Shown: in pieces, positions 1-64,000 of the stretch | Layout of the letters: each line of letters begins with the position of its first letter | Position numbering within the stretch: the first letter of the stretch is position 1 | Origin: Sphingopyxis sp. H073 | GTDB taxonomy: Bacteria > Pseudomonadota > Alphaproteobacteria > Sphingomonadales > Sphingomonadaceae | Reading direction: 5' to 3' | Length of the DNA stretch: 64,000 bases | NCBI RefSeq assembly: GCF_001468395.1 | Contig: NZ_LNSG01000003.1 | Coordinates: 124,001-188,000, forward strand | Notes under the pieces: model-generated | Seen by the model: the letters and a program-made list of their open reading frames with translations, nothing else | The model's database searches: none | Told to the model about the DNA's origin: nothing | Made by a program: the position numbers and the translations under genes

Positions 1-546
1 CCGAAGAGCCCGGTCAACCGCCGCGAATATGGCCCCGGCCAGCACGGTCAGCGCCGCAAGGGCAAGATGTCGGACTTCGGCATCCAGCTCCGCGCGAAGC
101 AGAAGCTGAAGGGCTATTACGGCGACATCACCGAGAAGCAGTTTAAGAAGAACTATTTCGAGGCGTCGCGCATGAAGGGCGATACCGGCCAGAACCTGAT
201 CGGCCTGCTCGAACGCCGCCTCGACGCGATCGTCTATCGCTCGAAGTTCGCGCCGACGATTTTCTCGGCGCGCCAGCTCGTGAGCCACGGCCACGTCTAT
301 GTGAACGGCGTGAAGTGCAACATCGCGAGCCGCCTCGTGAAGCCGGGCGACGAAGTCACCCTCGGCAAGAAGGCGCAGGAAATGGCGCTGGTCGCCGAAG
401 CGCAGAGCCTGCCCGAGCGCGACCTGCCCGAATATCTGGCGCTCGACGGCACCAAGGCGACCTTCGTCCGCGTGCCCACGCTCGACGAAGTGCCCTATCC
501 GGTGAAGATGGAACCGAACCTCGTCGTCGAATTCTATTCGCGCTGA
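1..546 (+). CDS. rpsD: 30S ribosomal protein S4 (5'-truncated by window edge)
   Basis: Primary 16S rRNA-binding protein that nucleates assembly of the small ribosomal subunit body. The frame is open from base 1, so the start codon and roughly 20 N-terminal residues lie outside the window. About 181 residues are visible against the usual 204-205. The early part carries the conserved segment [17 protein letters not shown], and the S4 RNA-binding domain follows ([28 protein letters not shown], ending EFYSR). A strong terminator follows directly, so the gene ends its transcription unit. Identification is secure; only the 5' end is missing. Confidence 0.97.
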
Positions 547-566
547 TCGGTTTCGATACCCGATTC

Positions 567-604
567 AAAAAAGGGGCGGTCCGGAAACGGGCCGCCCCTT
601 TTCG
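567..604 (+). terminator. Rho-independent terminator of rpsD
   Basis: A 10-bp stem, AAAGGGGCGG paired with CCGCCCCTTT, closes a short loop 20-odd bases after the rpsD stop and is followed by TTTTCG. The mirrored A-tract on the left side means it could also serve the convergent peptidase gene on the minus strand. Confidence 0.85.
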
Positions 605-619
605 TTTAACCGGCCTTCC

Positions 620-2602
620 TCAATGCGGCAGGAAGGCCGAAATCTTCCGCAGCATTTCGGTGCGGGCCTCCGACGCCTCGAGCGCGTGGCCGAGGTCGGG
701 ATATTCGACGAGTTCGACGCGCTTCTTCGCGCCCTCGAGTACGCGCTTCATCGTGCGCGACTGCGCGATCGCGACATTCTGGTCGAGCGTGCCGTGGAAC
801 ATCAGCACCGGCGCCTTGATCGCCCCCGCATTTTCTGCGGGCGATCCCTCGCGAATATGCGGCCCCGTCCCGATGAACTTGCCCTCGATGCGGCCGGTGC
901 CGTCGCGTGACGCCTCATCCTTCAATTGCGCGAGGTCGGTGACCGGCGCGATCGCGACGATCGACTTGAACAGGTCGGGTGCGAGTACCCCCGATTGCAG
1001 CGCGGCATAGCCGCCATAGGACCAGCCGACGATCGACAGCTTCGCAGGATCGGCGCCCTCTTTCACCAGCCAGCGGCCGGCGTCGGTCACATCGCCCACC
1101 GCGGTGCGCCACGACTGGAAACCGTTGTTCTGATACCATTGGTCACCGAAGCCCGCCGAGCCGCGATAATTGGGCTGCAGCACCGCATAGCCGCTTTGCG
1201 CGAAATATTGCGCCAGCCAGTCGAAGCCCCATTCATCGCGCGCCGAGGGTCCGCCGTGCGGCATCACGATCGCGGGCAGTCCCTTCGCGTCGGTTCGCCC
1301 GGGCGGCAGCGTCAGATAGCCCGGCACCAGCGTGCCATCGCTCGCAGGATAAGTGATCGCCTTTACCGGCGACAGTTTCACGGTCGCAAGCTGTTCGCGC
1401 GACAGCAAGAGCGGCCGCAGTTCCTTGGCGGCAGGTACATAGAGATAATAGGCGCCGGGATCGGTGTCGGATTCGGCGCGAACGATATAGCGGCTCTCGT
1501 CGGCCGACGCGTCGACGATCACCACGGGCTTCCCGCCCAGCGCCCGCGACAGCGAGTTCGTCATCTTCGCGATCGCGGGGTCGGTCATGACGGCGGTGCG
1601 CTGGTCGGTGGCATAGGACACGCCGACGATCCGACCGTTACGTCCGACGCGGACGATATCGTCGACGTCGACTTCGGGATGTTTGTAGATGGTCGTCGTC
1701 GTCCCGCTGCCATCGAGCGCCATCGCGACCACCGCCTGGCGGCCGTCGATCTTCTGGAAGCCATAGACGCGATCCGTCGCGGCATCGATCGCTGCCGGGC
1801 GGAATCCTTCGTCGGTCACGACGTCGCGCTGCGCCAGATATTGCCAGCTTCCGCCACCCTTCGGCCGGAAGGAATAGCGAACGACCGGATCATATTGCCC
1901 GACGCTGCTGGTATAGCCCTGCGTCTCCATGATGCGGACATTGCCCTGCCCGTCCGAGAGATAGTTGGTCGCATCACGGTTGGCCGATTCGACACGGCGC
2001 GCCGTGCCGTTCACCGAATCCACCCGGTCGACGCCCAGCCCCTCTGCCTTTTTCGCGAGATTCGTACCGATGGCGGCTTCGGGAACATAGCTGCGCGTCA
2101 TCAACAGCGACCCGTTGTCGGTCGAGGACCAGTCGATCACATTGCCGCCGCGAAAATCGGCGTAGAGCGATCGATCACTGCGACGATTGCTGAGCAGGCG
2201 AAGATTGCCGCCCGTCGCGTCGACGGCAATGATATTGCTCGCCCCCATGATGTCGCCGGCCACCACATCGCGCTGGAAGGTCTGGCACGCAAGGCGGGCA
2301 TTGGTCACCCAGCCGCACCAGCCGAGACTGCCGTCGGCGCCGCCGTCGCTCGACAGGATCACGCGCGGCTGCGCGCCTTCGGCCGTATCGACGATGAACA
2401 GCTGGCGCTTCTGCTTCGCACCCTGCCCGATGAAGGCAAGATGCTGACCATCGGGCGACAGGCTGACGTCGAGGATCGATTCGAGCGCGCCGAACCGCGC
2501 CGCGAGATCATTCTCCTGCGCCTGCGCTGCCGGGACAGCGGCAAGCGACGCCTGCAGGGCCAGCACCGACAGGCCCCGAACGAAAAATTTATGCGAAACC
2601 AA
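620..2602 (-). CDS. S9 family peptidase (prolyl oligopeptidase-type), exported
   Basis: Serine peptidase/acylaminoacyl-peptidase-like enzyme, probably acting on short peptides in the periplasm. A TTG start is chosen because GGGGGAA lies about 7 bases upstream and a good signal peptide follows (VRGLSVLALQASLAAVPAAQAQ). The longer ATG frame would bury that signal. The N-terminal half is WD/PD40-like beta-propeller (SPDGQHLAFIG). The C-terminal alpha/beta-hydrolase domain holds nucleophile Ser528 in GWSYGGY, Asp607 in GTLDQN and His639 in LGHALE. The product is 660 aa, normal for the family. It is divergent from an exported M28 peptidase, which suggests shared use in peptide scavenging. The exact substrate is unknown. 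Confidence 0.9.
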   Translation of the reverse strand: MVSHKFFVRGLSVLALQASLAAVPAAQAQENDLAARFGALESILDVSLSPDGQHLAFIGQGAKQKRQLFIVDTAEGAQPRVILSSDGGADGSLGWCGWVTNARLACQTFQRDVVAGDIMGASNIIAVDATGGNLRLLSNRRSDRSLYADFRGGNVIDWSSTDNGSLLMTRSYVPEAAIGTNLAKKAEGLGVDRVDSVNGTARRVESANRDATNYLSDGQGNVRIMETQGYTSSVGQYDPVVRYSFRPKGGGSWQYLAQRDVVTDEGFRPAAIDAATDRVYGFQKIDGRQAVVAMALDGSGTTTTIYKHPEVDVDDIVRVGRNGRIVGVSYATDQRTAVMTDPAIAKMTNSLSRALGGKPVVIVDASADESRYIVRAESDTDPGAYYLYVPAAKELRPLLLSREQLATVKLSPVKAITYPASDGTLVPGYLTLPPGRTDAKGLPAIVMPHGGPSARDEWGFDWLAQYFAQSGYAVLQPNYRGSAGFGDQWYQNNGFQSWRTAVGDVTDAGRWLVKEGADPAKLSIVGWSYGGYAALQSGVLAPDLFKSIVAIAPVTDLAQLKDEASRDGTGRIEGKFIGTGPHIREGSPAENAGAIKAPVLMFHGTLDQNVAIAQSRTMKRVLEGAKKRVELVEYPDLGHALEASEARTEMLRKISAFLPH

Positions 2603-2771
2603 GATATATTCCCCCGTTAGAATCTTATGGGGAATGACTGCCACCCGCACCGGAATTATCAAGCGTCTTTGGAACCTTATCGGCAGCTTCGCCTCTTGCG
2701 CTGCGCCTTGCATCGACGCGCGGCGGCTGGCACAAGCCCGGTCGCCCGCAAACGAAACCCCAAGGAATTCC

Positions 2772-4451
2772 ATGCTTCGCTTCCCCCGAACCACCGCAGC
2801 CTTTGCGGTCCTCCTGTCCGTCGCGGCGTGCGGCGGTGCCGACAAGGCGGCCACCGCCATCGCCCTGCCCGACGTCCAGTTCCCCGACCTGTCGCTGCAG
2901 ACGCTGCAGGATGTCACCAGGGAACTGTCCTCCGACGCCTATGAGGGCCGCGCGCCCGGCACCGTGGGCGAGGAAAAGACGATCGCCTATCTGATCAAGC
3001 AATATGAGGCGGCGGGGCTGAAGCCCGGCAACAAAGGCAAGTGGACGCAGGATGTCCCGCTGGTCGAGATCACGACGAAAAATGCGACCCCGCTTACCTT
3101 CTCCGGCGGCAAGACCCCGGTGACCGCGCAATATGCGAAGGACTATGTCGCCTTCAGCTACCGCGTGCAGCCGAGGACCGAGATCAAGGACAGCGACGTC
3201 GTTTTCGTCGGCTATGGCATCAACGCGCCCGAAAAGGGCTGGAACGACTATGCCGGGCTCGACGTCAAGGGCAAGACCGTCATCATCCTCGTCAACGACC
3301 CCGACTGGCAGACAAAGGAAGCCAAGGGCGAATTCAACGGCCGCGCGATGACCTATTACGGTCGCTGGACCTATAAATATGAGGAGGCGGCACGCCAGGG
3401 CGCCGCCGCCGCGCTGATCGTCCACGATACCGAACCCGCCGCCTATGGCTGGAACGTCGTCGAAAGCAGCAACACCGGTGCCAATTATCTCGCCGAAAGC
3501 AAGGACGGCGGCGCCAGGGAAACCGCCGCGAACGGCTGGATCCAGCTCGGCAAGGCGAAGGAACTTTTCGCGAGCGCCGGACAGGATTTCGACGCGCTGC
3601 GCACCGCAGCCGCGAAGAAGGGCTTCAAGCCCGTCGCGCTGACCGGCGTGAAGGCGACCTTCGGCTTCGACAACGCGATCGCCAAGAAGATGTCGCATAA
3701 CGTCATCGGTGTGCTACCGGGCGCCAAGCGGCCCGACGAATATGTGCTCTATACCGGCCACTGGGACCATCTGGGCCGCTGCACGCCGGTGAACGGCGAT
3801 GGCATCTGCAACGGCGCGGTCGACAATGCGAGCGGCATCGCGGGTCTCGTCACGCTGGCACAGGCGTACAAGAAGGCCGGAGCGCCCGACCGCAGCATCG
3901 TGTTCCTCGCCGTCACCGCCGAAGAATCGGGTCTGCTCGGTTCCAGATATTATGCCGAGAACCCGATCTTCCCGCTCGGCCAGACGGTCGGTGGGGTGAA
4001 CATGGACTCGCTTAACCCCAACGGCCCCGCGAAGGACATCGTCGTCGTCGGCCGCGGCAAGTCGCAGCTCGACGCCTATCTCGAAAAGGTCGCCAAGGCT
4101 GCGAACATCGCGATCGTCGACGAACCGACCCCCGAAAAGGGCTTCTATTACCGTTCGGATCACTTCAGCTTCGCGAAGCTGGGGGTACCCTTCTTCAACT
4201 TCGGCGCGGGCGAAGACCTGGTCGCGGGCGGCACGGAAGCCGGCAAGAAGGCGGCGGAAGATTATGAAAAGAACCGCTATCACGCACCCGCCGACGAGTA
4301 TGATGCAATCGGCAATTGGGACGGGATGCTCGCCGACCTGAAGCTCTACTATGCCGTCGGCCGGATGCTCGCATCGACGACCGCGTGGCCGAACTGGAAC
4401 GAAGGCGACGAGTTCCGCGCCGCGCGCGACAAATCGCGCCCGGCGAAGTAG
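2772..4451 (+). CDS. M28 family zinc metallopeptidase, lipoprotein
   Basis: Predicted aminopeptidase of the M28 family with an inserted PA domain, anchored as a lipoprotein. The start ATG gives a lipobox LLSVAAC with Cys20. The PA region covers roughly residues 130-290. Metal ligands are visible: His330 and Asp332 in GHWDHLG, Asp351 in VDNASG, the Glu384-Glu385 pair in TAEES, an Asp in NMDSL, and a late His in SDHFSF. Length is 559 aa. It is divergently placed from the S9 peptidase, with about 170 bp between the two starts for shared control. The family call is firm; the specificity (amino acid or dipeptide release) cannot be read from sequence. Confidence 0.9.
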   Translation: MLRFPRTTAAFAVLLSVAACGGADKAATAIALPDVQFPDLSLQTLQDVTRELSSDAYEGRAPGTVGEEKTIAYLIKQYEAAGLKPGNKGKWTQDVPLVEITTKNATPLTFSGGKTPVTAQYAKDYVAFSYRVQPRTEIKDSDVVFVGYGINAPEKGWNDYAGLDVKGKTVIILVNDPDWQTKEAKGEFNGRAMTYYGRWTYKYEEAARQGAAAALIVHDTEPAAYGWNVVESSNTGANYLAESKDGGARETAANGWIQLGKAKELFASAGQDFDALRTAAAKKGFKPVALTGVKATFGFDNAIAKKMSHNVIGVLPGAKRPDEYVLYTGHWDHLGRCTPVNGDGICNGAVDNASGIAGLVTLAQAYKKAGAPDRSIVFLAVTAEESGLLGSRYYAENPIFPLGQTVGGVNMDSLNPNGPAKDIVVVGRGKSQLDAYLEKVAKAANIAIVDEPTPEKGFYYRSDHFSFAKLGVPFFNFGAGEDLVAGGTEAGKKAAEDYEKNRYHAPADEYDAIGNWDGMLADLKLYYAVGRMLASTTAWPNWNEGDEFRAARDKSRPAK

Positions 4452-4455
4452 AGCT

Positions 4456-4539
4456 TCGTCATTGCGAGCGAAGCGAAGCAATCCAGAACGGTATAGGCAG
4501 CTCTGGATTGCCGCGTCGCTTCGCTCCTCGCAATGACGA
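4456..4539. repeat. Intergenic palindromic repeat (CGTCATTGCGAG type)
   Basis: Left arm TCGTCATTGCGAGCGAAGCG and right arm ending CGCTCCTCGCAATGACGA are inverted copies separated by a short centre; the CAATCCAGA and TCTGGATTG pieces also pair. The whole forms a long imperfect hairpin in the gap between the M28 peptidase and aguA. Sequences of this form are known as dispersed intergenic repeats in several alphaproteobacteria. Only one copy is in this window. Confidence 0.8.
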
Positions 4540-4557
4540 GATAAAGGACAAGCGCCC

Positions 4558-5541
4558 ATGACGCTCAGAATGCCCGCCGAATGGGCGCCGCACGAGGCGG
4601 TGTGGATCGGATTTCCGCACCTCGATGACGAATGGGCGGGCGCGATCGACGCGGCCCGCGCCGACGTCGCCGCCTTCGCCAACGCCGTCCATGACGGGGG
4701 GCGCGGCGAAGAAGTGCGGCTGGTCGTCAACGACGAACGGCAGGCGGAGATCGCGGCGCAGTTGGTCGACGCGGGCGTCCATATCCTCGTCCAACCGCTC
4801 GGCGATATCTGGCTGCGCGACACGGGGCCGATCATCGCAGGCACGGGCTCCGCACGCCGAGCGCGCAACTTCGAATTCAACTGGTGGGGCGATAAATTCG
4901 TCATGCCGGGTGATCAGGAAGTGGGGGCGGCGCTTGCCGCCGGGTCGGGCCTGCCTGTGGACGATCAGGACTGGGTGCTCGAAGGCGGCGCGATCGACGT
5001 CGACGGTACCGGGCTTTGCGTTACCACCGAGGAATGCCTGCTCAACACCAACCGCAACCCGGTGCTGACGCGCGAGGATATCGCGGTGCGCCTGCACCAG
5101 TCGCTCGGTATCGAGCGGCTGCTGTGGCTCGGCAACGGGCTGGTCGGCGATCACACCGACGGCCATGTCGACAATCTCGCCCGCTTCGTCGGCGAAGGGC
5201 GCCTCGCGCTTCCCGTTGCGGCGGGCGACGATGACCCCAACGCCCATATCTATGCGGACGCCCGCGCCCGCACCGCGGCCTTCGGCGGAATCGAGATCGT
5301 CGACCTGCCCTCGCCGGGCCGGGTCGAAATCGACGGCGAGATCGCGGCGGCGAGCTATATGAACTTCTACATCGGTAACACGGTCGTGGTCGTTCCGACC
5401 TATGGAGTGGCGAACGATGCGGCAGCCGTCGACATGCTTGCCGCGCTCTTCCCCGATCGCCGGGCCGTCGGCGTGCCCGCGCGCGGGATCATCGTCGGCG
5501 GCGGCAGCTTCCATTGCTCGAGCCAGCAGCTTCCGGCCTAG
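4558..5541 (+). CDS. aguA: Agmatine deiminase
   Basis: Hydrolyses agmatine to N-carbamoylputrescine and ammonia in the cytoplasm, the first step of the arginine-decarboxylase route to putrescine. The 327-aa product starts with the typical MPAEWAPHEAVWIGFPH. It has the guanidino-modifying fold signatures WLRDTGP, NWWGDKF and DGHVDN, and the catalytic Cys320 in GGGSFHCSSQQ near the C-terminus. It is slightly shorter than many relatives (340-370 aa), but all catalytic segments are present. The next gene encodes the second pathway enzyme 58 bases downstream, which strengthens the call against a generic peptidyl-arginine deiminase. Confidence 0.94.
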   Translation: MTLRMPAEWAPHEAVWIGFPHLDDEWAGAIDAARADVAAFANAVHDGGRGEEVRLVVNDERQAEIAAQLVDAGVHILVQPLGDIWLRDTGPIIAGTGSARRARNFEFNWWGDKFVMPGDQEVGAALAAGSGLPVDDQDWVLEGGAIDVDGTGLCVTTEECLLNTNRNPVLTREDIAVRLHQSLGIERLLWLGNGLVGDHTDGHVDNLARFVGEGRLALPVAAGDDDPNAHIYADARARTAAFGGIEIVDLPSPGRVEIDGEIAAASYMNFYIGNTVVVVPTYGVANDAAAVDMLAALFPDRRAVGVPARGIIVGGGSFHCSSQQLPA

Positions 5542-5599
5542 CATAAGGGGCGAAGCGCCCTATATTCCGGCTCGATTCTCGCGCCACCACGGACGAACC

Positions 5600-6451
5600 A
5601 TGACCCGCACCATCACCGTCGCCGCGCTGCAGCTCCGCCTGCCGGGCCCCGTTCAGCCGAACATTGACGCGGTCACCGCGCTCGTCGAGGAAGCGGCGGC
5701 AAAGGGCGCGCAAGTGATCCTGCCGCCCGAACTCTTCGAAGGCCCCTATTTCTGCCAGGTCGAGGAGGAAGAACTCTTCGCAACCGCGCGCCCGACCGCC
5801 GAACATCCCAGCGTCGCCCGGATGCAGGCGCTGGCCGCGACGCTGAAGGTCGCGATCCCGACGAGCTTTTTCGAAAAGGACGGGCCGCATTATTACAACA
5901 CCCTCGCGATGATCGGCCCCGACGGGGCGATCATGGGGACGTACCGCAAGAGCCACATTCCCGACGGCCCCGGCTATGAAGAAAAATATTATTTCCGCCC
6001 CGGCAATACCGGCTTCAAGGTCTGGGACGTGTTCGGGACGCGGATCGGCGTCGGCGTGTGCTGGGACCAATGGTATCCCGAATGCGCGCGCGCAATGGCG
6101 CTGATGGGCGCAGAACTGCTCTTCTACCCGACCGCCATCGGGTCCGAGCCGTATGACGCCGACCTCGACACCAGCCGCATGTGGCGCCGCGCGATGCAGG
6201 GACACAGCGTGTCGAACTGCATGCCGGTGATCGCCGCCAATCGTATAGGCGCCGAGGGCGATGCGAACTTCTATGGCCACAGTTTCATCACCGACGAATG
6301 GGGCGACATGACGCAGGCGTTCGGCGCCAGCGAAACCGGCGTGCTGGTCGAAACGATCGACCTTGACCGCGCAGCGAAGCACCGCGCCGGCATGGGCTTC
6401 TTCCGCGACCGCCGGCCGCAGCTTTACGGGCGGCTGGTCGAGGACATCTGA
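5600..6451 (+). CDS. aguB: N-carbamoylputrescine amidase
   Basis: Nitrilase-superfamily amidase that splits N-carbamoylputrescine to putrescine, CO2 and ammonia. The catalytic triad is visible as Glu44 (LPPELFEG), Lys117 (YRKSHIPDG) and Cys154 (GVCWDQWYPE). At 283 aa it has the normal family length. The ATG at MTRTITVAALQ is preferred over an in-frame upstream extension that overlaps aguA and has no family similarity. It sits directly after aguA in the same direction, so the two probably form one operon for putrescine synthesis. Confidence 0.95.
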   Translation: MTRTITVAALQLRLPGPVQPNIDAVTALVEEAAAKGAQVILPPELFEGPYFCQVEEEELFATARPTAEHPSVARMQALAATLKVAIPTSFFEKDGPHYYNTLAMIGPDGAIMGTYRKSHIPDGPGYEEKYYFRPGNTGFKVWDVFGTRIGVGVCWDQWYPECARAMALMGAELLFYPTAIGSEPYDADLDTSRMWRRAMQGHSVSNCMPVIAANRIGAEGDANFYGHSFITDEWGDMTQAFGASETGVLVETIDLDRAAKHRAGMGFFRDRRPQLYGRLVEDI

Positions 6452-6472
6452 TTGCGACCAAGGGGGCGAGCG

Positions 6473-7117
6473 ATGGAATTACCTGAAGATATCTTCACCG
6501 AACCCGAGGACGTCGATCCCGAAACGCTGAACAATCTCGGCCCGCTGCGCCGGCTGGCCGGCATATGGGAGGGCCAGCGCGGCGTCGACGTCAACCCGAA
6601 GGCCGACGGCCCCGAAACGCGCAAATATTACGAGCGGATCGAGATGCAGCCGATCGACCCGCAGGCGAACGGACCGCAGCTTTTCTATGGCCTGCGCTAT
6701 CACGTCCATATCAACACGCGCGAAGAGGACATCACCTTTCACGATCAGGTCGGCTACTGGCTTTATGAAGCCGCGACCGGCGTGATCCTGCAGACGCTGG
6801 CGATCCCGCGCGGGCAGATCGCGATCGCGGCGGGCCACGCCAAGCCCGGCGACAGGAAACTGGTCCTGAAAGCCGAGCGCGGCCAGACCGAATATGGCAT
6901 CTGTTCGACGACTTTCCTCGACCTCGCCTTTCGCACCGACAGCTACCAGCTGACGGTCGATTTTCACGACGACGGGTCGTGGAGTTATGTCTCCGACACG
7001 ATGCTGATGGTGAAGGGCCGTGACGAGCCTTTCCTTCACCGCGACCATAACCGGCTGAGCAAGATCGGCGAGCCCGACCTCAATCCCTGGGCGAAGATCG
7101 CCAAAGGCGCGGCATAG
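6473..7117 (+). CDS. Nitrobindin/THAP4-type heme-binding beta-barrel protein
   Basis: Predicted FABP-like ten-stranded beta-barrel of the nitrobindin family, whose characterised members bind ferric heme and react with nitric oxide or peroxynitrite. The family start GPLRRLAGIWEGQRG is visible around residues 25-40, followed by alternating strands (YGLRYHVHINT, DQVGYWLYE) and a C-terminal HRDHNRL with candidate axial His residues. The ATG is chosen because AGGGGGCGAG precedes it; an upstream TTG lacks a site. It starts 21 bases after aguB in the same direction, so it may be cotranscribed, though no metabolic link is obvious. Domain call is good; the heme role is inferred. Confidence 0.75.
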   Translation: MELPEDIFTEPEDVDPETLNNLGPLRRLAGIWEGQRGVDVNPKADGPETRKYYERIEMQPIDPQANGPQLFYGLRYHVHINTREEDITFHDQVGYWLYEAATGVILQTLAIPRGQIAIAAGHAKPGDRKLVLKAERGQTEYGICSTTFLDLAFRTDSYQLTVDFHDDGSWSYVSDTMLMVKGRDEPFLHRDHNRLSKIGEPDLNPWAKIAKGAA

Positions 7118-7120
7118 CGC

Positions 7121-7741
7121 TCAGCTCTGGAAACGGCGGATGCTCTCAAGGTCGGCGCGGTCGAGCGGCTGGGTCAGCCACAAGCCGCCACGCGTCCCGC
7201 GCGCCCAGCGGACGATCGCCTTGCGGTGAATGCCGCTGGCGAGGGCCAGGTCGACTTCCTTGCCGACCTCGAGCGCACCGTCGTGGACGAACCCCGCGCC
7301 GCTCTGCGACAGGTCGACGAGTTCGATGTCGCTCGTCCCCTCTTCGGTCGTGACCTTCGCCCGCGTGTGCACGGGCAAGCGCGGCTGGCGATAGCCGCTG
7401 GCACGCTGTTCGGCGGCGAGTTGCTTCAGCACGTCGGCGACATCGACTTCCCGGTCGAACTCGACGCCGAGACGGCCGCCCTCCGACCACACGACCTTGC
7501 CGCGGACGACGACGGCGTCCGACAGCGCGATTTCGAGCTTCTCGCCGACCGCAACCGGCACGTCGGCGGCGAGCATCATCCCGCGATCCGACATGTTGCG
7601 GACGCGCCACAGCCCGACGTCGCCGTCGCGCGTCACCTTTGCGATGCGCCAGACGGTGCGATAGCGATCGCCGCCGCGACGATCGGCATCCGCTCCGGCG
7701 ACCGGCTGGGACACGGCATTGGCAGCGATCGGTTTCTTCAT
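7121..7741 (-). CDS. Protein with two PilZ domains
   Basis: Cytoplasmic protein with two consecutive PilZ-type barrels, candidates for c-di-GMP binding. The first spans roughly residues 20-100 (RRGGDRYRT, WRVRNMSDRGMML, GRLGVEFDR). The second spans roughly residues 115-200 (RLPVHTRAKV, ELVDLSQSGAGFVHDG). The RxxxR and D/NxSxxG-like motifs are recognisable but degenerate, so ligand binding by each domain is uncertain. The ATG at MKKPIAAN follows GAGG by 5 bases; an in-frame ATG 45 bases upstream (to 7786) is possible but has no good ribosome site. It ends 3 bases from the convergent nitrobindin-like gene. Confidence 0.8.
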   Translation of the reverse strand: MKKPIAANAVSQPVAGADADRRGGDRYRTVWRIAKVTRDGDVGLWRVRNMSDRGMMLAADVPVAVGEKLEIALSDAVVVRGKVVWSEGGRLGVEFDREVDVADVLKQLAAEQRASGYRQPRLPVHTRAKVTTEEGTSDIELVDLSQSGAGFVHDGALEVGKEVDLALASGIHRKAIVRWARGTRGGLWLTQPLDRADLESIRRFQS

Positions 7742-8031
7742 GCCATCCTCGTTCGGAATAGCGCCGGGAGAGCGGGAATAGGTCATCGTTATACTTCAGT
7801 ACGCATGAATAACGCCACCATATGCATAGCGAAAATCTTCTTATTACTCAACGCCGTCGCGTCCCGCAGTTAACGGTTCATCAACGAGTTAACCTGATCC
7901 CACCGCGACATTGCCTGCCGAATATGAATAAAGTTCCCAATTTGCTAAATTTAACGGCGCCAGAACGGCGGCATTAAGTGCAGAAATGGGTAAATGACGG
8001 CCGGTGCGGACACTCGCCTCGACGCGGCGGG

Positions 8032-9147
<1,116 letters not shown>

Positions 9148-9285
9148 CTAAACCCACGCATGTTGGCTGGCCGTCATGGCGTCAATTGTTACAGAAGGCG
9201 GCGCGCCCGATTCATGAGCCCGGCCGTTTTCCAGACCGGACGAGCGGTTCGTCGCACGACGAATGGAGGATTTGCGCGGCGGTTA

Positions 9286-9370
9286 TGGTGCCCCTGGCCG
9301 GACTCGAACCAGCACTCCTTGCGGAACTCGATTTTGAGTCGAGCGCGTCTACCAATTTCACCACAGGGGC
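9286..9370 (-). tRNA. tRNA-Leu (anticodon CAA)
   Basis: The minus strand reads GCCCCTGTGGTGAAATTGGT at the 5' end and CAGGGGCACCA at the 3' end, giving a 7-bp acceptor stem with encoded CCA. The anticodon arm CTCGA-CTCAAAA-TCGAG carries CAA, and a long variable arm marks a class II tRNA. The TTCGAGTCC T-loop is intact. Total 85 nt. Confidence 0.97.
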
Positions 9371-9435
9371 ACAGCATCGGCATGGTGCCGAAAGCGCGGC
9401 GCTTCCCCTAGGGCGAAGCGCCGCCGCTTGCCAAG

Positions 9436-10890
9436 CTATTTCTTGAGTTCTTTCGCCAGCGTCTTGGCGGTCGCCTTGCCATAGGGCGGCTTGAAGCCCG
9501 CGAGCCCCGCGACATCGAGCTTCGGCTGGCGGTAAACAGCGCGCGCGTGACTGAAGGTCCTGAAGCCGTCCAGCCCGTGGTAATTGCCCATCCCCGACGG
9601 CCCGACCCCGCCGAAGGGCAGATCCTCCATCGCATTGTGGAACAGCACGTCGTTGACCGTGACGCCGCCCGAGATCGTCCGCGTCAGCACACGGTCCTCC
9701 TCGCTCTTGTCCTGCCCGAAATAATAGAGGCCGAGCGGGCGGTCGCGCTCGTTCACATAGTCGATCGCGTCGTCGATCGTCTTGTACGTCTTCACCGGCA
9801 GGATCGGACCGAAGATTTCCTCCTGCATCACCTTCATCTCGTCGGTCGGATTGCGGACGATGTGGAGCGGCATCTTGTGGCCGTTCGCGCTCGCAAAATC
9901 CTCGCTTGCCGGGTTGACCTCGATCACCTCGGCGCCCTTCTCGCGCGCATCGGCGAGATAGCCCTGCAGACGGTCGTAGTTCCGCCCGTTCACCACCGAC
10001 GTATAATCGTCGTTCGACAGCAGCGTCGGATAGAGCGCGGTCGCGCCCTTGACGACACTGTCGATCACCTCGCCTTCCTGGTCCTCAGGCACGAGCAGAT
10101 AGTCGGGCGCGAGGCAGATCTGGCCCGCGTTCATCATCTTGCCGAGCGCGACGCGCTGGCCGACGAGATCCTTGTTCGCGCTGCGCCCGATGAAGGTCGG
10201 CGACTTGCCGCCGAGTTCGAGCGTCACGGGTACCAGATTATCCGCCGCCGCGCGCATGATGTGCCGCCCGACGCCCGTCGCGCCGGTGAAGATCATATGG
10301 TCGAAGGCGAGCTTCGAGAAGGCGATCCCGACCTCGGCATCGCCGGTGAACACCGCCATCTCGCTTTCGTCGAAATAGTCGGGCACCAGCCGCGCCATCA
10401 GCGCCGAGACATTCTCCGTAAACTCGCTCGGCTTGATCATCGCGCGGTTGCCCGCCGCGAGAATGCCCGCCATCGGCACGAAGACCATACCGACGGGAAA
10501 GTTCCACGGCGCGACGACGCCGACGACGCCCTTCGGCTGATAGACGACCTCTGCCTTGGCGCCGAGAAAGCCGAGCGGGAAAGTCGGCTTGCGCTTCTCA
10601 CCCTTCGACCAGGCCGCCATATGCTTTTTCGCGTGCTTGAGCGCGCTGACCGACGGCATGATGTCGGTCATCAGCGTCTGTTCGCGGCTGCGGTGGCCGA
10701 AATCCTCGCTGACGGCCTTGGCGAATTCCTCGGCATGATCGACGAGCATCGCGACCGCGCGGTCGATGCGGTCGGTCCGCACGGCGAGGCTTTCGGGCAT
10801 CGCAGCGGTAAAGCTCGCCTTCTGCGCCGCGAGCACCGCGTGCATACGCGCGGTTTCGCCGGCAATATCCTGCTTGATCGCGGTGGCCAT
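9436..10890 (-). CDS. Aldehyde dehydrogenase, coniferyl-aldehyde dehydrogenase type
   Basis: NAD(P)-dependent aldehyde dehydrogenase, closest by appearance to coniferyl aldehyde dehydrogenases that oxidise aromatic or medium-chain aldehydes to acids. The Rossmann segment is VGVVAPWNFPVG, the general base Glu lies in LELGGKSP, and the catalytic Cys is in NAGQICLAPDY, a context typical of the class-3 ALDH branch. Product is 484 aa. The start ATG follows GGGAGACGGGTC; an upstream extension in the same frame is rejected. No aromatic-degradation genes are adjacent, so the physiological substrate is open. Confidence 0.88.
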   Translation of the reverse strand: MATAIKQDIAGETARMHAVLAAQKASFTAAMPESLAVRTDRIDRAVAMLVDHAEEFAKAVSEDFGHRSREQTLMTDIMPSVSALKHAKKHMAAWSKGEKRKPTFPLGFLGAKAEVVYQPKGVVGVVAPWNFPVGMVFVPMAGILAAGNRAMIKPSEFTENVSALMARLVPDYFDESEMAVFTGDAEVGIAFSKLAFDHMIFTGATGVGRHIMRAAADNLVPVTLELGGKSPTFIGRSANKDLVGQRVALGKMMNAGQICLAPDYLLVPEDQEGEVIDSVVKGATALYPTLLSNDDYTSVVNGRNYDRLQGYLADAREKGAEVIEVNPASEDFASANGHKMPLHIVRNPTDEMKVMQEEIFGPILPVKTYKTIDDAIDYVNERDRPLGLYYFGQDKSEEDRVLTRTISGGVTVNDVLFHNAMEDLPFGGVGPSGMGNYHGLDGFRTFSHARAVYRQPKLDVAGLAGFKPPYGKATAKTLAKELKK

Positions 10891-11205
10891 GACCCGTCTC
10901 CCCTTATGATCTGCGGCCGCTGTTTGATCATGCCGCGCGGTTAGTTGCAAGTTGAAACCCGCGCGCGGTGTGACCAAGGGGTTTGCGGTTTGGGTTCCGA
11001 TGGCAGGCATCGGAAAAGCGGGGAATGCGGGCGGTCCGAAAACCGGCCGGAAGCCGCCCTAACCATCATCGTCACCCCGGACTTGATCCGGGGTCCATGC
11101 CTTCGGCGCTGCTGTGGATCCCGGATCAAGTCCGGGATGACGAATGACGGGAAACGACCGGTTGCGGACATTGCGGTCAATTGCGATCACAGTTACCCTT
11201 GCAAT
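10891..11205. other. Gene-free stretch upstream of the aldehyde dehydrogenase
   Basis: About 315 bases between divergent genes. It should contain promoters for the aldehyde dehydrogenase (minus) and the small unknown gene (plus). The only structure I can point to is the palindromic repeat at 11069-11143. Confidence 0.6.
11069..11143. repeat. Intergenic palindromic repeat (CCCCGGACTTGATCCGGGG type)
   Basis: Left arm TCGTCA-CCCCGGACTTGATCCGGGGT is itself a palindrome, and the right arm GATCCCGGATCAAGTCCGGG-ATGACGA mirrors it. The unit therefore forms two nested hairpins and one large hairpin. This is another dispersed-repeat form known from alphaproteobacterial intergenic regions. One copy is in the window, and its outer TCGTCA/TGACGA ends resemble those of the element at 4456-4539. 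Confidence 0.8.
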
Positions 11206-11586
11206 ATGGCGGATAATCACTCATTCCTGCCTTCTTCGCTCGCCAACCCGGAGAAGCGAGAAGAGCTCATTCTGTATCTCAAAGAGCTAGCGGCGGAAGA
11301 TCCGGAAGAACTTTGGCGCAATGCGCGCGAACAGGGGCTGGTGTCAGACATCGATCAGATTTTTCATTTCTTCTTTGACGACAATGATTTTGATGAAGGC
11401 GCGGTCGGTTATAGTCTTTTGGATGTGAACGAAGCCAAGGTCATTGGTGAGGTGAAAGCCTTGCTTGACGCGATGCTTATGGATTTACCCAACGGAAATG
11501 ACGTGGCATTCGTCAGTCATCACTTATGGCCACGCTTGCGTGCTATGGCGCAAGAGGCTCAATCTCTTTTTGAGGCGCGGAGCTAA
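11206..11586 (+). CDS. Hypothetical acidic protein of unknown function
   Basis: A 126-aa protein starting MADNHSFLPSS, with no signal peptide or membrane segment. It is acidic and largely helical in appearance (EELILYLKELAAEDPEELW), with a central acidic aromatic stretch IFHFFFDDNDFDEG. I do not recognise the family. Codon use is noticeably more AT-rich than in its neighbours (for example gaacaggggctggtgtcaga and ttggatgtgaacg), hinting at recent acquisition. The lack of a good Shine-Dalgarno before the ATG lowers start certainty. The flanking repeat and the long gap on the other side fit an inserted cassette. Confidence 0.6.
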   Translation: MADNHSFLPSSLANPEKREELILYLKELAAEDPEELWRNAREQGLVSDIDQIFHFFFDDNDFDEGAVGYSLLDVNEAKVIGEVKALLDAMLMDLPNGNDVAFVSHHLWPRLRAMAQEAQSLFEARS

Positions 11587-11910
11587 ACGTCCGCTCCCCA
11601 CCCCAAAGCCGACGCCGCCTTCAAACAGGCCTTTCCTAAATCATCCCGCTGTGCCAGCCTTCGTCCCGCTCTTTCCCCCTGATGGATAAAAGCGGTCGCG
11701 GCTCGGCTTGCATGACGGCCTTCTGCCCCGAAACATGCCCGCTCTCCGCCCTGCCGCGCCAGCGACCTCGCCGCCTTTTCCGCCAAACTCGAATCCGCGT
11801 CTTTTCAGCCGTTCGTTCGCCGAACTTCATTTGACTTTCGCGCATCGTCAATGCGATGAACGTTGCCACACGGTCGATACGGGTTGCAAACGACCGGCAC
11901 GGAGACAGTA
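11587..11910. other. Gene-free stretch before the RodZ-like gene
   Basis: About 324 bases with no convincing coding frame. A TTGACT hexamer at 11831-11836 lies about 75 bases before the RodZ-like start and could be a -35 element, but no good -10 follows at standard spacing. Nothing else stands out. Confidence 0.5.
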
Positions 11911-12753
11911 ATGGCAGATGAAGAGGTCGCCGCGCAGGGCGAACTGGCGATCACGCGCACCGGCGACAAGCTCCGCCTCGCGCGCGAGAAGGCGGGCCTG
12001 TCGCTCGCCGACGTCGCGACGCGCACGCGCATCACGCAGCGCCATCTCGAAGCCATCGAAAAGTCCGACTTCACCGAACTTCCCGGCCGCACCTATGTGA
12101 CCGGATTCGCGCGCGCCTATGCCCGCGCGGTCGACCTGCCCGAGGCCGAGATCGGCGCCGGCATCCGCCGCGAGCTGGAAGAAGACGCCTATGGTTCGCG
12201 TCCGCTCTACGAAGCCTATGAACCGACCGATCCCGCCCGCCTGCCCACCGCGCGCCTGACATGGACGCTGGTGATCGTCGCGCTCATCCTCGTGTCGGCC
12301 TATGGCGTTTGGCGCTTCCTGTCGGTCGAACCCGACGAGGCGCTGGTCGCTGCACAAAACCAGGCTGCCGACGCTTCGGAAGCCCCCGCAACCAAGGTCG
12401 CGGCACCCGCCCCGGCAAAGGCCGGGGCGACGATCGCGGCCAACGCACCCGTCGTGCTGACCGGCATTTCCGAGGTCTGGATCGGCTTCGACGATGCCAA
12501 GGGCAAGACCGAGAATTGGCGGACACTCGACGCTGGCGAAACCTATGAAGTGCCGCCCGCCTATATCGAGCAGTTCACGCTGCGCACCAGCATCCCGCAG
12601 GCGCTCAAGGTCACCGTCGGCGGCCGCGACGTCGGCCCGATCGGCCCCGCCGACACGCTGGTGAAGGGCATTTCGCTGAAGCCGGCCGACCTCGTCGCGC
12701 GCGCCGAAGGCAGCCCGGCGGTGCCCGCCGCGGCGCCCAGGACCAGGGGCTGA
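11911..12753 (+). CDS. RodZ-like helix-turn-helix membrane protein
   Basis: Likely bitopic cytoskeletal protein with a cytoplasmic Xre/Cro-type HTH that in RodZ binds MreB. The HTH covers roughly residues 18-85 (GDKLRLAREKAGLSLADVA, TRITQRHLEAIE, TYVTGFARAYAR). A single membrane helix at about 113-135 (LTWTLVIVALILVSAYGVW) is followed by a Pro/Ala-rich linker and a periplasmic DUF4115-type domain (SEVWIGFDD, LDAGETYEVPP). Length is 280 aa. A good ATG follows GGAGACAGTA. It is followed by envelope genes (CpoB-like), consistent with an envelope role. The MreB-like gene at 8032-9072 is the nearest potential partner in the window. Confidence 0.82.
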   Translation: MADEEVAAQGELAITRTGDKLRLAREKAGLSLADVATRTRITQRHLEAIEKSDFTELPGRTYVTGFARAYARAVDLPEAEIGAGIRRELEEDAYGSRPLYEAYEPTDPARLPTARLTWTLVIVALILVSAYGVWRFLSVEPDEALVAAQNQAADASEAPATKVAAPAPAKAGATIAANAPVVLTGISEVWIGFDDAKGKTENWRTLDAGETYEVPPAYIEQFTLRTSIPQALKVTVGGRDVGPIGPADTLVKGISLKPADLVARAEGSPAVPAAAPRTRG

Positions 12754-12884
12754 CCGCGCGCTGCATCGCCTCGTTCCGGCGACAACGCGCGGCATCGCGC
12801 CGAAATGGGTTTGCGCGCCCGCGCTTTGCGGCGTTATGGATGGACCCGCAGAATAGTTAATATCTCTTGGGGGCCAATCGGCAC

Positions 12885-13844
12885 ATGACGAAGCATCACA
12901 TCACCCTTGCCGGCGCGGCCGCGATCGCGATCGCCGTGGCGGCACCCGCCGCGCTGGCGCAGGACGCGACGGTCGCGAAACGCGTCGACAAGCTCGAAAA
13001 GGAAATGCGCGCGGTTCAGCGGCAAGTGTTCCCGGGCGGCGCCCCGACCTTCTTCGAAGGCGAGATCGCACCCGAGGCGACGCCGGGCCAGGCGGTGAAA
13101 AGCAATTCGCCGGTCGCCGACCTCACCGCGCGCGTCGATGCTCTCGAATCGCAGCTTCAGGCGCTCACCGGCCAGACCGAGCAAAATGCCTTCCATCTCC
13201 GCGAGCTCGAGAAACAGTTCGCTGCCTACAAGGCCGAAATGGACAAGCGTGTGCCCCCCGCCGCTGCCGGAGAGCCCGCCGTGACGCCTGCCAGCCTGCC
13301 GGTCGCCCTCGCGCCCAAGCCGGTCGCGCCGACGCCAACCCCGGTGGCGACAGCCACGCCGCCGAAAAAACCCGCGACGCCGCCGGCCGCCAGCACCGGA
13401 AAGCCCGACGCGGCACGCCTCGCGCTCGTGAAGAAGGTCGAAATCCCGTCATCGGGCAACGAGCAGCAGGACGCCTATGATTACGGCTTCCGCCTCTGGT
13501 CGGCGAAACTCTATCCGGAGGCGCAGGCCCAGCTCAAGACCGTCGTCACCAAATGGCCGAAAAGCAACCAGGCGAGCTATGCGCAAAACCTGCTCGGCCG
13601 CGCCTATCTCGACGATGGCAAGCCCAGCCTCGCCGCGGTGGCCTTCTACAACAATTACAAGGACCGCCCCGACGGCCCGCGCGCCCCGCACAGCCTGATG
13701 TACATGGGGGTGGCGCTCGACAAGCTTGGACGCAAGGCCGACGCTTGCAAGGCGTTCCGCGAACTCGACGAAGTCTATGGGGCAAAAGCGCCGCAGGATG
13801 TCCGCACCGATGCAGCCGCCGCAAAAGCAAAAGCAGGCTGTTGA
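12885..13844 (+). CDS. CpoB/YbgF-like periplasmic TPR protein
   Basis: Exported protein resembling the Tol-Pal associated CpoB (YbgF), which coordinates outer-membrane constriction with septal peptidoglycan synthesis. A signal peptide (HHITLAGAAAIAIAVAAPAA-LAQ) is followed by an N-terminal coiled coil (VAKRVDKLEKEMRAVQ, DALESQLQAL), a Pro/Ala-rich linker at about 125-180, and C-terminal TPR units (YDYGFRLWSAKLYPEAQAQL, ASYAQNLLGRAYLDDGKP). Length 319 aa. tilS overlaps its end, and the order CpoB-tilS-ftsH is typical of alphaproteobacteria. The start may alternatively be a TTG 18 bases upstream. tol and pal genes are not in the window. Confidence 0.82.
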   Translation: MTKHHITLAGAAAIAIAVAAPAALAQDATVAKRVDKLEKEMRAVQRQVFPGGAPTFFEGEIAPEATPGQAVKSNSPVADLTARVDALESQLQALTGQTEQNAFHLRELEKQFAAYKAEMDKRVPPAAAGEPAVTPASLPVALAPKPVAPTPTPVATATPPKKPATPPAASTGKPDAARLALVKKVEIPSSGNEQQDAYDYGFRLWSAKLYPEAQAQLKTVVTKWPKSNQASYAQNLLGRAYLDDGKPSLAAVAFYNNYKDRPDGPRAPHSLMYMGVALDKLGRKADACKAFRELDEVYGAKAPQDVRTDAAAAKAKAGC

Positions 13845-14799
13845 CAGCGGCGACGCGGTCGAGCGTCTCGGCCGCGATCTTGCCGCGCTCGCCGGCCCCG
13901 ACTGGCAGCGCCTCCACTATGGCGTCGCGGTGTCGGGCGGCCCCGACAGCATGGCCCTCCTTTGGCTCATGGCGACGCTGCTGCCCGGACAGGTCCGGGC
14001 GGTCACCGTCGACCATGGCCTGCGCAAGGAATCGGCGGAGGAAGCGCGCATGGTCGCGGGCTTCTGCGCGCGCGAGCATATCCCGCACGCGACACTGACG
14101 CCCCCCGTTCCGCTTCGCGGTTCGCTGCAGGCCGCGGCGCGCACCGAACGCTACCGGCTTATGGAGGACTGGCGCGCGGCGAACGGCCTTGCGCACCTGC
14201 TCACCGCGCATCATGCCGACGACCAGCTCGAAACGATCGTCATGCGCCTCAACCGCAGCAGCGGGGTCGGCGGCCTCGCCGCGATCCGCGCGCGCTACCG
14301 GCTCGTGCTGCGCCCGCTGCTTGCGTGGCGCCGCGCCGAACTGCTGCGCATCGCGCTCGATCACGATATTCCGTTCGTCGACGATCCGTCGAACAGCGAC
14401 GACCGTTTCGACCGCGCGCGGCTGCGCCACGCCCTCGCCTCGCAGACCGCGATCGACGTCGAGGCGGCGGCGCGCTCGGCGGGCTGGCTCGCCGAGGCCG
14501 ACGAGGCGATCGACTGGGCGGTCGAGCGGCTGATCGCGAACTGGCCCGACGCCTCGGACATCGCGGTCATTCGCGACGAGGGCTATCCGGCCGAGATTTT
14601 CCGCCGCGTCGTCACCCAGCGTCTGCGCGCGAACGACGGTCAGCTTCGCCTGCGCGGCGCCTCGCTCGACGGGGTGATCGCGGCGATGAAGGGCGGCCGC
14701 CGCGCGATGGTCGGCGCGCTGCTGATCGACGCCGTGCCGGGGCTTCAGGGCACGATCTGGCGCATTTCCGCCGCACCGCGCCGAAAAGCCCGAAAATAG
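13810..14799 (+). CDS. tilS: tRNA(Ile)-lysidine synthase
   Basis: ATP-dependent ligase that attaches lysine to C34 of the CAU-anticodon tRNA-Ile, converting it to an AUA reader. The PP-loop motif SGGPDS lies at residues 42-47 and VDHGLRKESAEEA follows, as does HHADDQLETIVMRL; the C-terminal domain is short. The product is 329 aa with the chosen ATG. That ATG lies 35 bases inside the end of the CpoB-like gene, with AGGA upstream; another in-frame ATG at 13798 is possible. It precedes ftsH, a conserved arrangement. Confidence 0.92.
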   Translation: MQPPQKQKQAVDSGDAVERLGRDLAALAGPDWQRLHYGVAVSGGPDSMALLWLMATLLPGQVRAVTVDHGLRKESAEEARMVAGFCAREHIPHATLTPPVPLRGSLQAAARTERYRLMEDWRAANGLAHLLTAHHADDQLETIVMRLNRSSGVGGLAAIRARYRLVLRPLLAWRRAELLRIALDHDIPFVDDPSNSDDRFDRARLRHALASQTAIDVEAAARSAGWLAEADEAIDWAVERLIANWPDASDIAVIRDEGYPAEIFRRVVTQRLRANDGQLRLRGASLDGVIAAMKGGRRAMVGALLIDAVPGLQGTIWRISAAPRRKARK

Positions 14800-14813
14800 G
14801 ACAATCTGGCTCA

Positions 14814-14841
14814 TTGTCATTTAACCCAATTATCCTACATT
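14814..14841 (+). promoter_or_regulatory. Possible sigma-70-type promoter for ftsH
   Basis: TTGTCA at 14814-14819 and TACATT at 14836-14841 are separated by 16 bases, within an AT-rich island just after the tilS stop. They lie about 45 bases before the ftsH start. This is pattern matching only. Confidence 0.35.
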
Positions 14842-14886
14842 ATCGGGATTGAAGCGCGAACGTGCGCGAAGTTTGGAAAGTTTCCG

Positions 14887-16830
14887 ATGCAGGATGACAA
14901 GGAACCGCAGGGCAATCCCTGGATGAAGAGCGTGATGATCTGGAGCGGCATCCTGCTCGCTATGCTCCTCGTCGCCTCGATGTTCGGCGGCGCGACGCAG
15001 CCGACCGGAGCCCCCCTCGCCTATTCCGAGTTCCGGCAGAAGGTTCAGGAAGGCGCGGTCAAGGAGGTCGTGCTGTCCGAGGATCGCGTAACCGGCAAGC
15101 TCGACAATGGCGAAAGCTTCACCGCGAATATCGTCCGCGACCCCGATCTCCTGAAGATGCTCAACGACAATAATGTCAAATATGACGGAAAACCGACCGA
15201 TGTTCCCAATTTCTGGATGTATCTGCTCGTCCAGTCGCTGCCCTTCCTGCTGATTCTGGGCATTGCCTTCTTCGTGTTCCGCCAGGTGCAGAAGAACAAT
15301 GGTTCGGGCGCAATGGGCTTCGGCAAGAGCCGCGCGAAGATGCTCACCGAAAAGCAGGGCCGCGTGACCTTCGACGATGTCGCAGGCATCGACGAGGCGC
15401 GCGAGGAACTGCAGGAGATCGTCGAGTTCCTGAAAGACCCCAGCAAATTCTCGAAGCTCGGCGGCCAGATCCCGAAGGGCGCGCTGCTCGTCGGCTCGCC
15501 CGGTACCGGCAAGACGCTGCTCGCCCGCGCGATCGCGGGTGAGGCGGGCGTTCCCTTCTTCACCATTTCGGGTTCGGACTTCGTGGAGATGTTCGTCGGT
15601 GTCGGTGCCAGCCGCGTCCGCGACATGTTCGAGCAGGCGAAGCGCAACGCGCCGTGCATCGTCTTTATCGACGAAATCGACGCCGTCGGCCGCCACCGCG
15701 GCGCCGGGCTCGGCAACGGCAATGACGAGCGCGAGCAGACGCTGAACCAACTCCTCGTCGAGATGGACGGGTTCGAGGCGAACGAAGGCATCATCATCGT
15801 CGCGGCAACCAACCGCCCCGACGTGCTCGACCCCGCCCTACTCCGCCCGGGCCGCTTCGACCGCCAGGTCGTCGTGCCGCGCCCCGACATCGAGGGACGC
15901 CAGAAGATCCTCGAAGTCCATACGCGCAAGAAGCCGCTTGCGCCCGACGTCGACCTCCGCCGCATCGCACGCGGCACGCCGGGCTTCTCGGGCGCCGACC
16001 TTGCGAATCTGGCCAACGAGGCGGCGCTGCTCGCGGCGCGCAAGGGCAAGCGCCTGATCGCCTCGAACGAGTTCGAGGAAGCCAAGGACAAGGTGATGAT
16101 GGGCGCCGAGCGCCGCTCGATGGTGATGACCGAGGACGAGAAGAAGGCGACCGCCTATCACGAGGCCGGCCATGCACTCGTCTCGCTCCATGTCGAGGGC
16201 AATGATCCGCTGCACAAGGTGACGATCATCCCGCGCGGCCGTGCGCTGGGCGTGACGTGGAACCTGCCCGAACGCGACCGCTATTCGATGAACATGAAAC
16301 AGATGAAGGCGCGTCTCGCGCTCTGCTTCGGCGGCCGCATCGCCGAACAGCTCATCTATGGCAAGGACGAGCTCAACACCGGCGCGTCGAACGACATCCA
16401 GCAGGCGACCGACTCGGCGCGCGCGATGGTGATGGAATATGGCATGTCCGAAAAGCTCGGCTGGCTGCGCTACCGCGACAATCAGGACGAGGTGTTCCTC
16501 GGCCACAGCGTGTCGCGCGCGCAGAACATGTCCGAAGAGACCGCCAAACTGATCGATGCCGAGGTCCGCCGACTGGTCGAGGAAGGCGAAAAGACCGCGC
16601 GCAAGGTACTCACCGATCATCTCGACGAGCTCCATCTGCTCGCGGGCGCGCTGCTCGAATATGAGACGCTGTCGGGCGAGGAAGCGCGCCGCGCGATCAA
16701 GGGCGAAGACATCGGCCGCGAGAATGATCAGGACAGGTCGGGGACGCCCGTATCGGGCCACGTCGGCGGCCTGCCGCAGATCAAGCGCAAGCCGCGCCCC
16801 TTCGGCGACGCGAACCCGCAAGGCGTCTGA
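14887..16830 (+). CDS. ftsH: ATP-dependent zinc metalloprotease FtsH
   Basis: Membrane-bound AAA+ protease that removes misfolded membrane proteins and short-lived regulators. Two membrane segments (about 15-35 and 110-132) bracket a small periplasmic domain. The AAA module has Walker A GSPGTGKT at 203-210, Walker [13 protein letters not shown], and the SRH motif [20 protein letters not shown]. The peptidase HEAGH lies at 425-429 with the third metal ligand in the [12 protein letters not shown] region. Length 647 aa, as expected. An AT-rich spacer upstream carries a possible promoter, and a perfect 13-bp inverted repeat lies just downstream. Confidence 0.97.
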
Positions 16831-16860
16831 TTCAGACCTTGTTCAACGATCTGAAGCGAT

Positions 16861-16897
16861 TCCGGGCCGCATGACCAGCAGGGACATGCGGCCCGGA
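16861..16897 (+). terminator. Strong hairpin after ftsH overlapping the next start codon
   Basis: TCCGGGCCGCATG (16861-16873) and CATGCGGCCCGGA (16885-16897) are a perfect 13-bp inverted repeat with an 11-base loop, followed by TTT. It has terminator geometry but only a short T-run. Both candidate start codons of the next gene lie in its arms. Confidence 0.55.
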
Positions 16898-17263
16898 TTT
16901 GCTATCGCCGCCCTCAGCGCGGGTGTCCTGCTGTGCGGCATGGCGCCCGGTGACATGAGCGTCGCCGCCTTTCTCCAGCGCGCGAGCCTGCTCGAGCGGC
17001 TGGGCCCGCTCGCCATTGCCACACCCGAAGCGCAACGCCTGAAAGGCGAGGTTATCGCGGCCGGCAGGCGCTACAAGGCGCGGATCGATGCCGACCGCAA
17101 GGCCGGTCGCAAAACGGCAAGCTGCCCACCCGAAAGCGGCACGCTCACCCCGGAACAGTGGCTCGCGCATCTGCGCAGCTATCCCGCCCAGTCGCGCAAA
17201 ATGATCTCGATCTATTCGGCATTCGACGGGCTGATGCGGAAACGCTATCCCTGCCCGGCGTGA
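16871..17263 (+). CDS. Hypothetical exported protein
   Basis: A 130-aa protein with an N-terminal hydrophobic stretch (FAIAALSAGVLLCGMAPG) that looks like a signal peptide. It has two Cys residues in the mature part (TASCPPESG and KRYPCPA) that could form a disulfide. The middle is helical and basic (GEVIAAGRRYKARIDADRKAG). I do not recognise a family. Two in-frame ATGs (16871 and 16886) both lie in the stem of the downstream ftsH hairpin, so initiation may be structurally controlled or the true start may differ. It ends 26 bases before the next exported protein and could be cotranscribed with it. Confidence 0.6.
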   Translation: MTSRDMRPGFAIAALSAGVLLCGMAPGDMSVAAFLQRASLLERLGPLAIATPEAQRLKGEVIAAGRRYKARIDADRKAGRKTASCPPESGTLTPEQWLAHLRSYPAQSRKMISIYSAFDGLMRKRYPCPA

Positions 17264-17288
17264 TGGAAACGGCTTCGAGGAGAGACGT

Positions 17289-17762
17289 ATGAGGTTTTGC
17301 GGACCAGCGCTGCTTGCGGCCGCGCTCCTGCTGGGCTCACAGCCTGCAGCAGCACAGGGCACGCTGACCTCGAAGGTCGAACTCGAGAAGCTGACGTCCG
17401 CCAGCCCAGGCCAGCCCGCCGCCAAAAGCTATACCTCGCCCGATGTCGTCGTTCCGGGTGACCGGGTACGGATCACGCTGATTTTCACCAATGGCGGCGC
17501 GGCACCCGCTGCCGACGTCAAGATCGTCAATCCCATTCCCGAGGGACTGGTATTCGACGGCACGTCCGATCCGAAAGATTTCTCCGTCTCGGTCGATGGC
17601 GGCAAGATTTTCGGGGCAATCGAGATGCTCACGGTTCCGGTCGCGGGCGCGGCAGCGCGCCCGGCCAACCTCGTCGACGTAACTCATGTCCGCTGGTTGT
17701 GGAGCACCCCGATTCCCGTCGGCACCTCACGCGCTGTCGCCTTCTTCGGCAAAGTGAAGTGA
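17289..17762 (+). CDS. Exported protein with DUF11-like repeat
   Basis: A 157-aa secreted protein with a clear signal peptide (LLAAALLLGSQPAAAQ). One immunoglobulin-like module resembles DUF11: PDVVVPGDRVRITLIFTNGG, ADVKIVNPIPEGLVF, then VRWLWSTPIPVGTSRAVAFF. Such modules occur in cell-surface or adhesin-like proteins as repeats; a single copy is less common. A good ribosome site (GGAGAGACGT) precedes the ATG. It is followed 22 bases later by the DUF3800 gene. Function unknown. Confidence 0.72.
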   Translation: MRFCGPALLAAALLLGSQPAAAQGTLTSKVELEKLTSASPGQPAAKSYTSPDVVVPGDRVRITLIFTNGGAAPAADVKIVNPIPEGLVFDGTSDPKDFSVSVDGGKIFGAIEMLTVPVAGAAARPANLVDVTHVRWLWSTPIPVGTSRAVAFFGKVK

Positions 17763-17784
17763 TCGGCACGGGTTCGCGCGCGCC

Positions 17785-18390
17785 ATGACCATCTATTGCG
17801 ATGAGTCCGGCGGCCTCAACGCCGGGGCGATGACTTTCGCGGCGGTGATGCTGTCATCGGAGGCCGCAGCGGCCATCCACGCGCGCTTTCGCGCCGTCAC
17901 CGGCTTGCGCGGCGAACTCAAGGGCAGCCGGATCAGCCTCACCGAGCGCGCCTATCTGCTCGAGCTGTTCGACCGCGCCGGTGGACGTGCCTGGGTCGCG
18001 GTCGCGAGGCGCGAGACGCTGGCGCCGCCCTCCGACGGCAAGTTGCCGAGCGACCTCGCGCTCTACACCGCCCTTCTCGATTTGGCGGTGAGCAGCTGGC
18101 TTCCCGAAACCGGCGGCGTGTGTACCGACGTGGTGATCGACGATGGACGCTATGATCCCGCGATCCTCGCGGGTGTGCGCGAAACGATCCAGACGGGGCT
18201 CGCCGGATGGGGCCAGGCCTCGCTCGCCGACAGCCGCCGCTCCGATGGGGTCCAGATTGCCGATGTGGTCGCGAACAGCCTGTTCAACGTCACGATCGGT
18301 TCGCCCCGCGCACAGCGCATCGGCGTGATCATCGAACCGTTGCTCGCCTCGCGCGCGATCCGCATCGCCGAACTGAAACGGCTTCCCTGA
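17785..18390 (+). CDS. DUF3800 domain protein
   Basis: A 201-aa protein of the DUF3800 family, which has an RNase H-like fold and conserved acidic residues. Visible family marks are the N-terminal IYCDESGG, the central VVIDDGRYD and the C-terminal SDGVQIADVVANSLF. Members often sit near mobile elements or defence genes, but no such context is seen here; the neighbours are small exported proteins and rpoZ. Enzymatic activity has not been established for the family as far as I know. The start ATG lies close behind the previous gene, so an operon is likely. Confidence 0.82.
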   Translation: MTIYCDESGGLNAGAMTFAAVMLSSEAAAAIHARFRAVTGLRGELKGSRISLTERAYLLELFDRAGGRAWVAVARRETLAPPSDGKLPSDLALYTALLDLAVSSWLPETGGVCTDVVIDDGRYDPAILAGVRETIQTGLAGWGQASLADSRRSDGVQIADVVANSLFNVTIGSPRAQRIGVIIEPLLASRAIRIAELKRLP

Positions 18391-18416
18391 CCGCGCTACG
18401 AGCCTGAAAACAGGAA

Positions 18417-18443
18417 GGGCCGCGGTTTCCCGCGGCCCCCTTT
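18417..18443. terminator. Terminator between convergent DUF3800 and rpoZ genes
   Basis: GGGCCGCGG pairs with CCGCGGCCC across a TTTC loop and is followed by CCTTT. On the opposite strand the hairpin is followed by TTCCTGTTTT, so it can act in both directions. Confidence 0.75.
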
Positions 18444-18465
18444 GGCGATCGCTGTCGCGCTTCGC

Positions 18466-18810
18466 TTATTCGAAGTCGGCGCCGCCACCGGCCGGGCTGC
18501 GCGGCGGCGCAGCGGCGGTCAGACGAAGCGCTTCTGCCGAACGCGCGATCGAGCTGATTTCATCAGGCGTGTCGTCATCGTCGACGACGACCTTCTGCAG
18601 CGTGCCAACGAGCGCATCCTTCAGCTCGACCGGACGGATCGTCTGTTCGGCGATTTCGCGCAGCGCGACGACGGGGTTCTTGTCGCGGTCGCGATCGACG
18701 GTCAGCTCCGAGCCGCCCGAGATTTCGCGGGCACGGTGCGCCGAAAGCAGCACCAGGTCGAACCGGTTGGGAACCTTGTCGACGCAATCTTCGACGGTAA
18801 CGCGGGCCAT
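18466..18810 (-). CDS. rpoZ: DNA-directed RNA polymerase omega subunit
   Basis: Small polymerase subunit that helps fold and stabilise beta-prime and contributes to ppGpp binding. The conserved N-terminus [20 protein letters not shown] and the segment [13 protein letters not shown] are diagnostic; [11 protein letters not shown] follows. The acidic linker and Ala/Pro-rich tail are usual for sphingomonads. Length 114 aa. AAGGAAA lies ahead of the ATG. It is often next to spoT/rel, but here it is alone and divergent from a phospholipase D-type gene. Confidence 0.95.
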
Positions 18811-18956
18811 GTTGTTTCCTTAAAAGTCGGAGAGGCCAGCCAATGGCATGGCGGCAAGCGCTGCGCGCTAGCAGGGGTCCATGCGAATGTCAATCAAACC
18901 GCCCTCCCCCAACCCCGTGCTTGCGGCCCTCGACGCGCCCGGCCTATGAGCAGGAG

Positions 18957-20174
18957 ATGACCGATACCGCCGTTCCCGTCAGCGAGCCCTCCGGAAGCGC
19001 GAGCGACGGGATGAAGGCGGAGGTCGGCGGCCACCGGCTCGAACTGATCTTCGACGGCGACAGGCGCCTCGAACGCCTGCTCACGCTGATCGACGGGGCG
19101 ATCCGCAGCTTCGACCTCATCATGTATATCTTCGAGCATGACGGCGCGGGCTCCCGCGTGCTGGGCGCGATGACTGCCGCCGCGCAGCGCGGCGTGCGCG
19201 TGCGCGCGGTGATCGACAGCTTCGGTTCGGGCGATGTGGCCGACAGCGTCTTCACGCCGCTGCGCGAGGCAGGCGGCACGGTGACCTTCTTCTCGCGCCG
19301 CTGGCGATCGAGCTACCTCGTCCGCAACCACCAGAAATTGATCCTGATCGACGGGCATGTCGCGGTAACCGGCGGCTTCAATATCGCCGACGACTATCTG
19401 AGCAAGCCGTCCGCCGACTGCTGGTTCGACCTTGGCCTTGTTGTGACCGGCCCGACCGTCGAGCGCGCGGTGCAATGGTTCGACACGATCCATGACTATA
19501 CGGCCCATGACGACGGCAAGCTGCTGATGCTGCGGCGACTGGTACGCGAATGGAATATTGGCACGGAGCCGGTGCAGTGGCTGGTCGGCGGACCGACCGA
19601 GCGGCTGTCGCCTTGGGCGCGGGCCGTGCGAGCGGACCTCGACCGCGGCCGCCGCCTCGATATGGCAATGGCCTATTTTTCGCCCGGCCAAGGCGTGCTG
19701 CGGCGTCTCGGGCGCCTGGCGCGCCGCGGCAAGGCGCGCTTCGTCATGGCGGCGAAGTCCGACAATCCGGCGACGATCGGCGCCTCGCGCCTTCTCTACG
19801 GCTTCCTGCTGCGCCGCAGCGCAGACATCTGGGAATATCGGCCGTGCAAATTGCACATGAAGCTGATCGTCATCGACGACGTCACCTATATCGGAACCGC
19901 CAATTTCGACATGCGGAGCCTGTTCATCAATGTCGAGTTGATGGTGCGGATCACCGATGCCGCCTTTGCCCAAAGGCTGCGCGATTTCGTCGCGGGCCTT
20001 GAGCCGCAATGCGACGTCGTCACCGTCGAATCGCACAAGAAGCGCGGAACCTGGCTTACGCGCCTTCGCTGGTTTCTCGCTTGGTTCGTCGTGGGTTTCG
20101 CCGACTATACCGTTACGCGCCGGTTGAACTTCGGGCTGACCGAACACGACCCCAACGTCGATGCGCTGCGCTAG
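18957..20174 (+). CDS. Phospholipase D-family enzyme, cardiolipin synthase-like
   Basis: Phosphatidyltransferase-type enzyme with two HKD motifs, HQKLILIDG near residue 130 and HMKLIVIDD near residue 300, each followed by GGFN or GTANFD. Both catalytic His/Lys pairs are present. There is no N-terminal membrane helix pair as in ClsA, which makes it more like ClsB/ClsC or a soluble PLD. Length is 405 aa. The ATG has CAGGAG immediately before it, too close for ideal spacing, so the start is moderately certain. Its end overlaps by 3 bases with the convergent phospholipid methyltransferase-like gene, another lipid enzyme. Confidence 0.85.
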   Translation: MTDTAVPVSEPSGSASDGMKAEVGGHRLELIFDGDRRLERLLTLIDGAIRSFDLIMYIFEHDGAGSRVLGAMTAAAQRGVRVRAVIDSFGSGDVADSVFTPLREAGGTVTFFSRRWRSSYLVRNHQKLILIDGHVAVTGGFNIADDYLSKPSADCWFDLGLVVTGPTVERAVQWFDTIHDYTAHDDGKLLMLRRLVREWNIGTEPVQWLVGGPTERLSPWARAVRADLDRGRRLDMAMAYFSPGQGVLRRLGRLARRGKARFVMAAKSDNPATIGASRLLYGFLLRRSADIWEYRPCKLHMKLIVIDDVTYIGTANFDMRSLFINVELMVRITDAAFAQRLRDFVAGLEPQCDVVTVESHKKRGTWLTRLRWFLAWFVVGFADYTVTRRLNFGLTEHDPNVDALR

Positions 20175-20806
20175 TCCTTCCAGCCCCAGAACAGGAAGCA
20201 GGGCGGGACGTTCACCCACTCGAACGCATTGTCGATGCGCCTGAAATGTGCCGCGAGGAAATCGCGCGCGCGGGCGCGGAACTGATAGACGAGAAAAGCG
20301 CCGCCAGGGCGCAGCACGCGATGCGTCGCGGCGGCGATCGCTGGGCCGACGCCCGACGGAAGCGTCGAGAAAGGCAGGCCCGACAGCACATAGTCGGCCT
20401 GCTCGAACCCATGCGCGCGGACGATCTCCTCGACATCCGCGGCCGAGCCATGAACGGCGATGAAGCGACTGTCGCGAATATCCTTGCGCAGATAGTCGAT
20501 GAAATCCTCGTTGGTGTCGATCGCGATCAGGGTCGCGTCGCCTGCCATTTTTTCGAGGACGGGACGGCAGAAGGTGCCGACACCGGGGCCATATTCGACA
20601 AACAGCTTCGTATTTTTCCAGTCGACCGGCCGCAGCATATTGCGGATCAGCGTTGGCGAGGACGGAACGATCGATCCCACCATGACCGGATGCTTGATGA
20701 AGCCCTTTACGAACATGCCCCAGGGGCCGAAAAAGCGCTTCAGTTTCTCGCGGATCTTGCGGATCGGCGAGACATTCGATTGGGCGTGCGCCCGTGGATT
20801 GGTCAT
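20171..20806 (-). CDS. SAM-dependent methyltransferase, PmtA-like
   Basis: Class I methyltransferase resembling the Rhizobium/Rhodobacter phospholipid N-methyltransferase (PmtA) group, which makes phosphatidylcholine from phosphatidylethanolamine. The SAM motif I is VEYGPGVGTFCRP; motif II is ATLIAIDTN; ADYVLSGLPFSTLP is the post-II motif. A basic, hydrophobic N-terminal segment (REKLKRFFGPWGMFVKGFIK) may contact the membrane. Length 211 aa with ATG at MTNPRAHAQ. It could also be a related KsgA-like protein of other function. Convergent with the PLD-type gene. Confidence 0.75.
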   Translation of the reverse strand: MTNPRAHAQSNVSPIRKIREKLKRFFGPWGMFVKGFIKHPVMVGSIVPSSPTLIRNMLRPVDWKNTKLFVEYGPGVGTFCRPVLEKMAGDATLIAIDTNEDFIDYLRKDIRDSRFIAVHGSAADVEEIVRAHGFEQADYVLSGLPFSTLPSGVGPAIAAATHRVLRPGGAFLVYQFRARARDFLAAHFRRIDNAFEWVNVPPCFLFWGWKD

Positions 20807-20879
20807 GATGGCTTTCGCGTTGTTGCGGTTGACGAATGCGTGGCAAAATCGTGACGCTCGCGCAACAAAAGAGTCAGTC

Positions 20880-20912
20880 TTGACACTGGACAGAAATGCA
20901 ACCCGATGTACG
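20880..20912 (+). promoter_or_regulatory. Possible promoter of the MFS gene
   Basis: A consensus -35 TTGACA at 20880-20885 is followed by a weak GATGTA about 19 bases later, in the divergent gap before the MFS gene. The -10 is poor, so support is limited. Confidence 0.3.
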
Positions 20913-20956
20913 GGGATGGGCAACCCGCAACGAACTATGCGCAAAAAGGGGACCAA

Positions 20957-22258
20957 GTGACTGCCGCATCGCGATCGATTCCAGCCGACCGCATGGCCGT
21001 GCTGTTCGCGATCATGCTCGTAGCCGCCGCGGGCAATACCGCGATGCAGTCGATTCTCCCCGCTATCGGCGCCAAACTCCACATTCCCGACGTATGGGTC
21101 AGCCTGGCGTTCAGCTGGTCGGCACTACTCTGGGTGCTGACCGCACCGCATTGGGCGCGGCAATCGGACAAGCGCGGGCGCAAAGCGTTGATGGCGCTAG
21201 GGGTCATCGGCTTCTTTTCGTCGATGGCGCTGTGCGGCCTGACCTTGTGGGCAGGACTCGAGGGCTATCTGGCCGCTGGTTTCACCTTCATTGTCTTCGC
21301 AATCTTTCGCAGTCTTTATGGTGGGTTGGGATCGGCATCTCCCCCCGCGGTGCAGGCCTATGTCGCTTCGCGCACCGACCCCGAACAGCGCACGCAGGCG
21401 CTGTCGCTTGTCTCCTCCTCCTTTGGGCTGGGTACGGTGATCGGACCCGCGATCGCGCCTTTCTTCATTCTGCCCATGGTCGGCCTCGCTGGCCCCTTGC
21501 TGGTCTTCGCGCTGATCGGCCTGATCGTGCTCGTCATGCTGCGCTGGCGCCTGCCCGACGACGTGCCACGATTCGCCGCGCGCGGCGCGATTGCTTCCTA
21601 CCCCCTGTCGGCGGGCCCGTCGGAACCAACGGCAGAAGAGGAAAATGAACTCGACCCCGCCGAACAGGAACCGCTTCACTGGCGCGACCGCCGCGTCCGG
21701 CCCTGGCTGCTCGCGGGCTTCTTCGGCGGTCAGGCGCAGGCGATGATGCTGGGCGTCGTCGGCTTCCTGATTCTCGACCGCCTGCACCTGCGGCTGAAAC
21801 CCGATGAGGGCGCGGCGATTACCGGCATCGTACTGATGGCCGGCGCCTTCGCAACGTTGCTCGCGCAATGGGGACTGATCCCGATCCTGAAGCTGACGCC
21901 GCGGCCGACCGTGCTCGCGGGTGCCGCCCTCGCCATCCTCGGCATCTTGATGACCGGGCTCGCACAGGATCTGCACGCGATCGTCATCGGTTTCGCGTCG
22001 GCATCGCTCGGCTTTGGCCTGTTCCGTCCCGGCTTCACTGCCGGCGCGTCGCTATCGGTCCCGCGCCGCGACCAAGGCGCGGTCGCCGGCATGACCGCGT
22101 CGATCAACGGATCGGCGTATATCATCTCCCCCGCGATCGGCGTGCTGCTCTACAACTGGCACCCGATGGTCGCCTACGGGCTGATGGCGGCCTTCTGCGT
22201 CTGGCTGATGGTGTGGGGCTGGTCCGCGCTCAGGCAGGACCAGCCCGCAAACTCTTAG
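20957..22258 (+). CDS. MFS transporter (TetA/drug:H+ antiporter-like)
   Basis: Twelve-helix major facilitator, 433 aa. The loop 2-3 signature is WARQSDKRGRKALMALG (GxxxDxxGRR-like), and repeated Ala/Gly/Leu helices fill the rest, with a long acidic central loop (PTAEEENELDPAEQEPL) near residues 225-245. A GTG start is chosen because AGGGGA lies 6 bases upstream; an in-frame ATG 51 bases earlier lacks a site. The family exports small molecules by proton exchange; the substrate cannot be read. It is convergent with the CDC48 gene, overlapping by 4 bases. Confidence 0.85.
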   Translation: MTAASRSIPADRMAVLFAIMLVAAAGNTAMQSILPAIGAKLHIPDVWVSLAFSWSALLWVLTAPHWARQSDKRGRKALMALGVIGFFSSMALCGLTLWAGLEGYLAAGFTFIVFAIFRSLYGGLGSASPPAVQAYVASRTDPEQRTQALSLVSSSFGLGTVIGPAIAPFFILPMVGLAGPLLVFALIGLIVLVMLRWRLPDDVPRFAARGAIASYPLSAGPSEPTAEEENELDPAEQEPLHWRDRRVRPWLLAGFFGGQAQAMMLGVVGFLILDRLHLRLKPDEGAAITGIVLMAGAFATLLAQWGLIPILKLTPRPTVLAGAALAILGILMTGLAQDLHAIVIGFASASLGFGLFRPGFTAGASLSVPRRDQGAVAGMTASINGSAYIISPAIGVLLYNWHPMVAYGLMAAFCVWLMVWGWSALRQDQPANS

Positions 22259-24582
22259 TCCTTCGCAGATTCGTCCGCGTGCTTTTGCTCGCGAACGGGC
22301 TTCAGCATTCCCGGCGCGAAAAAGCCGATCGGGTCGACGCTCATTGCCTGCTGCTTGATTTCGCCCTGGATCTTTTCATAATCCTTTTCCATCGCCTCGG
22401 TCACCGACGCGCGCGTGTCCTTTAACGCCGCCTCGAAGTCCTCCAGCGTGACCAGATCGCTGTTGATCGAACGTTTGAGCGCCGCGAGACCCGCGCGGCG
22501 TACCAGATCCTCCAGATCGGCGCCCGTGAAGCGATCGGCCTTTTCGGCAAGCGCCGCCAGATCGACGTCCTTCGCGAGCGGCATCCGCGACGTATGGATT
22601 TCGAGGATCCGCTTCCGCCCCTCGGCGCTCGGTACCGACACATAGATCAGTTCGTCGAGCCGTCCGGGGCGCAGCAGCGCCGGATCGATCAGGTTCGGGC
22701 GGTTCGTCGCGCCGATCACGACAACCGATTGCATTTCCTCGATCCCGTCCATCTCGGCGAGAATCGTGTTGACGACACGCTCGGTCACCTGCGGCTCGCC
22801 CGACGTGCCGCTGCCGCGCGCGGGCACCAGGCTGTCGAGTTCGTCGATGAAGATGATCGTCGGGGCCACCGCCCGCGCCCGCGCGAACAGGCGCGCGATC
22901 TGCTGCTCGCTCTCGCCATACCATTTGGACAGGAGATCGGACGACTTGATCGCGATGAAATTGGCGTCGGACTCGCGCGCCGCTGCCTTCGCAAGTAAGG
23001 TTTTGCCTGTCCCCGGTGGGCCATAGAGCAGGAAACCTTTGGCCGAGCGGATGCCGAGCCGACGGAACGCTTCGGGATGCTTCAAGGGGAGTTCGATCCC
23101 CTCGATCAGCTTGTCGCGCGCCGCGTCGAGCCCGCCGATGTCGCTCCAGCGCGTATTCGGCGCCTGCACCATCACCTCGCGCATCGCCGAGGGCTGGACG
23201 CGTTTCAGTGCGCCCAGAAAATCGTCGCGGGTCACGCGCACCTCTTCGAGCACCTCGGACGGAATCGTTCCTTCCTCAAGGTCGATCTTGGGCATGATCC
23301 GCCGCACCGCCTCGATCGCAGCCTCGCGCGTCAGCGCCGCCATGTCGGCGCCAACGAAGCCGAAGGTCGTGCGCGCCAGTTCGTCGAGGTCGACGTCGTC
23401 ACCCAGCGGCATACCGCGCGTGTGAATGCCCAGTATCTCGCGCCGACCCTTCTCGTCGGGCACCCCGATCACGATTTCGCGGTCGAAGCGACCGGGACGC
23501 CGCAGCGCCTCGTCGATCGCGTCGGGGCGGTTGGTCGCGGCAATGACGACAAGGTTGGTCCGCGGTTCGAGCCCGTCCATCAGCGTCAGCAACTGCGCGA
23601 CGATGCGCTTCTCGGCTTCACCGGTCACTTGTCCGCGTTTGGGCGCGATCGAATCGATCTCGTCGATGAACAGAATCGACGGCGCTGCTTTGGTCGCCTG
23701 CTCGAAAATCTCGCGCAGCCGCTTTTCGGACTCGCCATAGGCGCTGCCCATGATCTCGGGGCCGTTGATCAGGAAGAATTGCGCGTCGCTTTCGTTGGCG
23801 ACAGCACGCGCAAGCCGCGTCTTGCCGGTGCCCGGCGGGCCGTGCAGCAAAACCCCGCGCGGCGGATCGACGCCGAGGCGCTGGAACAGCTCGGGGTAAC
23901 GGAGCGGCAATTCGACCATCTCGCGCAGTTGGTTGATCGTGTCACCAAGCCCGCCGAGATCGTCATAAGTGACGTCGGTACGCCGAGCGTCCTGCGGCTC
24001 CTGATATTCGGCGAGCAGTTCGACCTCGGTATTCTCGTCGATATAGACGATGCCCTTGGGGTTCGCCGACACGACGATCAGGCGCACCTCGGCAAGCGCA
24101 TAGGCGGGCGCGTTGAGCATCTGGCGAAGCTGCGGCGGCATGTCGCCCGCCGGAAGTCGCTGCTGCCCGGCGGTTGCCACCGTGTCGCCGGCGACGAGCG
24201 GGCGGCCGAAAAAGCTGCGTTTCAGCGCCATCGCCGAGCCTTGCAGGCGAAGATTTTCCTGCGCTGGCGCAAAGGTCACCCGCGTCGCGGGTCGCATTTC
24301 GGCACGGCTCAGCGCCACCATATCGCCGGCGCCCGCGCCCGCATTGGCGCGTTGCAGGCCATCGAGACGAATAACCTCCAGCCCCTCATCCTCGGGGTAG
24401 GGCGCGACGACCCGCGCCGCGGTGTCGCGTTTGGCGCTGATCTGGACGACATCGCCCTCGGTCAGGCCCAGTTCGGCCATCGCGGTGCGCGGGATTCGCG
24501 CGATTCCGGCGCCGCTTTCCTCGGCCCGCAACGTCGCCACCTGCAGTTTGACCTGCTTTTCCTTTATTGCCGCATCGGCCAA
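22255..24582 (-). CDS. CDC48/p97-type AAA+ ATPase
   Basis: Double-ring AAA+ ATPase of the CDC48/VCP/VAT type, which unfolds or remodels protein complexes. Residues 1-185 form the double-psi barrel N-domain ([20 protein letters not shown]). D1 Walker [10 protein letters not shown] is near 247-255 and D2 Walker [10 protein letters not shown] near 520. Walker B motifs read [14 protein letters not shown] and [14 protein letters not shown], and both rings keep arginine-finger regions ([20 protein letters not shown]). A TTG start is used because GGGAGA sits 7 bases ahead and the N-domain begins at once. Length 775 aa. This enzyme is common in archaea and eukaryotes but patchy in bacteria; no substrate adaptor genes are adjacent. 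Confidence 0.92.
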
Positions 24583-24742
24583 GGCGTATCTCCCGCAAAA
24601 AGGTCGGAATGCGCAAGATAGGGCGATCGCTCGCGATTTTCGAGCCCCGAGAGCGCGTAATATTCGAACGATACTATGCCGCACTGCACAAATTGTCTGG
24701 CATGTCCGATATCGCCATGCCATCATCCGCCGAGAGACGCAC

Positions 24743-25621
24743 ATGCCACGCCTTCCTCCCCTCAGCAGCATGGAGGCCTTTCTGGAGGTCGCCCGCCATG
24801 GCACGGTGAAAGCCGCCGCCAGCGAGCTCGGCTTGTCGATGCCCGCCCTGTCGCGGCGCATCCAGACGCTGGAACATGCCGTCGGGCGGCCGCTGTTCAA
24901 CCGCCATCACCATGGTCTCCGGCTCACCGAGACGGGGCGAGAAATGCAGGATCAGCTCTCGCCGATCCTCGACGAGCTGCGCGGCGTGATCGAAAAGGCG
25001 GGCAGCCCCGACGCGTCGCTCCGCCTCCATCTCAACGTCCTGCCGCTCTTTGCACAGCAACGGCTGTTTCCGCGCCTGCCCGAACTGAGGCGCGACCATC
25101 CCGAACTGCACATCGATATCGACACCATGTCGCACGCCGAAGCGCGGCTCGGCGAAGGGATCGACGTCGCCATCGCGCTCGCCCGATCGATCGATCCCAT
25201 GCTCTATGCGGCGCGCCTCGACCAGGACAAGGTGTTCCCGATCGCGGCGCGGACGCTGGCCGACGGGGGCCGCGCGATCACCGTGCCCGAACAGCTCCAG
25301 CGCCAGACGATCCTCCTCCACCGCGAAATGCCAGAAACCTTCGCCGAATGGAAAAAGGCGATCGGGATGCCCTATCTCGAGCCCGCCGGGATCGACTTCT
25401 TCGATTCAGGCCCGCTGATGCTCGAAGCGGCCGCGCAGGGGATCGGCGTCGCCTTCATGCACGGTCACCATTTCGACGACGCCCATGATCCACGCCTCGT
25501 CCGCCTCTTCGATTTCGACGTCGACAGTCCGTACAGCTATTGGTTCGTCTGCCGCCCGCGCGCGCTGCGGCAGCCGGCGGTCAAGCTGTTCCACGACTGG
25601 TTGCTGGGCGCCCGGATCTGA
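24743..25621 (+). CDS. LysR-family transcriptional regulator
   Basis: A 292-aa LysR regulator. The N-terminal winged HTH is LSSMEAFLEVARHGTVKAAA-SELGLSMPALSRRIQ-LE, followed by the helical linker and a type-2 periplasmic-binding-like effector domain (LRLHLNVLPLFAQQRLFPRLP onward). The first lines resemble GcvA-type regulators. The start ATG was chosen because the HTH begins within 10 residues; a longer frame overlaps the divergent CDC48 control region. It is divergent from the CDC48 gene (160-bp gap), so it might control that gene or itself. Effector unknown. Confidence 0.88.
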   Translation: MPRLPPLSSMEAFLEVARHGTVKAAASELGLSMPALSRRIQTLEHAVGRPLFNRHHHGLRLTETGREMQDQLSPILDELRGVIEKAGSPDASLRLHLNVLPLFAQQRLFPRLPELRRDHPELHIDIDTMSHAEARLGEGIDVAIALARSIDPMLYAARLDQDKVFPIAARTLADGGRAITVPEQLQRQTILLHREMPETFAEWKKAIGMPYLEPAGIDFFDSGPLMLEAAAQGIGVAFMHGHHFDDAHDPRLVRLFDFDVDSPYSYWFVCRPRALRQPAVKLFHDWLLGARI

Positions 25622-25627
25622 TGGGTG

Positions 25628-26698
25628 TCAGGCCGACGCCTGGGACCGCATCGTCGCGGCGATATCCCATACCGCGATGAACATCGCGGCGATCACCGGC
25701 CCGATCACGATGCCGTGCAACCCGAAGATCTGCAGCCCGCCGAGCGTCGTAATGAGGACCACATAGTCGGGGATGCGCGTTTCGCGTCCGACGAGTACCG
25801 GCCGCACCACGTTGTCGACCATCCCGATCACGAACAGGCCGCAGACCACGAGCACGATGCCCTGCCAGATCGATCCCGACAGGAAAAGATAGAGCGCCAT
25901 CGGCACCCACACGAGCCCGGTGCCCACCGCAGGAAGCAGCGAAGCCGCGCCCATCAGCACCCCCCACAGCAGCGCGGCCTCGATCCCCAGCGCCCAGAGG
26001 ACGATACCGCCGATCAGGCCCTGCAGGATCGCGACGACGATGCTCCCTTTGATCGTCGCGCGCACCACCACGATGAACCGTTCGACCAGAAGCTGCAGAT
26101 GGTCGGTCTGCAGGGGAATTGCGGCGCTGACGCGCTGCTGGATCGTCTCTCCGTCGCGAATGAGGAAGAAAGCGAGGTAGAGCATCACCATCAGCTTGAC
26201 GAACAGGTCGAAAACCCCCTGCCCGATCGACAGGGCCTGGCCCAGCACCGCGCGGACCCCTGCCGCGGCGCCGCCGCCGAACATGTCTTTCACGGCGGCA
26301 ATGTTGCCGATCCCGAGCCGGTCGAGCGCATCCGACAGCCATGCGGGAATTGCCGATTCGAACGCGACGAAGATTTGTTCGGGATCAAGGTTGCCCGACT
26401 GGATCCGCTGATACACCGAGGCAGCCTCGTTGAGCAGCGCGACGGTCAGCAATGCGGCGGGCAGCACGACGATCGCCAGAATCATCAGCAGCGTAAGCAG
26501 GGCCGCGCCGTTACGCCGGGCCGGCATGACGGCCAGCAGGCGGCGATAGGCGGGCTCGAACAAGATCGCGACGATCACCGCCCACAGGATCGCGGCGAAA
26601 TAGGGCAGCAGAATTGCGGCGAAGGCCAGCGAGACGCCGATCAGCACGACCAGGAACGCCCAATAGCCGCTCGCCCTCGCTCCTCTGCCGTCGCTCAC
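25628..26698 (-). CDS. AI-2E family (PerM/YdiK-type) transporter
   Basis: Polytopic membrane protein of the AI-2E family. Seven to eight hydrophobic segments are visible (YWAFLVVLIGVSLAFAAILL, ILWAVIVAILF, ALLTLLMILAIVVLPAALL, then GSIVVAILQGLIGGIVLWAL, LLPAVGTGLVWVPMALYLFL and IVLVVCGLFVIGMVDNVVRP). The conserved late segment DNVVRPVLVGRETRIPDYVV identifies the family. Members export signals or ions, and the name from TqsA should not be taken as function. GTG starts at 26701 and 26698 both follow AGGGGA; the second has better spacing. Length 356 aa. Its end lies 6 bases from the convergent LysR gene. Confidence 0.87.
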   Translation of the reverse strand: MSDGRGARASGYWAFLVVLIGVSLAFAAILLPYFAAILWAVIVAILFEPAYRRLLAVMPARRNGAALLTLLMILAIVVLPAALLTVALLNEAASVYQRIQSGNLDPEQIFVAFESAIPAWLSDALDRLGIGNIAAVKDMFGGGAAAGVRAVLGQALSIGQGVFDLFVKLMVMLYLAFFLIRDGETIQQRVSAAIPLQTDHLQLLVERFIVVVRATIKGSIVVAILQGLIGGIVLWALGIEAALLWGVLMGAASLLPAVGTGLVWVPMALYLFLSGSIWQGIVLVVCGLFVIGMVDNVVRPVLVGRETRIPDYVVLITTLGGLQIFGLHGIVIGPVIAAMFIAVWDIAATMRSQASA

Positions 26699-26787
26699 CA
26701 CATGTCCCCTCGGTCGCCGCGCGCGGCGTACAGCAATCCTAGCCCGGGGGGCGAGCCCCGGTAAAGTCGGAAACGAAGGCGGAAAAA

Positions 26788-26862
26788 TGGTGCTGCTGGA
26801 GAGGATTGAACTCTCGACCTCACCCTTACCAAGGGTGCGCTCTACCACTGAGCTACAGCAGC
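26788..26862 (-). tRNA. tRNA-Thr (anticodon GGT)
   Basis: The minus strand starts GCTGCTGTAGCTCAGTGGTA and ends CAGCAGCACCA, giving a 7-bp acceptor stem with encoded CCA. The anticodon arm CACCC-TTGGTAA-GGGTG carries GGT; the T-loop AGTTCAATCC is intact. Total 75 nt. Confidence 0.97.
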
Positions 26863-26978
26863 GTCCGGGGCGCCCGGGAACGCCTGTTCGCGGGGCAGGC
26901 GCGGCCTATGGCGGGGCGGCCTTCGCCTGTCAAGGTGCGAGACTTGACGCCGGGTCGATTTCCCCGCATCGCCGCCGC

Positions 26979-27107
26979 GTGAGCAAGCCGCCCTCCCCCG
27001 CCGACCTCGAACGCGAACGCCGCCTCGCCGAGGCGCTCCGCGCCAACCTGCGCAAACGCAAGGCGCAGGCTCGCGAAGCCAGGCCCGATACGCCGCCTAA
27101 AGACTGA
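26979..27107 (+). CDS. Small conserved basic protein
   Basis: A 42-aa protein starting at GTG: SKPPSPADLERERRLAEALR followed by ANLRKRKAQAREA and a short acidic tail. It is highly charged and helical, with an amphipathic Arg/Ala/Leu pattern. Similar tiny proteins are familiar in sphingomonads, usually annotated as hypothetical. Its stop overlaps the convergent DUF1905 gene by 11 bases. Function unknown; coding status rests on length, composition and recognisable pattern. Confidence 0.6.
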   Translation: MSKPPSPADLERERRLAEALRANLRKRKAQAREARPDTPPKD

Positions 27108-27411
27108 CGGTCACCGTCACATCGTCGCCTTCAACGATCCCTTCGGCCTTGCGCACCGCGGCCTTGACTGGCAGCAACCAGCCGCCGCTCTCCTTGTGGG
27201 GAAATACCGCTGTGCTCCAGATCGTGTCGCCGATCGTCGCGCGTACCTTGGCCGATCCGAAGCCCTTGCGGCCATCGAGCCATTGCCCGCTGATCGCCGC
27301 GAGCCTTATTCCATCGGCGACGTCGCCCGAGATAGTGACGAAAAACCACGCCGCCGGCGCGGTCGCCGACTGCCAGCGCCAAAGCCGCGTCGTGACGGTG
27401 AAATCCTCCAA
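27097..27411 (-). CDS. DUF1905 domain protein
   Basis: A 104-aa protein of the DUF1905 family (small beta-barrel). Marks are TTRLWRWQSATAPAAWFFVT near the start, GFGSAKVRATIGDTIWSTAVFP in the middle and GGWLLPVKAAVRKAEGI near the end. The start appears to be TTG without a clear Shine-Dalgarno, 5 bases after the stop of the cyclophilin gene, so translational coupling is likely. Some relatives are fused to YdeI-type domains. No biochemical role is established. Confidence 0.8.
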   Translation of the reverse strand: MEDFTVTTRLWRWQSATAPAAWFFVTISGDVADGIRLAAISGQWLDGRKGFGSAKVRATIGDTIWSTAVFPHKESGGWLLPVKAAVRKAEGIVEGDDVTVTVSL

Positions 27412-27416
27412 GGCGG

Positions 27417-28457
27417 CTATTTCGCTTCGACCGGCTTCGCTTCGACCGGCCGGATCGGAATGGGAATGTTGCAGATATCTGCGCCGCCCGCCGGACGAAT
27501 GAAAAAGGGATCGCGGCGGTTGGCGCGTGCGTCCGCATAGCGTCGAAAGCTTTCGCTGTCGGTCGACAGATATTCGAACCGCGGCCGTTCGGCGACAGGC
27601 AATTCCGTCGCCACGCGGATCGACATGATGGGCACCCGTTCAGCCTCGGTCTCGTAGAAACCCAGCGCGCCAGTCCCCCGGGGCAGGCTCGACAAATGCT
27701 CGATCCCGCGAACAACGCGTCCGACCAGGGCAATATTGCGGTCGAGATGGCGGGGTGCTTGCCCGATAACCACATAGAGTTCGGCACCCGACCCGGTATC
27801 GGGAGACATATTGCGGCCGACGCCGACCATGCCATAGCAGTGCAGCGGCCACCGTTGATCGGGCACCGTGCGATCGTCGAGACCGATCGGCCAACCCGAT
27901 TCGAAGGTTACCCTCGGCGCATAGGCGTCGGTCGCCGGTTCGAAGCCGCTTCCGTATATGTCGAGCCCTCGGTCTCTATCCATCCTTCCTGCCCGCCGCG
28001 CCGCTTCGTCCTTGGATAGGATGATGACCGGCTTTCCGCCGCTCGTCGTCTCTTTGCTGGCGGGGTCGGAAACAACATATTCGCTCTCGGGCACCGTCAC
28101 CAAATCTTGGGGCAACGGCTTCTTCTCGGTCGCGTCACCCCATTGCACGACATAATTGTCCTGCACCCGGTTGACGCTCGTCCCGTCCCACCAATGCGCG
28201 GCGGCGAGCTTGCGGATATTGCCGATCCAGCCTCGGCTGAAGGGCGCGGGCATGAGCTGGATGACGACGCGTCGCGGCTTGCCCTTCGCATCGGGGGCAA
28301 GGTCCATCACGAGCAGATCGGAAGGTGCGATGGCGATCCAATCCGTCGCAGGCGCGGCGGCCGCAATTTCGCCCGGCGACGGGATCGGCGCGGGTTCCTC
28401 GGCATAAGCGGGAAGGACGAGCGAAGCGGCGGCGGCGGCCAGAAGCAGGTGTCTCAT
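27417..28457 (-). CDS. Cyclophilin-type peptidyl-prolyl isomerase, exported
   Basis: Periplasmic PPIase-like protein of 346 aa. A signal peptide ([18 protein letters not shown]) is followed by a Pro-rich linker and an enlarged cyclophilin domain: [19 protein letters not shown] matches the cyclophilin F-R-x-x-P/Q core, and [19 protein letters not shown] matches the TxNTSQFFI-GxxxHLD region. The catalytic Arg and the HLD motif are present but the domain is long and divergent, so isomerase activity is likely but not certain. The C-terminus ends with a repeated [11 protein letters not shown] coded by two identical 15-base units. DUF1905 follows in the same operon. Confidence 0.78.
27421..27450. 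repeat. Two-copy 15-bp tandem repeat in the cyclophilin gene
   Basis: TTCGCTTCGACCGGC occurs twice in a row at the 3' end of the cyclophilin gene and encodes the duplicated PVEAK tail. In-frame slippage would only change tail length. Confidence 0.85.
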
Positions 28458-28584
28458 GCGACGTGTCTGCCACGCCCAATCGGCTTGCGAAAGACCCGCC
28501 AAGCGATTAGGGCGCGCGTTCCAGTGCGAATTGGATAGCACCCGATTCACGCTCCGTGCTTCGCACGAAACGACCGGGTGCAGC

Positions 28585-28675
28585 GGAGCGGTGGCCGAGT
28601 GGTCGAAGGCGCTCGCCTGGAAAGTGAGTATACGTCAAAAGCGTATCGAGGGTTCGAATCCCTCCCGCTCCGCCA
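28585..28675 (+). tRNA. tRNA-Ser (anticodon GGA)
   Basis: Acceptor arms GGAGCGG and CCGCTCC pair; the 3' CCA is encoded. The anticodon arm CTCGC-CTGGAAA-GTGAG carries GGA, and a long variable arm (TATACGTCAAAAGCGTAT) marks a class II serine tRNA. Total 91 nt. Confidence 0.97.
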
Positions 28676-28954
28676 TTCAATATCGAGTTTGTTATTTTTT
28701 CCGACATGATTCCAAAGACTGTGTTGCTGAGGGCTCGGTTGGCGAGGATCAACAAGGAGGCTGCGCCGCCAATTTCCGGCGCCGGGGAGATACCTTTGAA
28801 ACGCGGGAGCAAAGCCTGGCAGTAATGGCCGTTCAGGATGGCCCCCATTATTCCCGTCGGGCACATTCTCAGTCACTTGACGTGAAAGTGCCGATGAGGT
28901 GGAGGAAACCCAGTCACTTTGACGCTAGTCCCCCGAACTGACGCCGGCGGCCAG
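28676..28954. other. Non-coding stretch after tRNA-Ser, possible element remnant
   Basis: About 280 bases without a credible gene. CAGTCACTTGACG (28870-28882) is nearly repeated as CAGTCACTTTGACG (28911-28924). Base composition is lower in GC just after the tRNA. This could be debris of an element that inserted next to the tRNA, but no transposase or integrase fragment is recognisable. Confidence 0.4.
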
Positions 28955-29644
28955 TCAGCCTGCCATCATTTCCACCGCCGCGCGGTCGTTGATCACGACT
29001 TCGCGGCGAGATGGCAGGTCGAGCAGACCGTCGGCGCGCATTTTGGTGAGCTGGCGGCTCGTCGTCTCGATCGTCAGGCCCAATATGTCGGCGATCTGCT
29101 GGCGGCCGAAGGGCAGTTCGAACCCGGCCTGTGTGTCGGCATGACACCCCTGCCCCGATAATCGTTCCGACATCTCAAGCAGGAAGGATGCCACCTTCTC
29201 CGACGCGGACTTGCGTCCAAGCAGCATCATCCAATGCCGTGCGCGGTCGAGTTCATCGAGCGTGCGGCGGAGCAATTTCTGCTGGAGGTCGGGGTGATTG
29301 CCCGCAAACTCGTCGAAGTTGCTGCGATTGAAGATGCACACTTCCGCATCGGTCATCGCGGTGACGCTGTAGGGGCTTTCCTTGCCGAACGGGCGTCCGA
29401 TGAAGTCGGACGGAAAGACCACCCCAACGATCTGCTCGCGCCCGTCCGCGGTCGACACGACGAGCTTCAGCACGCCCTCGAGGACATTCGCGACGACGGG
29501 CGCACCGTCGCCTTCCCAAAGCAGGGTCTGTCCGGCCCGTACCTTTTGCCGGCGTCCCATCTTGCCCAGTGCGGCAAGCTCCGCCGGGCTGAGGCTCGCA
29601 CAAATCGCACGGTTTCGGACAACGCAGGTCGCACAATCGGTCAC
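28955..29644 (-). CDS. Crp/Fnr-family regulator, FNR-type oxygen sensor
   Basis: A 229-aa Crp/Fnr regulator that probably senses oxygen through a 4Fe-4S cluster. Cys4, Cys7 and Cys15 (DCATCVVRNRAIC) with Cys103 (DAEVCIFNRS) match the FNR cluster ligands. The cNMP-fold domain covers about 20-135, the dimer helix follows, and the HTH reads GRQQIADILGLTIETTSRQL. That recognition helix keeps the E-x-x-S-R of FNR, predicting a TTGAT-N4-ATCAA target. A GTG start follows AAGGCGG. No clear FNR box lies in the gap upstream. The divergent gene across the gap encodes an isochorismatase-like hydrolase. Confidence 0.9.
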   Translation of the reverse strand: MTDCATCVVRNRAICASLSPAELAALGKMGRRQKVRAGQTLLWEGDGAPVVANVLEGVLKLVVSTADGREQIVGVVFPSDFIGRPFGKESPYSVTAMTDAEVCIFNRSNFDEFAGNHPDLQQKLLRRTLDELDRARHWMMLLGRKSASEKVASFLLEMSERLSGQGCHADTQAGFELPFGRQQIADILGLTIETTSRQLTKMRADGLLDLPSRREVVINDRAAVEMMAG

Positions 29645-30062
29645 GGGCCCGCCTTACAGGACGCAAGCCGCTTTGCAAAGCGCGGCGGGTCGCGCCCTGG
29701 CGCTCGGGCGACGGGAATGGCGGCCCTGTCTCGACCGGACAAGGTCTCGCGCCGCCGAACGGTACATCGCGCAGTCGAGGCCGACCGATCGCCCCATGAC
29801 AGATCCTCGGGTCCGGCGGCGGCGATTTGATCGTTGCGGCGATGTTGTCATACAATTATCCTGCTCGCGCCGGGATGCATCTCCCGCGACCGGATTCGGA
29901 GCTCGAACGAAAGGAGCAGGACCGCAGCACTTCGCCATCTTTTCTATTTTATAGAATAGATGGAACAATTTTATATGCCTATTTCGCATAAATGAGACTG
30001 CCTAAACCATGGCCATCCCCGGACGGTTCGGGGCCCGCGCTTTCAAACAAGGAGTTTCAGCC
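29645..30062. other. Divergent control region between FNR-type and isochorismatase-like genes
   Basis: About 418 bases without a believable gene. An AT-rich block at 29930-29995 contains a perfect palindrome (TTCTAT-TTT-ATAGAA) and probably the promoter of the downstream operon. AAGGAG lies 10 bases before the isochorismatase ATG. Confidence 0.55.
29942..29956. promoter_or_regulatory. Palindromic operator candidate TTCTATTTTATAGAA
   Basis: A perfect 6-bp inverted repeat with a 3-base centre, about 105 bases before the isochorismatase start. It fits LysR-type T-N11-A geometry. A 12/15-identical sequence sits ahead of the LysR gene at 38106-38120. Confidence 0.45.
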
Positions 30063-30722
30063 ATGTCCATTAAAGCCACCCCGACCCCCGCCAAAGCTTT
30101 GCTCGACCCGAGCAACCACGCGCTCATCCTGATCGACTATCAGTCGCAGATGGCCTTTGCCACCAAGTCGATCGCCCCCGAACTGCTCCGCAACAATGCC
30201 GCGCTGATCGCCAATGGCGCCGCGGGCTTCAAGGTTCCGACGATCCTGACCACCGTCGCCGAAAAGAGCTTCTCCGGCCCGATGTTCAACGAGGTCACCG
30301 ATCCCTTCCCCGGCCAGAAGCTGCTCGATCGCACGTCGATGAACACCTGGGAAGATGCCGGTGTGATCGAAGAGGTCAACCGCATCGGCAAGGACCGGCT
30401 CGTTTTCGCCGGCCTGTGGACCTCGGTCTGCATCGTCGGCCCGACGCTGTCGGCGCTCGAACAGGGCTATGAGGTCTATGTGATTACCGACGCGAGCGGC
30501 GACATTTCGACCGAAGCGCACGAACGAGCGGTCGAGCGTATGATCCAGGCGGGTGCGCGTCCGATGACCGCCCTTCAATATCTCCTCGAACTGCAGCGCG
30601 ACTGGGCGCGCGCCGAAACCTATGACCTCACCACCGGCATCGCCCGCAAATGGGGCGGCGCCTACGGCATCGGCATCACCTATGCCAAGACGATGTTCGG
30701 CGCCTCCGAAGGCGGTCACTGA
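30063..30722 (+). CDS. Isochorismatase-family hydrolase (YcaC-like)
   Basis: Cysteine hydrolase of the isochorismatase superfamily, 219 aa, most like the YcaC group of unknown substrate. Asp of the triad is in LILIDYQSQMAF, Lys in FAGLW-preceding IGKDRLVF or TVAEKSFSG, and the catalytic Cys in LWTSVCIVGPTLSALEQGY. The ATG with AAGGAG upstream is preferred over an upstream ATG. A strong terminator directly follows, so much of its transcription may stop before the haloperoxidase-type gene. It is divergent from the FNR-type regulator. Confidence 0.85.
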   Translation: MSIKATPTPAKALLDPSNHALILIDYQSQMAFATKSIAPELLRNNAALIANGAAGFKVPTILTTVAEKSFSGPMFNEVTDPFPGQKLLDRTSMNTWEDAGVIEEVNRIGKDRLVFAGLWTSVCIVGPTLSALEQGYEVYVITDASGDISTEAHERAVERMIQAGARPMTALQYLLELQRDWARAETYDLTTGIARKWGGAYGIGITYAKTMFGASEGGH

Positions 30723-30734
30723 ACCCCTCCCCTG

Positions 30735-30766
30735 CGGCCGGACTCTCGGGTCCGGCCGTTTCTTTT
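30735..30766 (+). terminator. Rho-independent terminator after the isochorismatase-like gene
   Basis: CGGCCGGAC and GTCCGGCCG form a perfect 9-bp stem with a 6-base loop and are followed by TTTCTTTT. It separates this gene from the haloperoxidase-type gene only 69 bases downstream. Confidence 0.88.
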
Positions 30767-30791
30767 GAAGCGAGCCTGAAAGGACAATGTC

Positions 30792-31628
30792 ATGAGCTAC
30801 GTCACCACCAAGGACGGCACCCAAATCTTCTACAAGGATTGGGGACCGAAGGACGCCCAGCCGATCGTATTTCACCACGGCTGGCCGCTGTCAGCGGACG
30901 ACTGGGACACGCAGATGCTGTTCTTCCTGGCCAACGGCTATCGGGTCGTCGCGCACGACCGGCGCGGGCACGGCCGATCGGCGCAGGTCTCGGACGGCCA
31001 TGACATGGCGCATTATGCCGCGGACGCCGCGGCGGTCGTCGATCATCTCGACCTGCGCGACGCCGTCCACATCGGTCACTCGACCGGCGGCGGGCAGGTT
31101 GCCGCCTATGTCGCGCGCCACGGCCTGCCCGCGGGCCGCGTCGCCAAGGCGGTTCTGGTCAGCGCGGTGCCGCCGATCATGCTCAAGACCGAGCGCTATC
31201 AGGGCGGCCTGCCGATCGAGGTGTTCGACGGGCTGCGCGCCGGGCTCGCGGCCAATCGCGCGCAATTCTTTCGCGGCGTCGCGGCCGGTCCCTTCTACGG
31301 CTTCAACCGGCCCGGCGCGAAGGTCGACGAGGGCGTGATCGACAATTGGTGGCGCCAGGGCATGATGGGTAGCGCGAAGGCACATTACGAAGGCATCAAG
31401 GCCTTCTCCGAGACCGACCAGACCGACGACTTGAAGGCGATCACCGTGCCGACGCTCGTGCTGCATGGCGACGACGACCAGATCGTGCCCTACAAGAATG
31501 CCGGCGTGCTGCAGGCCGAAATCCTGCCCAATGCCACGCTGAAAATCTATGAGGGCTTTCCGCACGGGATGCTGACGACTCACGCCGACATCCTCAACGC
31601 CGACTTGCTGGCCTTCGTGAAGGCCTGA
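30792..31628 (+). CDS. Alpha/beta hydrolase, non-heme haloperoxidase type
   Basis: A 278-aa alpha/beta hydrolase of the cofactor-free haloperoxidase/esterase group. The oxyanion region is [12 protein letters not shown], the nucleophile Ser is in [10 protein letters not shown], the acid Asp in [12 protein letters not shown] and the His in [15 protein letters not shown] is the usual conserved loop. These enzymes hydrolyse esters and can make peracids in vitro; the natural substrate is seldom known. It heads a tightly packed gene series (XapX, amidohydrolase, DoxX, MFS, porin), although a terminator lies upstream, so it may have its own promoter or depend on readthrough. Confidence 0.88.
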
Positions 31629-31651
31629 CGCAAAGAGGGAGGACGGACATC

Positions 31652-31900
31652 GTGAAAATCTATCTCGTCTCGCTGGGAGCGGGATTGCTGGTTGGCGTCA
31701 TCTACAGCCTGCTCGGTGTCCGTTCTCCCGCCCCGCCGATCGTTGCGCTGATCGGTCTCGGGGGTATTCTGCTCGGCGAGCAACTCGTGCCCATAGCCAA
31801 GCGCATCGCCGACCGCCCCGAACTCGCCCGCTTCGTCCGCGAAGATTGTGCCGAGCATGTTCTGGGGCCGCAGCCCGACAACAAGGATTGCCGGTCATGA
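31652..31900 (+). CDS. XapX domain (DUF1427) membrane protein
   Basis: Small membrane protein of 82 aa with two hydrophobic segments (YLVSLGAGLLVGVIYSLLGV and PPIVALIGLGGILLGEQLVP). The motif SPAPPIVALIGLGGIL and the early GxxxGxxYS pattern mark the XapX/DUF1427 family. GTG start with AGAGGGAGGA ahead. Its stop overlaps the amidohydrolase start (ATGA). XapX genes are often beside hydrolases of the haloperoxidase or amidohydrolase type, as here, but a function has not been defined. Confidence 0.85.
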   Translation: MKIYLVSLGAGLLVGVIYSLLGVRSPAPPIVALIGLGGILLGEQLVPIAKRIADRPELARFVREDCAEHVLGPQPDNKDCRS

Positions 31901-33828
31901 ACCCGCTGACCCGCCGCCAGACGCTCGCCGGCGCCGCCACCACCGCGCTTCTCACTGCAACGGAAAGTTTCGCCATGCGCCCGAAAGACCTGATCATCTT
32001 CAACGCCAAGGTCACCACCCTCGACCGCGCAAACCCGGTCGCCGAGGCGGTCGCGATCCGCGAGGGCAAGTTCCTGAGTGTCGGCAGCGAGGCCGAAGCC
32101 CGCGCGGCAGCCGGTCCCGACGCCGATATCATCGATGCAAAGGGTCGCCGCCTGATCCCCGGACTGATCGACAGCCACATCCATGTCATCCGCGGCGGGC
32201 TCAATTACAATATGGAACTGCGCTGGGACGGGGTGCCCAGCCTTGCCGATGCGATGGCGATGCTGAAACGCCAGGCCGCGAACACCCCCCCGCCGCAATG
32301 GGTTCGCGTCGTCGGCGGCTTTACCGAGCATCAGTTCGCCGAAAAGCGCCTGCCGACGTTGGACGAGATCAACGCCGCCGCGCCCGACACGCCGGTGTTC
32401 ATCCTCCACCTCTACGACCGCGCGCTGCTCAATGCCGCGGCGCTGCGCGCCGTTGGCTATACGAAGGACACGCCGAACCCGCCGGGCGGCGAGATCGTTC
32501 GCGACGCCGGGGGCAACCCGACCGGTCTTCTGCTCGCCCAGCCCAACGCGACGATCCTCTATTCGACCCTCGCCAAGGGGCCGAAGCTTCCGGAAGACTA
32601 TCAGGTCAATTCGACGAAGCATTTCATGCGCGAATTGAATTCGCTCGGGGTGACCAGCGTCATCGACGCGGGCGGCGGCTACCAGAATTATCCCGACGAT
32701 TATGCGATCATCGAGAAGCTCCACCAGGACGGCGAGATGACGCTGCGCATTGCATACAACCTCTTCACGCAGAAGCCGAAAGAGGAACTCAAGGATTTCG
32801 CGACCTGGTCCACCAAGGTGAAACCCGGCGACGGCGACGACACCTATCGGCACAATGGCGCGGGCGAGATGCTCGTCTATTCGGCCGCCGATTTCGAGGA
32901 TTTCCGTGTCGAGAGGCCCGACATGCCGCCAAACATGGAGGCCGACCTCGAACCCGTCATCCGCCTCCTCGCCGAACGCCGTTGGCCGTGGCGCCTCCAC
33001 GCTACCTACGACCAGACCATTGGCCGCGCGCTCGACGTGTTCGAGAAGGTGAACCGGGACATTCCGCTCAAGGGGCTCAACTGGTTCTTCGACCATGCCG
33101 AGACGATCAGCGAGCGCAACATCGACCGCATCGCGGCATTGGGCGGCGGTATCGCGGTACAGCACCGGATGATGTTCCAGGGCGAATATTTCATCGAACG
33201 CTATGGTGCGAAAGCCGCAGAGGCGACGCCGCCGATCAAGCGGATGATGGAAGCGGGCGTACCCGTCGGCGCGGGCACCGACGCGACGCGCGTCGCGAGC
33301 TATAATCCGTGGGTCTCGTTGTCGTGGCTGGTCACCGGCAAGACGCTCGGCGGCGCGACGCTCTATCCCGTCCGCAACCGGCTCGACCGCGAGACAGCGC
33401 TGCGCCTCTGGACCGAGGCGAACACATGGTTCTCGAACGAGGTCGGCAAGAAGGGCCAGATCAAGGCCGGCCAGCTCGCCGACCTTGCGCTGCTGTCGGA
33501 CGATTATTTCGGTGTCGCCGAAAGCGAGATCGTCCACCTGCGCTCGGTGCTGACCTTGCTCGGCGGCAAGGTGGTGCATGGCGAAGGCGATTATGGCCCT
33601 ATCGCCCCCGCACTGCCGAAACCAATGCCCGACTGGTCGCCCGTCGCGACCTTCGGCGGCTATTATCGGCGGCCCGAAGGCGCGCAGAAGATGGCGTCGG
33701 CCTGCGGCTGCGCTTCTGCCTGCGCGGTTCACGGCCACGACCATGCCGCGGCGCTCGGCGCCAATGTGCCAGCTGCCGATGTGCAGAGCTTCTGGGGCGC
33801 GTTCGGCTGCGGCTGCTGGGCGGTCTGA
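31897..33828 (+). CDS. Amidohydrolase (YtcJ-like), probably Tat-exported
   Basis: Metal-dependent amidohydrolase of the YtcJ/AmdE-like group, 643 aa. A twin-arginine-like leader (TRRQTLAGAATTALLTATES) suggests export. Metal ligands His94 and His96 lie in GLIDSHIHV, later His residues in WRLHATYDQ and FDHAETIS, and Asp in GAGTDATRV. The Cys/His-rich C-terminal tail (ACGCASACAVHGHDH and FWGAFGCGCWAV) could bind a metal. It overlaps the XapX gene by 4 bases and is followed 3 bases later by a DoxX gene, so translational coupling is likely. Substrate unknown. Confidence 0.85.
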   Translation: MNPLTRRQTLAGAATTALLTATESFAMRPKDLIIFNAKVTTLDRANPVAEAVAIREGKFLSVGSEAEARAAAGPDADIIDAKGRRLIPGLIDSHIHVIRGGLNYNMELRWDGVPSLADAMAMLKRQAANTPPPQWVRVVGGFTEHQFAEKRLPTLDEINAAAPDTPVFILHLYDRALLNAAALRAVGYTKDTPNPPGGEIVRDAGGNPTGLLLAQPNATILYSTLAKGPKLPEDYQVNSTKHFMRELNSLGVTSVIDAGGGYQNYPDDYAIIEKLHQDGEMTLRIAYNLFTQKPKEELKDFATWSTKVKPGDGDDTYRHNGAGEMLVYSAADFEDFRVERPDMPPNMEADLEPVIRLLAERRWPWRLHATYDQTIGRALDVFEKVNRDIPLKGLNWFFDHAETISERNIDRIAALGGGIAVQHRMMFQGEYFIERYGAKAAEATPPIKRMMEAGVPVGAGTDATRVASYNPWVSLSWLVTGKTLGGATLYPVRNRLDRETALRLWTEANTWFSNEVGKKGQIKAGQLADLALLSDDYFGVAESEIVHLRSVLTLLGGKVVHGEGDYGPIAPALPKPMPDWSPVATFGGYYRRPEGAQKMASACGCASACAVHGHDHAAALGANVPAADVQSFWGAFGCGCWAV

Positions 33829-33831
33829 CCG

Positions 33832-34242
33832 ATGGCCACCCCAGCCCCCATCGCCCGCCTGCTCGACGACAATCGCTTCGCGGTCCTCGCTGCAACGCTG
33901 CTGACGCTCCCCTATTGGACGAGCGGCATCGCCAAGCTCACCGACCTGCCCGGCGCGCTCGGCGAGGCCCGGCATTTCGGGCTCGAGCCCGCGATGCTGA
34001 CCGTCGCCGCGACGATCCTCGTCCAGATCGGCGGATCGCTGCTGATCGTCGTCGGCCGCCAGGCCTGGCTCGGCGCGGGCGCGCTCGGGGTGTTCACTGC
34101 GATCGCGACGCTGATCGCGCATCCCTTCTGGCAGGTCGCCGATCCGATGGCGCGCTTTCACGATCGCAACACCTTCCTTGAGCATATCGGGCTGATCGGC
34201 GGACTGATGCTGGCCGCGATCCTGCGCGACCGAAAGGCATGA
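33832..34242 (+). CDS. DoxX family membrane protein
   Basis: A 136-aa protein with four predicted membrane helices. Family marks are LLTLPYWTSGIAKLTDLPGA and HFGLEPAMLTVAATILVQIGG, with HDRNTFLEHIGLIGG near the end. DoxX proteins have been linked to quinone or thiosulfate redox chemistry and to stress systems, but most are uncharacterised. It sits in the middle of the accessory operon and overlaps the MFS start by 4 bases (ATGA). Confidence 0.85.
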   Translation: MATPAPIARLLDDNRFAVLAATLLTLPYWTSGIAKLTDLPGALGEARHFGLEPAMLTVAATILVQIGGSLLIVVGRQAWLGAGALGVFTAIATLIAHPFWQVADPMARFHDRNTFLEHIGLIGGLMLAAILRDRKA

Positions 34243-35819
34243 CCGAGCCCGCCCAGCCCGACCAGCGCCCGCTGGCGAATCCCGTTTTCCGCGCGCTGTG
34301 GATCGCAACCGTCGTCTCGAACATCGGCACCTGGATGCACGACGTCGGCGCGGGCTGGCTGATGACCTCGCTCTCGCCCGATCCGCTGATGGTCGCGCTG
34401 GTGCAGGCCGCAACCACCTTTCCGATGTTCGTCCTCGCGCTCCCCGCCGGGGCGCTCGCCGACATCGTCGACCGCCGAAAGCTGCTGATCGGCGCCCAGC
34501 TCTTCGGCCTTGTCGCCGCGATGACGCTCGCGGCGATCACGCTCGCCGGCTTCACGACCGCGTGGATCCTGCTCGTTTTCACGGCAGCGATCGCGATGGG
34601 TGCCGCCTTTTCGGCGCCCGCCTTCCAGGCGATCGTCCCCGAACTCGTCCCGAGGCCCGCGCTGCAACAGGCAGTCGCGCTCAATTCGCTCGGGGTCAAT
34701 ATCGCGCGCGCGATCGGCCCCGCGCTCGGCGGGCTGATCATCGCTGCCTCGGGACCCGGCGCGGTGTTCGCCGCCAACGCGCTCTCGATCCTCGGCATAT
34801 TGACGGTCCTCGCCCGCTGGCGGCGTGTTGCGCCCGATCGTCACCTCCCCGCCGAGCATATGGTCGGCGCAATGCGCGCCGGGCTCCGCTATGCGCTGCG
34901 CGCGCCGGAACTGCAGGTGGTGCTGATCCGGTCGGTCGGCTTCTTCCTCTTTGCAAGCGGGCTCTGGGCGCTGCTCCCGATCATCGCGCGGCGCGACCTC
35001 GAGCTGGGCCCGCTCGGCTATGGCGGCCTGCTTACCTTCATGGGGCTTGGCGCGATCACGGGCGCACTGGTGATGCCGAAGCTGCGCAGCAGGATGGGCG
35101 CGAATGCGATCACGCTCGCCGCTTCGATCCTGCTCGCAATCGCCATGGCCGGCCTTTCGCAAGCCGTCGCGTTCGCGGCAGCGGCGGCGGCACTCTTCGT
35201 TGCGGGCCTCGCGTGGATCGCGATGATGGCGTCGCTGAACGGCGGCGCGCAGGCAAGCTCGCCCGGATGGGTCAAGGCGCGCGCGCTCGCGATCTATCTC
35301 CTCGTTTTCCAGGGATCGATGGCGGCGGGCGCGACCTTATGGGGCTCGGTCGCCTCGGCAATCGGCGTGCCGTCAACGCTGCTCGTCGCGGCCGGTCTGC
35401 TCATCGCCGCCAGCCTGATCCTCGCCTCGCGCTTCCCGCTCGACCGCGCGAGCACGCTCGACCTTGCCCCGTCGTCGCATTGGCCCGCACCGCTCGTCGA
35501 CGGCACGGTCGAACATGACAGCGGCCCGGTGCTCGTGACGATCGAATATCGCGTCGATCCGGCGAAGCTGCCCGACTTCTTCGCCGCGATTCAGGACATG
35601 CGCCGCATCCGTCGCCGCGACGGCGCGATCCACTGGGGCGTCTATGAGGATACGGCGGCACCCGGCATGGTCATCGAAACCTTTACCGTCGAAAGTTGGC
35701 TCGAGCATCTGCGCCAGCACGACCGCGTCACCAACGCCGACCGCGTGCAGCAGGAGGCGCTCTCCGCTTATCTGATCGGCGATGGCCCGCCCGTGGTGCG
35801 CCATTTCGTCACCCGTTGA
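34239..35819 (+). CDS. MFS exporter, transmembrane secretion effector type
   Basis: A 526-aa MFS protein of the MFS_3/EntS-like type. The transporter part spans about 1-410 (NPVFRALWIATVVSNIGTWM, LPAGALADIVDRRKLLIGAQ, helices onward). About 95 soluble residues follow, resembling an antibiotic-biosynthesis-monooxygenase-type ferredoxin fold (VLVTIEYRVDPAKLPDFFAA, RRRDGAIHWGVYED, VESWLEHLRQHDRVT). This two-part layout is usual for the family. Its stop overlaps the porin start by one base (TGATG). Role: probably exports a product or intermediate of the cluster. Confidence 0.85.
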   Translation: MTEPAQPDQRPLANPVFRALWIATVVSNIGTWMHDVGAGWLMTSLSPDPLMVALVQAATTFPMFVLALPAGALADIVDRRKLLIGAQLFGLVAAMTLAAITLAGFTTAWILLVFTAAIAMGAAFSAPAFQAIVPELVPRPALQQAVALNSLGVNIARAIGPALGGLIIAASGPGAVFAANALSILGILTVLARWRRVAPDRHLPAEHMVGAMRAGLRYALRAPELQVVLIRSVGFFLFASGLWALLPIIARRDLELGPLGYGGLLTFMGLGAITGALVMPKLRSRMGANAITLAASILLAIAMAGLSQAVAFAAAAAALFVAGLAWIAMMASLNGGAQASSPGWVKARALAIYLLVFQGSMAAGATLWGSVASAIGVPSTLLVAAGLLIAASLILASRFPLDRASTLDLAPSSHWPAPLVDGTVEHDSGPVLVTIEYRVDPAKLPDFFAAIQDMRRIRRRDGAIHWGVYEDTAAPGMVIETFTVESWLEHLRQHDRVTNADRVQQEALSAYLIGDGPPVVRHFVTR

Positions 35820-37177
35820 TGCGCCTTCTTCTGCTCCTCACCGCGCTCGCGCCCGCGACCGCCTTTGCCCAATCGGTCGAGCAGACCAATTTGCGCTATG
35901 ACGAGGATTGGTCGGTGTTGCGCGATGCGCCGCGCGAGGGCTGGCGGCAGGCCAAATATGTACCGCTGGGCGAGACGGGCGATGCCTATCTGACCCTCGG
36001 CGGCGAAGCGCGGGCGCGGTTCGAGGGCTTCGACAATAATCTGTGGGGCAGCCCGCCTGCCCCCGACGACGGGTATCTCTGGCTCCGCGTCATGCCGCAC
36101 GCCGATTTGCACGCCGGTCCGGCAAGCGTCTTCGTGCAGGGCATCGCGGGCCATGCGCGCGGCGTCGGCGCGGGCAAAGGCCCCGCCGACGAAACGGGGA
36201 TCGACCTGCTGCAAGGGTTCGGCGACCTTCGGTTGACGCTCGGGACGGATAGCAGCCTCACGCTGCGCGGCGGGCGCGAACTGATGGCGCTGGGGTCGGA
36301 GCGGCTTGTCGGCATCCGCTATGGCCCCAACATCCCACAGGCCTTCGACGGGGTCCGAGCGATCGCGGAGCATGGCGCTTTTCGCGTCGACGCCTTCCAC
36401 CTGCGCCCCGTCGCGATTGGCGGCGGCGATTTCGACGACAAGACATCCAAGACGCGCCGCCTCGACGGCATCTATACGACGCTTGCGCCCGCGAAAGGCA
36501 TCGGCGTCGACGCCTATTGGCTCGGCTATGCGGATGACGGCGCGCGCTTCACCAGCCGCAGCGGACGCGAAACGCGCGATACGTTCGGCCTCCGCTTCTT
36601 CGGCAAGCGCGGCGCCCTCGGCTGGAACTGGGAGGCGATGCTTCAACGCGGCCATTTCGACGGTGACCGCATCCGCGCCTGGTCGCTCGCGACCGAAACC
36701 GCATTGAGCTTCCCGCAGGCACCGCTGGGGCCGCGGCTTCGCCTGCGCGCCAATATCGCGAGCGGCGACCGCCATCCCGCCGACGGCAAGCTCGGCACCT
36801 TCAACGCACTCTTTCCCAAGGGCAAATATTTCGGCGAACTCTCGCCGATCGGGCCGCGCAACATCGTGAACCTCCATCCCAGCGTCGATTTCGATCTGGG
36901 CAAGGGCGTTACACTCGAACTCGTCGCGGCACGGTTCTGGCGCGAAAGCCGCGGTGACGGCATTTACGACATTCCCGGCGGCCTCCTCCGACCCGCCGCG
37001 GGCAGCCGGGCGCGCCATATCGGCGATCAGGCCGAGATTTCGGTCGCTTGGCAGGCGAGCGAAACCCTGTCCTTTTCGGCCTCCCTCTCGGCCTTCCGCG
37101 CTGGCGCCTTCCTCCGCGACACCGGCCCTGCGCGCACGATCCGCATGGTCGGCGCCGAAGCGATGCTCAAGCTTTAA
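35819..37177 (+). CDS. Alginate-export family outer-membrane protein
   Basis: Predicted beta-barrel of 452 aa with a signal peptide (RLLLLLTALAPATAFAQ). Alternating beta-strands with aromatic ends run throughout (YLTLGGEARARFEGFDNN, LTLRGGRELMALGSERLVGI, RDTFGLRFFGKRG). RGGREL-x-GSERLVG and the later YFGELSPIGPRNIVNLHPSV are typical of the alginate-export (AlgE-like) group, which includes many specific porins for organic substrates. It is the last gene of the cluster and overlaps the convergent LysR gene by 4 bases. Likely solute entry or efflux path for the cluster's compound. Confidence 0.85.
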   Translation: MRLLLLLTALAPATAFAQSVEQTNLRYDEDWSVLRDAPREGWRQAKYVPLGETGDAYLTLGGEARARFEGFDNNLWGSPPAPDDGYLWLRVMPHADLHAGPASVFVQGIAGHARGVGAGKGPADETGIDLLQGFGDLRLTLGTDSSLTLRGGRELMALGSERLVGIRYGPNIPQAFDGVRAIAEHGAFRVDAFHLRPVAIGGGDFDDKTSKTRRLDGIYTTLAPAKGIGVDAYWLGYADDGARFTSRSGRETRDTFGLRFFGKRGALGWNWEAMLQRGHFDGDRIRAWSLATETALSFPQAPLGPRLRLRANIASGDRHPADGKLGTFNALFPKGKYFGELSPIGPRNIVNLHPSVDFDLGKGVTLELVAARFWRESRGDGIYDIPGGLLRPAAGSRARHIGDQAEISVAWQASETLSFSASLSAFRAGAFLRDTGPARTIRMVGAEAMLKL

Positions 37178-38103
37178 AGGTCGATCATCCCGGCAAGTTC
37201 GGCATCGTCGCGGCCAAGCTCGACGAACTGCTCGAGCAGCCACGACGCGGCGGGTCCCGGCGGCGTATCGCGCCGCCACACCCCCGCGAAGCGATAGGTG
37301 CCGCCCGGATGATCGGGCATCGCAAGCCGGATCAGCGTGCCCGCGACCAGATCGGCCTCGATCATCGGCAGCGGCATATTGCCCCAGCCGACGCCCTCGC
37401 GCAGCAGCGCGTGCTTGGCGCCCAGATCGGCAAGCCGCCACGTCTTGGGACTCATCACCGAATAGTCGCGTCCTTCGGTAGAGCGCGACCGGTCGGTGAG
37501 CACGAGCTGCGTGTGATCGCGCCCCGCACCGGGCGGGATACGCTCCATCCGGCCGAGCGGATGGTCGGGCGCGGCGACCGGGACCATCGGGATCGAGCCC
37601 GCCGCGATGCATTCGACGCCGTCGACCCCCGCCGCGAGCGGTCCCGAAATGCCGACGATCGCGCGGCGGTCGAGGATCATCGCGGTGATCGCCCCCAGCG
37701 CCTCGACGTGCAGGCGAAGCTGGACCGTCGGAAACTCGACCGCGAAAGCGCGCAGCACCTTGCCGAGCCGCTCGGCGGGCAGCATCACGTCGACCGCCAG
37801 ATCGACCTCGGCCTCCAGCCCGTCGAGCATCCCCTTCACCTTGGCACGCAGCCCGTCGATCCCGAGCGAGATCGCGCGCGCCTCGGCGAGCAGAGCGCGC
37901 CCGGCGACGGTGAGCTGCGGCTTGCGCGTCCCCTCGCGCTCGAAGAGGATCAGGCCGAGCTGCGCCTCGAGGTTGGCGATGCCATAACTGATCACCGAAA
38001 CCGCACGATTGAGCCGCCGCCCCGCCGCGGCGAAACTGCCGGTATCGACGATCGCGAGGAAGATGCGAAGCTGGTCGAGCGTCGGCGTGCCGGGGTTACT
38101 CAC
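37174..38103 (-). CDS. LysR-family transcriptional regulator (pirin-linked)
   Basis: A 309-aa LysR regulator with the N-terminal HTH (LRIFLAIVDTGSFAAAGRRL, SVISYGIANLEAQLG) and an effector domain (AEVDLAVDVMLPAERLGKVL). GTG start with GAGG ten bases ahead. It is convergent with the accessory operon and divergent from the pirin gene, a very common LysR-pirin pairing in Proteobacteria. The candidate site TTCTATTTCCTCGAA overlaps its own ribosome site, and a close match lies ahead of the isochorismatase-like gene, so it may control both ends of the cluster. Confidence 0.88.
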   Translation of the reverse strand: MSNPGTPTLDQLRIFLAIVDTGSFAAAGRRLNRAVSVISYGIANLEAQLGLILFEREGTRKPQLTVAGRALLAEARAISLGIDGLRAKVKGMLDGLEAEVDLAVDVMLPAERLGKVLRAFAVEFPTVQLRLHVEALGAITAMILDRRAIVGISGPLAAGVDGVECIAAGSIPMVPVAAPDHPLGRMERIPPGAGRDHTQLVLTDRSRSTEGRDYSVMSPKTWRLADLGAKHALLREGVGWGNMPLPMIEADLVAGTLIRLAMPDHPGGTYRFAGVWRRDTPPGPAASWLLEQFVELGRDDAELAGMIDL

Positions 38104-38105
38104 TT

Positions 38106-38120
38106 TTCTATTTCCTCGAA
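38106..38120. promoter_or_regulatory. Operator candidate TTCTATTTCCTCGAA
   Basis: Lies just upstream of the LysR GTG and within the LysR-pirin divergent gap. It matches 12 of 15 positions of the palindrome at 29942-29956, although the right half is less symmetric and overlaps the LysR ribosome site. Confidence 0.35.
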
Positions 38121-38216
38121 CGTTTCAATGAAATTTATCCCACTCAAACCGCAGGATCGCAATCCCTAAATCGCGTGCAACGGCGGCTTTTCCGGCCTGC
38201 CCCTCGGAGACACATC

Positions 38217-38915
38217 ATGATCGAACTTCGGCCTTTCGACAGCCTCGGTGCCGCCAACCACGGCTGGCTCGACGCGCATCATCATTTTTCCTTCGCCGGC
38301 TATCACGATCCCGCGCGGACGAGCTGGGGCAATCTGCGCGTCTGGAACGACGACACCATCGCGCCGCAGACCGGCTTCCCGCCGCATCCGCACCGCGATA
38401 TGGAAATCATCACCTATGTCCGCGAGGGCGCGATCACGCACCAGGACAGCCTCGGCAACAAGGGCCGAACCGAAGCGGGCGACGTCCAGGTAATGAGCGC
38501 CGGCACCGGCATTCGCCATTCGGAATATAATCTCGAGGACGTGACCACGAAGATTTTCCAGATCTGGATTATCCCGACCCGCGACGGCGAACCGCCGCAA
38601 TGGGGTGCCAAGCCGTTTCCCAAGGGCGAACGCTCGGGCAAGTTCGTGACGCTCGCCTCGGGCTATGAAAACGACAATGACGCGCTGCCGATCCGCACCG
38701 ACGCGCGCGTCGTGGGCGCGACGCTCCGCGCGGGCGAGACGGCGGAATATCCGCTAGGCAAGGACCGCAAGGCCTATCTCGTCCCCGCCAAGGGCGCGGT
38801 GCAGATCGACGACGTCCGCGTCAACGCCCGCGATGGCGCCGCGATCAGCGGCATCGACGTGCTGCGCGTCACCGCGATCGAGGACAGCGAAATCGTCCTC
38901 GTCGACGCGGCCTGA
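38217..38915 (+). CDS. Pirin family protein
   Basis: Bicupin protein of 232 aa. The N-terminal cupin binds iron through His57, His59, His101 and Glu103 (FPPHPHRDMEI and GTGIRHSEYN). Bacterial pirins include quercetin 2,3-dioxygenase (YhhW-type) and metabolic regulators. The start ATG follows CGGAGACACATC. Divergent from the LysR regulator, which is likely to activate it. A convergent terminator follows. Activity is not settled by sequence. Confidence 0.9.
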   Translation: MIELRPFDSLGAANHGWLDAHHHFSFAGYHDPARTSWGNLRVWNDDTIAPQTGFPPHPHRDMEIITYVREGAITHQDSLGNKGRTEAGDVQVMSAGTGIRHSEYNLEDVTTKIFQIWIIPTRDGEPPQWGAKPFPKGERSGKFVTLASGYENDNDALPIRTDARVVGATLRAGETAEYPLGKDRKAYLVPAKGAVQIDDVRVNARDGAAISGIDVLRVTAIEDSEIVLVDAA

Positions 38916-38922
38916 TCCCCGG

Positions 38923-38952
38923 GGCGGCGCGGCACCTCGTCGCCGCGCCGCC
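38923..38952. terminator. Hairpin between convergent pirin and UBP-finger genes
   Basis: GGCGGCGCGG pairs perfectly with CCGCGCCGCC (10 bp, 10-base loop). No long T-run follows on either side, so termination may be inefficient. Confidence 0.5.
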
Positions 38953-39296
38953 TATTGACGGAGCCGGCTGATCCAGTCCGCCGGCACCGCGCCTCGCGGA
39001 CCGGGTACCGGCTGTGCGGCCGGGTGACTCGTCGGCGGGGCAAGCTGCGGCCCGGTTAGTGGCACGCCCTGCCGGTAATCCCAGAACCAGTCCTCGCCCG
39101 GTTCGAACGACTGGATAAAGGGGTGACCGGTCGCTTCGAAGTGCGCGGACGCGTGCTGCGCAGGCGAGGAATCGCAGCAGCCGATATGGCCGCAGGTGGC
39201 GCAGCGGCGCAGGTGGAACCACCAGCCGCCGTGCTCGAGACATTCGGCGCAGCCGGTTCCCGACGGCGGAACCGATGGATCGATGTCGCTGCTCAT
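38952..39296 (-). CDS. UBP-type zinc-finger protein
   Basis: A 114-aa protein made mostly of one ZnF-UBP module: GTGCAECLEHGGWWFHLRRC, ATCGHIGCCDSS and HASAHFEATGHPFIQS supply the Cys/His ligands. Bacterial members lack ubiquitin and their partner is unknown. The C-terminal third is Pro-rich (PLTGPQLAPPTSHPAAQPVP) and probably disordered. It starts 13 bases after the O6-alkylguanine methyltransferase gene and is probably cotranscribed with it. Confidence 0.87.
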   Translation of the reverse strand: MSSDIDPSVPPSGTGCAECLEHGGWWFHLRRCATCGHIGCCDSSPAQHASAHFEATGHPFIQSFEPGEDWFWDYRQGVPLTGPQLAPPTSHPAAQPVPGPRGAVPADWISRLRQ

Positions 39297-39309
39297 GCCG
39301 CATTCTCCA

Positions 39310-39864
39310 TCAGAAATCGAAGCCTTGCTGCGCCGGTTCGGGCTGCGCCACACCCTCCAGCGCGAGCATTCGGGCCTTCGAGATCGCACCGCCCGGGGCC
39401 GAAAAGCCCCCGATCTTTCCGCCCGCTGCCATGACCCGGTGGCAGGGAACGATCAGCGGCACCGGATTGCGCGCCATTGCCTGGCCGACGCTCCGCGCAT
39501 ATTCGGGACCGACGCCCAGCATCCGCGCAACCGCGCCATAAGTTGTCGTCTCACCCCAGCCGAGCTGGCGCACGACGTCATAAACCCTTGTAAGGAAAAG
39601 CTCCTGCGGGCCGAGATCGACGGGAACGTCGGAAAAATCGACGCGCTGACCCGCGAAATAGCGACGGATGCCGTCGATAACCACGTCCACCTCCGGCGAT
39701 GGGTCGGCACGCACCGCGTCAGGCATGTGCCGCGCAATCGCTCGTTCGCTGTCTTGCGCGTCCGGCGCGGGCAGGCGCAGGCTGTTGATGCCGGAGGCGT
39801 TCCACCCGATCGCAGCGACACCTGCCGCAGTCTCGAAAAGCTGAAAGTGGCTCTGCCCCGACAT
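39310..39864 (-). CDS. ogt: Methylated-DNA--protein-cysteine methyltransferase
   Basis: Repairs O6-alkylguanine in DNA by irreversible transfer to its own Cys141 in the VPCHRV motif. LGWGETTTYGAVARMLG and ARSVGQAMARNPVPL form the helix-turn-helix and active-site wing. Length 184 aa, typical of Ogt. The ATG lies 6 bases behind GGGAG, but that ribosome site is inside a perfect 7-bp hairpin (39869-39887), so translation may be controlled. The UBP-finger gene follows in the same direction. Confidence 0.94.
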   Translation of the reverse strand: MSGQSHFQLFETAAGVAAIGWNASGINSLRLPAPDAQDSERAIARHMPDAVRADPSPEVDVVIDGIRRYFAGQRVDFSDVPVDLGPQELFLTRVYDVVRQLGWGETTTYGAVARMLGVGPEYARSVGQAMARNPVPLIVPCHRVMAAGGKIGGFSAPGGAISKARMLALEGVAQPEPAQQGFDF

Positions 39865-39868
39865 GTGC

Positions 39869-39902
39869 GGCTCCCATTTAGGGAGCCTGAATATAGGGAG
39901 CC
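39869..39902 (-). promoter_or_regulatory. Leader hairpin masking the ogt ribosome site, plus direct repeat
   Basis: On the minus strand GGCTCCC-TAAAT-GGGAGCC is a perfect 7-bp hairpin whose right arm contains the GGGAG ribosome site 6 bases before the ATG. GGCTCCCTA is also present again 15 bases upstream as a direct repeat, so an alternative pairing partner exists. Confidence 0.5.
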
Positions 39903-39958
39903 CGGGTTTCGCGCCACAGTTTCCGGCCGCTTTCGTCACCCTTTTGATGGGCGGGGGT

Positions 39959-40459
39959 TCAGCGCGCCAGCGTCAGTCTGTCACCGTCGATGTGGATGCT
40001 GTCGAACTGCGCGAGGGCATTTTGCCCCAGCAGCGATACGCCGACATCGCGCCGCGGGACGGCCGCCTTCAGATTGCGGATCGGGTGGCCGTCGAATTCG
40101 ATCTCGCGGATGACGATCCAGTCGACCGCCACGGGCCCCGCCGCAGTCAGCACCGCCTGCGTATCGCCCGTGACGACATAGCCGCCGAGTTTGCGGGCAT
40201 CGGCGTGGCTCAGGACGACATGGCTTGCGCCGGTATCGACAAGAAACCGGATTGACCCCGCCGCCAGCTTTCCATCGATATAGAATAGGCCGTTGTCCGA
40301 CCGCATTGCGCCCGACCGCGTTCCGCCTTCGGCCGGACCGCCCGCCGCGCCTCCAGCCGAAAATGCGGTCGCAGGCCCCTGTCCCGGTTCGGACACGACC
40401 AGCGGCGACGTAACCATCGACGTCAATGCTCCGGCAAGAAAGATGGCAGAGGCCCGCAT
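39959..40459 (-). CDS. Retropepsin-like aspartic protease, exported
   Basis: A 166-aa protein of the clan AA retropepsin-like (TIGR02281) group. The N-terminal hydrophobic segment (AIFLAGALTSMVTSPLVV) is a signal peptide or anchor. The active-site VDTGASHVVLS carries Asp75, and the second conserved part is VSLLGQNALAQFDSIHIDG. Members act as membrane- or periplasm-located proteases, as a homodimer. It is separate from the DNA-repair pair upstream. Function in the cell unknown. Confidence 0.87.
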   Translation of the reverse strand: MRASAIFLAGALTSMVTSPLVVSEPGQGPATAFSAGGAAGGPAEGGTRSGAMRSDNGLFYIDGKLAAGSIRFLVDTGASHVVLSHADARKLGGYVVTGDTQAVLTAAGPVAVDWIVIREIEFDGHPIRNLKAAVPRRDVGVSLLGQNALAQFDSIHIDGDRLTLAR

Positions 40460-40552
40460 TCGGCCGCTTTAGGCGCGGCAATTTGACCTTCGGTTTCCCC
40501 GTGTGGCTAACGGTGCATTAACCGGAATTTGCCTCCGGTGCGACCGGCCCGG

Positions 40553-41422
40553 TCAGCCGACCGTTTCTTTGGCCTCTTTGGTTTCCTCTTCGAGACGTTT
40601 CACGCGCCGCGACTGCAGTACGCCGAACAGCAGGAGGAATACCGACAGGATCGTCCACTGGATCACCTGCAGCCAATATCGCACCTTGAGCGAATATTCG
40701 TCGCGATAGAGGGTGTAATAGGGATCGCTGATACCCACGCCGAGTGCGTTGAACAGGACGCGGATCGGGCCGGGCAATCCACCTTCGACCAGGATTCCCG
40801 ACCAGGACGGGCGTTGGGTCGTCTCGGCAAGCCGCTTCCTGCTCTTTGCTTCAAGCTGCACGAAGAAGGTCGCGGCGCCTTTTCCGGCGGGCCGGTACGG
40901 CGAAAAGGCCATCCGGTCGTCGGCGATATACCAATCCTGTCCGAAGAAGACGATGGTGCCGAGCTCACCGCCGACCAGCCTCGCCGGACCTTCGATGATC
41001 GCCACCGAACCCGCGTCGCTCGCGGCAATCGTCTGCCGCCGGCCGTCGGTGCCCGGCAGGGCGAACAGGATATAGGCGATAAAGCCGAGAATGACGCCGA
41101 GGGCGACAACCGCAAAGCTGTAGAATATCACGCGGAGCGTCTTGGCCCGCTTGATCTGGACCTCGAGCGGCGGCTCCACCTCCGGCTCCGGGTCGCGTTT
41201 GCGGAGAATGCGCAGGATGAGCCACGCCGGGAAGACGGCCAGAAGGAACAGGAACAAAAAGGTAAGCAACGGCGCATAAGCGCCGAAATGACCGATCTGC
41301 CATTCGGCAAGCCGCGCAAAGAAGCCGCGATATGTGGCTCCTTCCCACAGGAAATAGAGACCGCACAGCGCGATCCATACGCGAATAGCCAGTTTGCGAA
41401 GGGGCGTGGAGCGCGTCGACAT
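40553..41422 (-). CDS. Hypothetical multi-pass membrane protein
   Basis: A 289-aa protein with four predicted membrane segments (AIRVWIALCGLYFLWEGATY, YAPLLTFLFLFLLAVFPAWL, IFYSFAVVALGVILGFIAYI, and WLQVIQWTILSVFLLLFGVL). An extracytoplasmic domain of about 130 residues (SVAIIEGPARLVGGELGTIV onward) lies between the third and fourth. A coiled tail (KRLEEETKEAKE) ends it. I do not recognise the family. It follows the PEP-CTERM gene by 17 bases in the same direction, so it may serve the sorting system. Confidence 0.7.
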   Translation of the reverse strand: MSTRSTPLRKLAIRVWIALCGLYFLWEGATYRGFFARLAEWQIGHFGAYAPLLTFLFLFLLAVFPAWLILRILRKRDPEPEVEPPLEVQIKRAKTLRVIFYSFAVVALGVILGFIAYILFALPGTDGRRQTIAASDAGSVAIIEGPARLVGGELGTIVFFGQDWYIADDRMAFSPYRPAGKGAATFFVQLEAKSRKRLAETTQRPSWSGILVEGGLPGPIRVLFNALGVGISDPYYTLYRDEYSLKVRYWLQVIQWTILSVFLLLFGVLQSRRVKRLEEETKEAKETVG

Positions 41423-41439
41423 GAACGGAGCGCGAAGCC

Positions 41440-42165
41440 TCAGGCGTTTGCGGCTGGCTGGAAACCAGCGCGGCGACGAAGGCGCATCGTCATTCCGACC
41501 CCGAACAGGCCGAGGATGAGCGATAGCCAGGTAGCCGGTTCGGGAACCGCCGGCGGCTGGTTCGGATCGCCGCCGCTGCTGGTCGTACCACCACTACTGC
41601 TGGTCGTCGTCCCGCCGCTGCTGGTCGTCGTCCCGCCGCTGCTCGTTCCCCCGCCGCTGCTGCCCCCCGACGAACTGCTCGTCGTACCCGGGGGCGGTGT
41701 GCTCGCCGAAAACACATTGTTTGCGATGGGACCGAGCGCGGGCGCCGCCAGTGCAAGCACCGGAGGCCCGGCAGCGGGGGCAGCGGCAAACGCCTCGGTG
41801 GCAGCCGTACCGGTCGGGTCCGGGACCGCCGCCGCGCCGTCGGACGGCGCCGCGATGACCGGACCGTCGCGGCGCGCAATGGTGGCGAAGTCGCGATCGC
41901 GCAGGGCACGGCGCACCCTGTTGCGCGGCAGGCGCGTGGCCTTCGCGATCGGCACCGCCGCATCGGGTTCATCGGCGTAGCTGCCGTCATCAACCTCTTC
42001 CGAGGGTGGAATGGCCATCGCCGCCATCGCGCTTGCACCCTGCCCCGGAATTCCAAGGATCGCACGGTCTTCAAGACGCGTAAAACCGATCAGCAGGACA
42101 CCCAGGATCAGCGCGATGCGCGTCGTCCTGTACCGTGACGGCTTGCTACCCTCACTTGCTTCCAT
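41440..42165 (-). CDS. PEP-CTERM sorting-signal protein with Ser/Gly/Thr-rich linker
   Basis: A 241-aa predicted exosortase substrate. The C-terminal signal VPEPATWLSLILGLFGVGMT plus RLRRR has the PEP motif, a membrane helix and an Arg cluster. Before it is a low-complexity linker of Ser, Gly and Thr (about residues 155-200) coded by 21-bp tandem repeats, a typical O-glycosylated spacer pattern. The N-terminus has one hydrophobic segment (IALILGVLLIGF) as a signal anchor, and the middle is Ala/Pro-rich. It lies 2 kb from XrtV and the EpsD gene, so it is a likely client of this exosortase. Confidence 0.85.
   Translation of the reverse strand: MEASEGSKPSRYRTTRIALILGVLLIGFTRLEDRAILGIPGQGASAMAAMAIPPSEEVDDGSYADEPDAAVPIAKATRLPRNRVRRALRDRDFATIARRDGPVIAAPSDGAAAVPDPTGTAATEAFAAAPAAGPPVLALAAPALGPIANNVFSASTPPPGTTSSSSGGSSGGGTSSGGTTTSSGGTTTSSSGGTTSSGGDPNQPPAVPEPATWLSLILGLFGVGMTMRLRRRAGFQPAANA
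41576..41661. repeat. 21-bp tandem repeat in the PEP-CTERM gene
   Basis: Units close to CTGCTGGTCGTCGTCCCGCC recur about four times with decay at the left end. They encode the Ser/Gly/Thr linker on the minus strand. Confidence 0.8.
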
Positions 42166-42291
42166 GCTTCGGCAACCCCCACAATACGATTCGTGTCACC
42201 TATTGGTAGCATAGCGGATGCTTTTCAACAAATTAGCTGTCTCGACATGGCACAGTTCCACTGCGCCGCGCCGGGACGGCACCCGCGAATG

Positions 42292-43164
42292 CTACGATCC
42301 GGGAGTGGCCGCCTTTGCCGGCGCCTTTGCCGGCGCCTTGGCAGCGGGCGGCTCGAGCCCCGCCTGATAGGTGATGTTCGCCTTGGCCCGCGCCTCGTCG
42401 ACGCGCTTCTTGAGGACCGTCCCCAGATTCTCGGCGCGCATGACCTGCGCCGCCATCGGCCCCGCATCCTGCTCGCTGACCGGAACGGGTTGCTGGCCGA
42501 CGATGACGCTCACGATGACCTTGCCCTGCGTCGGGATAATGAAAGGCTCCCCGTCTGGAAGCGCCAGGATCTGCTTCATCACTGCGGCCGGAACGACGCC
42601 CGAATCGATGCTGTTCTTGCCCTTCTGGTAGGTGATCGCCTTTTGCTTCAGCGTCGCCTCGACGTCCGCGAGCGACCGCGCTGCCTGCAGGTCCTTCAGG
42701 ATCTTCTGGTCGCTCGGCATATCGAAGCTGATCTGGTCGACCATATAGGCGGTGCGCTGGCCGAACCGGCCGGGATTGTCGGCGATGAATTTCTTTACCG
42801 CGGCCGCTTCCGGCACCCGGACGGTGTCGGCGGTCTTCTTGCCGTACATGCTGACGAGCAGTTCTTCCTTCAGGCGGCGTTCGCGAATGATGTACAGGGG
42901 ATCGCGGTCGAGCCCGTCTTCCTTGGCGACCTGCGCCATCAGCCGGCGGTTGATGATCTGCTGCAGCATCTGCCGCTGCACGGCCTTCTTGTCGCCCGCC
43001 GGGGGGTTCGGAAGTTCCGCGATTTCGGCGTTGAGCTCCTGCTGCGTGATCTCCTCGCCATTGACGACGGCGACCACCTGCCCCGTCGGTTCCTTGTCGC
43101 ATCCGTGGAGGACGATGGCGGCGGCGCAAATATAGGCGAGCCTTGCAGTTATAGCGGTTTTCAC
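42292..43164 (-). CDS. epsD: EpsD-family peptidyl-prolyl isomerase, lipoprotein
   Basis: SurA/PpiC-type chaperone-isomerase of the EpsD family that accompanies exosortase loci, 290 aa. A lipobox (AAAIVLHGC) is followed by a SurA-like N-domain (VVAVVNGEEITQQELNAEIA) and a reduced parvulin domain (TYQKGKNSIDSGVVPAAVMK). The tail carries AKAPAKAPAKA repeats. GTG start after GGGGGCGTAA. It probably helps fold outer-membrane components of the polysaccharide exporter. Divergent from the XrtV accessory gene. Confidence 0.85.
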   Translation of the reverse strand: MKTAITARLAYICAAAIVLHGCDKEPTGQVVAVVNGEEITQQELNAEIAELPNPPAGDKKAVQRQMLQQIINRRLMAQVAKEDGLDRDPLYIIRERRLKEELLVSMYGKKTADTVRVPEAAAVKKFIADNPGRFGQRTAYMVDQISFDMPSDQKILKDLQAARSLADVEATLKQKAITYQKGKNSIDSGVVPAAVMKQILALPDGEPFIIPTQGKVIVSVIVGQQPVPVSEQDAGPMAAQVMRAENLGTVLKKRVDEARAKANITYQAGLEPPAAKAPAKAPAKAATPGS

Positions 43165-43262
43165 TTACGCCCCCCAAAGGTTCTGGCAGTGCAACAGGCA
43201 AGATGCCTAAGCTGCTGGCTGCATAGCGATTTACGCGACCGCAATACAATGGGGAAACCGAA

Positions 43263-43517
43263 TTGGAAACTGTCTACGATTGGATCACGGTTGCCATATT
43301 CGTCGGCCTGGCGGTACTCTTTCTCCAGCGCTCCTCCGAAGAGGAGCCGCGCGACAAAATCTATCATTACGCCCCGCCGGCCATCGGATGCGCGATCGCC
43401 AACTATCTGGGCAATGAGGGATATATGGTCGGGTCGGTCGTGCTGATCGTCGGCATCCTCGCCTATATCCACTACATCCTCAAACCCTTCGCGCCGTCCG
43501 ACAGCAACGCGAACTAA
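43263..43517 (+). CDS. XrtV sorting-system accessory protein
   Basis: An 84-aa membrane protein with two helices (WITVAIFVGLAVLFLQRS and YMVGSVVLIVGILAYIHYIL) and a conserved centre (EEEPRDKIYHYAPPAIGCAIANY). It matches the small accessory protein found beside exosortase V in sphingomonads. TTG start with GGGGA seven bases ahead. It is convergent with XrtV, overlapping by 4 bases, and divergent from the EpsD gene. Its function within sorting is undefined. Confidence 0.8.
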   Translation: METVYDWITVAIFVGLAVLFLQRSSEEEPRDKIYHYAPPAIGCAIANYLGNEGYMVGSVVLIVGILAYIHYILKPFAPSDSNAN

Positions 43518-44422
43518 TCGCCGGCGGGTTTCCCGGCCGCGAAGCGCCAGACCCGCTGCAGCAGCTTGTCGAGCACATAGATCGTCACCAGCGAGATCGC
43601 GAAGGTCGTGAGCCCCGCGAAATTGTGCAGGAACCCTTGCGCCGCGGCCTCCCCCCAATAATAGGTGATGAGGATGAGCAGCAACACGCGCATCAGGTTC
43701 GAAAAGACCGCGACCGGGATCGCCGCCGCGACCAGCACCGCCATGTAGCGCCAGTTGGCCCGGTGGCTCATATAGACGTAGAAGAGCGTCAGGGCCGACA
43801 GCGTGATGAGCGAATTCAACCCCGCACAGGCCGCCGCGACCAGCAACTGATATTGCCCGATCTGGATCGTGACGCCCGCACTGGCAATCGGATAGCCGAG
43901 GAAATACAGCAGCGAGACCGCGCTCTCGCTGATCCATATCTTCAGCGGATTGGTCAGCGCGGCAACGAGGCTGTCGGGAAGCGGCACCGCGAACAACAGG
44001 TACAGCAGCGGAAACCACAGCCGCTGCAACGCCGCGGCGCCGACAAATGCATAGAGCAAGGCCACGACGAGCGCATAGAGCGCATAGACCTCCAACTCGA
44101 TGACCGCCGCGATACGGAACAGCACGAGCGAGAGCGCGGTCACGAATATGGCGCCGAATGCCCTCCACGCGGCGGGTTTGTGCTGCACCGGACGCGTTTC
44201 CGGCAGCATCCTGACAAACAGCCATATCCCCGATGCCAGAACCAGCGGGCCGTGCGAGCCCTGCTCGGTCGACCAGCTTTGCGTGGCGATGAACCGCCAT
44301 GTCGGAAACGACACCAGGGCCAGTCCCAGAAGGGCCGGCCAGTAACGCCCCGCCCATGCGAGCGCGGATTGTTTTACCACAGGGTTACCCGAAGCGTGCA
44401 ATGTCGACTTTCGCCTTTGCAT
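43514..44422 (-). CDS. xrtV: Exosortase V
   Basis: Integral membrane transpeptidase-like enzyme that cleaves the PEP-CTERM signal. Catalytic Cys199 (AAACAGLNSL), Arg245 (SNLMRVLLLI) and His266 (FLHNFAG) are all in place. About eight hydrophobic helices are visible. Length 302 aa from the ATG at MQRRKSTL, which has GAGGGCC ten bases before it; a GTG at 44380 is possible. Neighbouring EpsD, accessory protein, EpsI and a PEP-CTERM protein make the XrtV identity credible. Confidence 0.92.
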   Translation of the reverse strand: MQRRKSTLHASGNPVVKQSALAWAGRYWPALLGLALVSFPTWRFIATQSWSTEQGSHGPLVLASGIWLFVRMLPETRPVQHKPAAWRAFGAIFVTALSLVLFRIAAVIELEVYALYALVVALLYAFVGAAALQRLWFPLLYLLFAVPLPDSLVAALTNPLKIWISESAVSLLYFLGYPIASAGVTIQIGQYQLLVAAACAGLNSLITLSALTLFYVYMSHRANWRYMAVLVAAAIPVAVFSNLMRVLLLILITYYWGEAAAQGFLHNFAGLTTFAISLVTIYVLDKLLQRVWRFAAGKPAGD

Positions 44423-44551
44423 CGGGCAAGCAGGCCCTCCGCCACGATGGCGGTCACCGATCTCTCCCTGATGCACGCGACTAGCAAAACATCCGATCCT
44501 TTCGCAAGCCGGATGATGATGGGCATGCGGGGCGAGACGCCGATTCAGCGC

Positions 44552-44571
44552 GAACCGCACCGAAGCGGTTC
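44552..44571. promoter_or_regulatory. Inverted repeat AACCGC-N6-GCGGTT in XrtV/flippase gap
   Basis: GAACCGC-ACCGAA-GCGGTTC is a perfect 7-bp inverted repeat in the 265-bp divergent gap. The same core AACCGC-N6-GCGGT appears ahead of the Wza-type gene at 61526-61543. It may be a regulator site. Confidence 0.45.
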
Positions 44572-44687
44572 AGAATGGGGCGAAAGCTGTGCGATTTGCC
44601 TTCGCGTAAACGGAGCTTTTTGCTCGACAAGATGCGCGCGAATGCTACCGCGTCGCGGGTGACGACATTTCATGCAGTCAAACCGGA

Positions 44688-46082
44688 TTGGGCCAGCCGA
44701 TTGTGGACCTAAAGCACCAGCTGACTTCGCTGAAGTCGATCTTCCTTGGTCAAGGCGACACCACCTCACTCCGCGGCCGGGCGATGAATTCGGGCGCGTG
44801 GATCGGTGCCGGATTTGCGGTGCAGAAAGCTCTCCAGTTCGGGTCCAACCTGATCCTGACGCGCCTGCTGTTTCCCGAAGCCTTTGGCCTGATGGCGCTG
44901 GCGTCGGTCTTCATGGTCGGGCTCGCGATGTTCTCGGACGTGGGAATTTATCCGGCGGTTATCAGGGACCCGCGGGGCGACGACCCCGATTTTCTGAACA
45001 CGGCATGGACGGTGCAGGCTGTTCGAGGCCTTGGCTTGTGCGCTGTGGGAGCAGCGATCGCTTACCCCATATCGCTGATTTACGAGCAGCCCATTCTATT
45101 TCCGCTGCTTGCCCTGCTCAGCACCACTGCAGCCATATCGGGATTCCAGTCCATTTCCCTTGCCACGGCCGAAAGACGGCTGGATTTTCGCAGGGTCACG
45201 GTCATTCAGGTCATATCCCAGATTGTTTCCATCACCCTGCTGATTACTTTATCATATTTATACAGATCGGTCTGGTCGCTGGCTTTCTCGGGCGTCATCA
45301 GCACGCTTGCCTCAGTTGTCCTGGGCCATCTGCTGCTTCCGAAGCACCGACATCGGTTCATGCTGCACTCCGCATCGGCAAAATCGCTTTTCCATTTCGG
45401 GCGGTGGATATTGCTGTCGACCCTCGCCACCTATTTGGGCGGAGAAGGACTGAAGGCCATTCAGGGAGGCCTGATTTCCCCTGCGGAATTTGGCGTCCTT
45501 TCTATAGCCTATACGATCGCGGCCATTCCGAACGAACTTGCGACGAAACTCGCCGCATCGATTGGACTGCCCGCCATTGCCGAAACCTATCGCGCCGCGC
45601 CCGATCGCACGTCCGCGGTGCTGCACGCACTGCGGATCCGGACACTTGCCGTTTCGCTGACACTTTTTGCTGGCGCAATCGTGGTCGCGCATCCCGCGAT
45701 CCGCCTGCTCTATGATCCAAGATACCATGCAGCGGCAGACTATCTCGTGGCGCTGTGCGCAGGCAACGCGATTGCAGCGGTCGCCTCTGGCTACAATAGT
45801 GCAATTCTGGCGATCGGAAGGGCGTCAAGCTACTTCCTGTTGATCGCCTCGCTGGCGATAATCCGCATCGTGGCGGTCCTACTGGGCTTCCATATCGACG
45901 GAATCATGGGAATGCTATACGGGATGGCTTGCGCAAATCTTGTATATATCGCGATCACATGGATCGTCGCATTTCGATTCAAGATCATCGATTTAAAAAT
46001 GGACATCATATCGATAATATTGGTTTTGTCATTTTTGCTCGTATTCAGTTCGGCATATCATTTTATGGTTCATATCTTATAG
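44688..46082 (+). CDS. Wzx-type polysaccharide flippase
   Basis: Multi-helix flippase of the polysaccharide transporter (MOP) superfamily, about 464 aa and 12 helices. Family features are AWIGAGFAVQKALQFGSNLI-LTRLLFPEAFGLMAL and the long run of helices after. It would move undecaprenyl-linked repeat units across the inner membrane. The start is uncertain: TTG at 44688, GTG at 44703 or ATG at 44784. The 3' end and the following gap (45920-46170) are clearly richer in AT than neighbours. It stands alone, divergent from XrtV. Confidence 0.85.
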   Translation: MGQPIVDLKHQLTSLKSIFLGQGDTTSLRGRAMNSGAWIGAGFAVQKALQFGSNLILTRLLFPEAFGLMALASVFMVGLAMFSDVGIYPAVIRDPRGDDPDFLNTAWTVQAVRGLGLCAVGAAIAYPISLIYEQPILFPLLALLSTTAAISGFQSISLATAERRLDFRRVTVIQVISQIVSITLLITLSYLYRSVWSLAFSGVISTLASVVLGHLLLPKHRHRFMLHSASAKSLFHFGRWILLSTLATYLGGEGLKAIQGGLISPAEFGVLSIAYTIAAIPNELATKLAASIGLPAIAETYRAAPDRTSAVLHALRIRTLAVSLTLFAGAIVVAHPAIRLLYDPRYHAAADYLVALCAGNAIAAVASGYNSAILAIGRASSYFLLIASLAIIRIVAVLLGFHIDGIMGMLYGMACANLVYIAITWIVAFRFKIIDLKMDIISIILVLSFLLVFSSAYHFMVHIL

Positions 46083-46183
46083 AAAAAGTTGGACGTTTTA
46101 CCTTAAAGAATACGCTGCATTGAAGGCAAATCTGTGCCAATAATAATACCCCCTCATCTGGAACAGCATGCCGGAATCGCGCA

Positions 46184-47218
46184 TTAGTCCAATATGGTGG
46201 CCAAACGATGGCGCCAGTCATGCCGGGTGCGAACATGTTCCACATTGCGTTCGCGGATGGTCGCTAGCTTCTGCGGTTCGGCGCACAAGGCGTGGAGCAT
46301 GGCCAACGCCTCTTCTGGGGCCTCCGGTAGTTCGATGGTCGCCTCCGGCCAGTCGAGCAATTCGTCGGCTTCCTCGGTGGAGGGGCGGGAGCCAGCGACT
46401 ATGCAGCCTGCCGCGAGCGATTCGAACCAGCGCTGGCCGACGATGGACATCGGCACCCGCAGCGGACTGGTGATATGCGGGTCATAAGCGAGCGCGATCA
46501 GGGACGATTGCGCCAACTTCCAGAAATGCATGCGGTGTAGCCGCATATCATCGATGGCACCGATAGACAGATGATCGGTGTGGTGGAAGATGTAAGGGCT
46601 TTCCGGGGTATTCATCGCTTCGGCGACCGTACGGGTGATACCTGGCAGCTGCCGTCCGTAAGCGAGCACGGCAATCGGACGATCACTGTTAAGACCATTC
46701 ACCAGCGTCGTATCTGTCGCCAGCGGCACGTGCCGCGCAATGGCGCGATGCTCCGGTCGGAGGCTCTCATAAACAGGGCGGAATGGCAGGCACAGCCGGT
46801 CGACGCTATCCTCCAGGCTGAACGCCGGGCGCAGGCGGCTTGCGATGGCTCGCGCCGGACCGGGCAGCCGTTCGATGAACTGCTGACCGCGCGAATAGAG
46901 TATGTGCGGCGTATCCCAGCAATCGAACAGGTAAACCACGACGCGATTGCCCGCTTCACGGAGAGCGCGCAATTGAGTCTCCAGAGGCGGCAATTGATAG
47001 AAAGCCAGCAGGACACAGACGATCGTCGCGTTCCTTGCTTGGGCGGGGCTTTCCGGCAGGAGACACAGCTCGGCGTCATGCTCCCGCAGCAATATATTCT
47101 CCAACTCCGCCATGCAGCACATGGCCGGAGACCGATCGAGATTCCGCATCGACAGAACGTAAATCTTCCCGCCGGTACCGGATGTATAAACAGGAGCTCT
47201 ACTCACTGCCTTCACCAT
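46184..47218 (-). CDS. Glycosyltransferase family 1-like protein
   Basis: A 344-aa predicted glycosyltransferase. The C-terminal part (LRVPMSIVGQRWFESLAAGC followed by IVAGSRPSTEEADELLDWPE) resembles the GT1-like C-terminal domain of DUF3880/YkvP-type transferases. The N-terminal domain has a Rossmann pattern (NATIVCVLLAFYQLPPLETQ, VVVYLFDCWDTPHIL). The acceptor and donor are unknown. The ATG at MVKAVSRAP lacks a strong ribosome site, and other starts (up to 47338) are possible. It is the last gene of the five-gene minus-strand series after EpsI. Confidence 0.72.
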   Translation of the reverse strand: MVKAVSRAPVYTSGTGGKIYVLSMRNLDRSPAMCCMAELENILLREHDAELCLLPESPAQARNATIVCVLLAFYQLPPLETQLRALREAGNRVVVYLFDCWDTPHILYSRGQQFIERLPGPARAIASRLRPAFSLEDSVDRLCLPFRPVYESLRPEHRAIARHVPLATDTTLVNGLNSDRPIAVLAYGRQLPGITRTVAEAMNTPESPYIFHHTDHLSIGAIDDMRLHRMHFWKLAQSSLIALAYDPHITSPLRVPMSIVGQRWFESLAAGCIVAGSRPSTEEADELLDWPEATIELPEAPEEALAMLHALCAEPQKLATIRERNVEHVRTRHDWRHRLATILD

Positions 47219-47454
47219 ATCAGGATCGGCGTTTATAGGGTGCGGCAGGCCGCGCCGCGCCTGACGTCGCGAAAAGTGGAACAGATGACACTTTCCGGAC
47301 GAACGGACGCCAAGGCAGCTTGACTGGGCCTGAGCCAAATGCGGAATGGTACGGCGATGGCATCCCTTGCGTCCTTTTCATCCCCGGTCGCCAAATCGGG
47401 CAACGCCGTTTAAGTTCCAGGCGATCTTCACGGTCGAGGGCTGGTTCGCCTGTG

Positions 47455-48417
47455 TCAAATTCGCAAAACTACTCTCGCAAGCTGCGCCCCCCATGATCGG
47501 TCGCGATCATAGAGCGCCTCGCGAACGACTGCCAGTTGATCCGACATTGCCGCAACACGCCCTTCGTTCACCATCAAGTCGCGCAACTCCGCTTCCATCG
47601 CGTCCTGACTGTCCGCCTCGAATATCGCGCATCCGTCACCCAAAGCAGCTATAGCGGGAACGATCGAACTCATGAGCGAGGGGACGCCGTGAGCAGCCGC
47701 CTCGAAGCCCACCACGGCAAGCCCCTCGTTGAAAGCCGTTCGCGTCGGACAGACCAGTAAATCCGCGGCATCGATTGCCCGATGCACCGCTGTCCCGTCC
47801 AGCTTGCCCACGAAGGAAACGCGCGGGTCATCGAGCTTGGCGATCAGCGCTTCGAGTTCGGCGGTTGCGCTCCCTGCACCCGCAAACACCAAAGTGAGAT
47901 CCGGAAAGTCCGACTTCAACGCAGCAAACGCGTCCAACAGCATAAAGACGCCTTTGTCGTGCTCGATCCTGCCAAGATACAAAAGGTTACGAACTCGGCT
48001 GACGCGTTTCACAGCATGCCGATGCGCCATCTGAGGAATCTGTGCCAATCCCTGTACCCGCCCCAAAGTCACTTGCGCAATCTGCCTCGCGCATTCGGCC
48101 GATGTGCAAATCGCATCGTCGATCGACCGGGCGCGCCATGCAGTTTGTGCTTTTCGATAGACTCCTTTTGCACCGCCCAAGCGTTGCCCCATAGGCCAGA
48201 ATGTATTGTGCGCCGTCAGCAACAAGCGCTGGCTGCGCCGCGCGAGCCTCGGCCAGAACGCCGACGGAAAGTCGGTTGCCGCAAGGATCAGATGGGGCGC
48301 AAATGCATCGATTGCAGAACACACCCGGTTTCCATAGTCATTCTGCGCCGCAAAATATTCCTTGCGGCTATTCCAGCTACCTCGCGCGATCCGATGAAAA
48401 GAGTGGGACCGGTCCAT
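47455..48417 (-). CDS. Glycosyltransferase family 4, N-terminally short
   Basis: GT-B enzyme with a full nucleotide-sugar binding half: NLLYLGRIEHDKGVFMLLDA, LTLVFAGAGSATAELEALIA, and the EX7E region FNEGLAVVGFEAAAHGVPSL. The product is 320 aa, about 50-70 residues less than usual. The first strand of the N-terminal Rossmann fold is not visible, since it starts MDRSHSFHRIARGSW. The ATG has AAGGA 4 bases ahead, and the frame is closed only 9 codons upstream by the ligase stop. It may be a natural short form or a trimmed gene. Confidence 0.8.
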   Translation of the reverse strand: MDRSHSFHRIARGSWNSRKEYFAAQNDYGNRVCSAIDAFAPHLILAATDFPSAFWPRLARRSQRLLLTAHNTFWPMGQRLGGAKGVYRKAQTAWRARSIDDAICTSAECARQIAQVTLGRVQGLAQIPQMAHRHAVKRVSRVRNLLYLGRIEHDKGVFMLLDAFAALKSDFPDLTLVFAGAGSATAELEALIAKLDDPRVSFVGKLDGTAVHRAIDAADLLVCPTRTAFNEGLAVVGFEAAAHGVPSLMSSIVPAIAALGDGCAIFEADSQDAMEAELRDLMVNEGRVAAMSDQLAVVREALYDRDRSWGAQLARVVLRI

Positions 48418-48441
48418 CTGGTCCTTCGGAACGGATATCTT

Positions 48442-49791
48442 TTACCGAGTACGAGCCGGGCGTCCGGGCGAGCTCGCAGTCGCGAACACGGCGCCGGCGA
48501 TCAACCACGTCAGTGGCACGATCGATGAGTTGGGAACGCTGTCCAGCAGATTGATGGCGAGCAACGCGCAGAGGGCGGCCGATGGAACCGAAATGGCCTC
48601 GAGCGCCTTGCGCCGCCACAAGAGGCTGACGGCTCCGATCGACAGCAGGCCGAACATCGACAAATACCCCGCCCAGCCCCACGTGCCGAACGCAATGATC
48701 CAGCTGCCGTCGGTGACGCTGTTGTCCCTCCCCGTTTCGGGGTCGTAAATGCGATTCCGGCCCCAGCTTCCCCAGCCGAACATCGGCTTTTGCGCGACTT
48801 TCTGAAGCAGCTCATCCTCGTTTATCAGCCGCACTCCGAGCGAATCGCCGCGATCGGTGCTGAAAGCGTTGGTCATTTCGGATATCGTCGCCGTGGGGAT
48901 CAGTCCGGCGGCGCGCACCGCGGGGTAGAGCAGCACCAAGCCGCATAGCGCCGCGCTCAGCAGGGCAAGCCGCCGGGCGCGCAGGAACGCGATCGCCGGG
49001 ACCGTCACCGCGGCGAGCACGAACGCCCCCAGCGATTTGCACAGCACCAGAATCAGCGCCAGATAGGCTGCGAACAGTCCCGACCGGGTACGGCGCGTTC
49101 CCGTGGCATCCTTCCACCGCGCGGCGGCCGCCGCCAGCGCCATGGCACAGAAGATCGCGACTAGCAGACCGTGGCCCAGGAACACCACGGGGCGAAAGCC
49201 GCCTCCGCGCACCTGTTGCCCGAAGCTGTGCGGAAAAAAGCCGTAGATCAGCCGGTGCAACTGCGGACTGAGCCGGATTTCGATCAGCATCAATACCGAA
49301 TAGGCCAGCGCCGCGAGCACCAGCGCAAAGAGGAACTGGCGGCGGCGCTCGTCATTGTTCAACAAGCCATAGCCAGCCACAAACGGGATAAGCGTGATGA
49401 CGTTCAAAGCCGCCTGCGACGCAGCGTCGTACAATGTCATCGGCGGAATGAAGCGGTCGCCGTAGAGGAAGGATTCGGGATTGAAGACCGATGTCGCGAA
49501 GGGCGAGAAGACGAACAGCACGGCCAGGCCGACGATCGCGGGATTCTTGAAGGCGCCGAGCCATCGTTCGCGCGCGAACAGCGCGCAGCCGATCAGGATC
49601 GAGAGGTTGGAAATGCTGGTCTTGTCGAGCGGCGGCACACCCGAAAACTCGAACGAGGTCTTGACGGGGAGCAGCAGATAAGCGCCGAGAACCGACCACA
49701 TGAGCGCCCGGTGTGCGGGGAGCGTCGCAAACAGCAGGATCGCCACGCACGGCCAGACGCCGAGGACCAAATAGGCAAACAGATTCGGAAT
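48442..49791 (-). CDS. O-antigen ligase/Wzy-like polymerase
   Basis: Polytopic protein with about 11 helices and the large periplasmic loop of the O-antigen ligase (Wzy_C) family; the loop has the conserved VAQKPMFGWGSWGRNRIYD region. It would polymerise or ligate the polysaccharide. The start is unusual: the family N-terminus PNLFAYLVLGVWPCVAILLF begins with ATT at 49791, six bases after GGGGGG, while the first standard start (TTG 49770) would remove PNLFAY. Both upstream and downstream genes share this frame and are separated only by stops. Length 449 aa with ATT. Confidence 0.83.
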   Translation of the reverse strand: MPNLFAYLVLGVWPCVAILLFATLPAHRALMWSVLGAYLLLPVKTSFEFSGVPPLDKTSISNLSILIGCALFARERWLGAFKNPAIVGLAVLFVFSPFATSVFNPESFLYGDRFIPPMTLYDAASQAALNVITLIPFVAGYGLLNNDERRRQFLFALVLAALAYSVLMLIEIRLSPQLHRLIYGFFPHSFGQQVRGGGFRPVVFLGHGLLVAIFCAMALAAAAARWKDATGTRRTRSGLFAAYLALILVLCKSLGAFVLAAVTVPAIAFLRARRLALLSAALCGLVLLYPAVRAAGLIPTATISEMTNAFSTDRGDSLGVRLINEDELLQKVAQKPMFGWGSWGRNRIYDPETGRDNSVTDGSWIIAFGTWGWAGYLSMFGLLSIGAVSLLWRRKALEAISVPSAALCALLAINLLDSVPNSSIVPLTWLIAGAVFATASSPGRPARTR

Positions 49792-49809
49792 CGAACGCCC
49801 CCCGCGCGG

Positions 49810-51546
49810 TTATTCAGCGGTCGGCATATGCGGCCGCGGGACGTTGCAGTCCAGCAGCGCGCGCATTTTGGGGCTGTTTTCATTCGGCGTGTCATAGCTC
49901 GCCTTGGCGCCCCAGCTTCCCCACCGGGTCCCTTGCCGCCCCACACTGTTGAAATGGGCGAGCAGGCTGCAACCAAGGTCGCGATGCACCCGCATGAGTT
50001 CGACATAGAGATCATACATGCGCGGATGCGACTGCGCCGGCGCCAGCGCCGGACCATAGGGCAACTCCGCCTGCCCCTTGGGCTGGATATGCTGTCCTCC
50101 CTCATAAGCGATGTAGGCAAGTCCATTGCGCTTCGCGAAATCGATCGTCCGGGACAGGCTGTCGCCGGCGCGCAGTTCCGCCAGCGTCGCCGCGACATCG
50201 TCGATCACCATATCGGCTGTCAGCGCCGCGCCAAGGCTCGCCCATTTCTCATAGGCCGCGTCGCGAGGCCCGACATAGGCAGCGGGCGACACCGTATCGA
50301 CCCCGCCGTTTTTGAGACACCACCGGATCGTGCGTTGCGACGCGTCGAACCAGGCCGCCTGGACCGCGCCGACCCGCACCAGCCGCTTCGCATCGGCTCC
50401 CGCCCATTCGCGCTCCCATATGGCGAACGTCCGCCTGAACAGCGCCCCGATCCGCTCGGGGTGATCCTTCCCCTCGGTCTTCGCGGCATCCTTCCAGGGA
50501 TTCCCGCCCTTCGCTTCGACCAAGGCGCCCGCCAGCGGCGAATTCAGCATCCAGCCGGCCTGCAGAAAGCCCCAGTTCCAGACCTCGTTCGAATATTCGA
50601 GATAGACTTTCAGCTTGGGGTCAAGCGTCTGATGCACCAGCTTCGCAAACTGTGCGATATAGTCGTCGGTCGCACGGTGCGGGATGCAAAACCACGGATC
50701 GATCTGAAGCGTGTTGCATAGCTGGACCATCAATTCGATCGAGACGCCGCCCGAAAACTTCATCTGGAACGGTGTCGGCGCAGGACCGAAGCGGGCGTCG
50801 GGATCGCCCCGCGTCGCCACCATCGTATAGAATGTCGGCCGTTTCCGGTTGCGCCAATGTTCTTCGATCGAGTTGTTCGTGCCTGCCCAATCCATGAACC
50901 GCAGGCAATGGAACGGACGGCAGAAATCGAGGAATTCGGGCAGGAACGGATCGCGCGTCAGGTCCGCATTCTCGTCGGCTTCCGCAACCAGCCGGATATT
51001 TCGGATGTGATTGCCGCGCTTGGACCGCCTGATGATGATCCCTTCGTAATTCTTCCTGTCATTCCGCATGCTCAGTTTCACGCGGCCCGGTCTGCTCGAT
51101 ATGATCCGGGTAGAGGCCGTCGCGTCGATCTCGCCTTCCCCGTCATAAAGCAGAATATAGGTTCCTGGCGGTCGCCAGTTAGGGACAAGGGTCGCGACCG
51201 TTTGAGGTTCCGAAAGCCCGGGGCTGCGGACCGGCACCTCGAGCGGGTAACCGTCCTCGTCATACTGGAACGCTGCCGGGACATTGGTGTTGTCCGGCCC
51301 GGCCTTGCTGAGATTCTTCGTGTACCAAGGCCTTGCCCCCAGAAACAGGTTCCGGAAGGGAAAGCCCGGCTCCCAGTCCGCGATTCCGGCCAGATTCATG
51401 CCGATGGGCAATTTGGGAAAGCTGTCGCCGCGCGGGATGGGAATCGGTTCCTCACGCGTCGCGGCCCACAGTCCGCCGAGACCGGCCGTAAAGACGCCCG
51501 CGCCGGCCGCGGAAGCCAGCATCAACGACCGACGATCAATCTTCAT
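49810..51546 (-). CDS. Tat-exported glycoside-hydrolase-like protein
   Basis: A 578-aa protein with a Tat-like signal (DRRSLMLASAAGAGVFTAG). The second half resembles a clan-A TIM barrel: YLEYSNEVWNW supplies a candidate acid/base Glu321, and AYEGGQH a candidate nucleophile Glu482. The first part (about 45-200) is beta-rich (TYILLYDGEGEIDATASTRI) and may bind carbohydrate. It lies in the middle of the EpsI-ligase operon, so it may trim or release the polysaccharide in the periplasm. Family is unassigned; the glycosidase role is an inference from motifs. Confidence 0.7.
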   Translation of the reverse strand: MKIDRRSLMLASAAGAGVFTAGLGGLWAATREEPIPIPRGDSFPKLPIGMNLAGIADWEPGFPFRNLFLGARPWYTKNLSKAGPDNTNVPAAFQYDEDGYPLEVPVRSPGLSEPQTVATLVPNWRPPGTYILLYDGEGEIDATASTRIISSRPGRVKLSMRNDRKNYEGIIIRRSKRGNHIRNIRLVAEADENADLTRDPFLPEFLDFCRPFHCLRFMDWAGTNNSIEEHWRNRKRPTFYTMVATRGDPDARFGPAPTPFQMKFSGGVSIELMVQLCNTLQIDPWFCIPHRATDDYIAQFAKLVHQTLDPKLKVYLEYSNEVWNWGFLQAGWMLNSPLAGALVEAKGGNPWKDAAKTEGKDHPERIGALFRRTFAIWEREWAGADAKRLVRVGAVQAAWFDASQRTIRWCLKNGGVDTVSPAAYVGPRDAAYEKWASLGAALTADMVIDDVAATLAELRAGDSLSRTIDFAKRNGLAYIAYEGGQHIQPKGQAELPYGPALAPAQSHPRMYDLYVELMRVHRDLGCSLLAHFNSVGRQGTRWGSWGAKASYDTPNENSPKMRALLDCNVPRPHMPTAE

Positions 51547-51587
51547 CGGCCGGCAGCCCGTCGGTTATCGAGCCGCCGACGCGGCGT

Positions 51588-52295
51588 TCAAAACAAGACA
51601 TTGTTCCGGAACTCGCTGGAACAGGCTCGGGCAAAAGCCTGCAGGAATTCCTCGAGCGCGTCGGGCGAATAGCCGGATGCCCCCTCTATCGTCGAGACGC
51701 GGAAAAGCAGCCCGTCGGGAGAAACACCCCGAACATTCGCCAGCGCCATTGAGATTCTCTGTTCGGCCCACCCAACGGGAAAATCCCTACCTACACGGAC
51801 CCAGTACAGAATCTCCTCCTTCGGGCCGCCACGATCGGCGATCAGCTTTCGCGCGGCGATGCGGCGACCGTCGAAATCGAGCGACACAGCCTTGGAAAAA
51901 ACGATCGGGAAACCCGCCGCCGGATAGCAAACCTCGGGCCGATGGACCTGAACGTCATTCTGCTGGATATTGTTGTACGCTAGTAGCACCATCATTGTGG
52001 GCAACCCGTCGCCTTGGTAGATACGGGTTTCGAGATTCTGATAGAGATTGTCGGAAAACGGGTCGGGGGCAGCGGTTACCAGTTCGCTGCTCGTCCGCGA
52101 CCGCCACCTGCCCGCAGCCCCAGGGATCATCTTGCGGAACCGCTCTTTGGGGATGGGCGCGGCCAAGGCTCTCGGCATGTTGAGGGAGGAGATGGCGGCG
52201 GCCGCCGCCAGCCCTAGGCCAATCAGGGCGCCTCGCCGGTCGATCATCCTGCTATCGGCACGTTCGCCCGGCGAAAAAATGTTGCGTCTGGTCAT
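51588..52295 (-). CDS. epsI: EpsI-type exosortase-associated protein
   Basis: A 235-aa EpsI-family (DUF3485) protein that in other systems is fused or linked to exosortases. A membrane-export leader (GALIGLGLAAAAAISSLNMP) precedes the EpsI domain with its key segment NNIQQNDVQVHRPEVCYPAA, where the conserved His and Cys lie. ATG follows AAAGGG. It heads a minus-strand series EpsI, GH-like, ligase, GT4, GT1 and is divergent from a GT4 gene. Role in sorting or polymer processing is unproven. Confidence 0.87.
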   Translation of the reverse strand: MTRRNIFSPGERADSRMIDRRGALIGLGLAAAAAISSLNMPRALAAPIPKERFRKMIPGAAGRWRSRTSSELVTAAPDPFSDNLYQNLETRIYQGDGLPTMMVLLAYNNIQQNDVQVHRPEVCYPAAGFPIVFSKAVSLDFDGRRIAARKLIADRGGPKEEILYWVRVGRDFPVGWAEQRISMALANVRGVSPDGLLFRVSTIEGASGYSPDALEEFLQAFARACSSEFRNNVLF

Positions 52296-52389
52296 ATTAG
52301 CCCTTTGGATCGGCCGCTCATGCTTAGTCGCCGTCGGACAAACTCGCCAACGAAAAAGTTCCCCACTATAAAAGGGCGCGGCTTGCAAA

Positions 52390-52403
52390 GCTGTTCGAAC
52401 AGC
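52390..52403. promoter_or_regulatory. Palindrome GCTGTTCGAACAGC
   Basis: A perfect 14-bp palindrome in the EpsI/GT4 divergent gap, next to an AT-rich TATAAA. This could be a regulator site for either operon. Confidence 0.35.
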
Positions 52404-52441
52404 CTAGGCGGGAAACAACGCAAGCGTTCGGGGGGCCAAGC

Positions 52442-53659
52442 TTGAGAATTGCGTATCTGGTAAATCGCTATCCGGCGACAAGTCACAGCTTCATTCGCCG
52501 CGAGATCGCAGCAGTCGAGGCCGCAGGCGCAGAGGTGTTTCGCTTCTCGGTCCGCCCCGCGGACCTCGCCGCCTTGCCCGACCCGCGCGACCAGGCGGAA
52601 GTCATGCGAACCGAGACGCTTCTAACCCCAGGCGGCCTGCGACTCCTGCTGCGGTTGGCGGGGCGATTCCTCCGATATCCGGGCCGCGGCATCGTGGCGA
52701 CGCGGACAGCCTTTGCGCGCGGGGAATGGAAGGTCGCGCCGATTATAAGGCGCGTCGCCTATTTGGCCGAAGCCGCCGAACTGGCCGCGCGGATGCGGGC
52801 GTTGAAGGTCGATCACCTGCACGCCCATTTCGGGACAAATCCCGCAATAGTGGCCCGGATCGCCAGCAAATGGAGTAGCATCCCCTACAGTTTCACGGTC
52901 CACGGGCCCGACGAATTCGACCTCGCCGCCCCGCTCGACCTCACCGGGAAGATCGCCGACGCCCGATTTTGCGTGGCAATTAGCAGCTTCGGGCGCAGCC
53001 AGTTGATGCGCTGGAGCGCGTTCGACGACTGGAGCAAGATTGAGGTGGTCCGGTGCGGCGTAGACGAAATGTTCCTCAATGACGGCGCCCCGTCGCCTGT
53101 GCCTGCCACGCCGCGCCTGTGCGCCGTCGCGCGATTGAGCGCGCAAAAGGGCATACCGCTGCTGATCGAGGCCGCGAAGCGCCTCAGGGACGAAGGCAGG
53201 CATTTCGAACTTGTCCTGATCGGCGATGGCGAAATGCGGGACGAGATCGAACGGATCGTCGATCGCCACAGCCTCAAAGCGATAGTTCGGATCACTGGAT
53301 GGGTGAGCGCCGACGAGGTGGTCGCGCATCTGTCCGAGGCGCGCGCTATGGTCTTGCCCAGCTTTGCCGAAGGGCTTCCGGTCGTGATCATGGAGGCGCT
53401 GGCACTCGAACGCCCTGTCGTTGCCACCGCAATTGCCGGCACCCCCGAACTCGTCGACCATAGGTGCGGCTGGCTTATTCCCGCGGGATCCGTCGACGCG
53501 CTGACCGATGCGATGCGCGCGGCGCTAGACGCCTCGCCTGCCGAGCTCGCCGCGCTGGGCAGTGTCGGAAGGGAAAGAGTGCGCGACCGGCACGATGCGA
53601 GCCGGAATGGCCGCGAACTCTATCGCCTGTTCCAGCTCCATCACGACATCGGCCGATGA
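52442..53659 (+). CDS. Glycosyltransferase family 4 (exopolysaccharide)
   Basis: GT-B glycosyltransferase of 405 aa. N-terminal acceptor half: RIAYLVNRYPATSHSFIRRE and HLHAHFGTNPAIVARIA, a pattern of the WcaL/AmsK colanic-acid type enzymes. Donor half: CAVARLSAQKGIPLLIEAAK, LIGDGEMRDEIERIV, and EX7E in FAEGLPVVIMEALALERPVV. The TTG start follows GGGGGG by six bases. It heads a plus-strand series of four glycosyltransferases. Sugar specificity unknown. Confidence 0.88.
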   Translation: MRIAYLVNRYPATSHSFIRREIAAVEAAGAEVFRFSVRPADLAALPDPRDQAEVMRTETLLTPGGLRLLLRLAGRFLRYPGRGIVATRTAFARGEWKVAPIIRRVAYLAEAAELAARMRALKVDHLHAHFGTNPAIVARIASKWSSIPYSFTVHGPDEFDLAAPLDLTGKIADARFCVAISSFGRSQLMRWSAFDDWSKIEVVRCGVDEMFLNDGAPSPVPATPRLCAVARLSAQKGIPLLIEAAKRLRDEGRHFELVLIGDGEMRDEIERIVDRHSLKAIVRITGWVSADEVVAHLSEARAMVLPSFAEGLPVVIMEALALERPVVATAIAGTPELVDHRCGWLIPAGSVDALTDAMRAALDASPAELAALGSVGRERVRDRHDASRNGRELYRLFQLHHDIGR

Positions 53660-53660
53660 C

Positions 53661-54863
53661 ATGATCGCGCTGCTGGCCTGGCTCCTCGCCCTCCCCCCTC
53701 TGATCGCTCTTTCGATTTTCGTTCTTGAAACGCTGCTCGGCCTCGGGCGGCTTCGCGAAGCACCGCCACCTCCGGGGCAGCCGAAAACTGTCATAGTGAT
53801 GCCCGCGCACAATGAAGCCACGACGATCGGGTCGACTCTCGACCGGCTGCAACCAGCCCTCAGCCAAAATATTCGCCTGCTAGTCGTCGCTGACAATTGC
53901 ACCGACGACACGGCGAAAATCATCCAGTCGCGGGGTCATGCGGTGGTCGAGCGCCATGACCCGGAGAACCGGGGCAAGGGCTTTGCGCTGGCGTTCGGAC
54001 GCGACCATCTGCTCGCTTCTCGCGACGAGCGCACGCTCGAATGCGTCGTCGTCCTCGACGCCGATTGCGAGACCGACGCGGCATCGCTGTCGACGCTCAC
54101 GCGGACCTGTGTCGCGCGGCGCGTGACTGTCCAGAGCCGCAATATCCTCCGGGAAGCGAGCGATGCCCCCGCAAAGGTCCAGATGTCCAGTTTCGCGTTC
54201 TGGATCAAAAGCGTCGTCCGCCAGCGCGGCGGGATGCGTTTGGGTGGCGCGGCCCTGGTGACCGGGACCGGAACGGCCTATCCTTGGGCCCTGTTCAAGA
54301 CGCTTCCGCTGGCAACCGCGAACATCGTCGAGGACTTGGCGATTGGTATCCACCTGACGCGGAACCGGCAGGCGCCAATCTATCTGGACAGTGCCTCGGT
54401 CCGGAGCGCGGCCGCCGATGAGGCGGCGACGCTGAGCCAGCGCACGCGCTGGGAGCACGGCTTCCTCCAAACTGCCCGGACATTCGCTTTCAGCGCGATC
54501 CACGACGGCATCCTGTCGCGGAATCAAAAGCTGCTCCACCTCGGCCTTCACCTTCTCGTTCCACCCCTGACGTTGCTCCTGCTCGTATCGCTCACAGCGC
54601 TCGCAGCAACCGGCGTTCTGGCGTGGCTCGGCGGAGATTGGTCTGCCTTCGTCGCGCTGGCTGCCGCGATCCTGCTGGCAGCCGCCGCTATCCTGCTCAA
54701 TTGGGCGGTCGAGGGGCGGCGTTGGCTCAGCGCCCGCGCGATGCTCCAGCTGCCGCTCTACATGGTATGGAAGCTGCCGGTCTATCTCGGTTTCGTGCGC
54801 GGCAAGAGCGTCGGCTGGGTCAGGACCGAACGAACCGACGCGGGAACGGAACAGCGGCCTTGA
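53661..54863 (+). CDS. Glycosyltransferase family 2, membrane type
   Basis: A 400-aa GT-A transferase with an N-terminal anchor (LLAWLLALPPLIALSIFVLE), Rossmann start TVIVMPAHNEATTIGSTLDR, DXD-type VVLDADCE, the acidic base in NIVEDLAIG and a QRTRW motif of processive enzymes, then two or three C-terminal helices (LLHLGLHLLVPPLTLLLLVS). It resembles cellulose/hyaluronan-synthase-like enzymes that act at the membrane. It overlaps closely with the GT4 gene (1 base gap) and with the next GT2 gene (4-base overlap). Confidence 0.88.
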   Translation: MIALLAWLLALPPLIALSIFVLETLLGLGRLREAPPPPGQPKTVIVMPAHNEATTIGSTLDRLQPALSQNIRLLVVADNCTDDTAKIIQSRGHAVVERHDPENRGKGFALAFGRDHLLASRDERTLECVVVLDADCETDAASLSTLTRTCVARRVTVQSRNILREASDAPAKVQMSSFAFWIKSVVRQRGGMRLGGAALVTGTGTAYPWALFKTLPLATANIVEDLAIGIHLTRNRQAPIYLDSASVRSAAADEAATLSQRTRWEHGFLQTARTFAFSAIHDGILSRNQKLLHLGLHLLVPPLTLLLLVSLTALAATGVLAWLGGDWSAFVALAAAILLAAAAILLNWAVEGRRWLSARAMLQLPLYMVWKLPVYLGFVRGKSVGWVRTERTDAGTEQRP

Positions 54864-55882
54864 CCAAAATCCTGACCATCATCGTCAATTACCGCACCCC
54901 CGAACTGGCCGAAAAATGCCTTGCAGCGCTCGCCAGCGAACGATCGGGTGACGCCGGTCTCTCGGCCATCTTGGTCGATGGCAATTCTGGCGACGGGTCG
55001 GCGGAGCGGCTCGCCGGCTTTCTGGCGCTTACCGGGTTCGACGGATGGACCGACCTGCTTCCGCTCGATTTCAACGGCGGGTTCGGTTGGGCGAACAATC
55101 AGGCGATCCTCAGCCGCGGCACCGACCTTCCCGACTATATCTACCTCCTCAATCCCGACGCCGAGGTCACGCCTGGCGCCGTCGCGTCGCTCGCCACGGC
55201 GCTCGATACGCATCCCCGGGTCGCGGCCGTGGGTAGTCAGCTTATCGAACCCGACGGCGCCCCCGCCGCCTCGGCCTTTCGCTTCCCCTCCCCGGGCCGC
55301 GAGTTCGTGCGCGGATCGCAAACCTTTGCTCTGCATCGGCTGCTGGGCATTCCGCCGATCGTTCTGGCGCCGGGCGAGGCAGGTCCGGTCGGCTGGGTAA
55401 CCGGCGCCAGCGTAATGCTGCGCCGCGATGCGCTCGCCGCAACCGGCCTGTTCGACGACGGCTTCTTTCTCTATTTCGAGGAAGTCGAACTGATGCGACG
55501 CCTGACCCGCGGCGGCTGGCAGATATGGTGCGAACCACAAAGCCGAGTCCGCCATATTGGCGGCGCATCGACCGGCGTCGACGGGAAACAGGTACGAAAG
55601 CCGAAACCGGCCTATTGGTTCGCATCGCGCAACCGATACTTCACGCGCAGCGGTGGAGCCGCCTACGCCTGTCTCGCGAACCTTGCCTGGCTGTCCGGCT
55701 TCGCGCTGATCGGGGGCCCGCGCATGTTGCTGTCACGAACGGCACGTGCCAACGCAACTGCGGGGGAGACGCGGGGCATCATCCAGGAGGGCATCTGGCC
55801 CGCGGCACGGCATCGCAGGGCCTCGATCGCCAGAATTGGCTCGGCCTTTGGTCAATTGCCCCGCTGGGCGGAGGATAGTTGA
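54860..55882 (+). CDS. Glycosyltransferase family 2 (rhamnosyltransferase-like)
   Basis: A 340-aa GT-A enzyme: ILTIIVNYRTPELAEKCLAA, DGNSGDGSAERL, LLPLDFNGGFGWANNQAILS and the DXD region LLNPDAEVTPGAVASLATAL, then GWVTGASVMLRRDALAATGL and EEVELMRRLTRGGW. This pattern is that of rhamnosyl- and related transferases (RfbF/WbbL group). The start is TTG overlapping the upstream stop (TTGA), so translation is coupled. Donor unknown. Confidence 0.88.
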   Translation: MTKILTIIVNYRTPELAEKCLAALASERSGDAGLSAILVDGNSGDGSAERLAGFLALTGFDGWTDLLPLDFNGGFGWANNQAILSRGTDLPDYIYLLNPDAEVTPGAVASLATALDTHPRVAAVGSQLIEPDGAPAASAFRFPSPGREFVRGSQTFALHRLLGIPPIVLAPGEAGPVGWVTGASVMLRRDALAATGLFDDGFFLYFEEVELMRRLTRGGWQIWCEPQSRVRHIGGASTGVDGKQVRKPKPAYWFASRNRYFTRSGGAAYACLANLAWLSGFALIGGPRMLLSRTARANATAGETRGIIQEGIWPAARHRRASIARIGSAFGQLPRWAEDS

Positions 55883-56001
55883 CCGATCCGGAATATCGCC
55901 CGCGGACGTATCGAAACGCAGAAAGTCCAAAGCAATCATCGCTAATCGAGTGAGCGCATGACAAGAAGATTCCTGAGCCCCTCTCTGTGGATACTACCTG
56001 C

Positions 56002-57000
56002 ATGACGTCGCGACACAAACTCGGAATCGTGGTGATCGGACGCAACGAGGGCGAACGCCTCAAGGCCTGTCTGGCGAAGCTGCCTAACGGGCCCACCACC
56101 GTATATGTCGATTCCGGATCGCAAGACGGCAGCGTGGAGTTCGCGCGGGGACGGGGAATCGACGCGTTTTCGCTGACGTCAGACAAGCCGTTCACGGCTG
56201 CACGCGGACGCAACGCCGGTATCTGTCACCTGTTGGAACGGCACCCCGATCTTGAGTTCATCCAGACCGTCGACGGCGACTGCCTGATCGATGATCACTG
56301 GCTTGAAAAGGGCGTCGCCGCGCTGGAGGCGCATCCCACGGCAGGGGTCGTCTTCGGAAGCCTCCGCGAAGTGAACCCCGAAGGCAGCCTGTACAATTAC
56401 CTGTGCGACAGATCGTGGAACGCACCCGTCGGCGAGGCCGAAAGCTGCGGCGGCATCGCGATGCACCGGGTTGCCGCGATCCGGCCGGCGGGCGGCTTTG
56501 ACGAAACGCTGATCGCCGGAGAAGAATCCGACCTTTGCCTGAAGATCAGGAAGGCCGGCTGGTCTGTGCTGAGCGTCGACGCAGAAATGGGCCTTCACGA
56601 TGCCGCGATATTCGAATTCTGGCAATGGCGACGCCGGATGCGGAGGACGGGCTATGCCTACGCCGAACATGTCGCGCGAAACGGCAAAGAAAGCCTGCCG
56701 AGCTGGAAGAGAGAGGTGCTCAGATTTTCTTTCTGGGGCTTGGCCCTCCCCCTGTTCATCGTGTTCGCCGCCTTCTCCCTGTTCTTCGCCAACAGGTCGT
56801 TGTTGTGGTTGGCGGCACCCCTTTCGCTGTACCTCCTTCAATTCTTCAGGATATGGAGGCGCGAGAGGGGGAAGAGCCGATATGCGATCCGGATCGCGCT
56901 GCTGACGGTGTACGAGAAATTTGCCGAGTTGGCGGGCGCTTTTCAATTCTTGACGAAACCGTTCGCCGGCAAGCGATCGAAGATCATCGAATATAAGTAG
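56002..57000 (+). CDS. Glycosyltransferase family 2
   Basis: A 332-aa GT-A transferase: LGIVVIGRNEGERLKACLAK, VYVDSGSQDGSVEFARGRG, DXD in IQTVDGDCLIDDHW, and acidic ED in GEESDLCLKIRKAGW, followed by C-terminal helices (SFWGLALPLFIVFAAFSLFF, LLWLAAPLSLYLLQF) and a juxtamembrane basic tail. The ATG is used; an in-frame GTG lies 15 bases upstream and neither has a strong ribosome site. A 119-base gap separates it from the previous GT2. It is convergent with the acyltransferase gene. Confidence 0.85.
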   Translation: MTSRHKLGIVVIGRNEGERLKACLAKLPNGPTTVYVDSGSQDGSVEFARGRGIDAFSLTSDKPFTAARGRNAGICHLLERHPDLEFIQTVDGDCLIDDHWLEKGVAALEAHPTAGVVFGSLREVNPEGSLYNYLCDRSWNAPVGEAESCGGIAMHRVAAIRPAGGFDETLIAGEESDLCLKIRKAGWSVLSVDAEMGLHDAAIFEFWQWRRRMRRTGYAYAEHVARNGKESLPSWKREVLRFSFWGLALPLFIVFAAFSLFFANRSLLWLAAPLSLYLLQFFRIWRRERGKSRYAIRIALLTVYEKFAELAGAFQFLTKPFAGKRSKIIEYK

Positions 57001-57039
57001 AGCCGCGCCGCCGCGATCCGTCGCCGCGCGTAAGCTTGC

Positions 57040-57597
57040 TCAGTTTTCGGGCACGAGCCGACCCGGATTTCCGACCACGACGCCATAGGCGGGGACATCC
57101 TTCAGCACCACCGCATTCGCCCCGACGCGCGCATGGTCGCCGATCGTGACCGGCCCTATGATCTTCGCGCCCGCGCCGATGTCGACATGGCCGCCGATCG
57201 TGGGAATGCCCCGGTCGTTCGCCCCGATCGTCACTTGCTGAAAGATCAGGCAATTGCACCCGATCTCGGCGCCGGGGTGGAGGACGATGCCGTTGGGATG
57301 CGGGATCAACAGACCACCACCGATCCGGCTGTTGATCGGAATGTCCGCGCCGGTCACGGCCGACCAGAAGCGATGCCGCAGGACCGCCAGCTTGCGCGCG
57401 AAGGGCGCCAGGATACCCCGTGCGTCCTGATAGCGCCGGATGCTGGCCAGCAGCGCCCGGGGCGGATCCCATGCGCCCGCTGCCTTGCGCTCGCGCGACC
57501 AGTCAGGGTCGGACGCCGATATTGCCGGCTGGCCTTCGGGATCGAGGATCGCCATGGGATATCGCTGTTCCTTCGAAATGCTGTCCGTCGGCGCCAT
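57040..57597 (-). CDS. Hexapeptide-repeat acyltransferase (serine acetyltransferase-like)
   Basis: A 185-aa left-handed beta-helix transferase. Hexapeptide turns run from about residue 90 (IPINSRIGGGLLIPHPNGIV, GCNCLIFQQVTIGANDRGIP, IGGHVDIGAGAKIIGPVTIG), with the catalytic His in HPNGIVLHP. It resembles CysE-like acetyltransferases found in EPS clusters, where they add acetyl groups to sugars. The ATG at 57597 is used; ATG 57555 is another option with a more distant AGGA. Last gene of the TPR-initiating transferase-TagA-acyltransferase series. Confidence 0.82.
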   Translation of the reverse strand: MAPTDSISKEQRYPMAILDPEGQPAISASDPDWSRERKAAGAWDPPRALLASIRRYQDARGILAPFARKLAVLRHRFWSAVTGADIPINSRIGGGLLIPHPNGIVLHPGAEIGCNCLIFQQVTIGANDRGIPTIGGHVDIGAGAKIIGPVTIGDHARVGANAVVLKDVPAYGVVVGNPGRLVPEN

Positions 57598-57603
57598 CAG
57601 GGT

Positions 57604-58362
57604 CTAATGCCTGCGCCCGCGCCACGCCAAGGCGAAAATACGCGGGCCGGTGACCAGGTAACGCTTCCACAGGCGCCTCGGTTCGCTGAGCAGGCGGAAC
57701 GCCCATTCAAGATGGAGGTGCTGCACCCAGATGGGGGCTCGCCGTTTGCGGTCGACGAGGAATTCGATCGAGGCCCCGATGCACAGTCCGATACCGCGGC
57801 CACGCGGGTCGGCCTTGCATTTCGCAGCGACAATCTCGCTTTGCGGCGAGCCGATCGCGAAAAAGGTGAAATCGGCGCGTTCGCGCGCTACGAAATCGAC
57901 GATCGCATCGATGGCCCGTTCGTTGCGGAGCACGCCCATCGGCGGAAGATGCTGGACGATTTCAAGGTCCGCGAAGCGCTCGCCAAGTTCGGCCATCATC
58001 GCCTCGTCACCGCCGACGAGAGCGATCTTTCGACCGGCGAGCCATCGGTTGCGAAACAGATAGGCCGTAAGGTCGCTGCCCGTCACGACATCGAGCCGGA
58101 TCCCGCGGAAGCGCGCCAGAAGCTGGAGAATACGGCTATCGCACAGGCGCATCGCCGCGTTGTCATAAGCCCCCTCCAACCGTCCGGTCGTCGCGTTTCG
58201 GTGCCTGGGATTGAGCAGCAGGACGTGGTCGACGTTGGGCGTGACGACATAGGAAAAGCAATCGCGGCCCGCGAGCTCGACAAGCTCGCGCGCAACCTGT
58301 TCATAAGACGATCCGGTAAATTCGATGCCGAGAAACCGAACACCGTCTGCGTCAGTAGGCAT
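57604..58362 (-). CDS. WecB/TagA/CpsF-family glycosyltransferase
   Basis: GT26-type enzyme of 252 aa that adds a sugar (ManNAcA, ManNAc or a related unit in known members) to the lipid-linked acceptor. Marks are SYVVTPNVDHVLLLNPRHRN, RLDVVTGSDLTAYL, and IGSPQSEIVAAKCKADPRGR with GIGLCIGASIEFLVDRKRRA near the C-terminus. Its start overlaps the initiating transferase by 11 bases; GGGACAAGA precedes the ATG. It likely adds the second sugar. Confidence 0.9.
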   Translation of the reverse strand: MPTDADGVRFLGIEFTGSSYEQVARELVELAGRDCFSYVVTPNVDHVLLLNPRHRNATTGRLEGAYDNAAMRLCDSRILQLLARFRGIRLDVVTGSDLTAYLFRNRWLAGRKIALVGGDEAMMAELGERFADLEIVQHLPPMGVLRNERAIDAIVDFVARERADFTFFAIGSPQSEIVAAKCKADPRGRGIGLCIGASIEFLVDRKRRAPIWVQHLHLEWAFRLLSEPRRLWKRYLVTGPRIFALAWRGRRH

Positions 58363-59803
58363 TCTTGTCCCAGACCAGCTTGAACAGGGTTTCGATCATG
58401 ATCCTGAGGTCGAGCAGCGGCGACCAGTTCTCGATATAATAGATGTCATATTCGACCCGCTTCCGCGCCCGATCGGTGGTCGCGATCTCGCCGCGCAATC
58501 CGCGGATCTGCGCAAGGCCGGTGATCCCCGGCTTGACGCGATGCCGCGCCGTATAGCCCCGGACGGCGTCGAAATAATATTTGTCGCCGACGCGCATCAT
58601 CGTCGCGTGCGGGCGCGGCCCGACCAGCGACATATCGCCGCGCAGGACGTTGAACAGCTGCGGCAATTCGTCGATGCTGGTGCGGCGGATGATCCGCCCG
58701 ACCCGGGTGACGCGGGGGTCGTCCTTCTGCGTCCGCGCCGCGCCGCTGACGTCCTGCCGGTCGACATACATCGAGCGGAATTTCAGCACCGAAATCTCGT
58801 TGTTGTTGAAACCGAAACGCTTCTGCCGGAACAGGATCGGCCCCTTGCTTTCGAGGCGGATCGCCAGCGCCGTGAGCAGCAGGAGCGGCGATAGCAGGAG
58901 CACGGCGATCAGCGCGATGCCGCGGTCCATGACCTCCTTGAGAATGCCGTCGACGTCGCGGACGGGCTGTTGCCAGATCGTGAAGACGGGGATCGAGCCG
59001 AGGAAGTTGATCCGGTATCCCGCCTTGAGTTCGAGCGCTTCGGTAGGCAGAACACAGATGTCGATCGACGCGGCGCTCAGCGTCTCGGCGATATAGGCCA
59101 GCCGGTCCTGCTTGATCTCGGGCAACGCGAGGATGACCTGATCGAGATCACCGTCGCGCGCAAGGTCAAGAAGCGCTTCGAAACCGCCGAGATAGGGCAG
59201 TTCCTCGACATCGTTCTTCGTACGGCTGCGATCATCGGCGTAGCCGATGATCCGCAAATGCGGCAGGCGCTGGATTTCGAGAAGTTCCAGCACCTTGTCG
59301 ATCGTCGCCTTGCCCGACGCGTAAAGCGCGACCCGCTGCCCGACGACGCCCTTTTCCATCAGGTTCCAGATCAGCTTCCGAAAAACGATGCGACTCACGA
59401 AGAGCGCAATCATGCTGAAACCGATGAAGTAAAGCGCGAACCCCCGCGAGAATTCACGCATCATCTCGAGCTGGAAAATCACCAGGCTGGTAAGCGCCGA
59501 CGCGAGCAGGAAGTCCGCGATGGCACTCCCCCCTACATCCTCGCCCTGCCCTCGGAAGACCGTATAGCCATCGCGCGAGATGCGGATGAGGAAATAGTTG
59601 ATGCACATGATGATCGCGCCGGTGCTGTGCAGACGCGCGTCGTAATAGTAGCCGATCGTCAGATCATAGACCACGACCGTCAGGAGATAGGCGCAGAAGA
59701 AGCAGGCCACATCGTTCGCGACGCCGAGCGACCGCAACACATTCGACGTGAAACGGATATGACCGCTGCTACGCCGCGGGACGGGCTTCAGCTTCCCGTG
59801 CAT
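58352..59803 (-). CDS. Undecaprenyl-phosphate sugar-1-phosphate transferase
   Basis: Initiates polymer synthesis by moving a sugar-1-phosphate to undecaprenyl phosphate. The 483-aa product has four N-terminal helices, a CoA-binding-like middle (VALYASGKATIDKVLEL), a fifth helix (IALIAVLLLSPLLLLTALAI) and the catalytic bacterial-transferase domain: GPILFRQKRFGFNNNEISVL, KFRSM, RRTSIDELPQLFNVLRGDMS, GPRPH, KPGITGLAQIRGLRG. The ATG follows GGGGGG. It overlaps the TPR gene by 16 bases and the TagA-like gene by 11. Glucose or galactose is the likely first sugar, unproven. Confidence 0.92.
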   Translation of the reverse strand: MHGKLKPVPRRSSGHIRFTSNVLRSLGVANDVACFFCAYLLTVVVYDLTIGYYYDARLHSTGAIIMCINYFLIRISRDGYTVFRGQGEDVGGSAIADFLLASALTSLVIFQLEMMREFSRGFALYFIGFSMIALFVSRIVFRKLIWNLMEKGVVGQRVALYASGKATIDKVLELLEIQRLPHLRIIGYADDRSRTKNDVEELPYLGGFEALLDLARDGDLDQVILALPEIKQDRLAYIAETLSAASIDICVLPTEALELKAGYRINFLGSIPVFTIWQQPVRDVDGILKEVMDRGIALIAVLLLSPLLLLTALAIRLESKGPILFRQKRFGFNNNEISVLKFRSMYVDRQDVSGAARTQKDDPRVTRVGRIIRRTSIDELPQLFNVLRGDMSLVGPRPHATMMRVGDKYYFDAVRGYTARHRVKPGITGLAQIRGLRGEIATTDRARKRVEYDIYYIENWSPLLDLRIMIETLFKLVWDKNAY

Positions 59804-61404
59804 ACGCCCCCCGAGGTCGCACATATTTTTTCGGGGCTGATGCGCGCGAACAGGCCGCGCCGCCGCGGCGTGCCCGGCGGGTCGTCGACGAGGAAGGATA
59901 CGCGCGCGCGGGCAAGGCCGGCCTCGGCCTTCGCCGCACATAGCGCGTCGCCATATTGCGAACAGGTCCGCGAGTAGACGGCCCAGGCGCGAACCGAAGA
60001 GGGTTTCGCGATCGCAACATCCTGGTCGAGCGTCACCGCCCGCTGCCGGTCGCCGACGCGGAGCAGGAAGGCGCGATAAGCGTCGGCGAGTTCCAAGCTT
60101 TGCGGCAGAAAATCCATGCCGCGCTCGAAGGTCTGCCGCGCCCGGATGTCCTGCCCCTTGGCGATATAAGCGCGGGCCAGTTCGACATAGCCAAGGTAGT
60201 TTTCCGGAGAGTCCGAAACAACGACGTTCGCGTCCTCGATCGCCCGATCGAGGTTCCGTTCCCAAAGGCTCCGGGCTGCCCTCACCAGGAGGGCGTCCTC
60301 GTTTCGCGCGTCGGCCGCGAGCACCCTGCTCGCCAGCTCATAGGCATTTTTCTTGTCCCCCTGCGCCAGCAAGATCCTGGCCATTAGCGCCTGGCCCTCA
60401 AGGACATGCTCGTCGAAGAGTCTCGAAATCAGGCGCTTCGCTTTATCGGATTCCCCCGCGTCAAGATAGAAGCGCGCCAATATTATCTGCTGGGCCCGCG
60501 TTCCGCTCCCCGAAATATATTGGAGTTGCGCATCGGAAAGCGGGCGGCGATCATATTCCCGCCACAGCTGAACGAGCCTTGCGAGAAGCTCCCGATCATT
60601 GGGTGACCTGCCCATAGCCTTGACAATCTCGCTCCGCGCGGCCGCGATTTCGCCTGTCTTGTAAAGCAGATTGGCATAGTCGAGCACAAAATCTTCATTA
60701 TAATCCATCGTCTTCAATATGTCGGGGAGGATCGCCTTCATCCGCTTCCCGTCGCCCTGCAACCGGTAGATCTCAAGCCGCGTGACGTTGAGCGCGGGCG
60801 TCGTACTGCCGCTGGCGATCGCCTCATCTACGGCTTTCAGCGCGACATCCGTTTTCCCGTCCAGAGCATCGAGGCGCGCGAGCAGGATGATACCTCCTTC
60901 ATCCCTGGCATTGAGCGCGAGAATATCCGACGCCATCTTCCGCGCGTCGGCCGGGCGCCCATCGTCGATCGCGATAAAGCCCTTGACCAACATGGCCTGG
61001 GTCGCACCCGGCATAAGCAGCAACAGCCGGTCGGCCGCGTCATTGGCCTCGCGAACGCGTCCCGTCTGCAGGCCAAGTTCGGCGATCGCCTGAAGAATTT
61101 CCGGATTGTCGGCCTGCAGGTCGAGCGCCATCGAATAGGCATTGAAGGCGCTCGTCAGCTGTTGCGCCCGCAATTCGATCCGCCCCAGCAGGATATAATA
61201 GTCCGCGACGTCGTCCCGCTCGGCAATCGCCTCGCGGATCGATTTGCGCGCCGCCTCGACGTCGCCGGCCGCCAGCTGGCTTTCGGCGATAGCGGCGTTT
61301 TCGGCGGCGCGTTGCGCCGAATCGGCACACCCCGATGCGACCGCCAGCCACAGGGCGAGCGGCAGCATCCGCATTGCGAGCCGAAAAGTCGGGAGAAGTG
61401 CCAA
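59788..61404 (-). CDS. TPR-repeat lipoprotein of the EPS/sorting locus
   Basis: A 538-aa lipoprotein with signal LPLALWLAVASGC and about ten tetratricopeptide units across the rest (for example AAIAESQLAAGDVEAARKSI, YYILLGRIELRAQQLTSAFN, LGYVELARAYIAKGQDIRAR). It resembles the PrsT/TPR lipoprotein group that accompanies exosortase-EPS loci and may scaffold the export complex, like the AlgK/PgaA TPR parts. A TTG start has AAGG seven bases upstream; ATG 61374 is another option. First gene of the minus-strand series. Confidence 0.82.
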   Translation of the reverse strand: MALLPTFRLAMRMLPLALWLAVASGCADSAQRAAENAAIAESQLAAGDVEAARKSIREAIAERDDVADYYILLGRIELRAQQLTSAFNAYSMALDLQADNPEILQAIAELGLQTGRVREANDAADRLLLLMPGATQAMLVKGFIAIDDGRPADARKMASDILALNARDEGGIILLARLDALDGKTDVALKAVDEAIASGSTTPALNVTRLEIYRLQGDGKRMKAILPDILKTMDYNEDFVLDYANLLYKTGEIAAARSEIVKAMGRSPNDRELLARLVQLWREYDRRPLSDAQLQYISGSGTRAQQIILARFYLDAGESDKAKRLISRLFDEHVLEGQALMARILLAQGDKKNAYELASRVLAADARNEDALLVRAARSLWERNLDRAIEDANVVVSDSPENYLGYVELARAYIAKGQDIRARQTFERGMDFLPQSLELADAYRAFLLRVGDRQRAVTLDQDVAIAKPSSVRAWAVYSRTCSQYGDALCAAKAEAGLARARVSFLVDDPPGTPRRRGLFARISPEKICATSGGVCTGS

Positions 61405-61525
61405 GCCGCTGCCTTATGTTAACATATGAAGCCGGTCGTTGTTACGAACGCTTCTGGATAGGCCGTTGATATCGCTGTTGGGTTAATGCGGTTGACTTTT
61501 CCCGGCAAGTAGGTCCAATCGATCC

Positions 61526-61543
61526 AACCGCTTAAGAGCGGTG
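61526..61543. promoter_or_regulatory. Inverted repeat AACCGC-N6-GCGGTG before the Wza-type gene
   Basis: AACCGC-TTAAGA-GCGGTG lies in the 160-bp gap between the TPR gene and the export gene, about 22 bases before the GTG start. It matches the core of the site at 44552-44571. It may be a regulator site or a 5'-UTR hairpin. Confidence 0.4.
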
Positions 61544-61564
61544 TATTTCCATTAGAGGTGATCC

Positions 61565-62206
61565 GTGAACAGAGCGACCGCGGTGCTGTTTATAGGCCTG
61601 GCGGCCGGTTTTGTCACAACGGCTGCGGCGCAGCCATCGCTGCCCGTCGCGATTCAGTCGACCCCGGCGGCCGGCGCCTCGCCCGCAGCCTCCCCGCTTC
61701 CGGTTTACCGTATCAACCCGGGTGACGAGCTGGAGATCAACGTCTGGCGCGAGGATCAGCTCCAGCGCGTCGTCAAGGTTTTGCCCGACGGTTCACTGAG
61801 CTTTCCGCTCGTCGGATCGATCCAAGGCGCGGGCCGGACCCCCGTGGAGATCGAACGCATCATATCCGCCGCGCTCACCAACAAATATGTCGACGGCAAG
61901 GTGCCGGACGTCACCGTTGCAGTGCGCAGCCCGTCGGGACTCCAATTTTCGGTCATCGGTAAAGTCAAAGGTCCGGGCATCTTCACGCCCGGACGCTATG
62001 TCACGCTGCTCGAGGCGTTGAGCTTCGCCGGCGGCGCGGACGAGTTCGCAAGCCTCGACAACATCGTCATCGTCCGCAAGTCGGGCGCGGGGCTGGTGTC
62101 GATCCCGGCGCGGCTCGGCGGGATCCTGCGCAGCAAGTCGGTGAGCAGCGAAGCGGTGAAGAATATCCCGATCATCGAAAGCGGCGACACGGTCATCGTG
62201 CCATGA
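61565..62206 (+). CDS. Wza-type polysaccharide export protein
   Basis: A 213-aa export protein with a signal peptide (AVLFIGLAAGFVTTAAAQ), a poly-export domain (VYRINPGDELEINVWREDQL-QRVVKVLPDGSLSFPLVGSI) and one SLBB domain (QFSVIGKVKGPGIFTPGRYV). It is shorter than Wza and lacks the C-terminal amphipathic helix, so it may rely on the separate barrel protein encoded next. GTG start with AGAGGTG ahead. Its stop overlaps the barrel gene (ATGA). It forms the outer end of the export path. Confidence 0.9.
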   Translation: MNRATAVLFIGLAAGFVTTAAAQPSLPVAIQSTPAAGASPAASPLPVYRINPGDELEINVWREDQLQRVVKVLPDGSLSFPLVGSIQGAGRTPVEIERIISAALTNKYVDGKVPDVTVAVRSPSGLQFSVIGKVKGPGIFTPGRYVTLLEALSFAGGADEFASLDNIVIVRKSGAGLVSIPARLGGILRSKSVSSEAVKNIPIIESGDTVIVP

Positions 62207-63429
62207 GCGAACGGCCCCTGTTCCGACATCGTGCTCTTGGCTATTCGCTGCGACGTGGCGCTTGCACCGGCGCGGTCGCAGTCCTGATGACGACGCCCGC
62301 CTATGCACAGATTGACAGCGAGGTCGTGGTTTCGGCGTCCGCCGGCTATGACAGCAATCCGTTCCTCGCGTTCGGCGGCGATCGTGACGTCGCCTCGTTC
62401 AGGCTTGAGTTGGTACCGACGATTTCGCGGTCCGACGAGATCAGCAGCATCCGTGTTTCAGGCCGGGTCGAGCATGTCGAATATGCCCGTCTTTATGATT
62501 CGGCGCAAAATCTGTCGGCGAACGTCGATGCGACCTATCGGATCAACGAACGTCTCGACGTTGCCGCGCGCGTCCAGATCGCCAGCACGATATCGACGAC
62601 CGACTTCACCCGCCCGGTCGAAGCCGGCGGAGATGGTGACGGCCTTCCGCCGCCGATCGACGACGACATCACCTTGCTGGGCGACCGGCAGCGGCGGAAC
62701 ACCGCGTCAGCGCAAGCCTCGTTGCATTATGTCGCGAGCGAGTTCGACGATATCCGCTGGACCGCGCTCGTGCAGACGCAACGCTATCCCTCGTCGAACA
62801 ACCTCGAAGATTCCGACTATGCGTCACAGCAGATCGCCTATACGCGGCGGCTGAACGAGGATATCACGCTCGGCGGGGTGCTTGCGGGAAGCATCAGCAA
62901 TTTCCGCAACGGCCGCGCCGGCGACGCCAAGATGATTTCACCGCAACTGTCGTTCGGCATCCGCTTGGCGCCGCGGTTCGAAGTATCGGGCAGCGCCGGC
63001 CTCTCCTTCACACGCACCAAATTGGCGCAGGGGACGAGCAGTTCCACGACCTTCGCGGGCAATCTGAGCCTTTGCTACAAGGTGACGCTCGACAATTTCT
63101 GTTTGACCGGCTCGCGGCAGGTCCTGCCCTCCGCGATCGGCGGCGTCCGCGAGCAAAGCTCGATCGGCGCGTCCTATTCGCGCCGGCTGTCGGAGCGTGA
63201 CACGATCCAGCTCGGTGGCAGCTATGCAACCGCCTCCAGCCCGTTGACCGGTATCGGCGGCGATTTCGAGAGCGTCCGGGGCTATGCACGTTACGACCGC
63301 CAGCTCACAGAGAAGCTGACGCTCTTCGCGAGCGCGGGTTATTCGGATTCGTCCGACGATTTGGGCGGCAAACGGTCGAACGTTCAGGGGGTCATCGGCA
63401 TTTCCTATCGGTTCGGGGGCGTGCGATGA
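62203..63429 (+). CDS. Outer-membrane beta-barrel of EPS export locus
   Basis: A 408-aa protein with a signal peptide ending AYAQ and mostly amphipathic strands (VVVSASAGYDSNPFLAFGG, TASAQASLHYVASEFDDIRW, GVIGISYRFGGVR at the end). The C-terminal aromatic end fits an outer-membrane barrel, of the kind linked to exosortase/EPS loci (TIGR03016-like or OMP_b-brl_2). It lies between the Wza-type and Wzz-type genes with 4-base overlaps on each side, so it is most likely the outer-membrane pore partner. Confidence 0.8.
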   Translation: MSERPLFRHRALGYSLRRGACTGAVAVLMTTPAYAQIDSEVVVSASAGYDSNPFLAFGGDRDVASFRLELVPTISRSDEISSIRVSGRVEHVEYARLYDSAQNLSANVDATYRINERLDVAARVQIASTISTTDFTRPVEAGGDGDGLPPPIDDDITLLGDRQRRNTASAQASLHYVASEFDDIRWTALVQTQRYPSSNNLEDSDYASQQIAYTRRLNEDITLGGVLAGSISNFRNGRAGDAKMISPQLSFGIRLAPRFEVSGSAGLSFTRTKLAQGTSSSTTFAGNLSLCYKVTLDNFCLTGSRQVLPSAIGGVREQSSIGASYSRRLSERDTIQLGGSYATASSPLTGIGGDFESVRGYARYDRQLTEKLTLFASAGYSDSSDDLGGKRSNVQGVIGISYRFGGVR

Positions 63430-64000
63430 GCGACGATCGTTTGGAACGGGAGGACGAAGGCGGGAATATCCTCACCCACCTGCCCACGATCATCCGCGAG
63501 CGCTATCGCTGGCTGCTGATTCCGGCTGTCCTCAGCTTGATCGCCGGGGTTGCCGCGGCCTTCCTGCTACCCACCGTCTATCGCTCGACCGCGACCCTGC
63601 TCGTCGAATCGCCGCAGCTTCCCGAGGATGTGGTCGGGACGCAGGACGGCGACGTTGTCGACCAGCGGATCGCCAAGATCCGGCAGCAGGTTTTGAGCCG
63701 CCCGCGTCTCATCGAGCTGATCCAGAAATATCGCCTCTATTCCGACGAGAGAGCGCGCAAGTCGCTTTCCGAAACGATTGAGCAGATGCGCAAGGCCACG
63801 ACGATTGAGGCAGTCTCCGCCGAACTTCAGCGCTCGGGAGGAAAGTCGTCGACGATCGCCTTCACGCTCAGCTTCGATTACAAAACGGCGGCGCAGGCAC
63901 AGGCCGTTGCGCAAGATATGACCGAGCAGGTGCTGCTGCTCGACGCCACGAAGACCTCCGAGCAGGCGGCGAACACAGTACAATTTCTGACCGATCAGGC
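63426..64000 (+). CDS. Wzz/chain-length determinant protein, 3'-truncated by window edge
   Basis: The N-terminal 191 codons of a polysaccharide co-polymerase. A cytoplasmic start (SDDRLEREDEGGNILTHLP) is followed by the first helix (YRWLLIPAVLSLIAGVAAAF-LLP), then the Wzz-type periplasmic start YRSTATLLVESPQLPEDVVG and the coiled region VVDQRIAKIRQQVLSRPRLI. It continues past the window. Starts ATGA, overlapping the barrel stop. Expected to control polymer length; a fused or separate tyrosine kinase would lie downstream. Confidence 0.88.
   Translation, partial: MSDDRLEREDEGGNILTHLPTIIRERYRWLLIPAVLSLIAGVAAAFLLPTVYRSTATLLVESPQLPEDVVGTQDGDVVDQRIAKIRQQVLSRPRLIELIQKYRLYSDERARKSLSETIEQMRKATTIEAVSAELQRSGGKSSTIAFTLSFDYKTAAQAQAVAQDMTEQVLLLDATKTSEQAANTVQFLTDQ

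Follow-up and report, generated by a model that had tools for sequence, protein, structure and literature searches.

The protein of 578 amino acids (aa) encoded at positions 49810-51546 of the window, which is the whole stretch of 64,000 nucleotides analysed from Sphingopyxis sp. H073, very probably belongs to a clan GH-A family that is unclassified in Pfam, NCBIfam, PHROGs and PDB sequences. We propose that it is a periplasmic, retaining endo-glycosidase that would process the exopolysaccharide (EPS) of its own locus, and we give this reading a probability of about 0.65.

The gene and its exopolysaccharide locus

The initial annotation had placed a 578-aa open reading frame at 49810-51546, and this was borne out on the minus strand, where a single frame encodes 578 aa and a stop; the plus strand in the same register is interrupted by an in-frame stop. 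The GC content by codon position was of the coding type (0.62/0.49/0.76), and relatives were found at 97%, 72%, 71% and 69% identity. The dN/dS of the gene against three genus relatives was 0.077 (97% identity), 0.136 and 0.221 (72% and 71%), indicating that these close orthologues are under purifying selection; synonymous sites were saturated in the other three loci tried. Coding-type GC, close relatives and low dN/dS together indicate that the frame is more than a chance one. The genes around it that define the locus are the following.

41440-42165, minus strand: PEP-CTERM-like protein (VPEPATW, hydrophobic stretch and Arg-rich end, read from the sequence)
43514-44560, minus strand: exosortase V, XrtV (NF035943, 371.5 bits, cut-off 313)
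44688-46082, plus strand: Wzx flippase (PF13440, E 4.1e-49)
47455-48417, minus strand: GT4 glycosyltransferase (PF00534, E 2.1e-20)
48442-49770, minus strand: Wzy_C or O-antigen-ligase-like membrane protein (PF04932, E 1.1e-06, 29 bits, below the Pfam cut-off of 31.7)
51588-52388, minus strand: EpsI, exosortase-associated and V-type-like (TIGR02914, 95 bits, cut-off 42.8)
58352-60265, minus strand: WcaJ-type initiating sugar transferase (TIGR03023, 424.8 bits, over the cut-off; start codon perhaps further in)
61565-62206, plus strand: Wza-type export protein (PF02563, E 7.9e-20)

Together with several other glycosyltransferase genes in the wider locus, these genes suggest an exopolysaccharide locus of the Wzx/Wzy type that includes exosortase V. 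The gene had been described as lying between EpsI and a ligase, and EpsI is indeed found 41 nt upstream and the Wzy_C-like gene 39 nt downstream. The best model for EpsI was EpsI_type_V (NF045608, 214 bits, below the cut-off of 228), and its start region also bears a twin-Arg segment. Since the setting is a Wzx/Wzy locus, the putative ligase is more likely to be a polymerase. The GT4 gene starts 24 nt past it, on the strand shared by EpsI and the glycosidase gene. The C-terminal signature of the protein at 41440-42165, which we take to be a PEP-CTERM-type motif, suggests a possible substrate of XrtV; a Pfam search with this protein gave no match, and a Ser/Gly/Thr-rich low-complexity stretch lies ahead of the tail.

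Predicted fold, catalytic residues and export

We modelled the protein with AlphaFold using 81 sequences. The resulting model was a (beta/alpha)8 barrel (pLDDT 89.8, pTM 0.90) with barrel strands at residues 48-51, 214-217, 283-288, 314-318, 389-395, 418-421, 477-480 and 526-531. Conservation was read from two alignments and from the copies on viral contigs. The narrow alignment held 20 rows from whole-protein searches, leaving out duplicate segments and the two weakest matches (G460 and G475), and the wide alignment held 81 sequences, window copy included. The main features of the protein are listed below.

51442-51546, minus strand: Tat-type leader, residues 1-35, twin Arg followed by a hydrophobic stretch, read by eye
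51394-51405, minus strand: barrel strand 1, residues 48-51, from DSSP of the model
50911-51390, minus strand: predicted beta-sandwich insert between barrel strands 1 and 2, residues 53-212 (pLDDT 94.9 when modelled alone)
50899-50901, minus strand: Arg216 in barrel strand 2, kept in 81/81 sequences of the wide alignment and 78/78 covered viral copies
50575-50595, minus strand: YSNEVWN, residues 318-324, after strand 4 (314-318), with Glu321 as predicted acid/base
50089-50106, minus strand: YEGGQH, residues 481-486, after strand 7 (477-480), with Glu482 as predicted nucleophile

Glu321 and Glu482, whose positions within YSNEVWN and YEGGQH had been given correctly by the initial annotation, were each kept in all 20 rows of the narrow alignment. 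Glu321 was also kept in 81/81 sequences of the wide alignment and 78/78 covered viral copies, and Glu482 in 80/80 and 76/76 covered sequences, respectively. The wide alignment and the viral loci were gathered by short patterns containing the catalytic motifs, one motif being enough per locus, so the invariance of the two Glu in these sets is partly built in, and the narrow alignment is free of this bias. Arg216, Asn320 and Tyr424 were invariant in the narrow alignment (20/20), in all covered sequences of the wide one and in all covered viral copies, and these three residues and both Glu were kept even at 24-30% identity to the window protein.

In clan GH-A enzymes, which act by a double-displacement, retaining mechanism, the acid/base Glu directly follows an Asn where strand 4 ends, the nucleophile Glu ends strand 7, and the two carboxylates lie about 5.5 Angstrom apart. 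The model showed the barrel, an Asn-Glu pair after strand 4 and a Glu after strand 7, and the five invariant residues with this placement amount to the clan GH-A signature. Comparison with PDB structures by VIA-align gave 957 of 1000 chains with Z >= 8. The top rows were GH51 (2y2w; Z 22.2, 310 residues, rmsd 3.7), a bacterial heparanase that we take to be of the GH79 type (5bwi; Z 21.7, 288 residues, rmsd 3.1) and GH39 (2bfg; Z 20.5, 273 residues, rmsd 3.5), and most of the 50 listed rows aligned from model residue 40-47 onwards. Foldseek returned 18 matches at E <= 0.001 (best E 3e-5), GH51, GH26 and GH5 enzymes among them. GH51, GH79 and GH39 enzymes carry their Glu after strands 4 and 7, as in the window model, but they share 8-15% identity with the window protein in the listed rows, and it has no Pfam match.

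A further difference lies in the accessory domain. GH51 and GH39 enzymes have a C-terminal beta-sandwich, whereas the window model has none and instead carries a sandwich between barrel strands 1 and 2; a sandwich at this position is not known to us from other clan GH-A families. The initial annotation had described a beta-rich N-terminal part and a TIM-barrel-like half. Both elements are in the model, which places the beta part as an insertion behind the first barrel strand and not as an N-terminal domain. The insert, modelled from 73 of the 81 sequences, resembled PDB structures only weakly (Foldseek E 0.042 and Z 6.1 at best). The matches were of several kinds, carbohydrate-binding modules included, and did not establish its identity with a known module of that type; nor does a fold family drop out as a candidate by being missing from these match lists. 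Perhaps it helps to hold the polymer.

The barrel and the placement of both Glu are thus predicted with high confidence, and the fold and catalytic class are very probably those of a clan GH-A glycosidase. This agrees with the glycosidase-like character first proposed for the protein, for which a structure prediction had been suggested as a check, with a structure lacking a barrel as the contrary outcome; the model contains the barrel. A barrel that lost activity while its fold persisted, serving as a scaffold or in polysaccharide binding, is so improbable that we give it little weight: no relative with measured activity was found, but both Glu, Arg216, Asn320 and Tyr424 are kept in every covered sequence, down to the most distant ones.

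The protein is probably exported by the Tat pathway and would reside in the periplasm or on the outer surface, as the initial annotation had also suggested. The twin Arg and hydrophobic stretch at the N-terminus, presumably a Tat motif, lie in a segment of low model confidence (pLDDT <50 over residues 1-32). The twin Arg was found in 7/7 copies at 54.8-100% identity, window copy counted, and was absent from a relative at 52% (L036). A loose pattern applied to the first 110 residues of each frame picked out a twin-Arg motif in 7 of 80 wider relatives, some of them by chance.

A widespread family outside the searched libraries

Searches with the 578-aa protein came back empty from Pfam (E 10) and NCBIfam (E 0.1). 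Among 20 members searched against both libraries at E <= 1, no glycosidase model was matched and only isolated weak matches appeared (best E 0.0015); these single-member matches and a PHROG match at E 0.037 were taken as chance. A profile of 20 rows found nothing among PDB sequences at E 10, and the single-sequence PDB search returned one ribosomal protein (E 2.1), which was not usable. The GH39 model (PF01229) matched neither the protein, nor the 20 members, nor anything in the whole genome of the strain. The GH5 model (PF00150) likewise left the protein and the 20 members unmatched, its single match in the genome being on another contig. For GH51 and GH79, the search was of Pfam and NCBIfam as a whole, with whatever models of these families they may contain, and gave no match. 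The comparison of profile HMMs with glycoside hydrolase families that had been suggested as a check was run by hhalign with two GH39 proteins and returned a probability of 0.2%; as it was blank, the tie to known glycoside hydrolases comes solely from the predicted structure and the catalytic signature.

These results uphold the earlier statement that no known glycoside hydrolase family could be assigned, and the libraries searched likewise contained no characterised non-glycosidase family to which the protein belongs, an outcome that had been named as evidence against the proposal. That the family is a new glycoside hydrolase family is a limited claim, judged against Pfam, NCBIfam, PHROGs and PDB sequences, with CAZy outside the comparison. 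Some recent clan GH-A families may be without a Pfam model, and the protein could belong to a defined CAZy family that is absent from Pfam, NCBIfam and the PDB. We hold this to be improbable, if by no means negligible; the blank searches of the 20 members and of the PDB profile speak against it, as does the motif SNEVWN, which had no occurrence in the open-licence papers searched. It bears on novelty only and fits the EPS-processing reading. Among the open-licence papers searched, none was recognised as treating the glycosidase family of this protein.

A scan of species genomes found at least 555 relatives among 594 stretches. The 80 that were kept, mostly from metagenome-assembled genomes (MAGs), came from Sphingomonadales, Cyanobacteria, Bacteroidota, Planctomycetota, Verrucomicrobiota, Lentisphaerae, Armatimonadetes, Spirochaetes and others, and the nearest among the matches listed were two sphingomonads (60% and 55%), followed by a MAG labelled Verrucomicrobiota (52%). 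Members were found in 6 of 80 genus genomes, own included, two of which (G644 and G672) hold only distant copies (30%), in 7 of 196 genomes of the order, by protein and by profile search alike, and in 14 of 398 genomes of the phylum sample. A member was also present in 25 plasmid records, 23 of them alphaproteobacterial, where the annotations read hypothetical, calcium-binding, cadherin-like or ABC-transporter substrate-binding protein.

Some members are multi-domain or occur in several copies. On a Paracoccus marcusii plasmid (L033:3465-10373), the family domain lies inside a 2302-aa protein annotated as a family 16 glycosylhydrolase, with polysaccharide genes nearby. Sphingomonas sp. PsM26 has four family matches in its genome, including a 1135-aa protein (L035:3381-6788) and a close orthologue of the window protein (L035:9944-11722), about 3 kb apart beside EPS genes. 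A Planctomycetota MAG (G712, the genome of L086) has five, three of them tandem copies (C168:46410-51639) with two in one 1232-aa frame.

Viral contigs in IMG/VR gave 127 relatives among 163 candidate stretches, of which 79 loci were kept; some of these contigs could contain host DNA. At L193:4971-6464 a free 497-aa copy, whose start resembles a signal sequence, is flanked by phage-type genes for SbcC, SbcD, thymidylate synthase and DNA polymerase. It is placed like an auxiliary gene, and look-alike loci such as L175 and L192 have equal frame length. At L220:3828-10490, on a 285-kb contig (IMGVR_UViG_3300020084_000003), the domain forms part of a collagen-like protein of 2220 aa that matches PHROG tail fibres (best E 4e-34), a position expected of an enzyme that cuts surface polysaccharide. 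By eye, this tail fibre has further hydrolase-like segments, and the same contig carries a second family copy (L170). Of ten long viral frames scanned, two had tail-fibre segments (L220 and L171) and eight had none. Three queries against isolated phages gave no match. A FastTree tree was built, without a support test, from 98 cellular copies and 50 on viral contigs (148 in all), and parsimony required 12 changes between cellular and viral on it. With secretion-domain and binding-domain forms in other phyla and these copies on viral contigs, the family is broader than an enzyme of EPS operons.

Association with EPS genes and proposed role

Orthologues of the window gene lie in the same EPS gene run in other species. 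In each of the four other species where a close orthologue was examined (G639, G671, G673 and G108), a Wzy-like gene adjoins the glycosidase gene and XrtV is present in the region; EpsI is directly adjacent in the first three, and in G108 a glycosyltransferase-like gene stands in between. In G639 the glycosidase is 97% identical, compared with 66% for the flippase of the same locus and 69-91% for the glycosyltransferases found. Window positions 43514-60265 are collinear with this locus (L250) and mostly 86-97% identical, the lower values being those of Wzx (66%), GT4 (69%) and GT2 (77%); a counterpart of the window gene at 46184-47338 was not detected there. This pattern may reflect side-chain genes being exchanged while the core of the locus stayed conserved.

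We then compared the neighbourhoods of family members with control regions from the same genomes. In Pseudomonadota, an EPS-type neighbour was found in 16/17 regions and in 0/13 controls (Fisher P 1.2e-7), and 15/17 regions had a glycosyl- or sugar transferase. The 17 regions (12.9-19.9 kb) came from 19 other matching genomes, with G460 and G475 left out; of 17 controls requested, three were nonexistent and one of 982 bases was unused, leaving 13 whose positions were hand-picked, not random. Among 20 other regions drawn from the 80 genome loci (19 from other phyla and one from Hyphomicrobium, L107), EPS-type genes were found in 5/20 against 1/20 controls, whose positions were likewise hand-picked (P 0.18), and leaving out Hyphomicrobium (4 against 1 in 19 regions) the difference was likewise not significant, so that EPS context is unsupported as a family-wide rule. 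With window references, 21 of the 80 genome loci had EPS-type neighbours, and none was detected next to L034 (60% identity) or L036 (52%). As these tests relied on models and references from Pseudomonadota, they can miss distant EPS genes. Of 13 plasmid regions inspected among the 25, nine were annotated: EPS or glycan genes were near in six (L031, L033, L147, L151, L152 and L153), a glycosyltransferase lay about 6 kb off in L032, and L145 and L150 had non-EPS annotation with no EPS or glycan genes near. The association with EPS genes is therefore firm in Pseudomonadota and unproven elsewhere.

A general secreted enzyme that degrades foreign or matrix polysaccharides and sits in the EPS locus by chance is a reading we regard as unlikely. 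The 20 regions mostly from other phyla, where a tie to EPS genes was not shown, would fit it, as would the plasmid and MAG copies without detected EPS genes around them. Ten long family frames were also scanned; a T9SS sorting tail was found in two (L047 over the cut-off, L049 under it), and some of the ten bear such a tail or a PKD, fn3, lectin or RTX domain, which would fit as well. Against it stand the shared gene run in four other species and the form of the window protein itself, which carries no extra domain for sorting or anchoring (Pfam found nothing, and the model stops after the barrel).

The EPS-processing reading, in line with the trimming or release of polymer first suggested for the protein, draws on this shared run with EpsI and the Wzy-like polymerase, on the conserved synteny and on the EPS association in Pseudomonadota. 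In the proposed mechanism, Glu321 (after strand 4) would donate a proton to the leaving group and Glu482 (after strand 7) would act as the nucleophile on the anomeric carbon; the enzyme would most likely cut the EPS of the locus internally during polymerisation and export. Such cutting may set chain length, release the polymer or clear stranded polymer from the periplasm.

Retaining glycosidases can transglycosylate, and the glycosyl-enzyme could instead be resolved onto an acceptor, for example another EPS chain or an exosortase-sorted PEP-CTERM protein, so that the polymer would become attached to the surface. Coupling of EPS to a PEP-CTERM protein would explain the persistent proximity of the glycosidase gene to those of EpsI and the polymerase, and EpsI, XrtV and the PEP-CTERM-like protein do share the locus. 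XrtV was over the cut-off in 16 of 196 genomes of the order, 5/7 with the family and 11/189 without (P 3.6e-5, shared descent ignored). This co-occurrence speaks for the EPS-processing reading and for a transglycosidase alike; against both, XrtV was in the same 20-kb region as the family in only three of the five genomes (G000, G108 and G195) and elsewhere in two. The distant copies in G644, G672 and G172 have a WecG-type transferase within about 1.5 kb, and Wza and an outer-membrane barrel protein are encoded in the region; no XrtV was detected in these three regions and no EpsI in the 20-kb regions of G644 and G672. This counts against a transglycosidase too, and we consider that reading highly doubtful. 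There is an equally slim chance, if not a slimmer one, for the joint claim that such coupling operates in exosortase-V loci and that phages took up the family, in at least one case within a tail fibre, to cut surface polymers.

Known systems offer parallels for the EPS-processing role. PslG of Pseudomonas aeruginosa is likewise a glycosidase encoded in an EPS operon, psl; as a GH39 enzyme it is of a different family from the window protein. According to extracts of PMC9075953, the catalytic Glu residues of PslG (E165 and E276) are required for its biofilm phenotype. In extracts of PMC9894940 and PMC8829089 on P. aeruginosa, PelA activity yields secreted low-molecular-weight Pel, and AlgL, an alpha/alpha toroid lyase, clears periplasmic polymer. 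PelA and AlgL serve as models for the role, while their families, polymers and export systems differ from those of the window locus. The promonan locus of Sphingomonas sp. LM7, a Wzx/Wzy locus, contains the glycosidase genes prmQ and prmN, and extracts of PMC11340318 report that loss of prmQ gives rugose colonies, while loss of prmN (called GH10) leaves colony form and EPS production unaffected. The prmN result counts against an EPS-processing role of the window glycosidase. PrmQ and PrmN differ from the window protein in their annotation, as GH16 and GH10. Like PslG, PelA and PrmQ, the window enzyme is encoded within a biosynthetic locus, and by analogy it is most likely comparable in role to one of these three.

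A widespread glycosidase-like family whose catalytic signature is unbroken, yet which Pfam, NCBIfam, PHROGs and PDB sequences all fail to match, marks a gap in carbohydrate-enzyme annotation. For exosortase biology, a conserved enzyme beside EpsI and a polymerase bears on the link between PEP-CTERM sorting and exopolysaccharide, and the viral copies point to candidate depolymerases for biofilm matrices.
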